Assembly: GCF_020386615.1 (NCBI RefSeq)
Contig: NZ_CP077769.1
Coordinates: 7,489,501-7,553,500 of the forward strand
Direction: 5' to 3'
DNA from: Chitinophaga pendula
GTDB taxonomy: Bacteria; Bacteroidota; Bacteroidia; Chitinophagales; Chitinophagaceae
DNA length: 64,000 nucleotides
Below the pieces are notes generated by a model. That model saw only the letters and a program-made list of their open reading frames with translations, did no database searches and was not told the origin of the DNA. How positions within the stretch are numbered: the stretch's first letter is position 1; each line of letters starts with the position of its first letter. Position numbers and translations under genes: made by a program. Shown in pieces: positions 1 through 64,000 of the stretch.

Positions 1-1983
1 ATTATCTTTCAGGTAAGTATAGTCCTGCTTCATGAACTGTTGTACCTTATCCGGCAACGGCTTTACCTCACCAAACAGGTCATCCTGCGCCGGCAATGTC
101 TCCAGCAATATCCGCAACTGCGCATCCTCCAGCCGCAGCATCTCAAAGTAAGGTAATGCCTCCTCCATCGTAATATCCGAAGAACTGTAAATATGCCCGA
201 TGTAATGAATGATCTGGGACATACAGTCATTCAGCTGGTTGGCAAGGTCCTGCTGCCAGATCACCGTATTGTACTGGCTGATCAGCGAATGTACCGCCAG
301 CTCACCGGCTTGCAACGCCTGCGTATGATGATATCGGAAAGCCGTCAGCTGATGATCCTGCAACATCTCCTCCAGCTGACTAACCTCTGCCGTCAGCCGC
401 TCCAGCAGTATCGGCGCCTGACCCGTATGATAGATCTGTCCGTCAAATTCAAAAGACACCGCCGCCCTGCCATCAGCCAGCGCCCGCAAAGTATCTATAT
501 CCTGGCGGTCACCAAGCAGCCGCCGGATACGGAACACCGCCTCCGCATTGTATAGCTGCTCAAAAGAATACTGCGCAAATTCACCGGGTGTCATCTGTAA
601 AAAGCTGAACTCCGTTAATGGCAGAAAAGGCTGATCATCATAATAACCGTTAAATGCCCGCGGTAGCTCATACTGCCGGTGCCGCTCCTTCATCTCCCGG
701 ATAAAATCCCGCGGACTATACCATCGCGCACTCACCGCCATATCCGGCGCCTCCTGGTAATACAACAACCGCGTCATATGCTCCTGCAACTCCTCCGCCC
801 CGTCAAAAAGCGACCAGCTGCTGTCAGCAGTCATATCCCCCACTATCCCCAACGCCCGGAAACGCGCTTCCCGCTCCTCCCGCGATGGCTGCGAGGTATA
901 TTGATCCAGAAAACGAATCCGGCTCCGCACCATATTCTCGTAATAAGCATCCGTAATACGCGGCAACCCGGCATCATCCACCGGCAACCGGTTACGGGAA
1001 GCATAATACCGGAAAAGAGAACCGTGCGCCTGGAAAATATTGGCAAACTTCAGCTGCTCCGCCGCCAGCATTGACAACTTATGCAAACAATGCTCCAGGC
1101 AAAAACTACTCATCTCCATACGCCGTATCGCAGATACCGCCGCCCCACTCCCCGATATCGTCACCGCCGCCATATCCGCCCGGAAAGTAAGCTCCCGGCT
1201 AAACATACGGTAACTACGGCTCGCCACCTGGTACAACCTGCGCAACACGAACTGTACCACCTGGTCCAGCTTGATCATCGGCTGCGTAAAAAACATCGCC
1301 AGCCGGTAACGCCGGCCATAACGGCGAAAACTCCGCTGCCAGCTTTCATTCTCATACAGTAAATGATAAATGATACGGTTCAGACGATGCGCATAACTGC
1401 CCGCCCCCGTCAGATAAGGAGAAAGATAAGTCAACCCATGCGCCAGCACCATCCTGAATTCCGACGTACTCGTACTGTTCACCAATCCCAACCCGATCTC
1501 CAGCTGCCAACCCCGTTGCAACAACAACTGTGACAACCGCAGCGGAAATCGCATATGCACATGCACCTCCGGAACCACCGCAATCACTCGGGGAAAACTT
1601 ACCCTCGCTGCCGTCGTCAACTGACGCACAAAAGCAAACAACCGCGGATGATGCCCCGCCTGTAAAGGAACCCGGCAAAGATTCTCCGGCGTCCGCCGGC
1701 TGAATAGAAAAAGACAAACAAATAACAACACCATCATCCCCACCAACATCGCCACAATCCCCGCGATTGTAGCCCCAGCCGTCGAAAAGTGTAGTAACAA
1801 CAACACGCCTCCTGTCAGAAATACTGCCGCAAGACCTGTAACAATCACCAACAAAAGAAAATAGGCAATCAGGAACATCAACAGACAAATCAATACCCTC
1901 CGGCCTTGTTGCCTGAAATATTCGGAGGGTGGAGCAAACATAGGAACTGCCGCCTGCGGACGAGCAGATTTAAAGTCGGCCAT
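1..1983 (-). CDS. M48-like membrane protein with lost zinc site (partial)
   Basis: An open frame runs from ATG at 1983 to the window edge (661 codons, no stop), so the C-terminus is outside. Two hydrophobic segments at about residues 29-63 and 68-94 anchor it in the membrane. Residues 175-215 match the M48 metallopeptidase zinc region in pattern (EFRxVLAH, then a Gly-Ser-Tyr and a Tyr-Glu-Asn-Glu segment), but the HExxH motif reads HGLTY (182-186), and the later ExxAD ligand motif reads TFRAD (266-270). H182 and the Ala-Asp survive; the catalytic Glu, the second His and the Glu ligand do not. By family knowledge M48 enzymes are membrane quality-control proteases; this copy is inferred to be a non-catalytic paralogue. 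Its codons end mostly in G, as expected for this strand. Confidence 0.72.
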   Translation of the reverse strand, partial: MADFKSARPQAAVPMFAPPSEYFRQQGRRVLICLLMFLIAYFLLLVIVTGLAAVFLTGGVLLLLHFSTAGATIAGIVAMLVGMMVLLFVCLFLFSRRTPENLCRVPLQAGHHPRLFAFVRQLTTAARVSFPRVIAVVPEVHVHMRFPLRLSQLLLQRGWQLEIGLGLVNSTSTSEFRMVLAHGLTYLSPYLTGAGSYAHRLNRIIYHLLYENESWQRSFRRYGRRYRLAMFFTQPMIKLDQVVQFVLRRLYQVASRSYRMFSRELTFRADMAAVTISGSGAAVSAIRRMEMSSFCLEHCLHKLSMLAAEQLKFANIFQAHGSLFRYYASRNRLPVDDAGLPRITDAYYENMVRSRIRFLDQYTSQPSREEREARFRALGIVGDMTADSSWSLFDGAEELQEHMTRLLYYQEAPDMAVSARWYSPRDFIREMKERHRQYELPRAFNGYYDDQPFLPLTEFSFLQMTPGEFAQYSFEQLYNAEAVFRIRRLLGDRQDIDTLRALADGRAAVSFEFDGQIYHTGQAPILLERLTAEVSQLEEMLQDHQLTAFRYHHTQALQAGELAVHSLISQYNTVIWQQDLANQLNDCMSQIIHYIGHIYSSSDITMEEALPYFEMLRLEDAQLRILLETLPAQDDLFGEVKPLPDKVQQFMKQDYTYLKDN

Positions 1984-2249
1984 ATAGTATAGTTAGGTCG
2001 GATACAGATCAGGGGTGTTAGAAAATATATTGAACGAATATCGATATTTTACTGCGTTTACCAGCAAATATCTAACCGGAAAAAAACGTGTGTATGGGCA
2101 CGCCCTCCGCTTAATATATACGTACCATCCCCAAAGATGGATCAATTGTATATTATTTTTTTAATTAATGCCTGCTGACGCAAAACAGCCACATATAACA
2201 CGAAAACAAAGGGGCAACAACAGGTTTTTCAGATAGGCCGCAAACGACC
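1984..2249. other. intergenic stretch, no gene seen
   Basis: AT-rich spacer between two minus-strand genes. It should carry the promoter of the M48-like gene on the minus strand, but I see no element I can place with certainty. No open frame with protein-like content was found. Confidence 0.4.
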
Positions 2250-2281
2250 CCCGGTGGTCAATAACAAATCGCACCACCGGG
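2250..2281 (-). terminator. hairpin after the GNAT-like gene
   Basis: A perfect 9-bp stem (2250-2258 with 2273-2281) and 14-nt loop lie 17 nt beyond the stop of the minus-strand gene that ends at 2298. No clear T-tract follows, so it may end transcription weakly or only stabilise the 3' end. Confidence 0.45.
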
Positions 2282-2297
2282 ACTATACAAGATATCC

Positions 2298-3464
2298 TTA
2301 AGACAATATCGGATGCCGCTCGAAAGGAACCGTCCGGTCAAACTGATACCGGTAAGTCGTCAACCGCCGGCTGCACATAGCACCCAACCGCTCCGCAATA
2401 TTGACCATCTTAGGGTTGAAATCCCCGATCCACTGCATCTCATAGTCCTCGTAGGACAACTCATGCTGTATCAGCTTAGCCCCCTCCATGATCATATAAG
2501 CATCTACCCCCTTCGCCTGGAACTCAGGTACCACACCAAATACCAATCCCACAAACTTCTTACCCGTACGCGTCATCTTCAACCACAAAAAACGCAATTG
2601 CTCAAACCAACCGAATTGACCGTTCATATGTTTGAAATACTGGTTCAGATCCGGCAGATTGAGCCAGCACGCAATAGGCTCGCTCTTGTAATACACAAAC
2701 CAGGTCAGCTGCTCATCCATCACCGCTTTCATAGCGTTGAACAACTTGATCGCCTGCTCCGGCGCCATCTCCTTATTACTACCATGCCCCGCCCATGCCT
2801 TGTTGTAAATAGTCGTAAAATCCCGGGCATATTTTTCCAGGTTGCTACGTTTTACATGCTCCGCATGATAATCCGGGTCCTTCGCAATCCGGGCATGACG
2901 GCGGGCAAAACGAGGATCCAGCACAGTCCTCACTTTCATACTAAAACATAGCTGATGAAAGAAAGGCTGAAAACCATAGGTCTCCAGCAACCGCTGGTAG
3001 TATGGCGGATTAAAATTCATACCGTACAAAGGCTCCGAAAAACCCTCCACCAGCAAACCCCACCAGCGCTCCCGGTCCCCCAGGTTAATAGGACCGTCCA
3101 TCGCTCCCATCCCTCTCTCCTCCAACCACCGCCGCGACGCGTCAAACAACAGGTTCGCCGCCGCCTGATCATCAATACAATCGAAAAAACCTACCCCGCC
3201 AACAGGCCACTTGTCACCCTTCGTCTTGTACATCGGATTCACAAAAGCCGCAATACGCCCGATATACCCGCCGCTAGCATCCTTCAGTAACCAGCGCACA
3301 CAACTGCCACCCTCACGCAAAAATTTGTTGGTCGCCGGGTCAAACACCTGCAGGATGTCTTTGTCCAAAGGCCGTATCCATCCAGGGACATGCCTGTTGA
3401 TCGCTATATGCACCTCCAAAAACTGCTTTTCCCTTATTGTATTGTCAACCAATTCCAATTCCAT
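2298..3464 (-). CDS. GNAT-fold protein of unknown substrate (YghO-like)
   Basis: 388 residues from ATG at 3464. The open frame continues about 200 codons further upstream, but that part overlaps the divergent gene at 3576 and has no protein-like character, so the Met of MELELVD is chosen. The C-terminal half (about 220-380) has the look of a GNAT acyltransferase fold, with a conserved Phe-Gly-Val-Val-Pro-Glu-Phe-Gln-Ala-Lys-Gly segment where acetyl-CoA would bind. The N-terminal half (RPLDKDI, WPVGGVGFFDC) resembles a widespread family of uncharacterised proteins like E. coli YghO. Substrate unknown. It shares a 111-nt divergent promoter region with the next gene. Confidence 0.7.
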   Translation of the reverse strand: MELELVDNTIREKQFLEVHIAINRHVPGWIRPLDKDILQVFDPATNKFLREGGSCVRWLLKDASGGYIGRIAAFVNPMYKTKGDKWPVGGVGFFDCIDDQAAANLLFDASRRWLEERGMGAMDGPINLGDRERWWGLLVEGFSEPLYGMNFNPPYYQRLLETYGFQPFFHQLCFSMKVRTVLDPRFARRHARIAKDPDYHAEHVKRSNLEKYARDFTTIYNKAWAGHGSNKEMAPEQAIKLFNAMKAVMDEQLTWFVYYKSEPIACWLNLPDLNQYFKHMNGQFGWFEQLRFLWLKMTRTGKKFVGLVFGVVPEFQAKGVDAYMIMEGAKLIQHELSYEDYEMQWIGDFNPKMVNIAERLGAMCSRRLTTYRYQFDRTVPFERHPILS

Positions 3465-3575
3465 GAGAATATTTTGAAGGGCAAAAATAAGTTTCCCTGC
3501 AAAATCACCAAGAGAACTTATACGTCTCCTCCTCCCAACCATCTTTCCGGCATTATTTTTTCTGTGCTCATCCCT

Positions 3576-4178
3576 ATGAGTAGAAACTTTGTCTATACCG
3601 GCGTACTCCTCGCCCTGATCGTTATATTTATCATCGCCTACTACGGCGAACAAAAACGCTCGCGTCGCATACTGGCCGAAAATGAACGGCTGGTCAACGA
3701 AAACCGCGACCTCAAACGTAGCCTGGCCCTCGCCAATAACACCTCCCAGCAGATCGCCGATCGTAGCGACATACAACAACGCGTACAAGGCACCTTCGTA
3801 GAACGCAGAGCCTATTACCGCCGTAACTGGAAACAATTCATCTCCGTCACCACCAGCGACTACAAAACCGGATTCCTCGGTGGTATCAAAGACCTGAAGA
3901 TCATCGTAAAAAACCTCACAGAATACTCGCTGGATAATGCAGTCGTAAATGTACAATACCTGCGTACCAACGGAGAGGTCTTTAAAACGGAAGAATATAC
4001 CGTCAATAACATCCCCCCAAAAAGCAGCCAGTCCGTCAACGCCGCCGGCAGCCGGCGGGGAATGAAAGTACAACTCAAACTACGCGCACTGACCAGCCAG
4101 GCCATGAACTTCTGCTGGTCATACGACAAATCCGCCGCCCCCGGCAATCCTGACCCCTATCAGTGCGTGTCGCAATAA
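3576..4178 (+). CDS. single-pass membrane protein with coiled coil, unknown
   Basis: 200 residues from ATG at 3576; a longer in-frame start at 3390 would overlap the divergent gene and is rejected. Residues 7-22 form one transmembrane segment, followed by a charged helical stretch (about 28-60) likely to be a short coiled coil. The remaining 130 residues look like a beta-rich periplasmic or cytoplasmic domain with many Val/Thr/Asn strands. No family recognised. The next gene starts 36 nt downstream, so the two may be co-transcribed. Confidence 0.7.
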   Translation: MSRNFVYTGVLLALIVIFIIAYYGEQKRSRRILAENERLVNENRDLKRSLALANNTSQQIADRSDIQQRVQGTFVERRAYYRRNWKQFISVTTSDYKTGFLGGIKDLKIIVKNLTEYSLDNAVVNVQYLRTNGEVFKTEEYTVNNIPPKSSQSVNAAGSRRGMKVQLKLRALTSQAMNFCWSYDKSAAPGNPDPYQCVSQ

Positions 4179-4213
4179 ATTGTCGTAACCTTGCACTACC
4201 GAATGATGAACTA

Positions 4214-4753
4214 ATGACGACCAAGCTGACCATACACGAACACCTGGATGATAACATCCCCGAATCAGTGCATACCCTATTCATGGCAGCCTTCCCGCCG
4301 GAAGAACGCCGCAACTGGGACCTGCACCTGCACTACTTCCGTAATGGCCAGCTGAAGCTCAGCCTGCTTACCGCAGCAGAAGCCTTCGCCGGTTTCGTAT
4401 TCTACTGGCCCCTCAGCGAAGGCTACTTCATCGAATACTTCGCTGTAGAGGAACAAATGCGTGGCACCGGCATCGGCTCACAAGTACTTAACCTGCTCGA
4501 ACAGACCTTCCATAAAATAGTACTCGAAACAGAACTGCCACTCACGCCCATCGCCACACGACGCATCGCCTTCTACGAAAGAGCAGGTTTCGAAATATTC
4601 CCCTTCACCTACAAACAACCGCCTTATATACCAGGTGGAGCCCCCATCGATATGTACCTGCTGCAGAAAGGTTGGCCACATACGCCGCATACCTTCCACC
4701 AGCTGCATCGCGAGATCTACCAGGTCGTATATGGTGTCGCTCCCGAAGCATAA
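4214..4753 (+). CDS. GNAT family N-acetyltransferase
   Basis: 179 residues from ATG at 4214; an in-frame start at 4163 exists but would overlap the preceding gene. The acetyl-CoA binding loop is visible as Met-Arg-Gly-Thr-Gly-Ile-Gly after a beta strand (YFIEYFAVEE), and the usual Ala-x-x-Phe-Tyr-Glu-Arg-Ala-Gly-Phe signature of GNAT enzymes appears as RRIAFYERAGFE. It transfers an acetyl group from acetyl-CoA to an unknown amine. The gene ends in a shared terminator with the convergent lipoprotein gene. Confidence 0.82.
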   Translation: MTTKLTIHEHLDDNIPESVHTLFMAAFPPEERRNWDLHLHYFRNGQLKLSLLTAAEAFAGFVFYWPLSEGYFIEYFAVEEQMRGTGIGSQVLNLLEQTFHKIVLETELPLTPIATRRIAFYERAGFEIFPFTYKQPPYIPGGAPIDMYLLQKGWPHTPHTFHQLHREIYQVVYGVAPEA

Positions 4754-4757
4754 AAAA

Positions 4758-4786
4758 GGCGGTAACATAACGAATATGTTACCGCC
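4758..4786. terminator. bidirectional terminator
   Basis: A perfect 11-bp stem (4758-4768 with 4776-4786) with a 7-nt loop sits between the convergent genes ending at 4753 and 4816. Six A bases at 4752-4757 give a U-tract for the minus-strand transcript, so it works best for the lipoprotein gene. Confidence 0.85.
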
Positions 4787-4815
4787 ACATTGGCTTTATC
4801 TGATGATCGGATGAA

Positions 4816-6018
4816 CTATCCTCTCGTAGCACCCGCTCTCCGGCTAGGCGCAGGGGCAGGGACAGGAGAAGATGGTGCAGGTGCCGGCCTCGTCTCCATA
4901 CGCGGCTGTGGCTGTGCTTGAGGCTGTGGCCTTGGCTGGGAGGGCTGCTGCTCAAACACTCTTCTAGGCACAGGCGCCGATGGTGTAGGCGCTGGCGTCG
5001 GACGCTCCGGCGCTGTAGGCCTGTCCTCATAGATCCTGCGTGGCCTGAACTCCCCATTGTTATTATTGTTGTTAGGTGCCGGAGTAGGAGAGACCGTACC
5101 ATTACCAGGTTGCTCCAGTATCCTCCTCGGCCGGCTGCCTTCAGGTGCCGTAGGCATCGGTCGACTATTATCCACATTACCACGGTCCCAGCTCCGGCGA
5201 GGGCCTATCCTGTTATTATCTACCGGCTGTGAAGTACCGTCACCACGGGTATTACCCGCACTCGACCTCACGGGCCCGTTATTCAGCTCCGGACGGTAAG
5301 TACGATACTCATCACGGGTCAAACTTGCCCCCGGACGGCCATTGTTAACCACCCGCACCGGCTCTATACGACGACGGGTAATGTTCTCTACCTCCCGCAC
5401 ATCCGGACCCCGGTAATACCGCCGGTTGTTGATCACATAAGTGTTGTTAATGACCGTCGTCCTACCGAAGAAATTATTATAGCTGCCATAGGGCACATAA
5501 TAACGGTTCATGTACGGATCACCCATATAACGGCTGGGAATAAACGCCCACTGGTTCATCGGTATATTGATGTTGACACCAATATTCACCCCGGGGCCCA
5601 TCGGCGCCCAACCATAATAGTCAGCACCACTACGCCAGTTCACCCACGCAGGTGCCCATTCCGTACCTGGTATCCACATCCAGCCGTAAGCGTTATCCAT
5701 CACCCAGCGCCCATAGTGGAAAGGCGCCCACCCCCAGTTGTAATTGGAGTTCCAGGTCCAGCCATAATCACTATACACCCAGTTTCCGTTGGTATAATAA
5801 GGCCGGAAATCACCGCCTACGTTCGGTATCCATACCCGTCCGTAATTACCATAATCCATCCAACGTCCGTAAGGATCCAGTTCGTTGTAAAATGTGTTCA
5901 CAGATATTTGTGCCTGAGGCTGATGATAACCCCCGTAATAACCGGGGTTGGTACTCGCGCAGGCAGAGATGGAAGCTGCCAGTAACACAAATGATCCGTA
6001 TAAAAGTATCTTTTTCAT
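4816..6018 (-). CDS. DUF6600-like lipoprotein, Tyr/Trp-rich with Pro-rich tail
   Basis: 400 residues from ATG at 6018, chosen because MKKILLYG begins a lipoprotein signal peptide ending in the lipobox SISAC (Cys20). The next 180 residues are very rich in Tyr, Trp, Gly and Asn with repeats like YGRWMDYGNYGRVWIP, typical of the DUF6600 family in Bacteroidota. The C-terminal half is a low-complexity Pro/Arg/Asn region in which a short PRR-[IV]-x-E motif recurs three times (PRRILEQ, PRRIYED, PRRVFEQ). It is likely an outer-membrane or periplasmic lipoprotein; its function is unknown. Confidence 0.8.
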   Translation of the reverse strand: MKKILLYGSFVLLAASISACASTNPGYYGGYHQPQAQISVNTFYNELDPYGRWMDYGNYGRVWIPNVGGDFRPYYTNGNWVYSDYGWTWNSNYNWGWAPFHYGRWVMDNAYGWMWIPGTEWAPAWVNWRSGADYYGWAPMGPGVNIGVNINIPMNQWAFIPSRYMGDPYMNRYYVPYGSYNNFFGRTTVINNTYVINNRRYYRGPDVREVENITRRRIEPVRVVNNGRPGASLTRDEYRTYRPELNNGPVRSSAGNTRGDGTSQPVDNNRIGPRRSWDRGNVDNSRPMPTAPEGSRPRRILEQPGNGTVSPTPAPNNNNNNGEFRPRRIYEDRPTAPERPTPAPTPSAPVPRRVFEQQPSQPRPQPQAQPQPRMETRPAPAPSSPVPAPAPSRRAGATRG

Positions 6019-6257
6019 AGCTGTTGTTTTTAGTCGCATACCGCACGTTTGCTCTCGCTGTTAGTTAGACACTTTAGATAAAGAAAAGATTAAGCCGGAT
6101 TATCACCCTTTATGTATACTATTTGTTAAAATTAACAGTACTTGTCTTGACACTTCCTTTGCAATGGATGGAATATCTCCTATTTTTATCGAATATTGCC
6201 AGTCTGGTCATTAAGGCCGGTAATAAGGGTCCATCATCAAGACTAAAAACCAACTCA

Positions 6258-6917
6258 ATGTCATTTAGTACTATACGCGCACTGTATGATATTACAGACA
6301 ATAGCTACGGATTTACAGGAGAAGAGATCGCAAAAGAAGAACAAAGACTACAGTCTCGTTTGCCCACAACCCTCAGGGAATACTACCTGCAGTTAGGCAA
6401 ACATGAAGCCCTTAACCATACCCAGGACAACCTCGTCCTGCCCGAACAACTGGAAATACACGATAGCGGATACCTCGTTATCTATACCGAAAACCAGTTC
6501 GTGTCCATGTGGGGTATCAATACCGCCGACCTCGACAAAGAAGACCCCCCCGTATATATTACCCATGACGACCAGGAATGGCATCAGGAAAGTAATACCC
6601 TGTCCGGATTCCTCCTCGCGATGGCCTACCTCCAGGGACTGTTCGCCTTCCCCTTCAACGCCAACAAAGCAGGCGTGACCGAAGAAGAGGCCGCCCGCGT
6701 CTACGATGGCTGGAAGCCCGTAGGCCAAACCCTGTCCATCTGGCAGGTGTCTTTCTTCCAGAATGACCTCGAAGAAATCATCGCCGTCATGAAAAGCCCC
6801 GAACAGGTAGATGTGTTCGTCGCCGCCAAAACCGAACGCCGCCTGGAAGATATCAGCGTCCAGCTAGATATCGACTGGGATTGCTACTCTCCCGAAGATG
6901 GGGACGATTGGTCATAA
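6258..6917 (+). CDS. SMI1/KNR4 (SUKH) family protein
   Basis: 219 residues from ATG at 6258; an upstream in-frame start at 6123 would add a segment unlike the family. The SUKH pattern is visible at the start: FTGEEIAKEEQRLQ followed by LPTTLREYYLQLG, then LPEQLEI and the WGI strand. By family knowledge these proteins are often immunity proteins against polymorphic toxins or stand-alone stress proteins. No toxin-like gene lies beside it, so its role here is open. The tail is strongly acidic. Confidence 0.75.
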   Translation: MSFSTIRALYDITDNSYGFTGEEIAKEEQRLQSRLPTTLREYYLQLGKHEALNHTQDNLVLPEQLEIHDSGYLVIYTENQFVSMWGINTADLDKEDPPVYITHDDQEWHQESNTLSGFLLAMAYLQGLFAFPFNANKAGVTEEEAARVYDGWKPVGQTLSIWQVSFFQNDLEEIIAVMKSPEQVDVFVAAKTERRLEDISVQLDIDWDCYSPEDGDDWS

Positions 6918-7077
6918 TGATATATATTAGAAATATTTTGTAAGTGGCGCCCCGCGCCGGTCATCCCCCCATTTTAAGCCCTGCAACTGGTTAAAATTAC
7001 CCCACGCCCAACCATAAGCTCCGCCTGATACCGGCAAAGGAGCCGCAATAGCCATGCATTTATAGGAGTAATTGTAA

Positions 7078-7109
7078 TTTGGGATTTCTCCTATTAACTA
7101 TTACCTTTG
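7078..7109 (+). promoter_or_regulatory. promoter of atpDC
   Basis: TTTG at 7078-7081 and TACCTTTG at 7102-7109, separated by 20 nt, match the Bacteroidota vegetative promoter (TTTG ... TAnnTTTG). The start codon of atpD lies 52 nt beyond. Confidence 0.75.
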
Positions 7110-7157
7110 CGCCAAATTTAATAATCCGCTCATTTAAGTATTTATAAACCTCTTTAA

Positions 7158-8660
<1,503 letters not shown>

Positions 8661-8692
8661 TTCATCACGTTCACTACTCATCAATCACTTTT

Positions 8693-8947
8693 ATGTTACT
8701 AGAAGTATTAACACCAGAAAGAAAAATATATACCGGCGAAGTGTACGGCGTACAACTGCCAGGTATTGACGGTTCTTTCGAAGTGCTCGATAAACACGCT
8801 CCGTTGATCGCAGCCCTGGGTAAGGGTAAAATGAAAGTGCTGAAGGATAAAACGCATTTTGAATTTTATACCATCGAAGGCGGATTCGTCGAAGTGCTGC
8901 GTAACAAAGCTACCGTTCTGGTAGAAGGCGCCGCCGCAGAAAAATAA
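8693..8947 (+). CDS. atpC: ATP synthase F1 subunit epsilon, short form
   Basis: 84 residues, beginning 33 nt after atpD. It contains the N-terminal beta-sandwich (LEVLTPERKIYTGEV, LPGIDGSFEVLDKHAPLIAAL) but ends where the C-terminal helical hairpin of the usual 130-residue epsilon would begin. That helical domain inhibits ATP hydrolysis in E. coli and Bacillus, so this enzyme likely lacks that brake. Short AtpC proteins are known in Bacteroidota. Confidence 0.95.
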   Translation: MLLEVLTPERKIYTGEVYGVQLPGIDGSFEVLDKHAPLIAALGKGKMKVLKDKTHFEFYTIEGGFVEVLRNKATVLVEGAAAEK

Positions 8948-8998
8948 ATCAGCTCCATACAGCAGATCCCAATTCCGCTGTTAGCAAAATAAAAAGAA

Positions 8999-9028
8999 GG
9001 CCGGGTACGATTACCCGGCCTTTGTTTT
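8999..9028 (+). terminator. rho-independent terminator of atpDC
   Basis: A 9-bp perfect stem (8999-9007 with 9012-9020), 4-nt loop and a following TTTGTTTT tract, 51 nt after the atpC stop. Confidence 0.9.
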
Positions 9029-9724
9029 GTCCTAACTATTCCAATCTAAGTAACCCAGTTGTCGCCAACAGGAATGCCGGCCGGGGTTCCGTATAAAAAC
9101 AGGTCCGCTCCCTCTCAGGATAGCCACTTACATGACCACCCCTAACAGGAACAGGCAGACCCTTATTCCTATGAAAATAAATAGGCTGTCACAACAACAC
9201 CAGCCACTTAAAGCCAATGCTGTCAATATCCTTCTGAAGATCTCTTAATAATGTACCCTGATCCACACACCTTGATAAAGCAATACCCCCGCTATAACCA
9301 ATCAGTCATACGGCAGCAGCCAAATTAGTGTCATATATAGCATACCCTGATCAAACCGCATATCAAAACGCAGCCCGCAGGATCTTATCTCATTCTTTGT
9401 AACCCGGAAATGTGGTTCGTGCAGTACCGAAAGAAGCAAAACATCTGTCTCATAGGCAATTCATAGGTGCTTCTGGCGCTATTCGTAAACTTGGGTTAAT
9501 TCTTACTGTATTCGGTTAATATTTTTATACGATTTATTGTATCCAATAATATGAGCAAGATATCTAAATTGTTTGAATAATCCTCATATCTTTTACTTAT
9601 TTCTACACGCACAGATACTAATGTCCTGAAGTTCAGTTCGCTTGACTTTTCAACAGTGGATAAGTCTCAAAAATACCAGCAGACAGATACAGATTGGGGA
9701 AAAATATACGCAAAAAATACCCCC
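9029..9724. other. long non-coding stretch, possible gene remnant on minus strand
   Basis: About 700 nt between the atpDC terminator and the end of yqgE. No intact gene with a start codon is seen on either strand. On the minus strand three open stretches chain together: 9460-9302 (52 codons), then after a frame shift 9305-9189 (38 codons), then beyond one in-frame stop 9188-9036 (50 codons). Their translations look protein-like (for example RDLQKDIDSIGFKWL) but match nothing I recognise, and no start codon is placed properly. This could be a decayed gene or chance. Confidence 0.35.
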
Positions 9725-10276
9725 CTAATTCAAAGATGGATCAATCGGGAAATTAGCCATGATCGCAAAATTCGCCCCCAGATTACGCAACGACTGCGGC
9801 CAGATCTGCTGCTCCTGCTCGTCAAAGATAATATCCGCCTTACTCTCCGATAATATCCACGACTTCTCATTAAACTCATGCTCCAGCTGACCGGTACTCC
9901 ATCCGGAATAACCAATGAAAAACTTGATCCGGCTCATATCCAGCTGACCACTATTGATCAGCTCCACTACATGCTCAAAATTACCTCCCCAATAGATCCC
10001 CGGTATAATCTCAAATCCTCCCTGGATCAACTCCGGCTCCCGGTGCACAAAATGGATCGTATCCATCTGCACCGGACCTCCCAGATACACAGGAATATTC
10101 GCAATCAATACCTCCGGGATAAGCTCATCCAGCCGCTGATCAAACGACTTGTTTAATACAAAACCAAAACTACCCTTGTCCTGATGCTCACACAACAGGA
10201 TCACAGAACGGGCAAAATTAGGGTCTTTGAGAAAAGGATCGGCAATGAGTAAAATTCCAGGAGCGAGAGAAACCAT
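9725..10276 (-). CDS. yqgE: YqgE/AlgH family protein (UPF0301)
   Basis: 183 residues, full length for the family. The N-terminal signature PGILLIADPFLKDPNFARSV is followed by a Gly-Phe-Val-Leu-Asn strand and the later GYSGWSTGQLEHE segment, all typical of YqgE/AlgH. Members are cytoplasmic proteins of uncertain role, linked to transcription or redox regulation in some species. It stands alone between two non-coding stretches. Confidence 0.92.
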   Translation of the reverse strand: MVSLAPGILLIADPFLKDPNFARSVILLCEHQDKGSFGFVLNKSFDQRLDELIPEVLIANIPVYLGGPVQMDTIHFVHREPELIQGGFEIIPGIYWGGNFEHVVELINSGQLDMSRIKFFIGYSGWSTGQLEHEFNEKSWILSESKADIIFDEQEQQIWPQSLRNLGANFAIMANFPIDPSLN

Positions 10277-10417
10277 AAGCGTACATTTTTTGCCTATACC
10301 AAATTTAATGATTTGAATGCAAGATTTACAGTTATTTTTTAACGTTTATATTTGACTAATAATTGTTTATAACACCATCCGCCCTCCCCGGTTGAGCAAC
10401 TACAGGTCCACCTTTCC

Positions 10418-10454
10418 CGTATCATTCCTATAACATTCCTATAGCGATCCTATA
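10418..10454 (-). repeat. 11-bp phased TATA repeat, 4 units
   Basis: Read on the minus strand, units begin at 10454, 10443, 10432 and 10421, exactly 11 bp apart, each with a TATA or TAC core followed by a 5-7 nt variable part (TATAGGAATGT then TATAGGAATGA). The same unit sequence is found in the arrays at 31584 and 53106. Confidence 0.8.
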
Positions 10455-10793
10455 CCTACACCCCGGATCGATTTTCATAATAAACCCATTTGCTTGGCGA
10501 CCATAACGGACTAGTATACTCAAACTAGTAGCCGCCGTTTTCCTCATACTGCGACCACACCCGCCTGGCCAGCCTGCGATTTATCAGCTTCCTGGTTCCC
10601 ATTACTTTGGCCATGCACACCTTCTGGACGTTTACCGATCCCATACAATGACAAATGGACCTCGTCCAATTCCTGAAAAATAAAATGAAAACGCATAGAA
10701 AAGGGGGGACTGCAGGCTTGCCCTTTCTGATGTGAAATAAACCCACACCAATCATATAATCAGAGAGAAAGAAAAAGTAAGGGAAAAATAAAA
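10455..10793. other. non-coding stretch with only doubtful short ORFs
   Basis: Between the phased repeat and the hairpin at 10794. A 29-codon minus-strand frame (10614-10525, beginning MAKVMGTRKL) has a basic, helix-like composition but no supporting family or clear expression signal. The longer frame reaching to 10830 through it crosses the terminator hairpin and is judged spurious. Confidence 0.35.
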
Positions 10794-10811
10794 GGAGGCT
10801 AGAGAGCCTCC
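10794..10811 (-). terminator. terminator directly after a 15-codon ORF
   Basis: A perfect 7-bp stem (10794-10800 with 10805-10811) with a 4-nt loop; on the minus strand it is followed by TTTTATTTTT. The stop codon of the tiny ORF ends at 10812, so no spacer separates the two. Confidence 0.85.
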
Positions 10812-10859
10812 TTACCATTTTATCAACCAAAATCTAAATCGCTTATGGATCGAATCCAT
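10812..10859 (-). CDS. possible micropeptide, 15 residues
   Basis: ATG at 10859, stop at 10814-10812. The peptide is MDSIHKRFRFWLIKW, strongly basic and aromatic. The start codon lies in a 7-bp hairpin (10844-10850 with 10854-10860, 3-nt loop), and the stop codon touches the terminator. It could be a leader peptide, a small membrane-active peptide, or part of a short regulatory RNA; the sequence alone does not decide. No gene that would need a leader lies close downstream (yqgE starts over 500 nt on). Confidence 0.4.
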   Translation of the reverse strand: MDSIHKRFRFWLIKW

Positions 10860-10907
10860 ATCGATGTATGTAGAAACTTTATTTGCTTATTTGTAACTGA
10901 ATACTAT

Positions 10908-10935
10908 CAAATTTAGTACCAGATTGTAGGGCAAA
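10908..10935 (-). promoter_or_regulatory. candidate promoter of the short transcript
   Basis: On the minus strand TTTG (10935-10932) and TAAATTTG (10915-10908) are 16 nt apart, a little closer than the usual 19-21. A transcript from here would start near 10900 and end at the hairpin around 10785, about 110 nt. Confidence 0.45.
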
Positions 10936-11123
10936 TTTACGTAAGAATCACATAAAAAAATCAGACAGTGCCCGTTAAAATTACGTTAAAGTGATGCTGT
11001 TTTGTGAAACGCAAGCTGGTAAGCAGTTTGAGCATTATAATTTTGTATCAATAGTTGCAGCAGCAATGAAAAATACAGGTGAGAAATTTATTTTTCGCAG
11101 TGCGGTTTTTTGCTCATCATATA

Positions 11124-11140
11124 CACGTCACATTGACGTG
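11124..11140. promoter_or_regulatory. 17-bp palindrome upstream of the kinase gene
   Basis: CACGTCA-CAT-TGACGTG, a perfect 7-bp inverted repeat 82 nt before the histidine kinase start codon. It lacks a T-tract in either useful direction, so an operator-like role is more likely than termination. The binding protein is unknown. Confidence 0.4.
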
Positions 11141-11221
11141 AAAAAAAGTCGTGATTTAACAAAATAACTGACCGCCCGTAGCATTGTTGTGAGTATCTTT
11201 AAAGTTTACTGCCATTTATAC

Positions 11222-12571
11222 ATGATACCGCTAAAGAAAATATTTCCTGTCATCGTTGTTTTGATCACATTGTCCTTGCTGGGCATTATCTACATCCAGG
11301 TCAGCTGGATACGTAGTACCGCCATCCTCCGCAAGGAACAGATGGACCAGCATATCACAGAAGCCACCGACCTCGTTCGCGAAGCCATGGTCAACCGCCA
11401 GGGTACCGCCCTACGCCTCAAAATGGATCGTGTGGAACATACCGAAAAAGGACTCACATTTGATAGATACGAATTCAAACCTGCATACATCCCACCCGTT
11501 AGCAGCCGCTGGGAAATATCCGAAGTACGCCGCCTCATCGCCGATAAATTACGCGAACGCAAACTCGACACCACCTTCGGATTTGCCGTCTTCGGCAAAA
11601 TCGCCTTCGGTAGCGAAATACGCATGCAATCCGCCAACTTCGCCAATATCGTCGAACAGGCCCGCTACGACAGCGCCGGATATGTCGCACAATATATCCC
11701 GCTCATCTCCAGCTACGAAAGCTTGAACGAACAATCCGAAACACTCGTTATCGTATTGTCCAACAGCAACAGAAACCTGCTCGCATCCCTCAGCTGGATG
11801 ATCATCGGCGGCATCCTCTTTACCGTCATTATCATCACCGCATTCGCCCTCACCATCCGGACCATGCTCAATCAGAAAAAACTGTCTGAGATCAAATCCG
11901 ACTTTATCAATAACATGACCCACGAACTGAAAACACCGCTAGCCACCATATCACTGGCCATCGATGCCATCGGCAACGAAAAAGTCATGGACAACCGCGA
12001 TAAAATCCGATACTTCTCCGGTATCATCAAAGAAGAAAATAAACGCATGAACAAACAGGTGGAAAGCATCCTGCAATCCGCCCTCCTGGAAAAAAATGAG
12101 ATCACCCTCAACCTCCAGGTCATCGACGCTCACCAGGTAATCCAAAATACCGTAGATAACCTCCAGCTACAGCTGGCAGCCAAAGGTGGAAAAGCAGAAC
12201 TACGGCTCGATGCTATCAACCCGATCATCAAAGCCGACGACGTACACTTCTCCAACCTGATATTCAACTTGCTCGACAATGCCATCAAATACTCCCGGGA
12301 AAACCTGGAAGTCGTTATCGGCACCTATAATACACGCAAACACCTCGTTATCACCGTCACCGACAACGGCATCGGCATGACGCGCGATACCATTTCACGT
12401 ATCTTTGAAAAATTCTATCGCGCTCACACCGGCAATGTACACAACGTAAAAGGTTTCGGCCTCGGCCTCGCATACGTAAAAGCCATCGTGGACGCTCACA
12501 AAGGGAAAATAAAAGTAGATAGCACCGTAGGAAAAGGTAGTAAATTCACACTCGAATTCCCACAGGAATAG
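11222..12571 (+). CDS. sensor histidine kinase (RprX-like)
   Basis: 449 residues from ATG at 11222; a GTG at 11189 would add 11 residues before the first membrane helix. Layout: membrane helix 6-25, periplasmic sensor about 26-190, second helix 191-214, then the kinase core. His234 lies in the H-box NNMTHELKTPLA; N-box NLLDNAIKYS, G1 box VTDNGIGM, F box FEKFYR and G2 box GFGLGLAYV are all intact. It autophosphorylates and passes the phosphate to a response regulator. None is adjacent; the OmpR-type regulator at 29860 is the only one in the window. The pair resembles RprX/RprY of Bacteroides. Confidence 0.93.
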   Translation: MIPLKKIFPVIVVLITLSLLGIIYIQVSWIRSTAILRKEQMDQHITEATDLVREAMVNRQGTALRLKMDRVEHTEKGLTFDRYEFKPAYIPPVSSRWEISEVRRLIADKLRERKLDTTFGFAVFGKIAFGSEIRMQSANFANIVEQARYDSAGYVAQYIPLISSYESLNEQSETLVIVLSNSNRNLLASLSWMIIGGILFTVIIITAFALTIRTMLNQKKLSEIKSDFINNMTHELKTPLATISLAIDAIGNEKVMDNRDKIRYFSGIIKEENKRMNKQVESILQSALLEKNEITLNLQVIDAHQVIQNTVDNLQLQLAAKGGKAELRLDAINPIIKADDVHFSNLIFNLLDNAIKYSRENLEVVIGTYNTRKHLVITVTDNGIGMTRDTISRIFEKFYRAHTGNVHNVKGFGLGLAYVKAIVDAHKGKIKVDSTVGKGSKFTLEFPQE

Positions 12572-12598
12572 TTACGTTACATCGGAAATCATCGAATC

Positions 12599-13411
12599 AT
12601 GGCTTTATCAGAAAGAGAACTGGATCAATTCAAATATCCTATAGCCGTTCCCGGTATAGGAGTGGATATGCAGGAGAAAATAAGGAATTCACGTATACTC
12701 GTAATAGGCGCAGGTGGCCTCGGTGCCCCCATCCTCCAATACTTGGGCGCCATGGGCGTAGGGGTAGTCGTAATAGCCGATTACGCCGTCATCACCGCAC
12801 AAGACATGCATCGCCAACAAATATACCAGATGCAGGACCGGGGAAAACATAAAGCCAAAATGGCCGCCAGCAGACTGTGGGCCACCAATCCATTCACCAA
12901 ATATTTTGATATCGTCCGCCAGGTAAAACCCGAAAATGTGGAAAAACTGCTGCAAGGCATCGACTTCGTCATCGACTGCTCCCAGCACGGCCCCACTCAC
13001 CTCATGGTCAACGATGCCTGCATCGTCAACAACAAACCTTTTATCATCGGGGAAGTACACAACTGGGTCGCCTGGTACGCCGGCTTTAACATAGCTCCCG
13101 CATCCGGCGAAGCTCCTGCTTCTTATCGCTGCAGCATCGCCCTCGCCGACGAATACCGCAACTTCGACGCCGGCGCCCTCGGCTCCACACATGCTACCAC
13201 CGCCCTCATGATCGTCAATGAAGTACTCAAATACCTCATCGATGTACCAGGTGGTCTTGCCAACAAGTTCCATAGCCGCGACTTCCTGCACAATCGTTTT
13301 GAAGAACATAACCTGGTCGCAGATCCAGCCGTCATCACCGCCACAAAAGCGCAGGGCGTATTGTCCGCCGATGAATACCAGCTGGATATCGTACCCGATC
13401 CGGAAGACTAA
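12599..13411 (+). CDS. ThiF/MoeB/HesA-family E1-like protein, degenerate
   Basis: 270 residues, 27 nt after the kinase gene. The nucleotide-binding GAGGLG loop is at about 37-42 and the family pattern continues (Asp-Cys-Ser in place of Asp-Cys-Thr-Asp, then NDACIVNNKPFIIGE). Family members adenylate the C-terminus of small sulfur-carrier proteins. Here the two Cys-x2-Cys zinc pairs of MoeB/ThiF are missing (only one Cys at SYRCS), and the Asp-rich loop that contacts the substrate is altered. It may be an altered-function member; no ThiS or MoaD partner gene is nearby. Confidence 0.78.
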   Translation: MALSERELDQFKYPIAVPGIGVDMQEKIRNSRILVIGAGGLGAPILQYLGAMGVGVVVIADYAVITAQDMHRQQIYQMQDRGKHKAKMAASRLWATNPFTKYFDIVRQVKPENVEKLLQGIDFVIDCSQHGPTHLMVNDACIVNNKPFIIGEVHNWVAWYAGFNIAPASGEAPASYRCSIALADEYRNFDAGALGSTHATTALMIVNEVLKYLIDVPGGLANKFHSRDFLHNRFEEHNLVADPAVITATKAQGVLSADEYQLDIVPDPED

Positions 13412-13445
13412 ATAACCAATCAATTTCACCTTTTATCCTGCTCCA

Positions 13446-14240
13446 ATGCGCAGATTCCGTGTACTGTTATATTGGATGATCGCCTTTTATATACTGGTAG
13501 GAATAGGTATCTATGCCTTCCAGGAAACATTGATCTTCCACCCGGAAGGCCTGCCGGCCAACTATACCTTCCGGTTCAAAGAGCCGTTCGAAGAAATTCG
13601 CATCCCGGTCAATAAAAAAGAACAACTCAGCGCCGTCCTCTTCAAAGCCGCACAGCCCAAAGGAATATTACTCTACTTCCATGGCAATGCCCGCAATATC
13701 AACTGGTACGCCGATCGTACCACCGACTTCACCAAAGCCGGATACGATGTGCTCATGATGGACTACCGCACCTTCGGCAAAAGCACCGGTACCCTCACAG
13801 AAGAGGGAATATATACCGATGCCCTGCTCATGTATGATATCGCTCGCAAACGCTTCGAACCGGGTAAGATCATCCTCTACGGCCGCTCCCTCGGCACCGG
13901 CGTCGCCGCCCAGCTGGCCGCCGTCAGAGATTGTAGATCCCTCGTACTCGAAGCTCCCTACTATAGCGTAGATGACGTAGCCGGACACTTCGCTCCCTTC
14001 TACCCATATAGCCTCCTGCTGCAATACCGGTTCCCCACCTACCAATACCTGCCCAAGGTAACGGCGCCCGTCACCATTTTCCATGGCACAGACGATCACA
14101 CCGTTCCCTACTCCTCAGGAAAACAATTGGAACAATTCTTTAAAAAGGGAGATACATTCGTTACCATTCAGCATGGCCATCATAACGACCTGGCAACAAC
14201 GCCGCAGTATCAGCAGCGCATAAAGGAAATACTACAGTAA
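13446..14240 (+). CDS. alpha/beta hydrolase, membrane-anchored (BEM46-like)
   Basis: 264 residues with an N-terminal membrane helix (about 7-25). The oxyanion motif FHGNARN, nucleophile elbow GRSLG, acid in HGTDDHTVP and the His in HGHHND make a full Ser-Asp-His triad. The N-terminal FQETLIFHPEGLP segment is typical of the YqkD/BEM46 group of serine hydrolases, whose substrates are mostly unknown. It follows the ThiF-like gene by 34 nt. Confidence 0.88.
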   Translation: MRRFRVLLYWMIAFYILVGIGIYAFQETLIFHPEGLPANYTFRFKEPFEEIRIPVNKKEQLSAVLFKAAQPKGILLYFHGNARNINWYADRTTDFTKAGYDVLMMDYRTFGKSTGTLTEEGIYTDALLMYDIARKRFEPGKIILYGRSLGTGVAAQLAAVRDCRSLVLEAPYYSVDDVAGHFAPFYPYSLLLQYRFPTYQYLPKVTAPVTIFHGTDDHTVPYSSGKQLEQFFKKGDTFVTIQHGHHNDLATTPQYQQRIKEILQ

Positions 14241-14273
14241 CAATAGCCGGTGTACCGGCGTGTAACCACCGCA

Positions 14274-15185
14274 CTACGATTTGTGCAGCTGTAACACACC
14301 GGTACGCTCACCTACCTTCAGATGATGGCGGGCGCCAAGCATCAGCGTATAATTCTCTACCTGGTGACCGGAAGGGAATCCGTAACACACAGGATATTTA
14401 TAGTCCTTTACAATATTATGAATGATCTCATACTCCGTCTGACCAAAAGGTGTCACCGTCTCCTGGCCATCCGTAAATGTTCCTACCACCAACCCCGCCA
14501 GCTTATCCAGCCATCCGGCCCGCTTCAGATTATACATCATCCGGTCCACATTGTACCGGTACTCACCGATATCCTCCAGTAATAATATCTTACCCTTAGT
14601 ATCCACCTGCGAACGCGTACCAGACAGGTTCGCCAACAAACACAAATTGCCTCCGGTAAGGATACCGCTGGCTTCACCCGTCCGGTTCAGCTCATGTGGC
14701 GCAAAACTGTATTTATATGCATTCCCTTTCAAGGCCAGCCGCAGACTGTCCACATATTTGTTCTCCGCAGTCTCCGGCTTAATACCACTACACATCACCG
14801 AGTGTAAAGTAGGAATGCCATACCGCTGCTGAATATGAGCGTGTAAAGTAGTCACATCACTGTAGCCACAAAGCCATTTAGGATGCTTCCGGAACTTCGT
14901 AAAGTCCAGCTTGTCCAGCAGGCAAACCAGACCATACCCGCCACGACCAAATACGATCGCTTTGATACTCGGATCATCCAGCATGTCCTGCAACTCCTCC
15001 AGCCGCAACTCATCCGGCGCGGAAAAATTGTGAAAGCTTGTCCCTACCGTAATCCCCAGATGCACCTGGAACCCCCAGGAACTCAACACCTCAGCAGCAT
15101 ACTCCGCTGCCTGCAACTCCATTTTACTGCTGGAACACGTCACGCCTATCAGATCCCCTTTTTTGAGGTATGGTGGAATTTTCAT
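14274..15185 (-). CDS. LD-carboxypeptidase (peptidase S66)
   Basis: 303 residues, normal length. It cleaves the L,D bond between meso-diaminopimelate and the terminal D-Ala of murein tetrapeptides during cell-wall recycling. The catalytic Ser is in GYSDVT, the Glu in LLLEDIGE and the His in FPSGHQ, matching LdcA. GGYGLVCLLD near the N-terminus is also typical. It converges on the hydrolase gene (33-nt gap, containing a weak 5-bp hairpin). Confidence 0.93.
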   Translation of the reverse strand: MKIPPYLKKGDLIGVTCSSSKMELQAAEYAAEVLSSWGFQVHLGITVGTSFHNFSAPDELRLEELQDMLDDPSIKAIVFGRGGYGLVCLLDKLDFTKFRKHPKWLCGYSDVTTLHAHIQQRYGIPTLHSVMCSGIKPETAENKYVDSLRLALKGNAYKYSFAPHELNRTGEASGILTGGNLCLLANLSGTRSQVDTKGKILLLEDIGEYRYNVDRMMYNLKRAGWLDKLAGLVVGTFTDGQETVTPFGQTEYEIIHNIVKDYKYPVCYGFPSGHQVENYTLMLGARHHLKVGERTGVLQLHKS

Positions 15186-15201
15186 TATACGTTGCTTTAG
15201 T

Positions 15202-15209
15202 TACCTTTG
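15202..15209 (+). promoter_or_regulatory. -7 element upstream of metG
   Basis: TACCTTTG in the plus direction. No convincing TTTG is found at the usual distance upstream. If used, it gives metG a leader of about 150 nt. Confidence 0.5.
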
Positions 15210-15364
15210 CTGATTATTAAGCCACTGGCAGTGAAGAAATGGTATGACAAACAGATACCGTTCATTTATAACCAGGAGTTTACAGGGCTAAGTTGATAAA
15301 TAGTTTTATACATTCCAACACCTGTACTAGTAAATAATTTTATTTAAGCATTCTTTAAGATAGC

Positions 15365-17452
15365 ATGGCAAAATTTAATAGATATTTAATTACGGCAGCA
15401 TTACCATACGCCAATGGACCCGTTCATATAGGCCATCTGGCTGGCTGCTACCTGCCTGCGGACATTTACGTGCGGTATTTACGCGCCCGCAAGGCCGATG
15501 TGAAATTTATCGGTGGTACCGACGAACATGGCGTTCCCATCACCATCAAAGCCATGCAGGAAAACGTATCCCCCCAGGACATCGTAGACAAGTATTACAA
15601 GATCATCAACGAGAGCTTCTCCGATATGGGGATCTCCTTTGATATATTCTCCCGTACCTCCAGGCAGATACACCACGAAACCGCCGCCGCCTTCTTCAAA
15701 AAGATGTACGACGATGGCCGCTTCGATGTAAAAGAAAGCGAACAATACTACGACGAAGTGAAAAATGTATTCCTCGCCGATCGCTATATCATCGGTACCT
15801 GCCCTAAATGTGGTAACGATCGCGCCTATGGCGACCAGTGCGAACGCTGCGGTAGCTCCCTCAGCCCCGACGAACTGATCAACCCACGCTCCGCTCTCAG
15901 CGATGCCACCCCCGTCAAACGCAAAACCAAACATTGGTACATGCCCCTCCAGAACTATGAGCCCTGGCTCAAAGAATGGCTGCTGGAAGGCCATAAAGAA
16001 TGGAAAAATAACGTGTACGGTCAGTGTAAAAGCTGGATCGACAACGGCCTCCAAAGCCGCGCCATGACCCGCGACAGCTCATGGGGTGTTAAAGTTCCAC
16101 TCCCCGACGCCGAGGGTAAAGTACTCTACGTATGGTTCGATGCCCCCATCGGATATATCTCCGCTACCAAAGAACTGACACCCGACTGGGCCGACTACTG
16201 GTGTAAAGATGATACCAAACTCGTACACTTCATCGGTAAAGACAATATCGTATTCCACTGTGTGATATTCCCAGCCATGCTAAAGGCCCATGGCGGATTC
16301 GTACTGCCGGAAAACGTACCCGCCAACGAATTCCTCAATATCGAAGGCGAAAAAGTATCCACCTCCCGCAATTGGGCCGTATGGGTACACGAATACGTAA
16401 AAGACTTCCCCGATCAACAGGATGTCCTTCGGTACGTACTCTGTAGCACCGCCCCCGAAACAAAAGACAACGACTTCACCTGGAAAGATTTCCAGGATCG
16501 TAATAACAACGAACTGGTAGCCATATTCGGCAACTTCGTCAACCGTACCATGGTGCTCATGCACAAACTCTGCGGGGGCAAAGTACCGCCCTTCCACATC
16601 GATATCAAAGATGACAAGGACGACCAACTGCTCAATGCCCTCCGGAACGGTAAAACGAAAATCGAAGAAGCCCTCGAAAACTTCCGCTTCCGCGACGCCC
16701 TCTCAGAAATGATGAACGTCGCCCGCGAAGGCAACAAATATCTCCAGGAAAAACAACCGTGGATACTGGCCAAAACACCAGAGTCCCAGGCCGAAAATCA
16801 ACAGCAGATAGATAACTGCCTGCATCTCTGCCTGCAACTTACCGCCAACCTGGCCATCTTCTGCAACCCGTTCTTCCCCTTCACCGCACAGAAGATCTGC
16901 CACATGCTCAAAGTGGTAGACCGCGTACTGGATTGGGAAAATGCCGGCAGCCTCAAACTCCTTAGCGTAGGATACTCCCTCCGCCCACCTGAACTCCTCT
17001 TCAAAAAGATCGAAGACGACCAGGTAAAAGCACAGGTGGAAAAACTGCATGCCGGCCTCAAAAAAGCAACAGAAGCAGCCGCTCCGGCGCTAGCAACACC
17101 CGCAGCAGCAGAACCAGCACCGCCCAAACCGGAAATACAATACGACGACTTCGCCAAACTCGACCTCCGCGTAGGTACCATCCTCGAAGCAACCAAAGTG
17201 GAAAAAGCAGATAAACTGCTTAAACTACTGGTCGACATCGGCACCGAAAAACGAACCGTCGTATCCGGTATCGCCATGCACTTCAAACCGGAAGAGATCA
17301 TCGGCCAACAGGTAACACTCGTCGCCAACCTCGCCCCGCGCAAAATGAGAGGCATCGAAAGCCAAGGCATGATCCTCATGGCAGAAGACAATGGTAAACT
17401 CATATTTGTTAACCCCGCCACCGCAGTAACACCGGGGAGCGGCGTAAGCTGA
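15365..17452 (+). CDS. metG: methionyl-tRNA synthetase
   Basis: 695 residues. It charges tRNA-Met with methionine using ATP in the cytoplasm. HIGH is at 21-24 and the KMSKS-type loop reads KVSTS at 330-334. A zinc knuckle [18 protein letters not shown] lies in the connective domain. After an Ala/Pro-rich linker, residues 588-695 form the C-terminal tRNA-binding (EMAP-II/OB-fold) domain, with LDLRVGTI and VVSGIA motifs, used for dimerisation. It ends in a strong terminator. Confidence 0.98.
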
Positions 17453-17471
17453 TAACGTATACAACAAACAT

Positions 17472-17515
17472 AAAAAGCAGGGGGGATACGACCAGTCGTA
17501 TCCCCCCTGCTTTTT
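17472..17515. terminator. strong bidirectional terminator
   Basis: A perfect 20-bp stem (17472-17491 with 17496-17515) with a 4-nt loop, flanked by A and T runs, between metG and the convergent MarR-GNAT gene. Confidence 0.93.
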
Positions 17516-17533
17516 TAATAAAACCGCTGCCGG

Positions 17534-18484
17534 TCACAACTCCAACTCCATCTTAATATCCGCGCGCGCATACACGCCCCCGTCCAGCGGTATCGTAATG
17601 AATCCTAACTTCTTGTACAGGTTCACCGCCACCGCAGAGCCCTGCGTATTGGAATACAAAATGATCTTTTTAGCTTTCAGCTGCTTACCCTTGTCAATAA
17701 TCGCCATCCCCAGCTTCAACCCGATATTACGCCCACGCATACGCTCATCTACCGTCATCTTCGTCATCTCATACACCCCCGGCCCCGCATATTTCAGCGC
17801 ACAGGTACCTACCACCTCATCCGCATACACCGCCAGCAAGATCGCTCCGCCATCCTGCAATATCAGCTGCTCCGGATCACTCAACACATCCATATCCGTC
17901 TGCTCGACCGTAAATGCCTTCGAAATCCACGCCAGGTTCAACGCCTTAAAGGCCTCCCGGTAACGATCCGAATAATCCACAATAGATACCTGCTGATGGG
18001 TGGGCAATTGATCCACCTCGGTAGCCCGGCTGAAAAAACTCTTCTTCGCCAGCTCCTGCTCTGTCTCCGCAATCGCTTTCATAAGATTATTATTAGTGTC
18101 AGTAATCGTTTGTAAAGCAGTAACGATCTTGTCCCATACCGGCTTCATCCGCTCTACTAATTCCTGCGCCTTCGGCGTCAGCTTCACCAGCCGCTTCCTC
18201 GAATCCGTCTTGTCAGCCACCGACCGGATCAGCTTCTGCTTCTCCAGCTCTTTCAGCAAACTGATCGTCGACGGATGCGCATAACCAATCTCATTCGCCA
18301 ACTCCAATACACTCAACGGCGACCGGTGCATCAACGTATAAATCACCGGAAACCACTTCGGCTCAAAATCTACCCCGAAATGCTGGTAGATCAGCTGACC
18401 GTCCTTCCGCAACTGATCACTCAACCGCTGCAACCGCGTCGATATCGCCAATACCCCCGAACTCGTAATTACATTTTCTTCCAT
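17534..18484 (-). CDS. MarR-type regulator fused to GNAT acetyltransferase
   Basis: 316 residues. Residues 1-145 are a MarR winged-helix domain: recognition helix in HPSTISLLKELEKQKLI and wing KTDSRKRLVKLT. Residues 165-316 are a GNAT domain with the acetyl-CoA loop Met-Arg-Gly-Arg-Asn-Ile-Gly and the C-terminal VNLYKKLGF signature. Fusions of this type are known in Bacteroidota and others; the acetyltransferase may modify a small molecule that the regulator senses, which is inference. It ends at the terminator shared with metG and probably controls itself from the 196-nt region before the divergent fadB-like gene. Confidence 0.9.
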   Translation of the reverse strand: MEENVITSSGVLAISTRLQRLSDQLRKDGQLIYQHFGVDFEPKWFPVIYTLMHRSPLSVLELANEIGYAHPSTISLLKELEKQKLIRSVADKTDSRKRLVKLTPKAQELVERMKPVWDKIVTALQTITDTNNNLMKAIAETEQELAKKSFFSRATEVDQLPTHQQVSIVDYSDRYREAFKALNLAWISKAFTVEQTDMDVLSDPEQLILQDGGAILLAVYADEVVGTCALKYAGPGVYEMTKMTVDERMRGRNIGLKLGMAIIDKGKQLKAKKIILYSNTQGSAVAVNLYKKLGFITIPLDGGVYARADIKMELEL

Positions 18485-18680
18485 ATAATGTGCCGTCTGC
18501 TTTATTTAGGTTCAAAACTACGTAGTTGACTACATATTTCAAAATCCATCTTGAATTCCACATACTTACCTTGTCCGGTAGATATTTTTATATTTTACAT
18601 TCTTTTAATCCATCTATAACAGATCACCGCCAAAAAACCTTAAATTCAAGCTTCATTTACACCTATCAACTGGCTATGCT

Positions 18681-21080
18681 ATGAAGAGACATATCAACAA
18701 AGTGGCCGTATTGGGTTCCGGAGTAATGGGCTCCCGCATCGCCTGCCATTTCGCAGGCATCGGTGTACAAGTCCTCCTCCTCGATATCCAGCCAAAAGAA
18801 TTAACCCCGGCAGAACAGGCTAAAGGTGCCACACTAGACAACCCCGCCGTAAAGAACCGCATCGTCAACGACGCCCTGCAAGCGACCTTGAAAGCCAACC
18901 CTTCCCCCGTATTCAGCAAAGAGGCCATCAGGCAGATACATACCGGCAACTTCACAGACGATATGCACCGCATCGCCGGATGCGACTGGATCATAGAAGT
19001 GGTAGTGGAAAACCTCGAGATCAAAAGCAAAGTGTTCGAACAGGTAGAACAACATCGCCGCCCGGGTACCCTCATCACTTCCAATACCTCCGGTATCCCC
19101 ATCCACCTGATGACCGACGGCCGCAGCGAAGACTTTAAAAAACATTTCTGCGGCACCCATTTCTTCAATCCACCCAGATATCTCCGCCTGCTGGAAATCA
19201 TTCCCACAACATATACCGACCCGGAAATAGTCAACTTCCTCATGGAATACGGCGACCTGTTCCTAGGCAAAACCACAGTTCTCTGTAAAGATACACCAGC
19301 CTTCATCGCCAATAGGATCGGCGTATTTTCTATCATGGCCATCTTCCACATCATGGAAGAAATGGCACTGGCTATCGATGAGATCGACCTGCTCACAGGA
19401 CCCATCATCGGCAGACCCAAATCAGCCACCTTCCGCACCGCCGACGTAGTAGGCATCGATACCCTCGTAAGAGTGGCCAAAGGCGTCTCGGAAAATAGTC
19501 CCGAAGACGAAGCCAGAGATATCTTTAACATCCCTGCCTTCCTGCAACAGGTAGTAACCAACAACTGGCTGGGCGACAAAACAGGACAGGGATTTTATAA
19601 AAAGGTCAAAGGAAATACCGGTAAAGAGATACTAACACTCAACCTGCAGACCATGGAATACGGGCCTAAACAAAAGGCCCGCTTCGAATCCATCAGCGCT
19701 GCCAAAGCCATCGAAGATCTTAAAGAACGCATCCGCCTGCTGTCCGCAGCCACAGATAAAGCCGGTGAGTTCTACCGCTTATTCCACGCTTACCTGTTTT
19801 CGTATATATCTTTCCGTATCCCTGCTACCGCAGATGATATCTACAAGGTGGATGATGCCATGAAAGCAGGTTTCGGATGGGAAATAGGCCCTTTCGAAAC
19901 TTGGGATCTCATCGGGATAGATACCGGTATCCGGGCCGCCGACGAATCGGGTAGGGGAGTAGCCCCCTGGGTCAAAACCATGCTGGAAAAAGGACATAAT
20001 ACCTTCTACAAGATCGAAAATGGGAGCAAACAATACTACGATCCGGCCACGGCCACTTATAAAACAATACCGGGCACAGCGTCTTTCATCATACTCGAAA
20101 ACCGCGCAGCAAATACCGTATGGCAAAATAACGCCTGCCGCCTATACGACCTGGGCGATGGCACCGCCTGCATAGACTGGAAAACAAAGATGAACACCAT
20201 CGGCGCAGCCGTACTTGAAGGGGTCAACAAAGCCATAGATATAGCAGAACGCGATTTCCGTGGCCTCGTTATCGGCAATGATGGCGCCAACTTCAGCGCC
20301 GGCGCCGACGTAAACATGATGTTCTCACTGGCCTCCGGCCAGCAATACGAAGACCTGGACAAAGCCATCCGCTGGTTCCAGCAAACCACCATGCGCATCC
20401 GCTATTCCGACATCCCCGTCGTACTCGCCGCCCATGGCCTCACCATCGGTGGTGGCTGCGAAATGAGCTTGCATGCCGATAAAGTCCAGGCAGCCGCAGA
20501 AACTTACATCGGGCTGGTAGAAATGGGTATCGGCATCATCCCCGGTGGTGGCGGTAGCAAAGAACTGACACTGCGCGCCAGCGACGAATTTAAAGAGGGC
20601 CGCATCGAAGAAGAACCGCTTAAAGACTACTTCATGACCATCGCCACCGCCAAAGTCAGCACCTCCGCACACGAAGGGTTCGGCATGAACATACTGCGCA
20701 AAGGCCGCGATGAGATCACCATGAACCAACATCGCCTCATCGCCGAAGCCAAAAACAGCGCCATCGCACTGGCCAACGAGGGATATACCCGCCCGCTGGA
20801 AAGAAAAGATATCAAAGTATTAGGCCGTAGCGCCCTGGGCGCCCTGCTGGCAGGGATCAACGGCATGCTCACCGGCAGGTATATCTCCGAACATGATGCT
20901 AAAGTAGCAGGCAAACTCGCCTATGTCATGTGCGGCGGCGACCTCAGCGAACCATCCCGCGTCAGCGAACAGTACCTCCTCGATCTCGAAAGAGAAGCCG
21001 TACTCAGCTTATGCACCGAACCTAAATCCCTGGAACGGATGCAAAGCGTGCTGACCAATGGCAAACCCATACGCAACTAA
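18681..21080 (+). CDS. 3-hydroxyacyl-CoA dehydrogenase / enoyl-CoA hydratase
   Basis: 799 residues. The N-terminal part is an NAD-dependent 3-hydroxyacyl-CoA dehydrogenase: GSGVMG at 12-17, then the signature CGTHFFNPPRYLRLLEI. The C-terminal part (about 500-770) is an enoyl-CoA hydratase/isomerase fold, with NDGANFSAGADVNMMF and IGGGCEMSLHAD oxyanion-hole segments and the later GIIPGGGGSKEL. This order of domains matches FadN of Bacillus rather than E. coli FadB. It carries two central steps of fatty-acid beta-oxidation. Thiolase and acyl-CoA dehydrogenase genes are not in the window. Confidence 0.92.
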   Translation: MKRHINKVAVLGSGVMGSRIACHFAGIGVQVLLLDIQPKELTPAEQAKGATLDNPAVKNRIVNDALQATLKANPSPVFSKEAIRQIHTGNFTDDMHRIAGCDWIIEVVVENLEIKSKVFEQVEQHRRPGTLITSNTSGIPIHLMTDGRSEDFKKHFCGTHFFNPPRYLRLLEIIPTTYTDPEIVNFLMEYGDLFLGKTTVLCKDTPAFIANRIGVFSIMAIFHIMEEMALAIDEIDLLTGPIIGRPKSATFRTADVVGIDTLVRVAKGVSENSPEDEARDIFNIPAFLQQVVTNNWLGDKTGQGFYKKVKGNTGKEILTLNLQTMEYGPKQKARFESISAAKAIEDLKERIRLLSAATDKAGEFYRLFHAYLFSYISFRIPATADDIYKVDDAMKAGFGWEIGPFETWDLIGIDTGIRAADESGRGVAPWVKTMLEKGHNTFYKIENGSKQYYDPATATYKTIPGTASFIILENRAANTVWQNNACRLYDLGDGTACIDWKTKMNTIGAAVLEGVNKAIDIAERDFRGLVIGNDGANFSAGADVNMMFSLASGQQYEDLDKAIRWFQQTTMRIRYSDIPVVLAAHGLTIGGGCEMSLHADKVQAAAETYIGLVEMGIGIIPGGGGSKELTLRASDEFKEGRIEEEPLKDYFMTIATAKVSTSAHEGFGMNILRKGRDEITMNQHRLIAEAKNSAIALANEGYTRPLERKDIKVLGRSALGALLAGINGMLTGRYISEHDAKVAGKLAYVMCGGDLSEPSRVSEQYLLDLEREAVLSLCTEPKSLERMQSVLTNGKPIRN

Positions 21081-21107
21081 ATTCCTGATAAACTAAAACT
21101 TACAAGA

Positions 21108-22001
21108 TTGTCAATTTTATCCCTCCACAACATCTCCAAACGATACGGTCCCGTACAGGCACTGTCAGACGTATCGTTTGAAGTCCCGTCAGGTGCCGTA
21201 TTCGGCATACTGGGGCCCAACGGCAGTGGTAAGACCACCCTGCTGGGTATCATCACCGACGTACTGAAAGCAGACCAGGGCTCTTTCACCTTGTTCGGCC
21301 AGCAGGGCTCCGCCACCCAACGCCGCCAGATCGGTACCCTGCTGGAAACAGCCAACTTCTATCACTACCTCTCCGGATACCAGAACCTCCGCATCGCCGC
21401 GCTCGTAAAACAAAGAAACGAAACTGACATCCCCAGAGTACTCGAACTGGCTGGCCTCACCGCCCGCCAGCAGTCTGCATTCAAAACGTACTCCCTCGGG
21501 ATGAAACAACGCCTCGCCATCGCCGCCGCCCTGCTCGGAGATCCCCAGGTACTCATCCTCGACGAACCCACCAACGGCCTCGACCCCGTAGGGATCGCCG
21601 AAGTCAGAGAACTGATACAACGCCTCGCTGAAAGCGGCAAGACCATCATCATGGCCAGCCACCTCCTCGATGAAGTAGAAAAAGTCTGCTCACATGTCGC
21701 CATCCTCCGCAAAGGACAACTACTGCTGTCCGGCGCCGTAAACGAGGTCATGGCCAGGGAAGACTTCGCAGAAATAGCCGCCGCCGATCTGTCCGCACTA
21801 CAGACCACCTTACTTCAACATCCGGCCGTCACCGCCGTCAGAATAAATGGTGCCGTCCTGCAGGTCAATTTTAAACAGACACTCTCCGCGGCCGCCCTCA
21901 ATCAATATTGCGCAGAACAGGGTATCTGGCTCTCCCACCTCCAGATACGCCGCAAAAGCCTGGAAACCGCATTCCTCGAACTCACTAATACCCAGTCGTA
22001 A
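21108..22001 (+). CDS. ABC transporter ATP-binding protein
   Basis: 297 residues, beginning with TTG at 21108, the only initiator codon that gives the expected N-terminus (SILSLHNISKRYG). Walker A GPNGSGKTT at 36-44, signature YSLGMKQRL, Walker B LILDEPTNGLDP and the switch His in MASHLLDE are present. It powers export or membrane movement together with the permease that overlaps it by 1 nt. It belongs to the CcmA/NatA-type exporter group, whose substrate cannot be told from sequence. Confidence 0.92.
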   Translation: MSILSLHNISKRYGPVQALSDVSFEVPSGAVFGILGPNGSGKTTLLGIITDVLKADQGSFTLFGQQGSATQRRQIGTLLETANFYHYLSGYQNLRIAALVKQRNETDIPRVLELAGLTARQQSAFKTYSLGMKQRLAIAAALLGDPQVLILDEPTNGLDPVGIAEVRELIQRLAESGKTIIMASHLLDEVEKVCSHVAILRKGQLLLSGAVNEVMAREDFAEIAAADLSALQTTLLQHPAVTAVRINGAVLQVNFKQTLSAAALNQYCAEQGIWLSHLQIRRKSLETAFLELTNTQS

Positions 22002-22777
22002 TGAAAAATCTCCTCAGCATAGAATGGCAGAAAGTAAAGCATTATCGCACCTTCTGGATACTGTTATTCCTCAGCTGCGCCATCATACCCGCCACCAACT
22101 ACGTTGTGCATAACGTCACCGACCAAATGCTCCAAAAAGCCCAGGGCCTCATCCTGCAGAACCCCTACGACTTCCCGCTGGTATGGCAAACCGTCGCCAA
22201 CGTCAGCAGCTTCGTGAATATACTGTTCGGCCTGCTCCTCGTCATCCTCATTACCAACGAATTTACCTATCGCACACACCGTCAGCATATCATCGATGGC
22301 ATGGAACGCCGGGATTTCGTATGGGGCAAAGTATACTGGATCGGAATACTCACCGCTATAGCACTCCTCATAGCCCTCGCCACCGCCGCAGGCTTCGGCC
22401 TGGCTTATGGCACTCACCCACTGAGCCTGGAATCCATGCAATACATGGCTTTCTATACCCTACAGCTGCTGGTATCACTCAGTATCGCCCTGCTCATCGC
22501 ATTACTCATCAAAAGAGCAGGCCTGGCCATCGTCCTCTACCTGGCATACTGCTTTGTCATCGAACAGATTTTGGTGGTCATCGTTAAAAGAATAGTCGGA
22601 CAACCTGGTGGACTACTCCCCCTGCAAGCCGGCGACGAACTGCTACCCTTCCCGGTCATCGACAAGTTCATCCCCACCCCCCGTTACCAGGATGGAGTAT
22701 ACATGGCCGCCCTCATCATCTACCTGGCCGTCTTCCTCTGGATCGCTTTTCGCAGGATGCAACGTGCAGACCTCTGA
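22001..22777 (+). CDS. ABC transporter permease (ABC-2 type)
   Basis: 258 residues with about six membrane helices, starting in the TAATGA overlap with the ATPase stop codon, so the two are translationally coupled. The pattern (amphipathic N-terminus, large first loop with the NEFTYRTHRQHIIDGMER region, four closely spaced helices) fits ABC-2 permeases of the NatB type. Substrate unknown. Confidence 0.85.
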   Translation: MKNLLSIEWQKVKHYRTFWILLFLSCAIIPATNYVVHNVTDQMLQKAQGLILQNPYDFPLVWQTVANVSSFVNILFGLLLVILITNEFTYRTHRQHIIDGMERRDFVWGKVYWIGILTAIALLIALATAAGFGLAYGTHPLSLESMQYMAFYTLQLLVSLSIALLIALLIKRAGLAIVLYLAYCFVIEQILVVIVKRIVGQPGGLLPLQAGDELLPFPVIDKFIPTPRYQDGVYMAALIIYLAVFLWIAFRRMQRADL

Positions 22778-22781
22778 GCCC

Positions 22782-22814
22782 CAGCAGATAGCATACTTGG
22801 CCCGATATCTGCTG
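22782..22814 (+). terminator. weak hairpin after the ABC transporter
   Basis: 9-bp stem (22782-22790 with 22806-22814) with a 15-nt loop, followed at some distance by CTTTT. Possible terminator between the transporter and surE. Confidence 0.4.
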
Positions 22815-22886
22815 CCCTTAACATACTTTTAAACGGGATTCTATTGGATAGATGTTAAATTTGTTATAGAAAGAAAAAGAATACAA

Positions 22887-23657
22887 GTGACAGATAAAGA
22901 AAGGATCATACTGGTAACAAACGATGATGGAGTAACGGCGCCGGGTATACGTGCATTGATCGAAGCAGTAAGCCCCCTGGGCAAAGTCGTAGTAGTAGCT
23001 CCCGATAGCCCCCAATCAGGAAAAGGACATGCCATCACCATCGGCGTTCCCCTCAGGTTGAATCAGGTAGATATATTCGAAGGCATAGAAGCATGGCAAT
23101 GCTCCGGTACTCCCGTAGATTGCGTAAAACTAGCCCGCGATAAAATACTCCATCGCCTGCCCGATATCTGCGTAAGTGGTATCAATCATGGAGCTAATCA
23201 TTCCATCAATATCATCTACTCCGGTACCATGTCCGCCGCCATGGAAGCAGCTATAGAAGGCATCCCCTCCGTAGGCTTCAGCTTCCTCGACTATAGCTTC
23301 GATGCCGACTTCTCCATACCCAAACAAGTAGCCGCTTCAGTCACTTCCCGCATGCTGGAAAATAACTACCCTCCCGGCACCTTGTTTAATGTCAACATCC
23401 CCATGGCCTCCGCCGAAGAATTTAAAGGCATCAAAATATGCAGGCAGGCAGACGCCAAATGGGTCGAAGAGTTCGACGAAAGAAGAGATCCGCATGGCAA
23501 AAAATACTACTGGCTCACAGGAGAGTTCAGAAACCGCGATAACGGTCAAGATACCGACGTATGGGCACTGGAGAATAACTATGCCTCCCTCGTTCCCGTA
23601 CAGTTCGATCTCACCCACTATAAAATGAAAGAACACCTGGAGAAAGAGTGGAAATAA
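22887..23657 (+). CDS. surE: 5'/3'-nucleotidase SurE
   Basis: 256 residues from GTG at 22887. SurE removes phosphate from nucleoside monophosphates and short polyphosphates, linked to stress survival. The metal-binding TNDDG (11-15), APDSPQSGKGHAIT, GTPVDCV and SGINHGANHSINIIYSGTMSAA motifs are all intact; the last one binds the metal and phosphate. The following small membrane protein gene begins close downstream, so they may share a transcript. Confidence 0.97.
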   Translation: MTDKERIILVTNDDGVTAPGIRALIEAVSPLGKVVVVAPDSPQSGKGHAITIGVPLRLNQVDIFEGIEAWQCSGTPVDCVKLARDKILHRLPDICVSGINHGANHSINIIYSGTMSAAMEAAIEGIPSVGFSFLDYSFDADFSIPKQVAASVTSRMLENNYPPGTLFNVNIPMASAEEFKGIKICRQADAKWVEEFDERRDPHGKKYYWLTGEFRNRDNGQDTDVWALENNYASLVPVQFDLTHYKMKEHLEKEWK

Positions 23658-23738
23658 TCCATTTAATACATCACTATGGTCAGCAATAAAACGAATTCTC
23701 TCTTCACGCCATCCAATCGCCGCTTATCTGTATTGCTC

Positions 23739-24035
23739 ATGCTAAAGAAAGATAATCTCATATTAGGAATCATTTTGGGCCTTATCACTCCCATCATAGG
23801 CTTCTTCCTCTACTACCTGCTGGTATTCGTACCAAACCACGTAGTATGGGCCGACTTCATGATGGCGGTCAGAACCAACAAACAAATGATACCCAAGATC
23901 ATCAGCATCTGCCTGGTATTGAATGGCGTCGTATTCTACCTGTACACACAACGCCGTAAAGATATCACCGCCAAAGGTATCTTCCTGGTCACCATGCTGT
24001 ATGCCATCACCATACTCCTGCTTAAACTGCTGTAA
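23739..24035 (+). CDS. small membrane protein, unknown
   Basis: 98 residues from ATG at 23739; an in-frame ATG at 23676 would add 21 polar residues and cannot be excluded, since it would place the start 18 nt after surE. Three hydrophobic helices are visible (about 5-27, 55-72 and 80-97). The N-terminus KKDNLILGIILGLITPIIGF resembles a small uncharacterised family of Bacteroidota. Located between surE and lpxB. Confidence 0.7.
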   Translation: MLKKDNLILGIILGLITPIIGFFLYYLLVFVPNHVVWADFMMAVRTNKQMIPKIISICLVLNGVVFYLYTQRRKDITAKGIFLVTMLYAITILLLKLL

Positions 24036-24063
24036 ACAAACGCACAGCATAAAAACATACACC

Positions 24064-24099
24064 AGCGGGCGCATGCGGATAGCTGCGCCCGCTTTTATT
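24064..24099 (+). terminator. rho-independent terminator
   Basis: 10-bp perfect stem (24064-24073 with 24084-24093), 10-nt loop and a TTTATTT tail, 29 nt after the small membrane protein gene. Confidence 0.85.
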
Positions 24100-24158
24100 T
24101 ATAACAACCAGCATATATCATTAATTTGCAGAATTAATTAGCTATTATTGACCGCAAG

Positions 24159-25259
24159 ATGAAGTACTATATCATAGCAGGGGAAGCGTCCGGAGACCTT
24201 CATGGCAGTAACCTGATCAAACAGATCATTCAACTCGACCCCACCGCAGATATCCGCTGCTGGGGAGGAGATATGATGCAACAAGCCGGCGGTAACGTCG
24301 TAAAACACTATCGCGACCTCGCATTTATGGGCTTCCTCGAAGTAGTACTCAACCTCCGCACCATCCTCCGTAATATGGATTGGTGCAAACAGGATATCGC
24401 CGCCTTTCAGCCTGATGTACTCGTCCTCATAGACTATCCGGGCTTTAACCTGCGCATAGCAGAATGGGCCCGCCCCCAGGGATATAAGATCGTATACTAC
24501 ATCTCCCCACAGGTATGGGCCTGGAAAGAAAGCCGCGTCAAAAAGATCCGCGAATGCGTCGACAAAATGTTATGTATCCTGCCATTCGAACAGGAATTCT
24601 ATCATAAATGGAATTTCGAAGTAGACTACATAGGACACCCGCTCGTGGAAGTCATCAAAACAGAACAGGAAAAACCAGCCGACCCGCCATTGGCCAATAA
24701 ACAGATCATCGCCGTCCTGCCCGGTAGCCGTAAACAGGAAGTAAGCGTGAAACTACCTATCATGCTTACAATGGCCAAACATTTTCCAGACTACCAGTTC
24801 GTAGTAGCACAAGCACCTAGCCTCGAAGATAGCTTCATGCAAAGCCTCACCGGTATCCATCCCAACGTCTCCACCGTCAAAGGCAAAACATATCCACTGC
24901 TGCGCCAGGCAACAGCAGCCCTCGTTACATCCGGCACCGCCACCCTCGAAACAGCCCTCTTCGGCGTACCCGAAGTAGTATGCTACAAAGGCAGCAGCGT
25001 ATCTTACTTCTTCGCCAAAAGACTGATCAAAGTAAAATACATATCCCTCGTTAATCTCGTCATGGACAAACTGGTAGTGAAAGAATTGATACAACATGAC
25101 CTCACAGAAGCAAACCTGCTGAAAGAACTATCACTGCTGCTCAATGATGAAACCACCCGCCGGCGCATAAAAACAGACTACGCCGAACTATGGAATAAAC
25201 TGGGAGAGAAAAAAGCCTCCCGCCTCGCAGCAGAAGCCATCGTCAGCATAGCTGAATAA
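24159..25259 (+). CDS. lpxB: lipid-A-disaccharide synthase
   Basis: 366 residues, family length. A glycosyltransferase that joins UDP-2,3-diacylglucosamine and lipid X to make the lipid A disaccharide at the inner membrane. The N-terminal AGEASGDLHGSNL, the YYISPQVWAWKESRVKKI stretch, PFEQEFY, YIGHPL, LPGSRKQEV and the late SGTATLETAL nucleotide-binding segment are all diagnostic. It runs up to a 3-nt gap with the small convergent gene. Confidence 0.97.
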   Translation: MKYYIIAGEASGDLHGSNLIKQIIQLDPTADIRCWGGDMMQQAGGNVVKHYRDLAFMGFLEVVLNLRTILRNMDWCKQDIAAFQPDVLVLIDYPGFNLRIAEWARPQGYKIVYYISPQVWAWKESRVKKIRECVDKMLCILPFEQEFYHKWNFEVDYIGHPLVEVIKTEQEKPADPPLANKQIIAVLPGSRKQEVSVKLPIMLTMAKHFPDYQFVVAQAPSLEDSFMQSLTGIHPNVSTVKGKTYPLLRQATAALVTSGTATLETALFGVPEVVCYKGSSVSYFFAKRLIKVKYISLVNLVMDKLVVKELIQHDLTEANLLKELSLLLNDETTRRRIKTDYAELWNKLGEKKASRLAAEAIVSIAE

Positions 25260-25262
25260 TAA

Positions 25263-25430
25263 CTACCGGCGGATCAGCTTAATGATCATAATGATCAACG
25301 CTATCAGGAACAACAGGATAGATATCCTGTTCATCCCGTGCATCATGGCTACATAAGTCGTCTTGGGTGCAGACGGATCCTTCTTGCCTATATAGAGGTA
25401 ACGGAGTATTTGTTTCCAGATACTTTTCAT
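25263..25430 (-). CDS. small membrane protein (DUF6728-like)
   Basis: 55 residues from ATG at 25430; an in-frame ATG at 25445 adds five residues. The N-terminal half is basic and aromatic (WKQILRYLYIGKKDPSAPKT), then MMHGMNRISI leads into one transmembrane helix (about 35-53) and ends with Arg-Arg. The conserved YIGKKDPxAP and MHGxNRIS parts resemble small Bacteroidota proteins that I recall as DUF6728. Function unknown. It converges with lpxB, 3 nt apart. Confidence 0.68.
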   Translation of the reverse strand: MKSIWKQILRYLYIGKKDPSAPKTTYVAMMHGMNRISILLFLIALIIMIIKLIRR

Positions 25431-25519
25431 AGTGCAAATATACATGCCTTACCCCACACATATCCGTAAACACCCTCAACGATATTAGCAGAATCCCCTT
25501 TTCTATATATTTTTGACAG

Positions 25520-28093
25520 ATGAACAATGTGTTATGTTGGAGGAAAATTGGGCTCACTTCCTTGTTATTATGCATGCTGACGCATATCGCCACCGCGCAG
25601 CGATCCGAAGAAAAAATACTCGATAGCTGGGAATTCTCCCGTACAGATGATACACGCTGGAGAAAAGCCTCCGTCCCCGGCACCATCCACACCGACCTGC
25701 TGCAGCATCATCTTATTCCTGATCCACACGTCGGCATGAACGAGAAAGCCGTACAATGGATAGATAAAGAAGACTGGCAATACCGCACCGCCTTCGATGT
25801 GCCGGCAGACTGGACCGCACACGATGCCCTCGAACTCGAACTCCAGGGCCTTGATACCTACGCTGCCATCTACCTTAATGGGCAGCATATACTCAAAAGC
25901 AATAACATGTTCGTCGGCCGTACCGTCGATGTGAAAGAGGTCATAAGAACAGGGCGCAATGAATTACGCATCGTCTTCTACAGCCCGATCAAACACGATA
26001 TGCCCAACTTCCTGCAAGATGGACTCATATATCCCGCTGGCAACGATGCCAGCGATATACCCCTCAGCGTATATGCCCGCAAAGCTCCTTATCACTACGG
26101 CTGGGACTGGGGCCCGCGCCTCGTCACCAGCGGCATATGGCGCCCCGTAAAACTGAGGGCCTGGGATAAAGTCACCATCCGCGATGCATGGATGCAACAA
26201 CGGTCAATCACCGATGAACAGGCACAGATACAGGCCGCCATCACCGTATTTACCGCAGATGCAGGAAAATACAAAGTGGAGATCACCAGCAAAGACAATA
26301 GCTTCCGGCCCATACAGCAGAAAACATTCCTCTCAAAAGGCGAAGGCATTTTGCAACTGCCGTTTACCATCAACCAACCCAAACGTTGGTGGCCCAACGG
26401 ATGGGGTACCCCTCATCTTTACACAATACAAGTCACCATATCTGATGACAAAGGCATACTGGCGCGAAAAGAAGTGAAAATAGGATTACGTACCATACAG
26501 GTCATCAACCGCCCCGACAGCCTGGGCGAAAGTTTTTACCTGGAAGTAAATGGCCGCCCCCTCTTTGCGAAAGGGGCTAACTACATCCCCCAGGATAACT
26601 TCCTGCCACGCGTCAGCGACAAAAAATACCAGCAGCTGTTCGCCGATATGAAAGCTGCCAACTTCAATATGGTACGTGTATGGGGGGGCGGCAGCTATGA
26701 AAACGATCGCTTCTACGAACTGGCCGATGAACAAGGTATGCTCGTCTGGCAGGATTTTATGTTCGCCTGCACCCTATATCCCTCCGGTAAAACATTCCTG
26801 GCAAATGTAAAAGAAGAAGCAGCATATAACATCACCCGCCTCCGCAACCACCCCAGCCTCGCTTTGTGGTGTGGCAATAACGAGGTCGGTGTCGCTATCA
26901 ACAACTGGGGCTGGAAAGAGGGATACGGATATACCAACCAGCAATGGGAGCGTATGCTGAAAGGATACGAACAGCTGTTCAGGGAATTACTGCCACAACA
27001 GGTCGCCACTCTGGACTCCGGCCGTTTTTATTTCCATTCCTCCCCCATCAGCAACTGGGGGAAGAAAGAAGACTTTACCAAAGGAGATAATCACTACTGG
27101 GGCGTCTGGCATGGCATGGAGCCCTTCGATGCATTCCGCTCTCATATACCCCGGTTCATGAGTGAATACGGATTTCAATCCTTCCCTCAACTAGCCACCG
27201 TTCGCCATTTTGCCGGCGAACACGAAAATGACAGCTACTCCCCGTCCATGCTCTCCCACCAAAAGAGCACCACCCGCGGCAACCAGGCGATCAATACCTA
27301 TATGTTACGCGACTACCGCGCTCCTAAAGACTTCCCCTCCTTCCTGTACCTGTCGCAGGTACTACAGGCAGAAGGGATGAAGATCGCCATGGAAGCACAC
27401 CGGCAAGCCAAACCCTATTGTATGGGTTCCCTCTACTGGCAACTCAACGATTGCTGGCCCGGCCCCTCCTGGTCCGGTATCGACTACTTCGGACGGTGGA
27501 AGGCACTGCACTATTACGTACGAAAAGCCTTCGCGCCGGTAATGATCTCCGCCGTACAACAACAGGACTCCCTGCATACCTGGATCGTATCAGACGAACT
27601 GCAACCGCTGACCGCCATGCTCGAAATAACGGTCATGGATATACAGGGACATATCATCAATACCCACAAACAACAAGTGCACATCCCCGCCAATACCAGC
27701 AGCAAAGTATACGCCGCCCCCACTACCCAATTACTGGGGAAAGCGGATACCTCACGGGTAATATGCTATATGAAACTGGTAAAAGACAATAAGGTGCTGA
27801 GCGATAATGTACATTACTTTGCGAGTACAAAAGCATTACAACTGGAAAGACCGGCTATCGCAATTAGTATCACCCGGCAACAGGAAGAATTATACATAAC
27901 GTTACGTACTGACAAACTGGCCCGCCACGTATATCTTTCCCTGAAAGACGATCCGGATGCCCGTTTCAGCGACAACTACTTCGATCTGCTGCCTGGTATG
28001 CCCGTAACGATCCGCCTGCACGCCGGACTGTCCACACAAGCAGCGCAACAGCAATTACAGGTAATGAGTTTGATTGACACTTATAAACATTGA
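25520..28093 (+). CDS. beta-mannosidase (GH2 family), secreted
   Basis: 857 residues with a signal peptide (about 1-26, ending ATAQ). Domains in order: jelly-roll sugar-binding (about 30-200), immunoglobulin-like (about 200-315), TIM barrel (about 320-650) and C-terminal beta domains. The acid/base Glu455 is in WCGNNEVG and the nucleophile Glu549 in MSEYGFQS, both positions expected of GH2 mannosidases. It removes beta-1,4-linked mannose, as in N-glycan cores or mannan ends, in the periplasm. The fucosidase gene starts 3 nt after its stop, so they form one operon. Confidence 0.93.
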   Translation: MNNVLCWRKIGLTSLLLCMLTHIATAQRSEEKILDSWEFSRTDDTRWRKASVPGTIHTDLLQHHLIPDPHVGMNEKAVQWIDKEDWQYRTAFDVPADWTAHDALELELQGLDTYAAIYLNGQHILKSNNMFVGRTVDVKEVIRTGRNELRIVFYSPIKHDMPNFLQDGLIYPAGNDASDIPLSVYARKAPYHYGWDWGPRLVTSGIWRPVKLRAWDKVTIRDAWMQQRSITDEQAQIQAAITVFTADAGKYKVEITSKDNSFRPIQQKTFLSKGEGILQLPFTINQPKRWWPNGWGTPHLYTIQVTISDDKGILARKEVKIGLRTIQVINRPDSLGESFYLEVNGRPLFAKGANYIPQDNFLPRVSDKKYQQLFADMKAANFNMVRVWGGGSYENDRFYELADEQGMLVWQDFMFACTLYPSGKTFLANVKEEAAYNITRLRNHPSLALWCGNNEVGVAINNWGWKEGYGYTNQQWERMLKGYEQLFRELLPQQVATLDSGRFYFHSSPISNWGKKEDFTKGDNHYWGVWHGMEPFDAFRSHIPRFMSEYGFQSFPQLATVRHFAGEHENDSYSPSMLSHQKSTTRGNQAINTYMLRDYRAPKDFPSFLYLSQVLQAEGMKIAMEAHRQAKPYCMGSLYWQLNDCWPGPSWSGIDYFGRWKALHYYVRKAFAPVMISAVQQQDSLHTWIVSDELQPLTAMLEITVMDIQGHIINTHKQQVHIPANTSSKVYAAPTTQLLGKADTSRVICYMKLVKDNKVLSDNVHYFASTKALQLERPAIAISITRQQEELYITLRTDKLARHVYLSLKDDPDARFSDNYFDLLPGMPVTIRLHAGLSTQAAQQQLQVMSLIDTYKH

Positions 28094-28095
28094 AC

Positions 28096-29532
28096 ATGAA
28101 GAAACTATGGTCCACGCTGGCTGCCACCGTCCTGACAATCAGTGTCGCCTGCGCCCAGGAAGCAGAAATCCCTTATGTACCCGAGAAAGATCCGGCCGTT
28201 TTACAAAAGCTGGAAGAATGGCAGGACTGGAAGTTCGGGCTCATCATGCACTGGGGGCCCTACTCACAATGGGGCGTAGTAGAGTCCTGGAGCCTCTGCC
28301 CCGAAGATGAGGGCTGGACACAGCGTAAACCCGCGGGCATTCCCTACTACGAATACGTACAGAAATACGAAGCATTGGGCCGTACCTTCAACCCCACCAA
28401 CTTTGATCCTGCCCGCTGGGCCAAAGCCGCTAAAGAAGCAGGCATGAAGTACCTCGTGTTCACCACCAAACATCACGATGGCTATTGCATGTTCGATACC
28501 AAACAAACAGATTATAAGATCACCGCTCCCAGTAACCCATTCAGTAAAGATCCACGCGCAGATGTCACCAAAGCCGTATTCGAAGCCTTCCGCAAAGAAG
28601 GTATCCACACCGGGGCCTATTTCTCCAAACCCGACTGGCATACCGAATACTACTGGTGGCCCTACTTCCCACCCAAAGACAGGAATGTTAACTACGATAT
28701 CAAAACATATCCCCAACGCTGGGAACAATTCAGACAGTTCACCTACAACCAGATCGAAGAACTGATGACCGGCTATGGTAAAGTAGAAATACTCTGGCTC
28801 GATGGTGGCTGGGTACGCCCACTGAAACAACAAACCAAAGAATCACTGAGCTGGAGCAAACTCCCACCCCAGGACCAGGATATCAATATGCCAGCTATCA
28901 CCGCCATGGCTCGCAAACATCAGCCGGGCCTCATCGTGGTAGATCGCAGCGTGCATGGCCCTTATGAGAACTATCGCACGCCCGAACAACAAATACCCGA
29001 TAAGCCACTGGACTACCCCTGGGAAACCTGCATGACAATGGGTGGCTCCTGGTCATACTCCCCGGATGATAAATACAAATCCGTTACACAGCTCGTCCAC
29101 AACCTCGTGGATATCGTAGCCAAAGGAGGTAACTACCTCCTCAATATCGGACCCGGCCCCGACGGTACCTGGCACGAAGCTGCCTATACCACCATGAAAG
29201 AGATCGGCAGCTGGATGAATACCAACGGAGATGCCATATACGGCACCCGCTCCATCGCCCCCTATAAAGATGGAAAGGTCTGCTTCACCCGTAAGAAAGA
29301 TGGAAGCGTATATGCCATCTATCTCCTGGATGAAGGCGAACAACTACCAGCACAGATCAGCTTCAACGGCCTCCTGCCGGCACAAAATGCCCGGTTGTCC
29401 CTCCTAGGCAACAACACCCGCCTGAAATGGAAAAAAGAGGGAAATAAAGTGATGGTCACCTTACCTCCCAGCACACCACGAATAAAACCGCAACACGCGA
29501 TCGCCATACATATTTCCGCGATCGAAAAATAA
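28096..29532 (+). CDS. alpha-L-fucosidase (GH29), secreted
   Basis: 478 residues from ATG at 28096 (a TTG at 28090 overlaps the previous stop and is not chosen). Signal peptide 1-20 (ending ACAQ). The family pattern KFGLIMHWGPYS, TTKHHDGYCMFDT and the nucleophile Asp236 in ILWLDGGW are intact, then a C-terminal beta domain. It releases alpha-linked fucose from glycans. With the mannosidase it suggests use of host or fungal-type N-glycans or similar glycoproteins, which is inference; no SusC/D pair is next to it. Confidence 0.92.
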   Translation: MKKLWSTLAATVLTISVACAQEAEIPYVPEKDPAVLQKLEEWQDWKFGLIMHWGPYSQWGVVESWSLCPEDEGWTQRKPAGIPYYEYVQKYEALGRTFNPTNFDPARWAKAAKEAGMKYLVFTTKHHDGYCMFDTKQTDYKITAPSNPFSKDPRADVTKAVFEAFRKEGIHTGAYFSKPDWHTEYYWWPYFPPKDRNVNYDIKTYPQRWEQFRQFTYNQIEELMTGYGKVEILWLDGGWVRPLKQQTKESLSWSKLPPQDQDINMPAITAMARKHQPGLIVVDRSVHGPYENYRTPEQQIPDKPLDYPWETCMTMGGSWSYSPDDKYKSVTQLVHNLVDIVAKGGNYLLNIGPGPDGTWHEAAYTTMKEIGSWMNTNGDAIYGTRSIAPYKDGKVCFTRKKDGSVYAIYLLDEGEQLPAQISFNGLLPAQNARLSLLGNNTRLKWKKEGNKVMVTLPPSTPRIKPQHAIAIHISAIEK

Positions 29533-29564
29533 TAAACAACAACGGCCGAAGTATCGCCATCACA

Positions 29565-29614
29565 CCACCCTTTTTACCTGCCATCCGGCCGCGTAAAAAG
29601 GGTGGCCCTTTTTT
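29565..29614 (+). terminator. terminator of the glycosidase operon
   Basis: 13-bp perfect stem (29565-29577 with 29593-29605), 15-nt loop, then CCCTTTTTT. Confidence 0.88.
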
Positions 29615-29626
29615 AGAATGGATATA

Positions 29627-29683
29627 CTACTTATCATATCGGTTATCTACTTATCATTTCGGTCTGTTTCCGCCACTGATAAG
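29627..29683 (+). promoter_or_regulatory. tandem 17-bp direct repeats with an inverted half-site
   Basis: CTACTTATCAtaTCGGT at 29627-29643 and CTACTTATCAttTCGGT at 29647-29663 differ at one base and are 20 bp apart, about two helical turns. The core CTTATCA recurs inverted at 29677-29683. The cluster lies 180-230 nt before the response regulator gene, and looks like a protein-binding site. The rest of this 327-nt intergenic region shows no gene. Confidence 0.6.
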
Positions 29684-29859
29684 GACTCCGCACGCTAAAA
29701 TACCTAATCATTTTTTACTTATTAACGTCTTGTTAACGAATCGAAGATTTTAATTCCCAAAATTGCAGGTACAAACGATAGGGGAGTCAGCTGTGTAACC
29801 TCAATGGCCACCAGATGGCCGATAGTTCCTTTTTCCAATCACTTAAAATTCTATACACT

Positions 29860-30558
29860 ATGGTGCAGCACAAAGTACGTGTACTGCTGGTGGATGACGA
29901 CGTGCAATTAGCCTGGGTTATAAAAAAGAATCTGGAAGACGAAGGCTATAAAGTAGTATACTGCTGCGATGGCGAAATGGCCTGGAGAAAATTCCAACGG
30001 GAGACATTCGACATTTGCCTGCTCGATATCGCAATGCCTAAAAAAGATGGACTCGCACTCACCCAGGAAATAAGACGAAGAAACATGATCATCCCCATCC
30101 TGTTCCTTACCTCCCGGACACTGGAAGAAGACCGCCTCGAAGGATTTAGAATAGGCGGCGACGATTATATCACCAAACCTTTCAGCATGAGAGAACTACT
30201 CCTGCGCATGAAAGTGTTCCTCCGCCGTAACGTCACCTGGCGATCCGATAACGTCACCTCCCACACCGTCGGCAAACTCACATTCAAATACGAACTCCTG
30301 GAAGTAGTCGACGACCAACAACAAAAGATCGGCGTACTCACCCCAAGAGAAACAATGCTGCTCAAATACCTGGTAGAAAATGCCAATAAAATTCTCAAAC
30401 GATCCGATATACTCCTCAATATCTGGGGAAAAGAAGACTTCTTCTCCCGCAGAAGCATGGACGTATTCATTACCAAACTACGAAAACACTTACGCGCTGA
30501 TCCCAACATTCACCTCGAAACACTACACAACGTAGGCTTCCGGCTCAATGTACCCTGA
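29860..30558 (+). CDS. OmpR-family response regulator (RprY-like)
   Basis: 232 residues from ATG at 29860; an upstream in-frame start at 29815 adds 15 residues with no conservation. Receiver domain 1-120 with acidic pocket Asp12-Asp14, phospho-acceptor Asp56 (LLDIAMP), and Lys106 in YITKPF. The C-terminal winged helix has LTPRETMLLKYLV and RSMDVFITKLRKHL, the DNA-recognition segment. No kinase gene is adjacent; the hybrid-free kinase at 11222 is a candidate partner. Confidence 0.93.
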   Translation: MVQHKVRVLLVDDDVQLAWVIKKNLEDEGYKVVYCCDGEMAWRKFQRETFDICLLDIAMPKKDGLALTQEIRRRNMIIPILFLTSRTLEEDRLEGFRIGGDDYITKPFSMRELLLRMKVFLRRNVTWRSDNVTSHTVGKLTFKYELLEVVDDQQQKIGVLTPRETMLLKYLVENANKILKRSDILLNIWGKEDFFSRRSMDVFITKLRKHLRADPNIHLETLHNVGFRLNVP

Positions 30559-30635
30559 TAATAGCACCCCAACCCCCTAACGCCATCAACCCCAACTATG
30601 CAAACGCCCTCATCAGATCATTAAAAACGTTCACC

Positions 30636-31466
30636 ATGACTTATTCCCCGAGCAACCAACCCCGTCAGCAAATGAATGAAAGGCCTTACTATAACGACCC
30701 CCGCGAAAGATACAGAAAGGAAGAGCCATACCATGACCGCCAGGATCGTCATAACGATGGTTCATATAATAACGATCGGCGCAATGCCCCGCAACGCAAC
30801 TGGCAAGACCATTCACAGCCTGACCAGCGTAAGCGCAAAAACTATGGCAAACAAAATAACTTCCGCCGTAACACCCGCCCCGATAAAAACACCGAAAGAA
30901 AACTCAACAAAATATATTTCATCGCCCTCCTGCCCAATGCCGCCGTCGGCAAAGAAGTGATCCGCCTCAAACAGGAATTCGCCCAGCTCTATGGCCCCGT
31001 CGCCGCATTGAAAGCAATGCCGCATATCTCCATACAAGTCCCGTTCACCGCCCACCCCGGCCTCGAAAGAGAATTAAGCCTCGCGCTCACCGAATTCGCC
31101 GCCTCCCAGCAGCCTTTCGAAGTTTTCCTCAACGGATTCGGATTCCAACCCCAACCCGATAAAAGAGTCATTTATATACAGGTAGAAAAAACACCACCCA
31201 TCGTCAACCTCCACCTGCAACTCATATATTTCCTCCGCAAAGAGTTCGGCTTCAGCGAAATGTTAGCCAGAAAACGATTTACCCCCCATATCACCCTGGC
31301 CTTCAAAGACCTCGACGAAGACCAGTTTGCAGATGCCTGGCCCGACTATGAAAGCAGACCCTTCAACGCCGCCTTCCGCGTTAACAATATGTACCTCCTC
31401 CGGCACAATGGCCTCAGCTGGGAAGTATTGCAAAAATGCCCCCTTGGCGCCAATACTCCTCACTGA
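30636..31466 (+). CDS. 2H phosphoesterase (2'-5' RNA ligase-like) with disordered N-tail
   Basis: 276 residues. Residues 1-90 are a low-complexity tail full of Arg, Asn, Asp, Tyr and Gln, similar in composition to RNA-binding disordered regions. Residues 92-265 form the 2H fold with both catalytic motifs, HIS at 130-132 and HIT at 218-220. The family includes cyclic-nucleotide phosphodiesterases and RNA end-processing enzymes. The substrate cannot be told from sequence. The gene is followed by a 10-nt-loop hairpin (31501-31526) without a U-tract. Confidence 0.82.
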   Translation: MTYSPSNQPRQQMNERPYYNDPRERYRKEEPYHDRQDRHNDGSYNNDRRNAPQRNWQDHSQPDQRKRKNYGKQNNFRRNTRPDKNTERKLNKIYFIALLPNAAVGKEVIRLKQEFAQLYGPVAALKAMPHISIQVPFTAHPGLERELSLALTEFAASQQPFEVFLNGFGFQPQPDKRVIYIQVEKTPPIVNLHLQLIYFLRKEFGFSEMLARKRFTPHITLAFKDLDEDQFADAWPDYESRPFNAAFRVNNMYLLRHNGLSWEVLQKCPLGANTPH

Positions 31467-31772
31467 TCATCCCCAAATTCCCTTTCCATTCACTCACTGA
31501 CGGAGCGGTGATGACCAGCCGCTCCGGCCCCCCCCAATACCCACCTTCCTGACCAGGATGCCAGCACTCCCGTCCACCTCTCCCATAGTCCTCCTGTATC
31601 ATTCCTATAGCCGTCCTATACCCATCACTCTCCCGCCAGCCGCACCTCCCCCTTCGATTGGCCGCAGTATTGTTTCACTAATACACATATTATCAGTATC
31701 TTATAGCAGATATAAGACGGCGCATTTCCCCCTTATACATTAAAATCCGGCAAATTCGTAACTTTAGTCCCA
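31467..31772. other. intergenic region before relA/spoT
   Basis: 306 nt without a gene. It holds the hairpin at 31501-31526, the phased repeat at 31584-31620, and a near-consensus -7 element (TAACTTTA, 31759-31766) only 6 nt before the next start codon. Confidence 0.5.
31584..31620 (-). repeat. 11-bp phased TATA repeat, 4 units
   Basis: Read on the minus strand, units begin at 31620, 31609, 31598 and 31587, each 11 bp apart; the last is degenerate. The stretch TATAGGAATGATAC is identical to part of the array at 10418. It lies 150 nt before the relA/spoT start. Confidence 0.75.
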
Positions 31773-34022
31773 ATGGAAACAGTGGTTGTTCAAAAATATA
31801 ATCTTGACGAAGAGCAGGAGAAAAAAGAGATCGTCCGCCATTATCGCGCCTTACTGAGGGCCTTAAAACCCCGTCTGAAAAAAGGAGACCGCGAACTGGT
31901 CCGTACTGCTTTCGAAATGGCAGCAGATGCACATAAAGACATGCGTCGCAAGTCAGGGGAACCGTATATCCTTCACCCCCTGGCAGTAGCACAAATATGT
32001 GTAGAAGAAATAGGCCTTGGTGTCCGCTCCGCCATCTGCGCCCTGCTACACGATACCGTAGAAGATACCGAGATCACCCTGGAAGATGTAGAACGGGAAT
32101 TCGGGATAGAGATCGCCCACATCGTCGACGGCCTCACCAAAATATCCACCGTCATAGACTCCAGCACCAGCACCGCACAGGCAGAAAACTTTAAAAAGAT
32201 ACTGCTTACCCTGGCCGATGACCCCCGTGTCATCCTCATCAAACTGGCCGACCGTATGCACAACATGCGTACCCTCGACAGCATGAGCCGGGAAAAACAA
32301 CTCAAAATAGCGTCAGAGACCGTATTCATCTACGCCCCGCTCGCACACCGCCTCGGCTTGTATAACATCAAATCCGAGATGGAAGACCTGGCCATGAAGT
32401 ACACCGAGCAACAAACCTATAAGGACATCGCCCGGAAACTCAAAGAGACCAAACGCGAACGTACCCGCTACATCAACGAGTTCATCAAACCTATCAAGGA
32501 AGTACTGCAGGAAGAAGGGTTTAACTTCGAAATATATGGCCGCCCCAAATCCATCCATTCCATATATAATAAGATCAAAACCAAAAACGTCGCCTTCGAA
32601 GAAGTATACGACCTCTTCGCCATCCGTATCATCCTCGATGCTCCTATAGATAAGGAAAAGTCAGATTGCTGGAAAGTATACTCCATCATCACCGACTTCT
32701 ATCACCCCAGCCCCGAACGTACCCGCGACTGGCTCAGTAACCCCAAATCCAATGGTTACGAAGCCCTCCACGTTACCGTAATGGGCCCCCAGGGTAAATG
32801 GGTCGAAGTCCAGATCCGCTCCAAACGGATGAACGACTATGCCGAAAAAGGCCTCGCTGCCCACTGGCGCTATAAAGAGGGTAATCAGAATAGTAACCAG
32901 GAATCCAAGTTCGACCTCTGGTTCTCCCAGATCCGCGAAATACTCAACAGCCCGGATTCCAATACCCTCGACTTCCTCGCCGACTTTAAAAGCAACCTCT
33001 TCACCGAAGAGATCTATGTATACACCCCTAAAGGTGACCTTAAAATACTGCCGGTAAGCTCTACCGCACTGGATTTCGCCTATGCGATCCACAGCGCCGT
33101 AGGTAACAAATGTATCGGCGCCAAAGTAAACTACAAACTAGTCCCCCTCAGCCATAAACTGCGCAGCGGAGACCAGGTAGAGATCATCACCTCCAACAAA
33201 CAACGACCGTCTGAAGACTGGCTCAACTTTGTGCTTACCGCCAAAGCCAAATCCAAGATCAAAGACGCCCTCAAAGAAGAAAAAAGAAAGATCGCCATGG
33301 ACGGGAAAGCGGCCCTCGAACGCAAACTCGATCACATGAAGATCTCCAATAGCCAATATAATATCAACGAACTGGTCCAGTTCTATAAACAACCATCCCC
33401 CCTCGACCTCTACTACCAGATCGCAGTCAAAAACATCGACCTGAAAGAACTCAAAGAATTCAATGTCCTGGGAGATAAACTGGAACCACCCAAACCCGTC
33501 AAACAACAACAGCCGGAACACATCCCCGAAGAGCATGTCAGACACCAGATACCTTCTAAGAAAGATGCCGAGCTGATCATATTTGGCGAAAGCTCCGATA
33601 AGATCGCCTATAAGCTGGCTAACTGCTGCCGCCCCATCCCCGGCGATGACGTATTCGGCTTCATCACCGCCAGCGAAGGCCTCAAAATACATCGCACCAA
33701 TTGCCCCAATGCCGCACAACTGCTGGCTAACTATGGGCACCGCGTCGTAAAGACCAAATGGGTGAAGAACAGGGAAATATCCTTCCTCACCGGCCTCCGT
33801 ATCATCGGTATGGACGATGTAGGCGTGATCCACAAAATCACCAATATCATCTCCGGCGAACTAAGGGTCAATATCTCCGCCCTCTCCATCGAATCAAAAG
33901 AAGGTCTCTTCGAAGGGCTTATCAAAGTATACGTACATGATAAAGAAGAACTCGACGAACTGGTGGAAAGACTCAAAAAACTGGATGGTATCCAATCCGT
34001 AAATCGCCTGGAAGAAGAGTAA
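31773..34022 (+). CDS. bifunctional (p)ppGpp synthetase/hydrolase (Rel/SpoT)
   Basis: 749 residues. Domains in order: HD hydrolase (about 45-200, with HPLAVAQI and LLHDTVEDT), synthetase (about 240-365, with YGRPKSIHSIYNK and NGYEALHVTV), TGS (about 405-465), a helical linker and Zn-finger-like CCRPIPGDDV region, then C-terminal ACT (about 670-745). The HD active site is intact, so it should both make and destroy the alarmone (p)ppGpp, controlling growth under amino-acid starvation. It is followed by a 12-bp hairpin terminator. Confidence 0.96.
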   Translation: METVVVQKYNLDEEQEKKEIVRHYRALLRALKPRLKKGDRELVRTAFEMAADAHKDMRRKSGEPYILHPLAVAQICVEEIGLGVRSAICALLHDTVEDTEITLEDVEREFGIEIAHIVDGLTKISTVIDSSTSTAQAENFKKILLTLADDPRVILIKLADRMHNMRTLDSMSREKQLKIASETVFIYAPLAHRLGLYNIKSEMEDLAMKYTEQQTYKDIARKLKETKRERTRYINEFIKPIKEVLQEEGFNFEIYGRPKSIHSIYNKIKTKNVAFEEVYDLFAIRIILDAPIDKEKSDCWKVYSIITDFYHPSPERTRDWLSNPKSNGYEALHVTVMGPQGKWVEVQIRSKRMNDYAEKGLAAHWRYKEGNQNSNQESKFDLWFSQIREILNSPDSNTLDFLADFKSNLFTEEIYVYTPKGDLKILPVSSTALDFAYAIHSAVGNKCIGAKVNYKLVPLSHKLRSGDQVEIITSNKQRPSEDWLNFVLTAKAKSKIKDALKEEKRKIAMDGKAALERKLDHMKISNSQYNINELVQFYKQPSPLDLYYQIAVKNIDLKELKEFNVLGDKLEPPKPVKQQQPEHIPEEHVRHQIPSKKDAELIIFGESSDKIAYKLANCCRPIPGDDVFGFITASEGLKIHRTNCPNAAQLLANYGHRVVKTKWVKNREISFLTGLRIIGMDDVGVIHKITNIISGELRVNISALSIESKEGLFEGLIKVYVHDKEELDELVERLKKLDGIQSVNRLEEE

Positions 34023-34057
34023 AAAAGACATTATATTCCCCACAGATAATAAATACC

Positions 34058-34088
34058 CCCGTAAATGGCCCGAACAGCCATTTACGGG
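34058..34088 (+). terminator. terminator of rel/spoT
   Basis: 12-bp perfect stem (34058-34069 with 34077-34088) with a 7-nt loop; the tail is only weakly T-rich. Confidence 0.75.
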
Positions 34089-34122
34089 CATTTGTGGACG
34101 ATAAAGATTGTTGCTAGAGAAA

Positions 34123-34156
34123 TTTGTGCATTTCTTCCTATTTCACCTTAATTTTG
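34123..34156 (+). promoter_or_regulatory. promoter of purA
   Basis: TTTG at 34123-34126 and TAATTTTG at 34149-34156, spacing 22 nt, with the purA start codon 31 nt beyond. Confidence 0.65.
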
Positions 34157-34187
34157 CGACTTCTTTTTAAAATTAATATCATCAGTT

Positions 34188-35450
34188 ATGGTAGATGTTT
34201 TGTTAGGCCTGCAATGGGGCGATGAGGGCAAAGGAAAGATCGTGGACTATTTTGCAGGTAAATATGATGTGATAGCCCGTTTCCAGGGCGGTCCCAATGC
34301 AGGACACACATTGTATGTAAATGGGAAAAAGGTAGTACTGCGTACCATCCCTTCCGGTGTATTTCATGATAAGACCATTAACCTTATCGGAAGCGGCGTA
34401 GTGCTGGATCCCGTAGCATTCAAACAGGAATGCGAACAGATCGCCGCACTGGGCATCGATCTCAAAAAGAACCTCTTCATCGCAGATCGTACCCATATCA
34501 TCGTACCTTCTCACCGTGCACTCGACAAAGCATCCGAACTGTCCAAAGGAAACGATAAGATCGGCTCTACCCTCAAAGGTATCGGCCCCGCTTATATGGA
34601 TAAAACCGGCCGTAACGGCCTCCGCGTAGGCGACGTACTGGCTGCCGACTTCCAGGCCCGCTACGAAAAACTGAAACTCAAACACCAACACCTGCTGGAT
34701 GGATATAACTTCAATGAAGATATCTCCGAATGGGAAACCGAATTCTTCGACGCCGTAGAGTTCCTCAAAAGCATGAACATCGTAAACGGTGAATACTTCC
34801 TCAACGAAAAGCTGAAAGCCGGCCAACAGGTACTGGCAGAAGGCGCACAGGGTAGCATGCTCGATGTCGACTTCGGTACTTACCCCTTCGTAACTTCCTC
34901 CAACACTGTATCCGCCGGTGCCTGTACAGGCCTGGGCATCGCCCCCCGCTGGATCCGGGATGTAATCGGGGTTACCAAAGCCTACTGTACCCGCGTAGGT
35001 AGCGGCCCGTTCCCCACCGAACTCTATGACGAAACCGGTGACAAACTCCGCGCTGCCGGCAACGAATTCGGCGCCGTAACCGCACGACCCCGCCGCTGCG
35101 GTTGGATAGACCTCGTCGCCCTCCGTTATACCTCCATGCTCAGCGGCGTTACCAAACTCGTAATGACCAAAAGCGACGTACTCGACGCATTCGACGAACT
35201 ATACGCCTGCACCGCCTACGAAATCAATGGCGTGAAGACAGAAAACGTGCCTTATCAGATCAACGAAGCAGACATAAAACCCGTTTGGGAACAATTCAAT
35301 GGCTGGTCAGAACCAACTGCAAATTGTAAGCAGTACGATGAATTACCATTGGAAATGAAAACGTTCGTTAGCGCTGTGGAGAAATACCTGGAAGTGCCCG
35401 TGGCATACGTGTCCAATGGACCCGGCAGAGATCAGATTCTCGAAAAATAG
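34188..35450 (+). CDS. purA: adenylosuccinate synthetase
   Basis: 420 residues. It joins IMP and aspartate using GTP, the first step from IMP to AMP. The P-loop-like GDEGKGK (about 11-17) and GPNAGHTLYV are typical, as are VGSGPFPTEL and the late TARPRRCGW segment that binds the product. Cytoplasmic homodimer by family knowledge. It is the first gene after the strong promoter and probably stands alone: the next gene starts 94 nt further on after an A-rich leader. Confidence 0.97.
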   Translation: MVDVLLGLQWGDEGKGKIVDYFAGKYDVIARFQGGPNAGHTLYVNGKKVVLRTIPSGVFHDKTINLIGSGVVLDPVAFKQECEQIAALGIDLKKNLFIADRTHIIVPSHRALDKASELSKGNDKIGSTLKGIGPAYMDKTGRNGLRVGDVLAADFQARYEKLKLKHQHLLDGYNFNEDISEWETEFFDAVEFLKSMNIVNGEYFLNEKLKAGQQVLAEGAQGSMLDVDFGTYPFVTSSNTVSAGACTGLGIAPRWIRDVIGVTKAYCTRVGSGPFPTELYDETGDKLRAAGNEFGAVTARPRRCGWIDLVALRYTSMLSGVTKLVMTKSDVLDAFDELYACTAYEINGVKTENVPYQINEADIKPVWEQFNGWSEPTANCKQYDELPLEMKTFVSAVEKYLEVPVAYVSNGPGRDQILEK

Positions 35451-35454
35451 GACC

Positions 35455-35505
35455 AAAAAAAGTACAAAAAAAATAGCGCAAAAAAAATTTGGCGAATAAA
35501 AAAAA
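35455..35505 (+). promoter_or_regulatory. A-tract-rich leader
   Basis: Four runs of seven or eight A (starting at 35455, 35466, 35480 and 35498) fill the gap between purA and the acidic protein gene. Such runs narrow the minor groove and bend DNA when phased; only the first pair is near one helical turn apart. Confidence 0.45.
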
Positions 35506-35544
35506 CTGTTAAAACTTTACGCTAAAGAAATAAGTAGACCTATT

Positions 35545-35994
35545 ATGAAATCAAAATCTGATAACGAAAAAGAGACCAAAAAAACTACTCCCAAGCAGTC
35601 CAAAGGTACTGCCAAGGCTGCCAGCAAGCCCCAAAAGGAGGAAGTAGAGGACGATGAGGAAGAGGATGAGGAGGAAACTCCCCGTAAGTCTGCTGCTTCA
35701 AAAAAATCAGATAAGTCAGCTTCTAAGTCCAAAAGCAAAGATGACGACGATGATGACGACAATGATGATGATCTGGATGATGCAGATGACGCGTGGGAGA
35801 AAGGTGAAGATGACGAAAATTATGACCCTGACTTCGAGGAATTCGACATGCCTAAATCTAAAGGCAAACGTGGTCGCCCTGCTGGCGGTAGCAAAAAAAC
35901 CGGCGATGACGATGATGACCTGGGCTTCGACGATGAGTTCAAGGATATGGATATGTTCAACGATAGATTTGACGACGACGACGACGATTTCTAA
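35545..35994 (+). CDS. acidic disordered protein with an AT-hook-like motif
   Basis: 149 residues, almost all Asp, Glu, Lys and Ser. The basic N-terminus (1-30) and Lys/Ser stretch (50-65) alternate with long Asp/Glu runs (33-44, 66-82, 121-130, 143-148). At 108-112 the sequence KRGRP followed by Gly-Gly-Ser-Lys-Lys resembles an AT-hook, a minor-groove DNA-binding motif. It has no cysteine and no globular domain. Possible roles are nucleoid-associated protein or histone-mimic; similar proteins are sometimes annotated loosely as DNA primase. Function unknown. Its A-rich upstream leader could be its own binding target. Confidence 0.7.
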   Translation: MKSKSDNEKETKKTTPKQSKGTAKAASKPQKEEVEDDEEEDEEETPRKSAASKKSDKSASKSKSKDDDDDDDNDDDLDDADDAWEKGEDDENYDPDFEEFDMPKSKGKRGRPAGGSKKTGDDDDDLGFDDEFKDMDMFNDRFDDDDDDF

Positions 35995-36066
35995 GCTCTA
36001 AAGCGTGCTAACATCAGGATATTTCACACTTTTCCCGTTCTAGACCAAAAAGTTTTTAAACAGCAA

Positions 36067-37326
36067 ATGTTGAACTGGGCCAACCAATTCAATATTTGCT
36101 GTTTTTTGGATAATAACGATTACCCGTCCCCGTATCATCGCTACGAAGCTATCCTCGCCACCGAATCCCTGTCATCCCTGCAAATGCCCGCAGGAAAAGC
36201 ACTCCCCGCATTACAGCAATATTTCAATACCACCGGCGACTGGCTGTTCGGACACCTGGCCTACGATCTCAAAAACGAAACACAACCAGGCCTCACCTCC
36301 AGCCACCCCGATAGCATCGGATTCCCCGACCTCTACTTCTTCCAGCCCGCTACCATCATCCTGCTGGAAGCCGGACAGGTACATATCGGTATACACGATC
36401 CCAAACCAAGCGCGGCCGCCGCCATCTACAACGCCTGCCTGCAATGCCATACCACTCCGCCGCCAATAACTGCCGGCAACACCCATGCACCCGCACCCGC
36501 TGCACACCTGAACCGTACACAATACCTCCATGCCGTGCAGCAGTTACAACACCATATACACCTGGGCGACTGCTATGAGGTCAACTTCTGCCGCGAAAAC
36601 TTTATCACTAACTATACCGCCGACCCCCTGGCCCTGTTCCGTCAGCTCAATGCCTTATCACCGGCACCATTTGCCGCCTACTACCGTACCGGCGACCGTT
36701 ACCTCATCTGCTCCAGTCCCGAACGCTTCCTGCAACATACCGGCGATAACGTGATCTCCCAGCCTATTAAAGGCACCTCCCGCCGCCATAAAGACCCACA
36801 GGCTGATAAGGATGCCGCCCGGCAGCTGCACGACAGCGGCAAGGAAAGAGCCGAAAATATCATGATAGTCGACCTCGTTCGCAACGACCTCTCCCATACC
36901 GCCCAAAAAGGCAGCGTACACGTAACAGAGCTATGCGGCATCCACTCCTTTGCGCAGGTACATCATATGGTTTCCACCGTAGCAGCCACCCCCAGACCAG
37001 GAACCGCCGTTACTGACCTGCTGGCCACCACCTTCCCCATGGGTTCCATGACAGGCGCCCCCAAGATCCGGGTACTGCAACTCATCGAACAGTACGAAAA
37101 AAGCCGCCGCGGCCTCTACTCCGGCGCATTGGGTTATATCACCCCCGATGGCCGCTTCGACTTTAACGTCGTGATCCGCAGCATCCTCTACAACGCCGCC
37201 AACCAATACCTGTCCTACCAAACCGGCTCCGCCATCACCTTCTACAGCGATCCCGAAAAAGAATGGGAAGAATGCCTCCTCAAAGCCGAAGCCATGCACC
37301 AGGTCATCTCCCGCTTAACACACTAA
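36067..37326 (+). CDS. pabB: aminodeoxychorismate synthase component I
   Basis: 419 residues. It converts chorismate with ammonia to aminodeoxychorismate, leading to 4-aminobenzoate and folate. The PIKGT segment (P233-T237), with Lys235 as in the PabB group rather than TrpE, and the chorismate-binding block DLVRNDL, GSMTGAPK, RRGLYSGALGYI and NVVIRS are present. The glutaminase partner (pabA) is not in the window, and the N-terminal region is shorter than in E. coli PabB. Confidence 0.87.
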   Translation: MLNWANQFNICCFLDNNDYPSPYHRYEAILATESLSSLQMPAGKALPALQQYFNTTGDWLFGHLAYDLKNETQPGLTSSHPDSIGFPDLYFFQPATIILLEAGQVHIGIHDPKPSAAAAIYNACLQCHTTPPPITAGNTHAPAPAAHLNRTQYLHAVQQLQHHIHLGDCYEVNFCRENFITNYTADPLALFRQLNALSPAPFAAYYRTGDRYLICSSPERFLQHTGDNVISQPIKGTSRRHKDPQADKDAARQLHDSGKERAENIMIVDLVRNDLSHTAQKGSVHVTELCGIHSFAQVHHMVSTVAATPRPGTAVTDLLATTFPMGSMTGAPKIRVLQLIEQYEKSRRGLYSGALGYITPDGRFDFNVVIRSILYNAANQYLSYQTGSAITFYSDPEKEWEECLLKAEAMHQVISRLTH

Positions 37327-37458
37327 ATTTGACGGTCTGATAGTTATTTGCTTATATTGAGCATCAATCAACCAACGGCATCGTCCAATACTTTACCATT
37401 ATTTAATAGGGCAAACAAGGGCCCCTTCGGAAGAATTTTTCAACTTTGCGCTCTTAAG

Positions 37459-38061
37459 ATGGATCCACTCGTACAGCAATACGTATCCAAGATCAGAGAA
37501 GGGGACGCTACCGCGTTCCGTGACCTCTTCTATGCGTTCAAGGACCCGCTGTATGGCTATGCACGCAAAATGTGCCGCTCTGACATGCTGGCCGAAGAAA
37601 TAGTACAGGAAGTCTTTATGAAAGTCTGGATCAATCGCCAGCACCTGGACCCCGCACAGTCCATTAAAGCCTACCTCTACACGGCCACGCAAAACTGTGT
37701 GTTCAACTGGATGAAAAAATCCGCCCGGGACGAAACATTAAAAAGAACCGTTTTCTACCACCAACCGCTTAGCTCTAATATCACCGAAGAACATATCTCA
37801 CTGGGAGAATTGCAACGCCTCAAATCCGCCATCATGGAGCAGCTGCCTCCACAACGCCGGCTGATCTTCTACATGAGCCGTATCGAAGGGCTCTCTCACG
37901 AAGAGATCGCCACCCGGCTGCAATTGTCCAAAAGCACAGTCAAAGACCAGATCGTAAAAGCCAACAGCTTCCTGCGCCAGAAACTACAGGGCCACCATGA
38001 CATCATTATTCCGCTGCTGATCATCACCACCAGCCCGCTATTGAGAGAGCTCCATTTTTAA
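37459..38061 (+). CDS. ECF-type RNA polymerase sigma factor
   Basis: 200 residues from ATG at 37459; the upstream frame to 37348 lacks conservation. Region 2 (about 20-90, with FRDLFYAFKDPLYGYARKM and AEEIVQEVFMKVW) and region 4 (about 130-185, PQRRLIFYMSRIEGLSHEEIATRL) are clear. It directs RNA polymerase to a small set of promoters when released by the anti-sigma factor encoded next, 128 nt downstream. With FecR, SusC and SusD it makes the usual transport-linked regulatory cassette. Confidence 0.93.
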   Translation: MDPLVQQYVSKIREGDATAFRDLFYAFKDPLYGYARKMCRSDMLAEEIVQEVFMKVWINRQHLDPAQSIKAYLYTATQNCVFNWMKKSARDETLKRTVFYHQPLSSNITEEHISLGELQRLKSAIMEQLPPQRRLIFYMSRIEGLSHEEIATRLQLSKSTVKDQIVKANSFLRQKLQGHHDIIIPLLIITTSPLLRELHF

Positions 38062-38189
38062 GCTACCGGTATATCGCTAGCAGTGAACATTTTATAACAG
38101 ATCATCAAAGGGCGATCCGCTCAAAAAAAATTTCTGTTAAGCGTCGTCCTCTTTTTATCCGGCATTGTATAAGATCATAAAACAATTAC

Positions 38190-39185
38190 ATGGAGGATTC
38201 CCATCAGGGACTGTCATATATCAGACAATTATTTGTAAAACACGCCGAAGGCCGCACTTCACCAGCAGAAGAAGCGCAACTGATAGCCTACCTCTCCGAG
38301 GGCGACGCATCCGCCCTGCCGGATATTGATGCTATGATGCACACCGCTGCACCAGCCAGCCTGGAAGCGGCTGCCTCCGAACGCATCCTTGGGCATATAC
38401 TGTCTACCGCCACCACGGCGCCACGCTCCCGTACGCTCCCGCTGCTACGCTGGATGGCTGCCGCCGTTACCATCGGTATCATCATCTGTATCGCCTGGTT
38501 CTGGCGCCAACCCGCTACACAACCAGTGTGGACAAAGATCAGCACCGACTACGGACAGCTGCGGAAACTGACCCTGGCAGATGGCAGCGTCATCACCCTC
38601 AATGCCCGCTCCGAATTACGGTATGATAGCGTCGCGATCTATGGCAACAAACGGGAAGTATGGCTCAATGGGGAAGCCTTCTTCGAAATCGCTCCGGCCA
38701 CCAAAAATGCAGGGACCTTCGTCGTACATGCCGGCGATAGCCTCCAGGTCAGCGTACTGGGCACTCAGTTCAATGTAAGATATACCAACAATAAAGCTGC
38801 TGTCACCTTAAATAGTGGAAAAGTTAAAGTAGCGGCTATCACCAGGGACAATAACGCAGAGATCATATTGACACCAGGACAAATGGTCCTCTATGATCCG
38901 CAGACCATGCAACTGCAACAACAGACCGCCGACACCACACTTACCTCCAGCTGGAAAGTAGGACAACAAACCTTCCAACAGGCCAGCCTGTCCGAAGTAA
39001 CCGGCTGGATAACAACACAATTCGGGATAGAGTTCCGGTTCAGCAACCCGGCACTGAAGCAGCTACCGTTCAGCGGTACCATTCCTTCAGACAAGCTCGA
39101 AAGTATCCTCCCGATCTTGGAACAATCACTTGATATCAGGATAGATAAATCAGGCAGGCAAATGATGATCCGGCCGGCTCATTGA
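38190..39185 (+). CDS. FecR-type anti-sigma factor
   Basis: 331 residues. The N-terminal cytoplasmic part (1-85) would hold the ECF sigma factor; a single membrane helix lies near 89-106 (TIGIIICIAWFW); the periplasmic FecR domain follows (TDYGQLRKLTLADGSVITLNARSEL, GEAFFEIAP). By family knowledge it receives a signal from the STN domain of the outer-membrane transporter and releases the sigma factor. It ends 48 nt before the SusC start. Confidence 0.93.
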   Translation: MEDSHQGLSYIRQLFVKHAEGRTSPAEEAQLIAYLSEGDASALPDIDAMMHTAAPASLEAAASERILGHILSTATTAPRSRTLPLLRWMAAAVTIGIIICIAWFWRQPATQPVWTKISTDYGQLRKLTLADGSVITLNARSELRYDSVAIYGNKREVWLNGEAFFEIAPATKNAGTFVVHAGDSLQVSVLGTQFNVRYTNNKAAVTLNSGKVKVAAITRDNNAEIILTPGQMVLYDPQTMQLQQQTADTTLTSSWKVGQQTFQQASLSEVTGWITTQFGIEFRFSNPALKQLPFSGTIPSDKLESILPILEQSLDIRIDKSGRQMMIRPAH

Positions 39186-39232
39186 CCCTCGCCACACACA
39201 ACAACGTTTTACTGATTCTAAAAGCATCCTCT

Positions 39233-42200
39233 ATGCAAAAAAAGCTACTTATCCTCAGGGGAGTAGGTATAGCATTATGTCTCAATGCCGCTGTCAGCGC
39301 GCCCACCATAGCGCAGGATATGATGGCAAGGACCGTAAGAACAGCTCCCCGGTCAACATACCAGATGGAAGAAGTATTTAGCCGGCTGGAACAGCTTCAC
39401 AAGGTCAAATTCAACTATAACAGCCATGTACTGGCTGGTAAAACCATCAGTGAGCAACAAATGCGTCGCCTCGAACAGGCCGACCTGCAGACTGCCGTTC
39501 CCGCCATGTTGCAGCAGATAGGACTGACATGCGAATGGATATATGGCAACTATTACGCCGTTAAATCATTCAATACCGTACAACAGCAACAACAACAATT
39601 CACAGTTAAAGGAACAGTGACCGATGGCAGCAATGGCGCTCCACTTCCGGGTGTAACCATTGCTGTTAAAGGCAAAACAAAAGGTACCGCTACCGACGCC
39701 GAAGGTCGTTATACCTTGCAGGGTCTCCAAACCAACGACCAACTGGTATTTACCCTCATCGGGTATAAAACAGTGACCCAGCCAGTCAACGGCGCCGGCG
39801 AAATAAATGTCGTATTACAACAGGATGTTTCCGGCCTCAGCGAAGTAGTAGTAACGGCCCTCGGCATTCAGAAAGAAAAGAAATCCCTGGGCTACGCCGT
39901 ACAGGAAGTGAAAGGGAACACCATGACCCAGGCACGTGAACCTAACCTCGTTAACTCATTGACCGGCCGCGTAGCGGGTCTTACCATACGTACTTCCACC
40001 GATCTGTTCCAGAATGCAGGCATATCACTACGTGGCGCCAAACCACTCATCGTAATAGATGGTATCCCCGATCAACTGGCAGATATGTGGAAAATAAACC
40101 CGGATGACGTAGAAAGCATCAGCGTACTGAAAGGCCAGTCCGCCTCCGCACTCTACGGTTCCATTGGTAAAGATGGTGCCATCATGATCACCACCAAACG
40201 TGGAAAAGGAAAAGAACTGTCTGTAGAGTTCAACTCCTCCACCATGTTTCAGCCTTCCTATATCCGTATACCTAAAGTACAATCGGTGTACGGCAGCGGT
40301 AACAAAGGCAAATACGCCTACGTAGACGGCTCCGGCGGCGGCACCGAAGGTTCTGGCTGGATATGGGGCCCTAAACTGGATCAACGCGATCCTGCTACCC
40401 CCAGCGGCTATTGGGAAACTCCTCAGTACAATAGCCCCATAGATCCCGCTACCGGCAAACTGGTGCCCTTACCTTGGCTTTCCAGAGGGAAAGACAACGT
40501 ACACAACTTCTTCCGCACCGGCATGATCACTACCAACAACCTGAGCATCACCAAAAGCAATGACAAAGGTAGTTTCAGAGCTTCTGCCTCCCACATCTAC
40601 CAAAAAGGCGTAGTACCTAATACGGATCTTAACAACAGCTCTTTCAGCCTCGCCGGCAATTACGATCTCACCGATCGCCTCCGCGCAGATGCCCGTATCA
40701 GCTACAACAGACAGTATACCAACAACTACCCGGAAACAGGCTACGGCCCGTCCAACTACCTCTACAATCTCGTACTCTGGACCGGTGCCGATGTAGATAT
40801 CCGCGACCTGCGTAACTACTGGCTACCTGGCAAAGAAGGCCTGCAACAACGCCACTACAACCTGTCCTGGTATAACAACCCATACTTCCAGGCGTATGAA
40901 TACCTCCGCGGTTATTACAAAGACAATACCTTCGGATCACTCTCCCTGGATTATAAATTCAATAAAGACCTGAGTGCCAAATTCCGCACCGGTGTCAATA
41001 CTTATGGACTGACCACCACTTCGAAAGAACCGTATAGCTATATCCGTTATAGCGACAAGTCAAGAGGTAACTTCAGTACCGGCAGCGATCAATACTTCGA
41101 TATTGTCAGCGACCTCATACTGAAATACGAACATACCTTCAGCAAAAACTTCAGCATACACGCAGAAGGTGGTATGTCCAACTACTATCGTAACCAGAAA
41201 TACCAGACCAGCAGTACGGACGGTCTGAGCATCCCCGGCCTGTATACACTCAGCAATTCTACTAACCCGCTGCAAGGTACTAACGCATTGGAAGAAAGAC
41301 GTACCAACAGTTTCTACGGTTTCGTAGACATGGAATTTTATGGTGCTTTCTACCTGTCGGTTACAGGCCGTAATGATAAAATATCCACATTACCCGTGGC
41401 AAACAACAGCTTCTTCTATCCTTCTGTAGCAGGTTCATTAGTCGTATCTGAACTGGTGAAAATGCCACGCTGGCTTAATTACCTGAAGCTAAGAGGCTCA
41501 TGGGCTGAAGTGTCTGCCGGTCGTCTGGAATTGGATAATTACACCTACAACTATCTGCCGGCATACGATCGTGGCGTAAAATGGAATAACATCCCGTCGC
41601 TTACTTTCGGTAGTACGATCATGAACCCCAACCTGAAACCGCAAACAACACAGTCCTGGGAAACAGGTCTGGAGCTTAAGTTGTTTGATAATCGTTTAGG
41701 CTTTGATGTAACCTACTTCCGTGCCAGAGACTTCAACAATATTGTGGACGTACCCTTGTCCGAAGCAAGCGGATATGGCTCCCGCCGCGAAAATGGCCAT
41801 GAGTACCTGCGTAAGGGGATTGAAATAGTAGTAAACGGAACACCTGTAAAAACCGGTAATTTCCGCTGGGATGTATCTGCCAACTTCAGTAGCTACCGCA
41901 GATATCTGCATGCTATATTCGGCGGTAAGGACCAGTTGAACAAGATCCGTGTGAATGAAAGGATGGACCGCATCTTCACCAGTGTATATGAAAAAGATCC
42001 GCAAGGTAATATCGTATACCAAAGCAACGGTTTCCCTAAAACAGATCCTTTCTCCCGCTTCATCGGCAATGATGATCCGGACTGGATATATGGTGTGGAA
42101 AACACGTTCCGCCTCGGAGACTTCTCTTTACGTTTCCTCGTAGATGGTCGTATTGGCGGATTGATCTACAGCAGCACCAACCAGAAAATGTGGTGGGGTG

Positions 42201-42643
42201 GTACACATCCCGGTACCGTCAATTCGTTCCGCGATGATGCCAACGCCGGTAAAGCGACCTATGTAGGTGCCGGTGTTGTAGTAACTGGCGGTGAGATCAA
42301 ATACGATGGTAATGGCAATGTAGTTGCTGATACCCGCACCTTCGCGAAGAATGAAAAAGCGGTGAACTACATCGACTACATGATCAATACCAGCAACAGT
42401 GCAAACAATAACTATAACTACTACTCGGAGACATTCCTGAAGCTGAGAGAGGTGAACCTCACGTGGCAGGTGCCTTCCAAGTGGATCGGCAAGACCTTCT
42501 TCAGATCTGCCTCCGTGGCATTGGTAGGCCGTAACCTGTTACTGTTCTCCAAACTGCCTAACGTCGATCCGGACCCGGGTTCCGATAACCTGCAGACGCC
42601 TTCTATGCGTAGCATGGGCTTTAACGTAAACCTGAAATTCTGA
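39233..42643 (+). CDS. SusC-type TonB-dependent transporter with STN domain
   Basis: 1136 residues from ATG at 39233; an earlier TTG in frame at 39182 overlaps FecR and is rejected. Signal peptide about 1-28. Then an STN (secretin/TonB N-terminal) domain (about 45-110), a carboxypeptidase-like beta domain (VKGTVTDGSNGAPLPGVTIAVKGK), a plug with NSLTGRVAGL and IVIDGIP, and a long beta barrel ending in Phe (NVNLKF). It imports a bulky nutrient across the outer membrane with TonB energy, and the STN domain passes a signal to FecR. Confidence 0.96.
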   Translation: MQKKLLILRGVGIALCLNAAVSAPTIAQDMMARTVRTAPRSTYQMEEVFSRLEQLHKVKFNYNSHVLAGKTISEQQMRRLEQADLQTAVPAMLQQIGLTCEWIYGNYYAVKSFNTVQQQQQQFTVKGTVTDGSNGAPLPGVTIAVKGKTKGTATDAEGRYTLQGLQTNDQLVFTLIGYKTVTQPVNGAGEINVVLQQDVSGLSEVVVTALGIQKEKKSLGYAVQEVKGNTMTQAREPNLVNSLTGRVAGLTIRTSTDLFQNAGISLRGAKPLIVIDGIPDQLADMWKINPDDVESISVLKGQSASALYGSIGKDGAIMITTKRGKGKELSVEFNSSTMFQPSYIRIPKVQSVYGSGNKGKYAYVDGSGGGTEGSGWIWGPKLDQRDPATPSGYWETPQYNSPIDPATGKLVPLPWLSRGKDNVHNFFRTGMITTNNLSITKSNDKGSFRASASHIYQKGVVPNTDLNNSSFSLAGNYDLTDRLRADARISYNRQYTNNYPETGYGPSNYLYNLVLWTGADVDIRDLRNYWLPGKEGLQQRHYNLSWYNNPYFQAYEYLRGYYKDNTFGSLSLDYKFNKDLSAKFRTGVNTYGLTTTSKEPYSYIRYSDKSRGNFSTGSDQYFDIVSDLILKYEHTFSKNFSIHAEGGMSNYYRNQKYQTSSTDGLSIPGLYTLSNSTNPLQGTNALEERRTNSFYGFVDMEFYGAFYLSVTGRNDKISTLPVANNSFFYPSVAGSLVVSELVKMPRWLNYLKLRGSWAEVSAGRLELDNYTYNYLPAYDRGVKWNNIPSLTFGSTIMNPNLKPQTTQSWETGLELKLFDNRLGFDVTYFRARDFNNIVDVPLSEASGYGSRRENGHEYLRKGIEIVVNGTPVKTGNFRWDVSANFSSYRRYLHAIFGGKDQLNKIRVNERMDRIFTSVYEKDPQGNIVYQSNGFPKTDPFSRFIGNDDPDWIYGVENTFRLGDFSLRFLVDGRIGGLIYSSTNQKMWWGGTHPGTVNSFRDDANAGKATYVGAGVVVTGGEIKYDGNGNVVADTRTFAKNEKAVNYIDYMINTSNSANNNYNYYSETFLKLREVNLTWQVPSKWIGKTFFRSASVALVGRNLLLFSKLPNVDPDPGSDNLQTPSMRSMGFNVNLKF

Positions 42644-42656
42644 TCCACCCAACTGA

Positions 42657-44123
42657 ATGATTATGCGAAAGATATTATGGGCCATGAGCCCGCTGTTAAT
42701 AAGCAGTATGATCTCCTGTAAGAAATTTGAAGACTTCCAGCAGGATCCAAATAAACCTACGGTGGCTTCACCGGAGTTAGTACTCACCGCTATCGAAACA
42801 AGAGCGTTCAGCGAGATCAGCCTCTCCGCTCCGCTGTCTACCCGGCAGCTGGCATACACGGATGGAGTAGATGATAACCAGTATTATGGCTGGCAACGCT
42901 CCGGGTTTGGCGACTACGGCAACCTGCGTCAGGTAGTGAAAATGGAACAGGAAGCACAGCGTATTGGTAAGCCGGTTTACCTGGCTGTCGCTAAGTTCTT
43001 CCGCGCCTGGTACTTCATGCGTATGACCCTTACATTTGGCGATATTCCTTATAAAACAGCATTACAGGGAGCCGAAGGCGAGCTGTCACCGGTATACGAT
43101 AGCCAGGAAAGCATATTTACCGCGATACTTGACGACCTGAAAGCAGCGAATGCTGCCCTTGACCCTGCTGGTGCAGACATACAGGGAGATGTAGTATACA
43201 GTGGGAAAATACAACGCTGGAAACAACTGATCAACAGCTTCAGCCTGCGGATATTGATGTCTCTGTCGATGAAGGAAAATAACAGCAAACTGAATATAAG
43301 GCAGCGCTTCCGCGAGATCGTGGAAGATCCGGCTAAATATCCGCTGTTCACCGGACTGTCAGATCAGGCACAGCTCACGTTTTATGACCTGAAAGACAAC
43401 CGTTATCCTTATTTCAATAATAACAATCTGCAAACCGCTTACTACCTGGAAGAGACTTTCGTACAGCGACTGCAGACGCTGAAAGATCCCCGTCTGTTCC
43501 GGTTCGCAGATAAGGCCAATAAATACGCTTCGCTCCCGGCAACGGATTTCAATGCATATGGAGGGGTAAGGGGTAGCGCTACCATCAGTGAGAACTCTAT
43601 CAAGGTATCCTCCGGTGAAGCGTCCAAAATAGCGAAACGTTATTATAACGACCCTGTCAATGAACCAGGTATTGCGTTCGGTTATCCCGAGCTACAGTTC
43701 ATACTGGCAGAAGCAGTGGTAAGAGGCTGGATAAGCGGCGATGCCGCTGCTTACTACAAGAAAGGCATCCAGTCGTCTATGGAGTTCTTTAAAGTACCTG
43801 CCGCCGATATCACCGCTTACCTGGCACAACCAGCTATACAGCTGGTGGCCGGAAAAGAACTGGAGATGATCCTGACGCAGAAACATATCAGCTTTTTCAT
43901 GAACTCCGGATGGCAATCTTTCTATGAGCAGCGCCGTACAGGACTGCCTGAACTGGACGTTTCCGGTGGGGGAGTGCTTAATAACAAACGCATCCCTAAA
44001 CGCTGGATGTATCCGGAGAGCGAATTCGACCGCAACCGTAACAATGTCCAGGACGCGATCAACCGCCAGTATCCGGAAGGTGACAATATCAATGGCACCA
44101 TGTGGCTGCTGAAAAAGGATTAG
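42657..44123 (+). CDS. SusD-like nutrient-binding lipoprotein
   Basis: 488 residues from ATG at 42657 (a second ATG two codons on is equally possible). Lipobox ISSMISC, so a surface or outer-membrane lipoprotein. The rest follows the SusD/RagB alpha-helical fold of the second, smaller class (DPNKPT near the N-terminus, KFFRAWYFMRMTLTFGDIPY and AEGELSPVYDSQ). It sits over the SusC barrel and binds the substrate. The gap to SusC is 13 nt. Confidence 0.92.
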   Translation: MIMRKILWAMSPLLISSMISCKKFEDFQQDPNKPTVASPELVLTAIETRAFSEISLSAPLSTRQLAYTDGVDDNQYYGWQRSGFGDYGNLRQVVKMEQEAQRIGKPVYLAVAKFFRAWYFMRMTLTFGDIPYKTALQGAEGELSPVYDSQESIFTAILDDLKAANAALDPAGADIQGDVVYSGKIQRWKQLINSFSLRILMSLSMKENNSKLNIRQRFREIVEDPAKYPLFTGLSDQAQLTFYDLKDNRYPYFNNNNLQTAYYLEETFVQRLQTLKDPRLFRFADKANKYASLPATDFNAYGGVRGSATISENSIKVSSGEASKIAKRYYNDPVNEPGIAFGYPELQFILAEAVVRGWISGDAAAYYKKGIQSSMEFFKVPAADITAYLAQPAIQLVAGKELEMILTQKHISFFMNSGWQSFYEQRRTGLPELDVSGGGVLNNKRIPKRWMYPESEFDRNRNNVQDAINRQYPEGDNINGTMWLLKKD

Positions 44124-44181
44124 GAGCGTATCTTTATCCCATCCTGATTTTTTGGAACGATAAAAACTGCTATTTAACGAT

Positions 44182-45423
44182 ATGAAAAGGATCAACATCA
44201 CTTGGATGACCGCCTGTGTATTGCTGCTGTGTGGATTATCTGTACAGGCACAGCGAGGGGCACGTAAGGCCGTATTTATCATCGTCGACGGCATCCCTGC
44301 CGATGTCATCGAGAAGCAACCTACTCCTCATCTGGACAGTATCTCAGCAGTAGGAGGCTATACTCGCGCTTATGTAGGTGGCGAAAAAGGGGGATACTCC
44401 CAGACACCCACCATCTCCGCCGTTGGATACAATAGCCTGCTTACCAGCACCTGGGTGAACAAACATAACGTGTGGGACAATGACATCGCGGCGCAGAACT
44501 ACAACTACTGGAGTATCTTCCGCTATTTCAAACAGGCCTATCCGCAAAAGCAAACAGCCGTTTTCTCTACCTGGCTGGACAACAGGACCAAATTGCTGGG
44601 TGATAGCCTGCCGCAAACCGGCTACCTGAAAATCGATCACCATGTAGATGGCCTGGAAAAAGATACCGCCCGGTTCCCACACGACAAACAAAGCTGGTAC
44701 ATTCATCAGATCGATGAAGTAGTGGTAAACGAAGCTGCACAATATATCCGTACACAGGCGCCCGACCTGAACTGGGTATACCTGGAATACAGCGATGATA
44801 TGGGACACCGGCATGGTGACAGTGACAAGATGTATGAAGCCGTGAAAATGGTCGATGACCAGGTGGGCCGTATCTGGCAGGCACTCGAATACAGACGTAA
44901 ACAGTTTGGCGAAGACTGGCAGATCTATATCACCACCGATCATGGCCGCGATAGCAAAACAGGCAGGGGCCACGGCGGACAAAGCGATCGCGAACGTACC
45001 ACCTGGATCGTTACCAACGCCAAAGGACTGAATACCTACTTCAAGAACGGACAACCAGGTATTGTGGATATCGCTCCCAGTATCGCCCGTTTCCTGGATG
45101 TGAAGATACCGTTGGAGCATGCACGTGAAATGGATGGTGTACCACTGACCGGTAAACTGTCGCTCGTAAAGCCAACGGCTACACTGGACAACGACCAGCT
45201 TAAATTGGGATGGGAAGCGATGGACAAGAAAGGAAAAGTGAAGATATGGGTGGCCACTACCAATCAGTTTAAAACAGGAGGAAAGGATGAATACCGCCTG
45301 ATGGGAGAAGTGCCACTGCAACAGCAGCAGGCTACTGTCAACGTAAAAGAGCTGCCTTCCGGATTCTATAAGATCGTATTGGAAGGACCCGCCAACAGCG
45401 TGAACAGATGGATCGTTAAATGA
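44182..45423 (+). CDS. alkaline-phosphatase-superfamily phosphodiesterase (NPP-like), secreted
   Basis: 413 residues with signal peptide (1-24). Metal-binding residues are visible: Asp36 in FIIVDG, the Asp/His set in YSDDMGHRHG and TTDHGRD, and His in GHGGQSD; the nucleophile Thr/Ser lies in the SQTPTIS segment near 73-79. The family includes nucleotide pyrophosphatases, phosphodiesterases and phosphonate hydrolases. As the last gene of the SusCD locus it probably processes the imported molecule, which would then carry a phosphate ester; this is inference. Confidence 0.85.
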   Translation: MKRINITWMTACVLLLCGLSVQAQRGARKAVFIIVDGIPADVIEKQPTPHLDSISAVGGYTRAYVGGEKGGYSQTPTISAVGYNSLLTSTWVNKHNVWDNDIAAQNYNYWSIFRYFKQAYPQKQTAVFSTWLDNRTKLLGDSLPQTGYLKIDHHVDGLEKDTARFPHDKQSWYIHQIDEVVVNEAAQYIRTQAPDLNWVYLEYSDDMGHRHGDSDKMYEAVKMVDDQVGRIWQALEYRRKQFGEDWQIYITTDHGRDSKTGRGHGGQSDRERTTWIVTNAKGLNTYFKNGQPGIVDIAPSIARFLDVKIPLEHAREMDGVPLTGKLSLVKPTATLDNDQLKLGWEAMDKKGKVKIWVATTNQFKTGGKDEYRLMGEVPLQQQQATVNVKELPSGFYKIVLEGPANSVNRWIVK

Positions 45424-45442
45424 TCATATCCTGTATAATAGC

Positions 45443-45480
45443 AAAGGGCTGTCTCGGATAAAGAGACAGCCCTTTTTGCA
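45443..45480 (+). terminator. terminator of the SusCD locus
   Basis: 13-bp perfect stem (45443-45455 with 45463-45475), 7-nt loop, then TTGC with the last T of the TTTTT run. Confidence 0.9.
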
Positions 45481-45483
45481 TGA

Positions 45484-45658
45484 TATACACGTCGAAGTAG
45501 CTTAGATACCCTGGCCGGCCATTTCAGCACGGGTCCGGAAGCTCACTGCGGCGCCGTTTTTACAGGCGAGACCGGGCCTCACTTCCTGCATTTTGATAAC
45601 GGCATTCACAACGGTCCGTACAATGTAAAGGCGGGGGGCATTATAAAAGCAGGTAAAA
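45484..45658 (+). other. open frame without start codon
   Basis: Between the two terminators, the plus strand is open from the stop at 45481 to 45712 (76 codons), but has no ATG, GTG near the beginning, or recognisable family. Its translation is rich in Gly, His and Phe (for example HFLHFDNGIHNGPY). It may be a remnant of a lost gene. Confidence 0.3.
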
Positions 45659-45700
45659 AACAGGCCGTCCGCGATGTCAAACGACAGCGGACGGCCTGTT
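45659..45700 (-). terminator. terminator of the epimerase-like gene
   Basis: 14-bp perfect stem (45659-45672 with 45687-45700) with a 14-nt loop; on the minus strand it is followed by a T-run (A bases at 45655-45660 in plus). Confidence 0.88.
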
Positions 45701-45718
45701 GGTATGTTTGGTAGGAGT

Positions 45719-46642
45719 TTACTTCGGATACAATTGTTCCATAGCGGCGGTGATCGTCGGGTGGGAGAAGACGAATCCCAGGTCTTGTATCTTGTTGCTG
45801 GACACCCGTACGCTCTTCAATATCTCTACACTCATTTCTCCCAATGCCAGTTTGAGGCCCGCAGCGGGTACATGGATGGTGATGAAGCTGCTGCCTTTGG
45901 CGGCTTTGGCCATTGCCATGATCAGCTCCCGGTGTTTTACCGGGTTGGGGGCGACGGCATTGTAGGCGCCTTGCAGCTGGTTGTTGACGATGGCATTGAA
46001 ATACAGCCGTACCAGGTCGTGCAGGTGTATCCAGCTGACCCACTGCTCGCCGCTGCCCATAATGGTGGCAAAGCCGAAACGAAGGGGTTTGTAGAACTCT
46101 TTCAGGGCTCCTCCCTTGGTACTGAGTGCGATGCCTGTACGGAACAGGACGATGGGGATACCCAGGCTTTCTACTTTCAGCACACTGTTCTCCCAGGCTA
46201 CGCAGGTAGTACCCAGGTAGTCGCTGGCCGGTGGATCGTTTTCCCGGAAGGCCGGTTGATCTTCTTCGCTTTCGCCGTAATAGCCGGTAGCAGAGGCGCT
46301 GATGAATTTTTTAACTTTATGTGGATGATCCTTCAATGACTGGTATAGCAACTCGCTGCTGCGGGTGCGGCTCTCCAGTATTTCCTTTTTACGGGCGGCG
46401 GTCCAGCGTTTGCCGGCTACATTGGCGCCTGCCAGGTGTACTATATAGTCGGCCTGTTGTAAGGCGTTGATATCGATAGCCTGCTTGTTGACATCCCAGT
46501 GGGCATAGGTTACCTGTTCGTTGTCCCTGCTGCGGGATGGGTTACGGCTCAGTATGATCACTTTATAACCTCTTTCCAACAGGAGCCTGGTCAGTTCTGT
46601 ACCTATCAGCCCGGTTCCGCCGGTTATGAGCACTGTCTCCAT
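45719..46642 (-). CDS. TIGR01777-type NAD-dependent epimerase/oxidoreductase
   Basis: 307 residues from ATG at 46642; the upstream in-frame extension to 46768 is unlike the family. The Rossmann loop TGGTGLIG is near residue 8, followed by the AGANVAGKRW and SASATGYYG segments that define the TIGR01777 group (DUF1731 at the C-terminus). Members are cytoplasmic; the E. coli homologue is YfcH. Substrate unknown. Confidence 0.9.
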   Translation of the reverse strand: METVLITGGTGLIGTELTRLLLERGYKVIILSRNPSRSRDNEQVTYAHWDVNKQAIDINALQQADYIVHLAGANVAGKRWTAARKKEILESRTRSSELLYQSLKDHPHKVKKFISASATGYYGESEEDQPAFRENDPPASDYLGTTCVAWENSVLKVESLGIPIVLFRTGIALSTKGGALKEFYKPLRFGFATIMGSGEQWVSWIHLHDLVRLYFNAIVNNQLQGAYNAVAPNPVKHRELIMAMAKAAKGSSFITIHVPAAGLKLALGEMSVEILKSVRVSSNKIQDLGFVFSHPTITAAMEQLYPK

Positions 46643-46877
46643 TAAGATATGATCTAGTTCAGATGAGTGTAAAAAATAATTTCTTAAAAGTACACAATAA
46701 AATACTGTCTTTGGAATTAAACAGTAAGGAGAGGAGATTGTTGATACCAAACCTTTTGCGATACGCATTTTTTCGTGTAGGTTTGGTTAAATTAGCTGCC
46801 GTCCGGTGGTCAGGTAGCTGAATAACCGATACACTGTTACATTTGATTATATCCGAGATATTATAAACATCATACCA

Positions 46878-48401
46878 ATGCACGTCCTATATCGTTTTTG
46901 TCTGATTGTCTGCCTGCTTTTCGGGAGTAGTTCATTGATGGCTCAAAAGATTGTGTACTCAGAGCCGGAACGGGACGATTACAAGAGCACTGAATTTGAG
47001 ATCATTGGCAGGGTATCCGGTAATATCCTGGTATATAAAAGCAACCGGGGTGATTATGCTATTTCCGTGTACGATAATGCCATGCAGCTGAAAGAACGGG
47101 TGAAGGTGGATTTCCCGCCTAAAAAGATGATCAGCGTAGACTTTATCGCCTACCCGAACAAGGTATTTATGATATACCAGTTCCAGCATAAAGATGCGGT
47201 ATTCAGCTTCTGCGCCCGTATGAACGGTGACGGACACTTCGAAGGAGAACCGGTGATGATCGACTCTACCCGCATCGGCAATTATACCAAGGAAAACAAA
47301 GTATACTCTATGGAGTATTCCGAGGATAAGAGCAAGATCATGATCTACAAGATCAACCAGGATAGGGAAGATAACAACGTATTCTATACTTACCTCTACG
47401 ACAGTACTTTTACGTTCATGAACAACAGCCGGCTGTCATTACCCATGGAGAAACGTACCTTCCTGAGCAATTTTACGCTCAGTAATACCGGCGACCTGCT
47501 GTTTACCAAACTGGAGCGTACTAGCAACCGCGACTATATCGTCAATGGTAGCCTGATCATAAAAAGGGTGGTGACCGATACTTTTGATGTCACCCCGCTC
47601 AAACTGGAGAGCCGCCTGCTGGACGAACTGAAACTTAAACTGGACAACAGTACCGATCGTGCCCTGATCACCGCCTTCTACTATAAGCAGAAACGGGGGA
47701 ACGTAGAAGGTCTGTATCTCTCGAAATATGACCTGCGCAACAAGAGCGTGCTCTATGAAAAGACGGCGGTATTCAGCAACGAGGTAAAAGCCAATGCAAA
47801 AGGGGAATCTTCTACGGCGGCGGCCTTCAACGACTATTTCGTCAGGAAGATCATCAATACCAAGGATGGTGGCTTTATCCTCACGGCAGAAGCCTTCTAT
47901 ACGACTTCCCGTTACCAGCCCTGGAACCGCTGGAACTATATGTATGGTGGTGGTCCTTATGGCGGTTATTATTCCCCGTATTCTTATTCTCCTTACTCCC
48001 CCTGGTATTACAACCCCTGGGGCTGGAATAACAGCCAGGGCAACAGGTATCATTACGATAATATTGCTATCCTGTCCTTCGATGGGCAGGGCGACCTGCA
48101 ATGGAATAATTTCATTCCCAAGAGCCAGTACGACGACGGGGCCGACCTTTACCTGTCTTACATGACGGTGAATGTAGGCAGCGAACTGCGTTTCCTGTAT
48201 AACGAGCTGGATCGCCGGAACTATATGATCGTGGACAATGCCATTGCGCCGGACGGTAAGATCAGCCGCCTGCCTACTTTACGTAACCTGGATAAAGGGT
48301 TCACCTGGATGCCGCGGTATGGTAAACAGATCAGTGGCAGATCGGTATTGATACCTTGTATCTACCGTAATTATATCTGCTTCGGAAAGATCGACTTCTA
48401 G
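46878..48401 (+). CDS. secreted protein, unknown, with Tyr/Gly/Pro-rich insert
   Basis: 507 residues with a signal peptide (about 1-22, ending LMAQ). The body has many short beta strands (for example YAISVYD, NILVYKS and LLFTKLE), suggesting a beta-propeller or similar repeated sheet. At about residues 355-395 there is a striking Tyr/Gly/Pro/Ser/Trp-rich insert (YGGGPYGGYYSP and YSPWYYNPWGW). No catalytic motif seen. The following gene begins 38 nt later, so they may be co-transcribed. Confidence 0.68.
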   Translation: MHVLYRFCLIVCLLFGSSSLMAQKIVYSEPERDDYKSTEFEIIGRVSGNILVYKSNRGDYAISVYDNAMQLKERVKVDFPPKKMISVDFIAYPNKVFMIYQFQHKDAVFSFCARMNGDGHFEGEPVMIDSTRIGNYTKENKVYSMEYSEDKSKIMIYKINQDREDNNVFYTYLYDSTFTFMNNSRLSLPMEKRTFLSNFTLSNTGDLLFTKLERTSNRDYIVNGSLIIKRVVTDTFDVTPLKLESRLLDELKLKLDNSTDRALITAFYYKQKRGNVEGLYLSKYDLRNKSVLYEKTAVFSNEVKANAKGESSTAAAFNDYFVRKIINTKDGGFILTAEAFYTTSRYQPWNRWNYMYGGGPYGGYYSPYSYSPYSPWYYNPWGWNNSQGNRYHYDNIAILSFDGQGDLQWNNFIPKSQYDDGADLYLSYMTVNVGSELRFLYNELDRRNYMIVDNAIAPDGKISRLPTLRNLDKGFTWMPRYGKQISGRSVLIPCIYRNYICFGKIDF

Positions 48402-48439
48402 GAGGTGGACTATTTACAAAAAAATTACACCTTTGCACT

Positions 48440-49417
48440 GTGATACGATTTTTTCGCTCCGGCAATCCATTAACGGTATTGCTGCTGTTAATATATACTT
48501 TACTGGTTAAGTCTTTTTACCTGTTACACCCATCTCCTCCTGTAGATGAGGTGTCGCAGGGGCTGCTGTATGAGCTGCTGATAAAATGGCTGAAGTCTTT
48601 TACCGGCAACAGCCCTGTGCTGTATACGGCGCTTGCGGTGTTACTGCTGCTGTTACAGTCTTTGTTACTCACCCGTATTGTCAACAATCACCGGTTATTC
48701 TCCAAGCCGACCTATTTGCCGGCGATGAGTTACCTGCTATTCACTTCCCTGTGGCATGGCTGGAACGTGTTTTCCCCGGCGTTGCTGGTCAACCTGATCA
48801 TGCTGTGGGTGATCAACAGCGTGACAGAGCTGTACACCCGTACTTCCGCCAGGGACGTGGTATTTAATATTGGTTTTGCTATGGGGGTATGCGGTTTGTT
48901 GTATTTTCCGGCCACTATCTTCTGTCTGCTCTTATTACTTAGTCTGCTCATCATGCGGTCCTTCCGGCTGGCGGAGTGGATCATTGCCTTGTTGGGCCTG
49001 ATCTGCCCCATATACCTGCTCAGTACTTACCTGTTCCTTACGGATCAATGGACCCTGATCACCCATATTCCCAAAGTGGGATTGGAGCTGCCGATCATCA
49101 GGGATTATAAAGCCTGGGGGGCGATCGTTGCCAGCGTACTGTTCTTTATAATTGGCTGGTTACTGCTGCAACGCAGCCTGAAGAAGATGCTGATCCAGGG
49201 GCGTAAGACCTGGGCGGTATTGATCGTGTATGTGTTTGTGGGAATGCTGATCCCTTTCTTTACCTTTCATTTCTCACCAGATTACTGGTTATTGGCTATA
49301 CTGCCGCTTTCGCTTTTTGCCGGCAATGTGTTCTGGAACATTACCAATGAAACGATGGCCAATGTCATCCATTTTATATTGCTGGCCTATGTTATTGTGA
49401 TGCAATACTTTAGCTAG
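48440..49417 (+). CDS. DUF6427-type membrane protein
   Basis: 325 residues from GTG at 48440, with about 9 transmembrane helices. The N-terminus IRFFRSGNPLTVLLLLIYTLLV and the conserved SLWHGWNVFSPALLVNLI and YFPATIFCLLLLLSLLIMRSF parts match an uncharacterised family of Bacteroidota inner-membrane proteins. A -7-like element (CACCTTTG, 48428-48435) ends only 4 nt before the GTG, so a leaderless transcript is possible. Confidence 0.75.
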   Translation: MIRFFRSGNPLTVLLLLIYTLLVKSFYLLHPSPPVDEVSQGLLYELLIKWLKSFTGNSPVLYTALAVLLLLLQSLLLTRIVNNHRLFSKPTYLPAMSYLLFTSLWHGWNVFSPALLVNLIMLWVINSVTELYTRTSARDVVFNIGFAMGVCGLLYFPATIFCLLLLLSLLIMRSFRLAEWIIALLGLICPIYLLSTYLFLTDQWTLITHIPKVGLELPIIRDYKAWGAIVASVLFFIIGWLLLQRSLKKMLIQGRKTWAVLIVYVFVGMLIPFFTFHFSPDYWLLAILPLSLFAGNVFWNITNETMANVIHFILLAYVIVMQYFS

Positions 49418-49558
49418 TATTTTCCCATTAGTCTGCCTGTTAGTTGGTACCGGGGTGATCCAGGTGGGATCATACGGAGATTGGTATTTGTATTTTGTTG
49501 ACAACCAACATTTTGTTAAAACGGGATGAACGGCTATGGAAATGTGCAGGCGGCTAAC

Positions 49559-49566
49559 TAATTTTG
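49559..49566 (+). promoter_or_regulatory. -7 element upstream of purQ
   Basis: TAATTTTG, about 97 nt before the purQ start; the matching upstream TTTG is not clear. Confidence 0.45.
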
Positions 49567-49663
49567 CAGTTTTTCCGGTAGTTTCGTATCCGCCAGACAC
49601 GTGCGGAAAATTCCTTCGGAAAGTATTGATTAGCAGATTATTATTATTCAAAAATATATACGA

Positions 49664-50356
49664 ATGAAATTTGGCGTTGTCACCTTCCCCGGTTCTAACT
49701 GTGATCAGGATATGATAGATTCTTTACGTCATGACCTGGGTCAGGAAGTGATTGAACTCTGGCATAAAGATAAAGACCTGAGCATGTTCTCTACAGAGGA
49801 TTGCATTTTGCTGCCCGGGGGCTTTTCTTATGGGGATTACCTGCGTTGCGGTGCTATTGCACGTTTTAGCCCGATGATGCAGAGTGTGATCGAATTCGCG
49901 AATAAAGGTGGCCGTGTTATCGGTATCTGTAATGGTTTCCAGATCCTCTGCGAAGCGGGCCTGCTACCGGGAGCGCTGTTAAGAAATGAGAACCAGCAGT
50001 TTGTATGTAAGAATATCTACCTGAAGAGCGAAAACACCAGCACCTCCATTACCAAGGATGTAACCGGCCGTCCGTTGATGATCCCGGTAGCACATGGTGA
50101 GGGTCGCTACCATGCAGATGAGGCTACCCTGGATGAGCTGTTTGTCAACAACCAGGTGTTATTCCGCTACTGCGATGAATTTGGTAACTATGTAGATAGT
50201 GCTAATCCGAATGGCGCTATCCGTAATATAGCCGGTATCTGCAATAAGAACAGAAATGTATTTGGCATGATGCCGCATCCTGAGCGCGCTACCAGCCTGG
50301 CACTTGGCAATCGCGACGGGCAGCTGATCTTCCAAAGCCTGATCAGCAATAATTAA
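49664..50356 (+). CDS. purQ: phosphoribosylformylglycinamidine synthase subunit I
   Basis: 230 residues. The glutaminase subunit supplying ammonia for FGAM synthesis in purine biosynthesis. The catalytic Cys lies in GICNGFQIL, the His in GMMPHPERA, and the N-terminal VVTFPGSNCDQDM is typical of PurQ. No purS or purL gene is near. Confidence 0.95.
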   Translation: MKFGVVTFPGSNCDQDMIDSLRHDLGQEVIELWHKDKDLSMFSTEDCILLPGGFSYGDYLRCGAIARFSPMMQSVIEFANKGGRVIGICNGFQILCEAGLLPGALLRNENQQFVCKNIYLKSENTSTSITKDVTGRPLMIPVAHGEGRYHADEATLDELFVNNQVLFRYCDEFGNYVDSANPNGAIRNIAGICNKNRNVFGMMPHPERATSLALGNRDGQLIFQSLISNN

Positions 50357-50423
50357 TATAATAAATGGTGCCGGAAGTGCATTTAGTATTTTACCAACCA
50401 ACCATTTAATAAAAAATCAACAC

Positions 50424-50879
50424 ATGAAACAACTGTTAACTGCACTACTCTTCTTTGCGTTGCCGGTACTAGCCAGCGCGCAGATTGAGAATCCAGTGAA
50501 ATGGAGTTTTACTTCCAAAAAGATCAATGCCAACACCTACGAACTGCACATGACAGCCACTATTGATGGGGGCTGGCACCTGTATGCCCAGGAAGCAGGG
50601 GAGGGGCCGGTACCTACTACCTTTAAGTTTGCCAAGAACCCGCTGGTGGCAGTAAGCGGTAAACCTCAGGAGCAGGGCAAACTGCAGAAGTCTTTCGACA
50701 AGAACTTTGACTCTGAGCTCAAATACTTTGAGAACCAGGTGAGCTTCATTCAGAAAGTAACCGTTAAAGGAAAGGCAGCGACCAAAGTAAAAGGGGCGGT
50801 GGAGTATATGGTGTGCGATGACCATCAGTGTCTGCCGCCGAAAGAGGTGGAGTTTGCGATAGCAGTAGGAGGAAAATAA
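50424..50879 (+). CDS. DsbD N-terminal domain-like periplasmic protein
   Basis: 151 residues with a signal peptide (about 1-18, ending SASAQ). The remainder is the N-terminal periplasmic domain of DsbD (disulfide-corrector type) standing alone: NPVKWSFTSKKI, TYELHMTATIDGGWHLY, and the VCDDHQCLPP motif with two Cys. Its likely partner is the full-length DsbD-like protein encoded next, whose own N-terminal domain is similar. It may pass electrons to periplasmic proteins. Confidence 0.83.
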   Translation: MKQLLTALLFFALPVLASAQIENPVKWSFTSKKINANTYELHMTATIDGGWHLYAQEAGEGPVPTTFKFAKNPLVAVSGKPQEQGKLQKSFDKNFDSELKYFENQVSFIQKVTVKGKAATKVKGAVEYMVCDDHQCLPPKEVEFAIAVGGK

Positions 50880-50927
50880 GTGCTATACCATCCCGTACAT
50901 TTACATTAGTACATATACATCATTGAG

Positions 50928-50950
50928 ACGAGTTCCTCCACGGAACTCGT
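50928..50950 (+). terminator. possible terminator between the two DsbD-type genes
   Basis: 9-bp perfect stem (50928-50936 with 50942-50950), 5-nt loop, then TTCTTA. Confidence 0.6.
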
Positions 50951-50994
50951 TTCTTATATTCACCTGTCTATAGTCTCTAAAGTCCATTACATTT

Positions 50995-52998
50995 ATGAAG
51001 CATTTACTGGCCTTTATGATGTTCCTGCTGGCGGCGACCGGTTTACGGGCGCAGGAAGTGGTGAAGTGGGAGAACAGCATCACTCAGCAAGGAGAAGGCA
51101 TCTATATATTACATTTCAAGGGCACCGTTCAACCGGGATGGTCCCTGTACTCCACTACCATGGGAGATGATGAACCGAATACCCGCGTTGTCCTGGACAG
51201 CACTGGCGGTAACCAACTCCAGATCACCGGTATCAAGGAAGAAGGGCAGTTGCAGACCCGCAAGGAGCCGCTGTTTGACAATATCAACGTGAAGTTCTTC
51301 ACGACAAGTGTCGAGTTGCAGGTGACGGTGAAGGCTGCCAAATCGGTGACTAGCATTGCGGGCACCATCACCTCTATGGTTCAGAAAGGAGAGGAAGTGA
51401 ATCCGGAAGAGCACAAATTTGACCTGAAGCCTGTTGTGGCCAATGAGGCAGCTACCCAACCGCCTACCGGCGCAGTAGCTACCACTGAACCGGTCGCAGA
51501 AGACGATGCTTCCAATAAATCATTGATCTGGATCTTCCTGGCCTGTTTCGGCGGTGGCTTCCTGGCATTGATCACCCCTTGTGTATTCTCCATGATCCCG
51601 ATTACGGTAGGTTTTTTTACCAAGCGGAGTAAGACAAGGGCGGAGGGTATACGGAATGCTTTTACCTATTCCTTGTCTATCATTATCATCTACACTTTAC
51701 TTGGTTTTGCCATCACCAAGATATTCGGCGCCAGCGCGCTGAATAACCTGGCGAGTAATGGTATTGCCAATATGATCTTTTTTATCATTTTCATATTGTT
51801 CGGGTTTTCTTTCCTGGGTGCTTTTGAGATCAGTCTGCCCAGCTCCTGGGCCAGTAAGAGTGATTCTCAGGCGGGGATGAGCAGCCTGACCGGTATTTTC
51901 TTTATGGCGCTGACATTGGCCATCGTATCTTTCTCCTGCACTGGTCCTATCATTGGTAATTTGCTGGTATTAGCGGCTAAGGGAGGTAACTCTGGTCCGC
52001 TGGTGGGCATGTTTGGCTTTTCGCTGGCATTGGCTATTCCGTTCTCGCTGTTTGCCTTGTTCCCCAGCTGGCTGAACAAGATCGGTAAATCCGGTGGCTG
52101 GCTGAATGCGGTGAAGGTAACCCTGGGTTTCCTGGAGCTGGCACTGGCATTGAAGTTCCTTTCCAATGTGGATATGGCGTATCACTGGAACCTGCTGAAC
52201 CGCGATGTGTTCCTGGCCCTGTGGATCGTGCTGTTCGCATTGACAGGCTTCTACCTGCTGGGTAAGCTTAAATTCAGCCACGACAGCGATGTGCCGTATA
52301 TTTCGGTGACCCGTTTGTGTTTTGCTATTGTGGCGCTCACTTTTACGGTATATATGGTACCCGGGCTATGGGGCGCTCCCTTGAAGGGGATTAGCGGATT
52401 TCTGCCGCATGAGGGCTCCCAGGACTTTAACCTGCACCGCTCCCTGACCAACCTGGAAGCGGCCCTGGATGGAGGAGTCAGTACAGGTGATAAAGGCCAG
52501 GTAGTACGCGCTAAAAAGTACACTGATATCCTGCACTCTGAAATACCAGGTGTAGAGAATGTGTTCTTCGACTATAAAGAGGCGGTAGAAGCGGCAAAGG
52601 CGGCCAACAAGCCGTTGATGATCGACTTTACCGGTCACTCCTGTACGAACTGCCGTAAGTTTGAAAAGTCCGTATTATCTGATCCTGGTGTGATGAAGAT
52701 CTTACGTAATGACTTCGTGGTAGCATCCCTGTATACGGATGATAAGACGGCACTGCCGGATAATGAGCAGTATGTGTCTACGTTCGATGGTTCCAAGATC
52801 AAAAATATCGGTCAGCAGAACCTGGATTTCCAGGCATCTACCTTCAACCGTAACTCGCAGCCGTATTACATCCCGGTGGACACTAACGGTAAGCCGCTGG
52901 TGAATAAAGGATACGGATATGACCCGAGGGAGGATGTGAATGCTTTCATCCAGTACCTGGAGCAAGCCAAGGCAGCATTTGCCAAGAGAGGAAAATAA
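50995..52998 (+). CDS. thiol:disulfide interchange protein DsbD-like
   Basis: 667 residues. Signal peptide (1-20), a periplasmic N-terminal domain (about 21-150), eight membrane helices (about 175-460) with the two conserved Cys in LITPCVFSM and FSCTGP, and a C-terminal thioredoxin-like domain (about 510-660) with CTNC in TGHSCTNCRKFEK. It carries electrons from cytoplasmic thioredoxin to the periplasm for disulfide reduction and cytochrome c assembly. The gene ends in a strong terminator just before the phased repeat. Confidence 0.93.
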   Translation: MKHLLAFMMFLLAATGLRAQEVVKWENSITQQGEGIYILHFKGTVQPGWSLYSTTMGDDEPNTRVVLDSTGGNQLQITGIKEEGQLQTRKEPLFDNINVKFFTTSVELQVTVKAAKSVTSIAGTITSMVQKGEEVNPEEHKFDLKPVVANEAATQPPTGAVATTEPVAEDDASNKSLIWIFLACFGGGFLALITPCVFSMIPITVGFFTKRSKTRAEGIRNAFTYSLSIIIIYTLLGFAITKIFGASALNNLASNGIANMIFFIIFILFGFSFLGAFEISLPSSWASKSDSQAGMSSLTGIFFMALTLAIVSFSCTGPIIGNLLVLAAKGGNSGPLVGMFGFSLALAIPFSLFALFPSWLNKIGKSGGWLNAVKVTLGFLELALALKFLSNVDMAYHWNLLNRDVFLALWIVLFALTGFYLLGKLKFSHDSDVPYISVTRLCFAIVALTFTVYMVPGLWGAPLKGISGFLPHEGSQDFNLHRSLTNLEAALDGGVSTGDKGQVVRAKKYTDILHSEIPGVENVFFDYKEAVEAAKAANKPLMIDFTGHSCTNCRKFEKSVLSDPGVMKILRNDFVVASLYTDDKTALPDNEQYVSTFDGSKIKNIGQQNLDFQASTFNRNSQPYYIPVDTNGKPLVNKGYGYDPREDVNAFIQYLEQAKAAFAKRGK

Positions 52999-53020
52999 TA
53001 AGTTATTCCTGCATACAAGC

Positions 53021-53057
53021 GACGGCCGGTATACGTGTGTATACCGGCCGTCTTATT
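53021..53057 (+). terminator. terminator of the DsbD-like gene
   Basis: 14-bp perfect stem (53021-53034 with 53039-53052), 4-nt loop, then TTATTTTC. Confidence 0.92.
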
Positions 53058-53105
53058 TTCAGCGCAACATAATCCAATGGTAATTAGTTAATTACAATGG
53101 GGTTG

Positions 53106-53288
53106 TATAAGCATCCTATAGTTATTGTATAAGCGTTGTATAAGCAACCTATAGTCATGGTATAGGCATTCTATAGCGGAGGTATACCCGGGGTATAGTC
53201 ATTGTATAGGTTTTGTATAAGATTGGATAGGGGTAGCTTATAGGATGACTATACGAATGATACAGGAATGTTATAGGAATGATATAGG
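53106..53288 (+). repeat. 11-bp phased TATA repeat, 17 units
   Basis: TATA cores start at 53106, 53117, 53128, 53139, 53150, 53161, 53172, 53183, 53194, 53205 and 53216 with exact 11-bp spacing. A disturbed unit near 53227 adds 1 bp, then cores resume at 53239, 53250, 53261, 53272 and 53283. The base after TATA is usually A or G, then G; the next five bases vary. The last units read TATAGGAATGA as in the two smaller arrays. The array fills the gap between the terminators of the convergent dsbD and hisS genes; no gene lies here. Confidence 0.9.
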
Positions 53289-53315
53289 AAAGGCTGACCA
53301 TAGCGGTCAGCCTTT
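53289..53315 (-). terminator. terminator of hisS
   Basis: 11-bp perfect stem (53289-53299 with 53305-53315) with a 5-nt loop, 30 nt after the hisS stop. It touches the last unit of the phased repeat. Confidence 0.85.
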
Positions 53316-53344
53316 CGGTATTTTAGGCCCTTTTGAGGGGAGGA

Positions 53345-54697
53345 TTATGCAAAGGTAAAGCTGTCCAGTGCGTTCATGGCGATCTTTTGTTGTTCGCCGG
53401 TCTGCATGTTTTTGATACTGACCATATTGTCTTGCAGTTCGCTTTCGGCGATGATGCCTACGTAGGGGATACCCCGTTTGTTGGCATATTTCATCTGTTT
53501 ATCCAGCTTGGTGACTTCGTGGAACAGTTCTGCGGCGATGCCTTGCTGGCGGAGCTGCATGACCAGTTGGAAAGCGGCTTTGCCTGCTGCTTCGCTCAGG
53601 TGGAAGAACAGTATTTTGGTGGATTGCTGGGTGGCTTCGGGGAATAGCTGGAGATCTTCCAGTACGTCGTAGATACGGTCTACGCCGAAGGAGATGCCTA
53701 CGCCGGAGATGCCGGGTAGGCCGAACAAGCCGGTGAGGTCGTCATAGCGACCGCCACCGCCGATGCTGCCCATTTTTACGGTAGCCGGGGCTTTCACTTC
53801 TACGATCATGCCGGTGTAGTAGTTGAGGCCACGGGCGAGGGTGACATCGATGATGGGGGTGGTGTGGAAGGTGGCCATACCGGAGTTGAGGACATATGAC
53901 AGTTCGGCAATGCCTTTGAGGCCGGTTTCGGAGGCGGCCAGCAGGCTTTGCAGCTGTTGCAGTTTTTCGTCGTTGCTGCCGTTGATATCGAGGAAGCGGG
54001 TGATGGACTGGATATGTTCGTCGGAGAGGCCGCGGGTGCTCAGTTCTTTGTGTACGCCATCGAGGCCGATCTTATCGAGTTTGTCGATGGCTACGGTGAT
54101 GTCGGTGAGCAGGTCGGGGCGGCCGATGACTTCTGCCAGTCCGCTCAGTATCTTGCGATTGTTGACTCTCAGTTCGTAGCCCTGCATGCCTAGTTTGGTA
54201 AATACGCTATCGTATATAAGCAGGAGTTCTACTTCATTGAGTAGGGAGTTGCTGCCTACGACGTCGGCATCGCACTGGTAGAATTCGCGGTAGCGGCCCC
54301 GTTGTGGTCTGTCGGCGCGCCATACGGGTTGCATTTGGTAGCGTTTGAACGGCAGGGCCAGTTCGTGCTGGTTCATGACTACGTAGCGGGCGAATGGGAT
54401 GGTGAGGTCGTAGCGTAATGCTTTTTCACAGAGGAGGTGGGCCAGTTCTTTGCTGTTCTGGGCCTTCTGTGCCTCTTCCAGTATCTCGCCGTTATTGAGG
54501 ATCTTAAATATCAGTTGATCGCCTTCCTCACCGTATTTGCCGGTGAGGGTGGAGAGATTTTCCATGGTGGGGGTTTCCAGTGGCTGGAATCCGAAGCATT
54601 CGAATGTTTCCCGGATGGCCTGGAAGATATAATTGCGTTTTCTTACTACGGCGGGGCCGAAGTCGCGGGTACCTTTGGGAATGGAAGGTTTGATCAT
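53345..54697 (-). CDS. hisS: histidyl-tRNA synthetase
   Basis: 450 residues. It charges tRNA-His. Class II motifs are visible: motif 1 (KPSIPKGTRDFGP start and the YIFQAIRETFECFGFQPLETPTMEN helix), motif 2 (FKRYQMQPVWRADRPQRGRYREFYQCDAD) and motif 3 (GISFGVDRIYDVL), along with the LARGLNYYTG histidine loop. The C-terminal anticodon-binding domain follows from about 355. The phosphatase gene lies upstream on the same strand, 53 nt away. Confidence 0.97.
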   Translation of the reverse strand: MIKPSIPKGTRDFGPAVVRKRNYIFQAIRETFECFGFQPLETPTMENLSTLTGKYGEEGDQLIFKILNNGEILEEAQKAQNSKELAHLLCEKALRYDLTIPFARYVVMNQHELALPFKRYQMQPVWRADRPQRGRYREFYQCDADVVGSNSLLNEVELLLIYDSVFTKLGMQGYELRVNNRKILSGLAEVIGRPDLLTDITVAIDKLDKIGLDGVHKELSTRGLSDEHIQSITRFLDINGSNDEKLQQLQSLLAASETGLKGIAELSYVLNSGMATFHTTPIIDVTLARGLNYYTGMIVEVKAPATVKMGSIGGGGRYDDLTGLFGLPGISGVGISFGVDRIYDVLEDLQLFPEATQQSTKILFFHLSEAAGKAAFQLVMQLRQQGIAAELFHEVTKLDKQMKYANKRGIPYVGIIAESELQDNMVSIKNMQTGEQQKIAMNALDSFTFA

Positions 54698-54750
54698 TTA
54701 TTATTGCAGTGATTAGTATGAAATAAGAAGGTTTATGCCGGTTTGCGCTG

Positions 54751-55200
54751 TTATCCTTTGTGTTGCAGCAATTGTTGCAATTGCTGTTCGCAGGAGTGCA
54801 GGATCATGTCGTACACGGGTTCGAAGAGGGCGTCGTCGAACCAGGGATCGGGTACCGGCTGTTGGTTATCGCGCAGCATAGCGACTTTATTGCGGTCGGC
54901 TTCGTTGCGGGCTTTGCGGATGACATCGCGGTAGTTATTGAGGTCCATGGTGAAGATGGCGTCGAAGTGGTCGAAGTCATCGGCTGTGAATTGTCTGCCC
55001 CGCAGGTGGGCAATATCCACCCCATGGCGATGGCCTACTTTGATAGCTCTGTGATCGGGCGGATCGCCTACATGCCAGTCGCCGGTGCCGGCGGAGTCTA
55101 TTTCCCAGTCCAGCCCGTTTTGTTGTGCGAGGTGTCTCATGATGCCTTCTGCCAGTGGTGAGCGGCAAATGTTGCCCAGGCAGACCATTAATATCTTCAT
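54751..55200 (-). CDS. low-molecular-weight protein-tyrosine phosphatase
   Basis: 149 residues. The P-loop CLGNICRS runs from Cys7 to Arg13 and the general acid Asp lies in PDPWFDD near residue 118. It removes phosphate from tyrosine in proteins, and in bacteria it often opposes tyrosine kinases of capsule export; no such kinase is in view. It precedes hisS with a 53-nt gap. Confidence 0.94.
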   Translation of the reverse strand: MKILMVCLGNICRSPLAEGIMRHLAQQNGLDWEIDSAGTGDWHVGDPPDHRAIKVGHRHGVDIAHLRGRQFTADDFDHFDAIFTMDLNNYRDVIRKARNEADRNKVAMLRDNQQPVPDPWFDDALFEPVYDMILHSCEQQLQQLLQHKG

Positions 55201-55699
55201 AATGAGCGGTTTCCGGATCAGCTGTGTGTTCCCTCCGGAAGGGGACTAACGGTCTTAAAAATCACCGCAAACCTACAAGATTTTGAGGGAAAAGTGTAAT
55301 GAGGCGGCTGGACGTGGAGGAGGGAGCGGGTAGATAGTCGGTATAGGGGGAGGGAAAGGTAAGGAGGGTAGGTGCGATAATTGTAAGTAGATAGGCGGTG
55401 AGAAATGTGGAATAAACTGTTATGGAATGTTGGCACAAATGCCATCTTTTATACAAAGAAGAACATATGCTATTAGAAGACTGGAAATCCTTAACACTCC
55501 TTTAACATAGTAAAAGTCATCTGGGGTGTATATATAGTCGGTAACCTACTGAATGTTAGGTTGTTCAAAAATTAAAATTGTCTCCAGATGCCTGTTAACA
55601 GGGAGTTTAAGCCGTTCTGTGGGAAAGATTTTAACATTTTCAGGCAGGGCGGTTTGCTAGATTAGAAATATATTTTTTGTATAATTGTAACTTGCTAAC
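55201..55699. other. long non-coding stretch
   Basis: 499 nt between divergent genes with no convincing gene. It contains a G-rich part (55310-55372) with at least four runs of three or more G, a perfect 12-bp palindrome CCTGTTAACAGG (55591-55602), and near the end a TTTG ... TTTTTTG pair that could be the promoter of the gene at 55700. Two overlapping minus-strand open frames here (55218-55445 and 55262-55456) look random. Confidence 0.4.
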
Positions 55700-55945
55700 A
55701 TGCCAATGCATCAGGACAATTCAAGTAACAGACGTATTCAGGCCGCATACCGGCCATTAGGGGAATTGATAAGAGGGATTATCTTTTTGCTCTTTGGACT
55801 TTTTGCTTTTTTAGCGGAGAAGCTCGGTATTGGTGAGTTTCAGGTTTCTCCACTCGTGATGAACATCTTTGGTGCGGTGCTGATAGTATATGGTTTATTT
55901 CGTGTGTACAGGGGTATTAAACATTTATTTTTTAACAGGGGATAA
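55700..55945 (+). CDS. small membrane protein, two helices
   Basis: 81 residues with a polar N-terminus (1-22) and two hydrophobic helices (about 25-42 and 52-72), ending in a basic segment. No family recognised. It begins a tight three-gene run with the PstS-like and TPR proteins (14-nt and 35-nt gaps), so a common function is likely. Confidence 0.75.
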   Translation: MPMHQDNSSNRRIQAAYRPLGELIRGIIFLLFGLFAFLAEKLGIGEFQVSPLVMNIFGAVLIVYGLFRVYRGIKHLFFNRG

Positions 55946-55959
55946 CACACCGGATAACT

Positions 55960-56874
55960 ATGTTTTGCACACTTAAGAAACAGATAGGGGGAATGATCGC
56001 CCTGGCGGCTACCCTTCTGATATCATGCAACAGCGATCAGCCTAAGGGGATGGAGGATACGGCCACTAATGGGACCATAAAAATTTCTGTCGACGAGACC
56101 TATAAGCCGCTCATAGAATCAGAGATCAAAGTATTCCAATCGTTGTATCCCAAAACGCATATTGTTGCATCTTACAAGCCTGAATCTGAATGTTTCAAAG
56201 ACCTTTTGAACGACAGTGCCAGGCTGGTGATCGTAACGCGCGACTTCAACGAGCAGGAGAAGAATTACTTTAAAGAGATCAAGATTGCTCCACAGAGTTT
56301 ATTGTTAGCGTGGGATGCGGTAGCCTTAATTACGAACAGGGCTAATGCGGATTCTATCCTTACGATGGACCAGGTGCGGAAGATCATGGACGGTACGGCA
56401 GAAGGGCGTAAGTGGCAGGTGGTGTTTGATAATCAGCATTCGAGTACCGTACGTTTTATCCGTGATTCGATCAATGCAGGTAAGCCTTTACCGAAGGATG
56501 CGATGGCGGCTAAGACCAACGAAGAGGTAGTAGACTATGTATCAAAGAATAAAGATGCGATAGGTGTTATTGGGGTAAGTTGGATATCAGATCCGAATGA
56601 TTCGACGACGATGGCATTCACCAACCGGGTGAATGTAGTGAAGGTGAGAGCGGATAATGGGTCTGATTTTGTGAAGCCTTATCAGGCATATATCGCTTTG
56701 GGATCTTATCCTTTGAAGAGAGGATTCTACTTTGGCCTGAAGGAGCCATACCATGGGTTAGGCACGGGATTTGCCACTTTCTTAGGCAGTTATGAAGGGC
56801 AATTAGTGATCAGTAAATTCAGGCTCTTCCCAGCCAGACTGAATGTGGTGTTCAGGGAAGCAAACATCAAATAA
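55960..56874 (+). CDS. PstS-like substrate-binding lipoprotein
   Basis: 304 residues with a lipobox LLISC (Cys23). The fold is that of periplasmic phosphate-binding proteins: KISVDETYKPLIESEIKVFQSLYP, then ARLVIVTRDFNEQE, and a domain that ends with GRKWQVVFDNQHSSTVRFIRDSI. The usual transport genes pstC, pstA and pstB are absent, so it probably does not feed a phosphate importer. In Bacteroidota such proteins are often found near TonB/ExbBD and TPR genes. Confidence 0.85.
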   Translation: MFCTLKKQIGGMIALAATLLISCNSDQPKGMEDTATNGTIKISVDETYKPLIESEIKVFQSLYPKTHIVASYKPESECFKDLLNDSARLVIVTRDFNEQEKNYFKEIKIAPQSLLLAWDAVALITNRANADSILTMDQVRKIMDGTAEGRKWQVVFDNQHSSTVRFIRDSINAGKPLPKDAMAAKTNEEVVDYVSKNKDAIGVIGVSWISDPNDSTTMAFTNRVNVVKVRADNGSDFVKPYQAYIALGSYPLKRGFYFGLKEPYHGLGTGFATFLGSYEGQLVISKFRLFPARLNVVFREANIK

Positions 56875-56909
56875 TCATTAACACAACTAAAACTAAAACC
56901 AGATTGCTC

Positions 56910-58640
56910 ATGAACAGACGGAAAAGTTTAATTGTTGCAATGCTGTGCGTCGCGAATGGCGTCATGGCCCAATCTGTTGAGGATGGATTGAAGGACCTTT
57001 ATTACGGTAAATATCAGTCAGCCAAGCAGAATTTAGAAAAAGCGATAGCTGCTAAGCCTACTGATGACAGAGGATATTACTATCTGGGGTTAGCTGAGCT
57101 GGGATTGGAAAATCAAAACGGTGCTGCTGCCGCTTTCCAGAAAGGATTGCAAGCAGTTCCAAACTCTCCGCTGCTGCAGGCAGGTATGGGACGTATCGAT
57201 CTACTGAGTGGTAATGCTGCTGCAGCCAAGCAAAAATTTGAAGCATCTAACGGTGCTACTGGTGGCCGTAACGGTGACGTAGCTCGTGCTATCGCAGACG
57301 CTAATACTGAGGTAAAAGGTGGCGACCGCGGATATGCAGCCAGCATCATGGAGCGACTGCTTAACAATGAAGGCCGCAAGAAAAAAGAACAATACACAGC
57401 TACTGCTGCTGACTATATCGAACTGGGCGACGCTTACCGCTCCCTGGGTGGTGAAAATGGTGGTAAAGCCATTTCCACTTATGAGAAAGCATTGGAAGTA
57501 GATGCTAACAATGCAGAAGCGGTAATGAAACAAGGTCTGGTGAACTACAATGCTAAACTGCTGGAACAGGCAGTAGCTGACTGGAGCAAAGCGACCAATA
57601 TGGACCCTAAATATGGTCCTGCTTACCTGGAGCTGTACCAGTTCTACATCACACCTAAAAAGAACCAGTTCTCTCTGGAGAATGCAGCGCAATACCTGCA
57701 GAAATATATCGAGGTAGCTGACCCGAACGACAAACTGAAGAATGAGTACTACCTGGCTTCTATCTCTTTCCTGAAGAAAGATTACGATGGTGCTATCAAC
57801 AAAGCTAAAACCATCATCCAGCAGGCAAATGAAGTTTATAAAGATAAGCTGACCCTGCTGATCGGCGACTCTTACCTGCAGAAAGGTGATTCCCTGCAAG
57901 CTAAGCAGGTAATGGACGAGTATGTAAAGAGCGTAGGCGACAGCAAACTGGGTCCTTTGGATTACAAACTGCTGAGTGAGATCTACGGTCGGGTAAAAGT
58001 ACAGGATAGTGTTCAGGCGGCGGTGAATGATTCACTGGCTTCTTTGTACCTGGAGAAATATGCTACGGCGGATACATCCAAAGATGCAGACAGATACCGT
58101 ACTGTAGCGGAGTCTTTCAAAGGACTGCGTGACTACAAACGTTCTGCTGAATGGTATGGCCGTCTGACCCGTGATTTCAGCGATGAGCAGAATGCCGGTA
58201 AGATCCAGGATTTCTTCTGGAAAGGTACTATGGAGTACTATGCGCAGCTGCAGGATTCTGCCAGTGCCACTTTTGATGCCTTTATCCAGAAATATCCCCA
58301 GCAGGAAGCGTTGGGTCTGTATTGGAAAGGCCGTGCGCTGATGGCGAAAGATGCTGATGCGAAACAAGGTTTGGCGCAGCCGGTATATCAGAAATTCTTT
58401 GAAGTAGGGGGTGAGTCTAAGATGAAGCCAGCGCAGCTGGTCTATCCTTATCAGTACCTGATGATCTACTACTACAACAAGGATGATAAAGAAAATATGA
58501 AGATCTGGATGGACAAAGTGTTGAGTGCGAATCCGAACGATCCTACTGCGAAGCAGATTCAGGAGAATATGAACAGTTCTAATAAAGCTGCTTCCAAGGC
58601 CCCTGCCGGTAAGACTACCCAGGGTCAGAACAAGAAATAA
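56910..58640 (+). CDS. TPR-repeat secreted protein
   Basis: 576 residues from ATG at 56910 (a TTG two codons earlier is not chosen). Signal peptide about 1-20. Residues 25-560 hold a series of tetratricopeptide-like helical hairpins, with a clear one at about 29-95 (YYGKYQSAKQNLEKAIAAKP and YYYLGLAELGLENQNGAAAAF), and a longer set of irregular repeats later. The C-terminus is a Lys/Ala/Pro/Gln tail. It is the last gene of the three-gene operon and ends in a strong terminator. Confidence 0.86.
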   Translation: MNRRKSLIVAMLCVANGVMAQSVEDGLKDLYYGKYQSAKQNLEKAIAAKPTDDRGYYYLGLAELGLENQNGAAAAFQKGLQAVPNSPLLQAGMGRIDLLSGNAAAAKQKFEASNGATGGRNGDVARAIADANTEVKGGDRGYAASIMERLLNNEGRKKKEQYTATAADYIELGDAYRSLGGENGGKAISTYEKALEVDANNAEAVMKQGLVNYNAKLLEQAVADWSKATNMDPKYGPAYLELYQFYITPKKNQFSLENAAQYLQKYIEVADPNDKLKNEYYLASISFLKKDYDGAINKAKTIIQQANEVYKDKLTLLIGDSYLQKGDSLQAKQVMDEYVKSVGDSKLGPLDYKLLSEIYGRVKVQDSVQAAVNDSLASLYLEKYATADTSKDADRYRTVAESFKGLRDYKRSAEWYGRLTRDFSDEQNAGKIQDFFWKGTMEYYAQLQDSASATFDAFIQKYPQQEALGLYWKGRALMAKDADAKQGLAQPVYQKFFEVGGESKMKPAQLVYPYQYLMIYYYNKDDKENMKIWMDKVLSANPNDPTAKQIQENMNSSNKAASKAPAGKTTQGQNKK

Positions 58641-58664
58641 ATACACGAATTTGATAAACTGAGG

Positions 58665-58693
58665 AAACCCCCTGCCTGGCAGGGGGTTTTTTT
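58665..58693 (+). terminator. rho-independent terminator
   Basis: 10-bp stem (58665-58674 with 58680-58689) with a 5-nt loop, followed by a T-run to 58693. Confidence 0.92.
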
Positions 58694-58737
58694 ATTGGTG
58701 ATTGGTGAAAAAAGATAATATTTTAAACCTTCGCAGA

Positions 58738-58769
58738 TTTGTATTTTGGCTTTAGTTGCAGTATTTTTG
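58738..58769 (+). promoter_or_regulatory. promoter of the nuo operon
   Basis: TTTG at 58738-58741 and TATTTTTG at 58762-58769, spacing 20 nt, 32 nt before the nuoA start codon. A clean match to the phylum consensus. Confidence 0.8.
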
Positions 58770-58801
58770 CGAATTCGGAGAACGTTTTTATCGGGAAGCT
58801 T

Positions 58802-59197
58802 ATGTATACAGTCACTGAATTATTGTCAGCAACTAATACTCCATTCAGTTATTTTCCTATTGTATTGCAGTTAATCGCTGCACTGGGGTTTGTAGCCATT
58901 ACGATGATCGGTACCCATTTTTTGGGGCCGAAACGTAAGACCAACGACAAGTTGATCAACTTTGAGAGCGGTATTGAACAGAAAGGGAACGCTCGCCAAC
59001 CTGTTGCTATCAAATATTTCCTGACTGCCATTTTGTTCGTTTTATTTGATGTGGAGGTAATCTTCTTCTATCCGTATGCGGTCAATTTCCGGGAGTTGGG
59101 ATGGGATGGTTTCATGGCGATGGTCATGTTCGTTGCGTTCTTTTTGGGTGGTTTCTTCTATATCTATAAGAAGGGAGCGCTTAAATGGGAAGATTAA
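58802..59197 (+). CDS. nuoA: NADH-quinone oxidoreductase subunit A
   Basis: 131 residues from ATG at 58802. Three membrane helices; NuoA lies at the junction between the membrane arm and the peripheral arm of complex I. The conserved FESGIEQKGNARQPVAIKYF, FLTAILFVLFDVEVIFFYPY and AFFLGGFFYIYKKGALKWE segments are typical. It opens an operon with nuoB to nuoG. Confidence 0.95.
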   Translation: MYTVTELLSATNTPFSYFPIVLQLIAALGFVAITMIGTHFLGPKRKTNDKLINFESGIEQKGNARQPVAIKYFLTAILFVLFDVEVIFFYPYAVNFRELGWDGFMAMVMFVAFFLGGFFYIYKKGALKWED

Positions 59198-59283
59198 GGT
59201 GTAGTAGGGTAGGGTTGACCCGGTTTTTGCTGCGTTACAGGCAGCTGCAATTAAAATTCTAAATCTATTAAATCTGAAATCCA

Positions 59284-59847
59284 ATGGCTCGTCCGGTTCA
59301 GTATAATACCAAGGTGAAAACGGTGGAGATACCGGAAGGATATTCCGGAGAGGGTTTTTTTGCCACTTCATTCGACAGGGTGATAGGTCTGGCGCGTAAG
59401 AACTCTATCTGGCCTTTGCCTTTTGCGACCTCCTGTTGTGGGATCGAGTTTATGGCTACGATGGCTTCCAATTATGACATGGCGAGGTTTGGTGCCGAAC
59501 GTATGGCATTTACGCCGCGTCAGTGCGACCTGTTGATGGTAATGGGGACTATTGCCAAGAAGATGGGGCCTGTATTGCGGCAGGTGTACCTGCAGATGGC
59601 CGAGCCTCGTTGGGTGATGGCAGTAGGTGCCTGTGCATCCAGTGGAGGTATTTTCGATACTTACTCTGTATTGCAGGGTATTGACCAGGTGATCCCGGTG
59701 GATGTGTATGTACCGGGTTGTCCTCCTCGTCCGGAAGCGATCATAGACGGCTTTATGAACATCCAGCAACTGGTACATAATGAGAGTCTGCGTCGCCGTC
59801 ATACGGACCGTTACAAGGAGCTGATGACCTCTTACGGCATTGAGTAG
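59284..59847 (+). CDS. nuoB: NADH-quinone oxidoreductase subunit B
   Basis: 187 residues. It holds the N2 iron-sulfur cluster closest to the quinone site. The CC pair in [10 protein letters not shown], the Cys in GACASSGG and the Cys in [10 protein letters not shown] are all present. Located 86 nt after nuoA. Confidence 0.97.
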
Positions 59848-59892
59848 TTCCTTCACCTGCAAGCATTCAAGAACAAAAATCCTTCATCGTAC

Positions 59893-60396
59893 ATGTCTTT
59901 GACAAACGAGCATATTAAACAACGATTGGCAGATAAGTTTGGAGACCAGGTCTCTGGCTTTGAAGAATCGTTTGGGGTGCTGTCCTTTATCGCGCCAAAA
60001 GAATTGAACCTGAAAGTGATGCAGTTCCTTTTTGATGACGAGGAGCTGCGTTTTCGCTTTCTGACGGACCTGACAGCGGTACATTACCCGGATCGCAGTG
60101 GCGAAGAGCTGGCGGTGGTATATCATCTGTACAACTTCCAGGACCGGGTGCGTTTGCGTTTTAAAGTATATACCGCTACGGCAGCGCCGCAGGTATTTAC
60201 GGCCACCGCCCTGTATGAGTCTGCCAACTGGATGGAGCGGGAGACATACGACTTCTTTGGTGTGGACTTCGTAGGCCACCCTAACCTGAAGCGTATCCTC
60301 AACGTGGATGAAATGACCTATTTCCCGATGCGTAAGGAATTTCCGCTGGAAGATCCGTTGCGTGTGGACAAGGACGACGAGATGTTCGGCCGGTAA
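59893..60396 (+). CDS. nuoC: NADH-quinone oxidoreductase subunit C
   Basis: 167 residues, the 30-kDa subunit of the peripheral arm. The ERETYDFFGVDFVGHPNLKRIL motif is diagnostic; FPLEDPLR ends the family core. Not fused to nuoD, unlike in some enterobacteria. 45 nt after nuoB. Confidence 0.96.
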   Translation: MSLTNEHIKQRLADKFGDQVSGFEESFGVLSFIAPKELNLKVMQFLFDDEELRFRFLTDLTAVHYPDRSGEELAVVYHLYNFQDRVRLRFKVYTATAAPQVFTATALYESANWMERETYDFFGVDFVGHPNLKRILNVDEMTYFPMRKEFPLEDPLRVDKDDEMFGR

Positions 60397-60422
60397 ATTT
60401 AACTATCATTATTCAACGACTT

Positions 60423-61640
60423 ATGTCAGAGCAGCAAAATATACAACTGCCGGAAGGCTCTATAGAAAGGCAAACGACGACGCTGAACCTGGGTCCTACG
60501 CACCCGGCTACCCACGGGGTGTTTCAAAATATCCTGGAGATGGATGGGGAACGTATCGTCAGTACTGTATCTACTGTAGGGTATATACACCGTGCCTTTG
60601 AAAAGATCGCTGAGCGCAGACCGTATTACCAGATCACGCCGCTCACGGACCGTCTGAACTACTGTTCTGCACCTATCAATAACCTGGGATGGCACCTGAC
60701 TGTAGAGAAACTGCTGGGCATACAAGTGCCTAAGCGGGTAGATTACCTGCGTATCATCATTATGGAACTGGCCCGTATCACCGACCACCTGATCTGTAAC
60801 GGGGTAATGGGAGTGGATACCGGCGCATTCACCGGCTTCCTTTACCTGATGAAGTACCGGGAACTAGTATATGAAATATATGAGGAGATCTGCGGTTCCC
60901 GCTTGACGACCAATATCGGCCGTGTAGGTGGATTTGAGCGCAACTTCACCCCTGCTGCTTTTGAGAAACTGCACCGTTTCCTGGAAGAATATCCCAAAGC
61001 ATTGAAAGAGTTTGAGACCCTGATGACGCGTAACCGCATCTTCATGGAGCGTACCCAGGGAGTAGGTGGCATCAGCGCCGAAAGAGCGATGAGCTATGGT
61101 TTTACCGGGCCTAACCTGCGTGCTGCCGGCGTGGACTACGATGTGCGGGTGGCACATCCGTATTGCTCTTATGAAGAGTTTGAGTTTTCTGTACCGGTAG
61201 GTTCTACCGGCGACTGTTATGACCGTTTCATGGTGCGTAACGCGGAAATGTGGGAGAGCCTGAGCATCATCCGCCAGGTGCTGGAGAAACTGAAGAACGA
61301 ACCTGCAGATGTTTACCATGCGGATGTACCTGCGTACTACCTGCCTGATAAATCTGATGTATATACGAAGATGGAGGCATTGATCTACCACTTCAAAATT
61401 GTAATGGGAGAATCCGATATCCTGCCTGGTGAACTGTATCATGCAGTGGAAGGGGCGAACGGAGAGCTGGGGTTCTACCTGATCAGCGATGGTGGCCGCA
61501 GCCCTTACCGACTGCACTTCCGCCGTCCTTGTTTCATTTACTACCAGGCTTATCCTGAACTGGTGAAAGGTGCGATGCTCAGTGATGCAATCATCTGCCT
61601 GAGTAGTCTGAACCTGATCGCAGGGGAGCTGGATGCCTAA
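60423..61640 (+). CDS. nuoD: NADH-quinone oxidoreductase subunit D
   Basis: 405 residues, the 49-kDa subunit, which with NuoB forms the quinone-binding cavity. LNLGPTHPATHGVF near the N-terminus, GYIHRAFEKIAE, DYLRIIIMELARITDHLI and the C-terminal EGANGELGFYLISDGGRSPYRLHFRRPCF are typical. 26 nt after nuoC. Confidence 0.97.
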   Translation: MSEQQNIQLPEGSIERQTTTLNLGPTHPATHGVFQNILEMDGERIVSTVSTVGYIHRAFEKIAERRPYYQITPLTDRLNYCSAPINNLGWHLTVEKLLGIQVPKRVDYLRIIIMELARITDHLICNGVMGVDTGAFTGFLYLMKYRELVYEIYEEICGSRLTTNIGRVGGFERNFTPAAFEKLHRFLEEYPKALKEFETLMTRNRIFMERTQGVGGISAERAMSYGFTGPNLRAAGVDYDVRVAHPYCSYEEFEFSVPVGSTGDCYDRFMVRNAEMWESLSIIRQVLEKLKNEPADVYHADVPAYYLPDKSDVYTKMEALIYHFKIVMGESDILPGELYHAVEGANGELGFYLISDGGRSPYRLHFRRPCFIYYQAYPELVKGAMLSDAIICLSSLNLIAGELDA

Positions 61641-61714
61641 CAGGGGCGATCGCTGCACAATTCATACAGCATAATATCAATACCAGGTACCTAGTACCTA
61701 ACACATATCAGAGT

Positions 61715-62206
61715 ATGGCTCAATTTTCTGAAGAGAAACTGAATAAAGTAAAAGAGATCATTGCACGCTATCCGGACGGGAAGCAGAAGAGTGCATTGAT
61801 ACCTCTGTTGCACCTGGCGCAGCAAGAGTTTGACGGCTGGCTGAGTGCAGAAGTAATGGATTATGTGGCTTCGTTGTTACAGATCAGCGCTATAGAGGTG
61901 TACGAGGTGGCTACTTTTTACAGCATGTTCAACCTGAAGCCCGTAGGAAAATACGTGTTTGAGGTGTGCCAGACCGGTCCTTGTATGCTGAATGGCTCGG
62001 ACCAGATCATTGATTATATCAAACAGCAGTTGAATATCGGGGTAGGTGAGACGACCACAGATGGTCTTTTCACGCTGAAGACGGTAGAGTGCCTGGGCGC
62101 CTGCGGCTATGCACCGATGATGCAGCTGGGCAAACATTACCGCGAGCATCTTACACCACAAAAGGTGGATGAGATCATTGCAGCATGCAGGGCTACTGCC
62201 AACTAA
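61715..62206 (+). CDS. nuoE: NADH-quinone oxidoreductase subunit E
   Basis: 163 residues, the 24-kDa subunit with a [2Fe-2S] cluster. Cys ligands are in CQTGPCMLNG (two) and in ECLGACGYAP (two). It works with NuoF in NADH oxidation. 74 nt after nuoD. Confidence 0.96.
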   Translation: MAQFSEEKLNKVKEIIARYPDGKQKSALIPLLHLAQQEFDGWLSAEVMDYVASLLQISAIEVYEVATFYSMFNLKPVGKYVFEVCQTGPCMLNGSDQIIDYIKQQLNIGVGETTTDGLFTLKTVECLGACGYAPMMQLGKHYREHLTPQKVDEIIAACRATAN

Positions 62207-62232
62207 CTGTCACAATAAAATAAGGATAACGC

Positions 62233-62421
62233 ATGCGTATCATGGCATTTTACTATCGCTACCGTATACTGGCACTGGATATCATACTGTTGCTCGCTAT
62301 GCTCAGCGTAGTATGGGGTACAGATAACTGGTTGTCTTCCCTGCTTTGCGGCACCGGTGCAGGCCTGATGTTGTACCGTATCGGGGAGCGCTTCTCACAG
62401 GGGAGGATACGTAAGGCGTAA
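62233..62421 (+). CDS. small membrane protein between nuoE and nuoF
   Basis: 62 residues from ATG at 62233; an internal ATG at 62242 is also possible. A basic N-terminus (RIMAFYYRYR) precedes two hydrophobic stretches (about 12-29 and 33-48), ending in a basic tail. No family recognised. It is tightly placed (26 nt after nuoE, 64 nt before nuoF) in an otherwise standard complex I operon. Confidence 0.65.
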   Translation: MRIMAFYYRYRILALDIILLLAMLSVVWGTDNWLSSLLCGTGAGLMLYRIGERFSQGRIRKA

Positions 62422-62485
62422 TTGAAATTAGCAGAATTGGTACAGCTGGCGACAGTTGTACACTCACAGACCATATAATTTAGTA

Positions 62486-63856
62486 ATGGGACGTAAACTA
62501 CTATTAGACAAGGCACATATCGAGGGAATACGGTACTATGATGTATACCGTAAGCATGGTGGATATGCAGCGGCGGAGAAAGCGCTGAAGAGCATGACAC
62601 CTGAGCTGGTGGTAGAAGAAGTGAAGAAGAGCGGACTGCGCGGACGTGGTGGCGCTGGCTTCCCCAGTGGGATGAAATGGAGCTTCCTGGCTAAACCGGA
62701 AGGCGTACCCCGCTACCTGGTGTGTAATGCCGACGAATCAGAGCCGGGCACTTTCAAAGACCGTTACCTGATGGAGTTCCTCCCTCACCTGTTAATAGAA
62801 GGTTTGCTGATCTCCAGTTTTGCGCTGGGCACACACCGTACTTACATTTATATCCGTGGGGAATATGCCTGGATACCGGACATCCTGGAAGAGGCGATCG
62901 CAGAAGCGAAAAAGAATGGCTGGCTGGGACAGAACATCCTGGGTACCGGTTATGACCTGGAGATCTATGTACAGCGTGGTGCTGGTGCTTATATCTGTGG
63001 AGAGGAAACGGCCCTGATAGAATCCCTGGAGGGTAAACGTGGTAATCCCCGTATCAAACCACCATTCCCGGCGATCAAAGGGCTGTGGGAATGTCCTACA
63101 GTGGTAAACAACGTAGAGACGTTAGCGGCAGTAGTACCCATTATCAACATAGGAGGAGACGAATATGTGAAATACGGCACCGGCAAATCTACCGGTACCA
63201 AACTGATATCCGCTTGTGGTAACATCAACAAACCCGGCGTTTATGAGATCGAAATGAACATTTCCGTAGAGGAGTTCATCTTTTCGGATGAATACTGTGG
63301 TGGTATCCCTAATGGCAAACGCCTGAAAGCGTGTATCCCTGGTGGTTCTTCCGTACCTATCCTGCCGGCCAACATGCTGTTGACCACTGCGAAAGGGGAA
63401 CCCCGTATGATGACCTATGAGAGTCTGAACGACGGTGGTTTTGCTTCCGGTACCATGATGGGTTCCGGTGGTTTCATCGTACTGGATGAGGACCAGTGTG
63501 TAGTAAGGCATACTCTTTCGCTGGCACGTTTCTATCATCACGAGAGCTGCGGACAGTGTAGCCCTTGCCGTGAAGGTACCGGCTGGATGAAGCGGGTGTT
63601 GATGAACATTGAGAACGGAAAAGGAAAGATGAGTGATATAGACCTGCTGTGGGATATCCAGCGTAAGATAGAGGGTAACACCATCTGTCCGCTGGGTGAT
63701 GCTGCTGCCTGGCCGGTAGCGGCTGCTATCCGCCACTTCAGGGATGAATTCGAGTGGCATGTGAACCACCCGGAAGAGAGTCAGCGTCGTAACTATGGTC
63801 TGGCACATTATGCCGATCCATTACCTAAACCGGAGCCGGCACCGGCTGCAGTGTAA
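62486..63856 (+). CDS. nuoF: NADH-quinone oxidoreductase subunit F
   Basis: 456 residues from ATG at 62486; an in-frame TTG at 62456 adds ten non-conserved residues. It binds NADH and FMN and one [4Fe-4S] cluster. GLRGRGGAGFPSG (NADH/FMN loop), NADESEPGTFKDR, GAGAYICGEETALIESLEG and the ESCGQCSPCREGT cluster ligands are intact. Confidence 0.97.
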   Translation: MGRKLLLDKAHIEGIRYYDVYRKHGGYAAAEKALKSMTPELVVEEVKKSGLRGRGGAGFPSGMKWSFLAKPEGVPRYLVCNADESEPGTFKDRYLMEFLPHLLIEGLLISSFALGTHRTYIYIRGEYAWIPDILEEAIAEAKKNGWLGQNILGTGYDLEIYVQRGAGAYICGEETALIESLEGKRGNPRIKPPFPAIKGLWECPTVVNNVETLAAVVPIINIGGDEYVKYGTGKSTGTKLISACGNINKPGVYEIEMNISVEEFIFSDEYCGGIPNGKRLKACIPGGSSVPILPANMLLTTAKGEPRMMTYESLNDGGFASGTMMGSGGFIVLDEDQCVVRHTLSLARFYHHESCGQCSPCREGTGWMKRVLMNIENGKGKMSDIDLLWDIQRKIEGNTICPLGDAAAWPVAAAIRHFRDEFEWHVNHPEESQRRNYGLAHYADPLPKPEPAPAAV

Positions 63857-63971
63857 GGAGGACGGCAATCAAGGAACTGTATAGCAGCTGTGTCCATCAC
63901 AGCCGATCATAAACAATCCCTTCTCCAGGTATCTGCTGCAGATGAGCGGAGCGGGGGCTTAAGCAAAAGCA

Positions 63972-64000
63972 ATGGCTGAAGAAAAGAAACTATTTAAGGT
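63972..64000 (+). CDS. nuoG: NADH-quinone oxidoreductase subunit G (partial)
   Basis: Only the first nine full codons, MAEEKKLFK, are in the window. Position after nuoF and the start pattern fit NuoG, the large iron-sulfur subunit of the peripheral arm. The call rests mainly on gene order. The 115-nt gap after nuoF shows no other gene. Confidence 0.7.

Follow-up and report, generated by a model that had tools for sequence, protein, structure and literature searches.

A dispersed repeat of 11-bp-phased TATA cores is oriented along local GC skew in Chitinophaga pendula

Why would a bacterial chromosome hold, between two convergent genes, a row of TATA cores at one exact spacing while the bases between them differ? 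This question is raised by a block of about 190 bp (53106-53293) of 11-bp-phased TATA motifs in the window, i.e., the whole stretch of 64,000 nucleotides analyzed here (C1:7489501-7553500 of the Chitinophaga pendula genome, a single-contig chromosome of 7.66 Mb). Inspection of the array confirmed the eleven consecutive TATA cores, exactly 11 bp apart, that had been reported in an earlier note on this DNA. That note counted 17 units; we count 16 cores, one of which is TACA, and 17 are reached only if a GATA at 53226 in the centre is included. The left-arm cores span 53106-53219, and those of the right arm are TATA at 53239, 53250, 53272 and 53283 and TACA at 53261. What had been taken for a 1-bp disturbance is a conserved 15-bp centre, which sets the TATA-to-TATA distance at 23 instead of 22 bp and recurs in all but one of the 30 top-scoring BLAST loci (29 of 30). 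Spacers that change in nearly every unit, as the note stated, are indeed seen within the window copy, but across copies the spacers appear (by eye) to come from a limited vocabulary and those of the right arm are well conserved. As for the two convergent terminators between which the array had been placed, the neighbouring genes do converge, but both flanking stems were called on the plus strand only; a third match of the consensus scan lies on the minus strand, within the dsbD-like gene.

Table 1. Features of the window, in window coordinates
Feature	Position	Strand	Remark
dsbD-like thiol-disulfide interchange protein gene	50995..52998	+	Pfam DsbD_TM and thioredoxin-like
Terminator-like stem behind the upstream dsbD-like gene	53021..53052	+	Consensus scan
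Left arm of the array	53106..53221	+	11 TATA cores, exact 11-bp step, core S-TATA-R
Conserved 15-bp centre, ATTGGATAGGGGTAG	53222..53236	+	TATA-to-TATA distance 23
Inverted right arm of the array	53237..53293	+	TATA/TACA cores, conserved spacers (CGAATG, GGAATG type)
Terminator-like stem between array and hisS, overlapping the array end	53288..53316	.	Called on + only
hisS, histidyl-tRNA synthetase gene, convergent to the dsbD-like gene	53345..54697	-	Pfam tRNA-synt_His
Partial copy (right arm)	10410..10455	-	Minus strand is G-rich here
Degenerate partial copy (right arm)	31575..31625	-	Lies in the 2-kb bin with the lowest skew in the window
Negative GC-skew region	1..42000	-	Contains both minus-oriented partial copies
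Zero-to-positive GC-skew region around the array	43000..64000	+	2-kb bins 0.0 to +0.22

The array belongs to a family of oriented repeats dispersed through intergenic DNA. A BLAST search of the genome with positions 53085-53310 gave at least 40 clear loci on both strands (best 40 of 122 candidates scored). The 30 loci that were retrieved share a common layout of tandem TATA-N7 units (AGCRTTG type), the 15-bp centre and an inverted arm with CGAATG- or GGAATG-type spacers; the single locus without the centre at its fixed distance is a copy made of the right arm only. Such half copies occur elsewhere too, and in the window it is the region 53194-53294, with the right arm, that matched a sequence-only model of the element. 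With this model the best 150 of 2944 candidates were scored, which returned 151 matches and makes all copy numbers lower bounds. Reduction by hand, which dropped second and opposite-strand matches of the same copy as well as part of the weakest matches, left 51 strong places (>=67 bits) and 49 weak ones, i.e., at least 51 full and about 49 partial or degenerate copies. A gapless alignment over 105 columns was obtained for 36 copies, from which the sequence-only model was derived. L042 was replaced by the longer L096, and L030, a segmental duplicate of L029, was omitted from this alignment and from the core count, arm-swap hairpin test and age test described below, and retained in the 43-copy skew count. 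A short subfamily (L099-L102 and L104-L106) looks young, with nearest-copy identities of 0.91-0.98; its members carry an extra inverted pair, GTTGCATATA ... TATATGCAAC, in their left part. By eye, GTAG is present in the centre of only some copies. An origin from a phage or plasmid was rejected, as the element found no match among 50,697 phage and 72,556 plasmid records, a collection from which its own or near-identical records may be absent.

In a centre-anchored alignment of 28 copies, the seven innermost cores of the left arm read TATA in 780 of 784 cells (about 99.5-99.7% conserved), as against an average of 66% for the inner left spacer columns; in the right arm the cores average 95% and the spacers 86%. 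The contention that the cores are constrained while the spacers drift is therefore borne out. Tandem slippage was rejected, as spacers were not copied along with cores and the copies are dispersed and colinear; indeed, slippage or neutral decay is hard to invoke because copies keep both cores and register even where their spacers have diverged by a third. The cores are either maintained by selection site by site or required by the process that makes the copies. The period itself is equally specific: four TATA at 11-bp spacing gave 213 matches in the C. pendula genome (overlapping windows, not loci) versus none for the reversed pattern, and no match was found in this genome at spacings of 10 or 12 bp. 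Among 60 Chitinophaga genomes, the 11-bp spacing occurred in 27, the 10-bp spacing in 5 (mostly microsatellites) and the 12-bp spacing in 2, so that phased arrays do not look like the chance occurrences that the earlier note had allowed for. A reversed control (ATAT at 11 bp) also matched in 17 of those 27 genomes, in some of them more often; beyond C. pendula, the conspicuous feature is therefore the period and not TATA itself.

Three roles had been proposed for the array: intrinsic bending, docking of a nucleoid protein and insulation between convergent genes. Insulation is unsupported because copies occur in all gene contexts (11 divergent, 9 convergent and 10 tandem in 30 loci, by a simple ORF rule). 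Docking of a DNA-binding protein is the reading that we prefer. At this particular locus the array was probably gained. A dsbD-like match lies convergent beside hisS in 20 of 29 relatives drawn, and in 18 of these 20 the gap is free of TATA pairs at 11 bp. The match reaches at least 68% identity in 11 of the 20, 10 of which have no TATA pair; in the other nine the identity is only 36-44%, and the match may be a paralogue. The earlier note had held that orthologous gaps without any trace of the period would speak against a functional array. Such gaps prevail here, and the array is therefore marked as probably gained at this site, not as noise. The two exceptions are L074, with one TATA pair, and L072 (G206), whose gap has nine pairs belonging to a different array. 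The L072 gap between the convergent hisS and dsbD-like genes also holds a long imperfect hairpin.

Could the element act at the level of RNA, as an attenuator, terminator or small RNA whose arms pair after transcription? The native inner hairpin does beat arm-swapped chimeras at arm lengths of 17, 28 and 39 nt (20, 0 and 8 of 2000 permutations), and z-scores against shuffled sequence were -4.2 and -5.4, partly owing to the flanking terminator stems in the folded stretches. However, no excess was seen at arms of 61 and 83 nt (z of -0.6 and 0.1), and the chimera test does not control for relatedness. RNAalifold, run on 36 copies, returned no consensus pair (0), arm-to-arm matching was better than with swapped arms in the innermost units only, and Rfam gave nothing above gathering score in 52900-53500 (chance-level matches only). 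In addition, gene contexts are random and half copies lack one arm. We rejected a structured RNA, a reading that we regard as extremely unlikely.

Copies are oriented along the keto (G+T-rich) strand of their surroundings. Measured in element orientation over 3-6 kb per locus with the element excluded, the GC skew of the flanks was positive in 43 of 43 copies, with a mean of +0.20, against a mean of 0.026 (sd 0.147) in background 3-kb windows. The lowest of the 43, L029, is about zero (+0.003, or -0.002 with a narrower measuring window). Three loci were left out of this count: L109 and L112 are concordant with the skew, and L108, a divergent array of three units, has the opposite sign (-0.056). 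Orientation agreed with skew in five of five further copies checked. We also scanned 1.25 Mb of the chromosome with a profile of the element; this sample comprised 760 kb in 38 evenly spaced 20-kb windows, 430 kb at 5.60-6.03 Mb (selected because copies of both orientations are present there) and the 64 kb of the window. All 22 matches at E<0.1, half of which (11) came from the evenly spaced windows, were concordant, and reversed sequence gave none at this threshold. Weaker matches were concordant in 2/2 cases at E 0.1-1 and 0/3 at E 1-10, as compared with 1/1 and 9/13 in the reversed control.

The skew extends well beyond the immediate flanks. Around full copies, oriented skew fell with distance from 0.194 (<2 kb) through 0.160, 0.169, 0.109 (10-20 kb) and 0.065 to 0.013 (30-50 kb). 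The fade was slower when weak copies were included, with values of 0.096 for 30-50 kb and 0.010 for 50-80 kb; the weak matches of the model may have a preference of their own for a G-rich strand. A field model, in which oriented exponentials are summed over elements to predict the skew of 2-kb bins, performed best at 20 kb among six lengths tried. It reached r=0.759 with all elements, 0.641 with full copies alone and 0.428 with weak copies, and 300 circular shifts of all elements gave r of at most 0.35. Between 40 and 56 kb of the window, the skew climbs from about -0.2 to +0.2. An island at 5693918 has a skew of -0.18 at a single copy and turns positive 20 kb away on both sides. The correspondence has gaps, too. 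Among eight copies profiled, three (5758182, 5838749 and 5923247) are without a skew peak at the copy. Strong skew was found in 47 of 125 10-kb bins, and 12 of the 47 have no listed copy within 25 kb; in three of these 12 a finer scan revealed degenerate copies in the predicted orientation (near 5625709, 5655397 and 1917661), and nine are unexplained. Skew did not correlate with the apparent age of copies (36 copies, Spearman 0.07, p=0.67), and the young short subfamily is as skewed as old copies.

Next to these elements, replication direction explains little of the skew. The sampled chromosome is a mosaic of GC-skew domains, with 2-kb bins of up to about +-0.35, and the direction of 774 sampled genes defines two replichores that switch near 2.0 and 6.1 Mb, with 497 of the 774 genes co-directional. 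The third-position skew of the same genes correlated with the element field at r=0.75 (t=32), as against -0.04 for replichore and -0.12 for gene strand; a joint fit gave an R2 of 0.58. Bins near copies that oppose their replichore were equally skewed (0.189 vs 0.164), and skew was similar upstream and downstream of copies, slightly higher downstream. Between the extremes of the field, four-fold sites changed from A.21 C.53 G.13 T.12 to A.15 C.14 G.48 T.23, the mark of a keto (G+T) strand. The G+C content of these sites was 0.55 where the field is close to zero, 0.61-0.67 at its extremes and 0.49-0.57 elsewhere, for which a recombination-linked GC bias is a possible cause. The most strand-polar words were mostly G-rich. 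A Chi- or KOPS-like motif as the cause of the skew was rejected, since enrichments over Markov expectation were modest or due to the element's own units. Also rejected was a replication-polar motif of the KOPS/AIMS kind: with replichores inferred from the 774 genes, 34 of 51 full copies and 17 of 49 weak copies were concordant, i.e., orientation does not track replichore and skew is unrelated to it.

The mosaic might nonetheless be ordinary replication skew, cut up by inversions after elements had inserted in leading-strand orientation. Leading strands are typically G+T-rich, and the full copies do lean towards the gene-defined replichore. On the other hand, only a minority of weak copies do so, gene strand does not track local skew and two replichores still show in gene direction. 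Moreover, skew transitions are gradual, and the island at 5693918 is only tens of kb across, with a single copy inside it. An inversion mosaic is thus already disfavoured, and we consider it very unlikely.

Arrays of this build are found in relatives with other words. Four TATA at 11 bp were present in 20 of 195 genomes of the family and in 17 of 395 in a phylum sample (C. pendula counted each time), and the spacer words vary by species. The C. pendula type of sequence is strong only in C. pendula itself; any match at E<=0.001 was obtained in 6 of 79 genomes of the genus, C. pendula included. Phased 11-bp arrays without TATA exist in G224 and G201. The latter has a dispersed repeat of the 11-bp unit AGCGACGAACW, with 47+66 matches (<=2 mismatches) versus 4+2 in the control, at about 54 loci (e.g., L382:1890 and L386-L405) after reduction by hand of the matches listed. 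An apparent duplication of 7.7 kb in G201 connects L382:1890 and 9601 (near 21.9 and 29.6 kb) and sits in a strongly skewed island in which nearly all long ORFs are on one strand. TATA-free arrays of G224 (C12:376855, 524939 and 647600; CCCGCAGATAA and CACTAACAGGT types) seem to be inverted about a centre. In G197, short phased arrays (L302-L320) seem by eye to be enclosed by inverted ends, TATTTTACC ... GGTAAAATA, a MITE-like packaging.

The link with skew is a different matter, and its generality beyond C. pendula is not supported. The skew mosaic of C. pendula is unusually strong to begin with (sd of 2-kb bins 0.151 in C. pendula vs 0.087 in G201, 0.082 in G224 and 0.053 in G197, in the samples read). 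For the different 11-bp words of other species, no clear link was seen in G197 (20 loci), G205 (7), G106 (5), G250 (4), G213 (3) or G206 (1). In G201, 14 of 20 loci were concordant (p=0.12); its field model gave r=0.43, a value reached in 0.014 of 500 shifts, and one gene island with nearly all genes on a single strand weighs heavily in it. The array of G224 that is related to those of C. pendula lies 7-17 kb from a negative skew excursion, the strongest in the 400 kb of surrounding sequence examined. The signs agree when the CATTC/GAATG words are used to orient the array and disagree when the BLAST match to the left arm is used, and the model barely matches the array (E 0.25). We did not count G224 as support because the sign depends on the orientation rule and the model match is marginal.

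What, then, does the element do in C. pendula? We lean, at close to but below an even chance, towards a dispersed, strand-oriented element, bound or wrapped by a protein, on which a strand-asymmetric DNA process is centred. The protein would bind or wrap the element on a single face of the helix, the nearest likeness being a strong gyrase site. To either side of the oriented complex, one strand would be exposed as single-stranded DNA, damaged or copied anew more often than the other, for instance by a strand-specific nick widened to a gap or by recombination of one strand, and the outcome would be a roughly symmetric G+T skew of the same sign around the element. An origin or a double-strand break does not fit, because the sign would then flip at the site, whereas the observed skew keeps its sign. 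We are somewhat less confident of a broader proposition, in which about 100 oriented TATA-phased elements, more than the direction of replication, would determine strand composition and would form a new kind of chromosomal landmark. The proposition includes, at the same tentative level, that each element may centre a strand-asymmetric DNA process (a nick, a gap or a hotspot of recombination) with a reach of tens of kb in either direction, and that the wider genus may carry 11-bp-phased repeats that resemble these in build, change fast and use words particular to each species.

The main competitor, which we rate as not much less likely than the preferred reading, reverses cause and effect: a MITE-like mobile element would insert, or be retained, strand-specifically in skew that already exists, and the cores would be kept because the mobilizing enzyme needs TATA. 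Insertion into existing skew fits equally well with the absence of a trend between skew and age and with the strong skew around the young short subfamily. It is also consistent with the empty hisS gap of 18 of 20 relatives, the half copies and the segmental duplicate, the nine strong-skew bins with no copy within 25 kb, and the seemingly inverted ends of the G197 arrays. Nevertheless, insertion leaves the strong skew mosaic, which tracks neither replichore nor gene strand, to be explained by some separate cause, and the skew peaks at several copies, degenerate ones included. No terminal inverted repeats or target duplications were noticed by eye in the 30 C. pendula loci. The Y1 transposase domain PF01797 had 0 matches at E<=0.001 in the C. 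pendula genome, and the control search found it in 5 of 14 genomes; mobilization by a RAYT was rejected on this ground.

Within the preferred reading of a protein-bound element, a special case would be a strong DNA-gyrase site, in which the arms wrap the GyrA C-terminal domains, the centre serves as the gate and the reach of tens of kb reflects a topological domain. PMC6379681 describes a gyrase motif with a 36-bp centre, two 47-bp flanks and a GC periodicity of 10.75 bp, and BIME-2 repeats that act as gyrase sites. Both arms of the array resemble such flanks in that their 11-bp TATA-N7 periodicity agrees with the approximately 10.75 bp given there. A pitch of about 11 bp is read as that of negatively supercoiled DNA in PMC4132750. 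Still, the periodic cores of the array come within 23 bp of each other across the centre, which seems shorter than the non-periodic gyrase centre of about 36 bp, and gyrase action gives no obvious reason for a strand asymmetry of the same sign on both sides. We rate this special case as unlikely.

GC skew in bacteria is taken to reflect the direction of replication, and origins are located with its help. For the 1.25 Mb sampled here, where the members of one repeat family lie and which way they point is enough to predict over half of the variation in skew (r=0.76), and replichore adds almost nothing to the prediction. We know of no counterpart of such a coupling between a repeat and skew, and none was found in the open-licence PMC literature. 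Elements that cause the skew would point to a previously undescribed strand-asymmetric process that starts from fixed sites on the chromosome, and elements that follow the skew would show where one strand is exposed. The choice between the two is directly testable in Chitinophaga, a soil genus with cultured strains.

The element itself was not found described in the open-licence PMC literature, including the available parts of PMC11556136, PMC3035255, PMC6379681, PMC4132750 and PMC12393610. Like BIME-2 and strong gyrase sites such as the Mu SGS (PMC6379681), it is intergenic and interspersed, has phased AT/GC flanks about a centre and could organize topology. Unlike them, it has exact TATA-N7 units, an apparently shorter centre and an orientation along local skew. 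Its period is that of the 11-bp AT periodicity of bacterial genomes, the "structural code" (PMC4132750), which is a statistical signal of A/T tracts and not, as here, a set of discrete sequence-defined units. REP and REPIN sequences with their RAYTs are likewise intergenic, numerous and partly palindromic. They are palindromes of 20-40 bp with a GTAG/CGTC tag, whereas the copies described here are phased and about 100-200 bp long, in a genome in which no Y1 transposase domain was found. Short, dispersed, non-coding copies and relatives with an empty site are shared with MITEs, which differ in that our element has tandem phased units and a coupling to skew, and shows no terminal repeats or target duplications noticeable by eye. 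DNA uptake sequences are species-specific dispersed short words, unlike the arrays of words at about 50-100 loci seen here. KOPS, Chi and AIMS are polar motifs whose orientation follows replication direction. They resemble the array in that orientation is coupled to strand composition; the array differs in tracking a local skew that is independent of replichore, and in consisting of about 100 large sites rather than short oligomers. The repeat is therefore of a known broad kind, interspersed intergenic repeats, and it is the coupling to skew for which we know of no counterpart.
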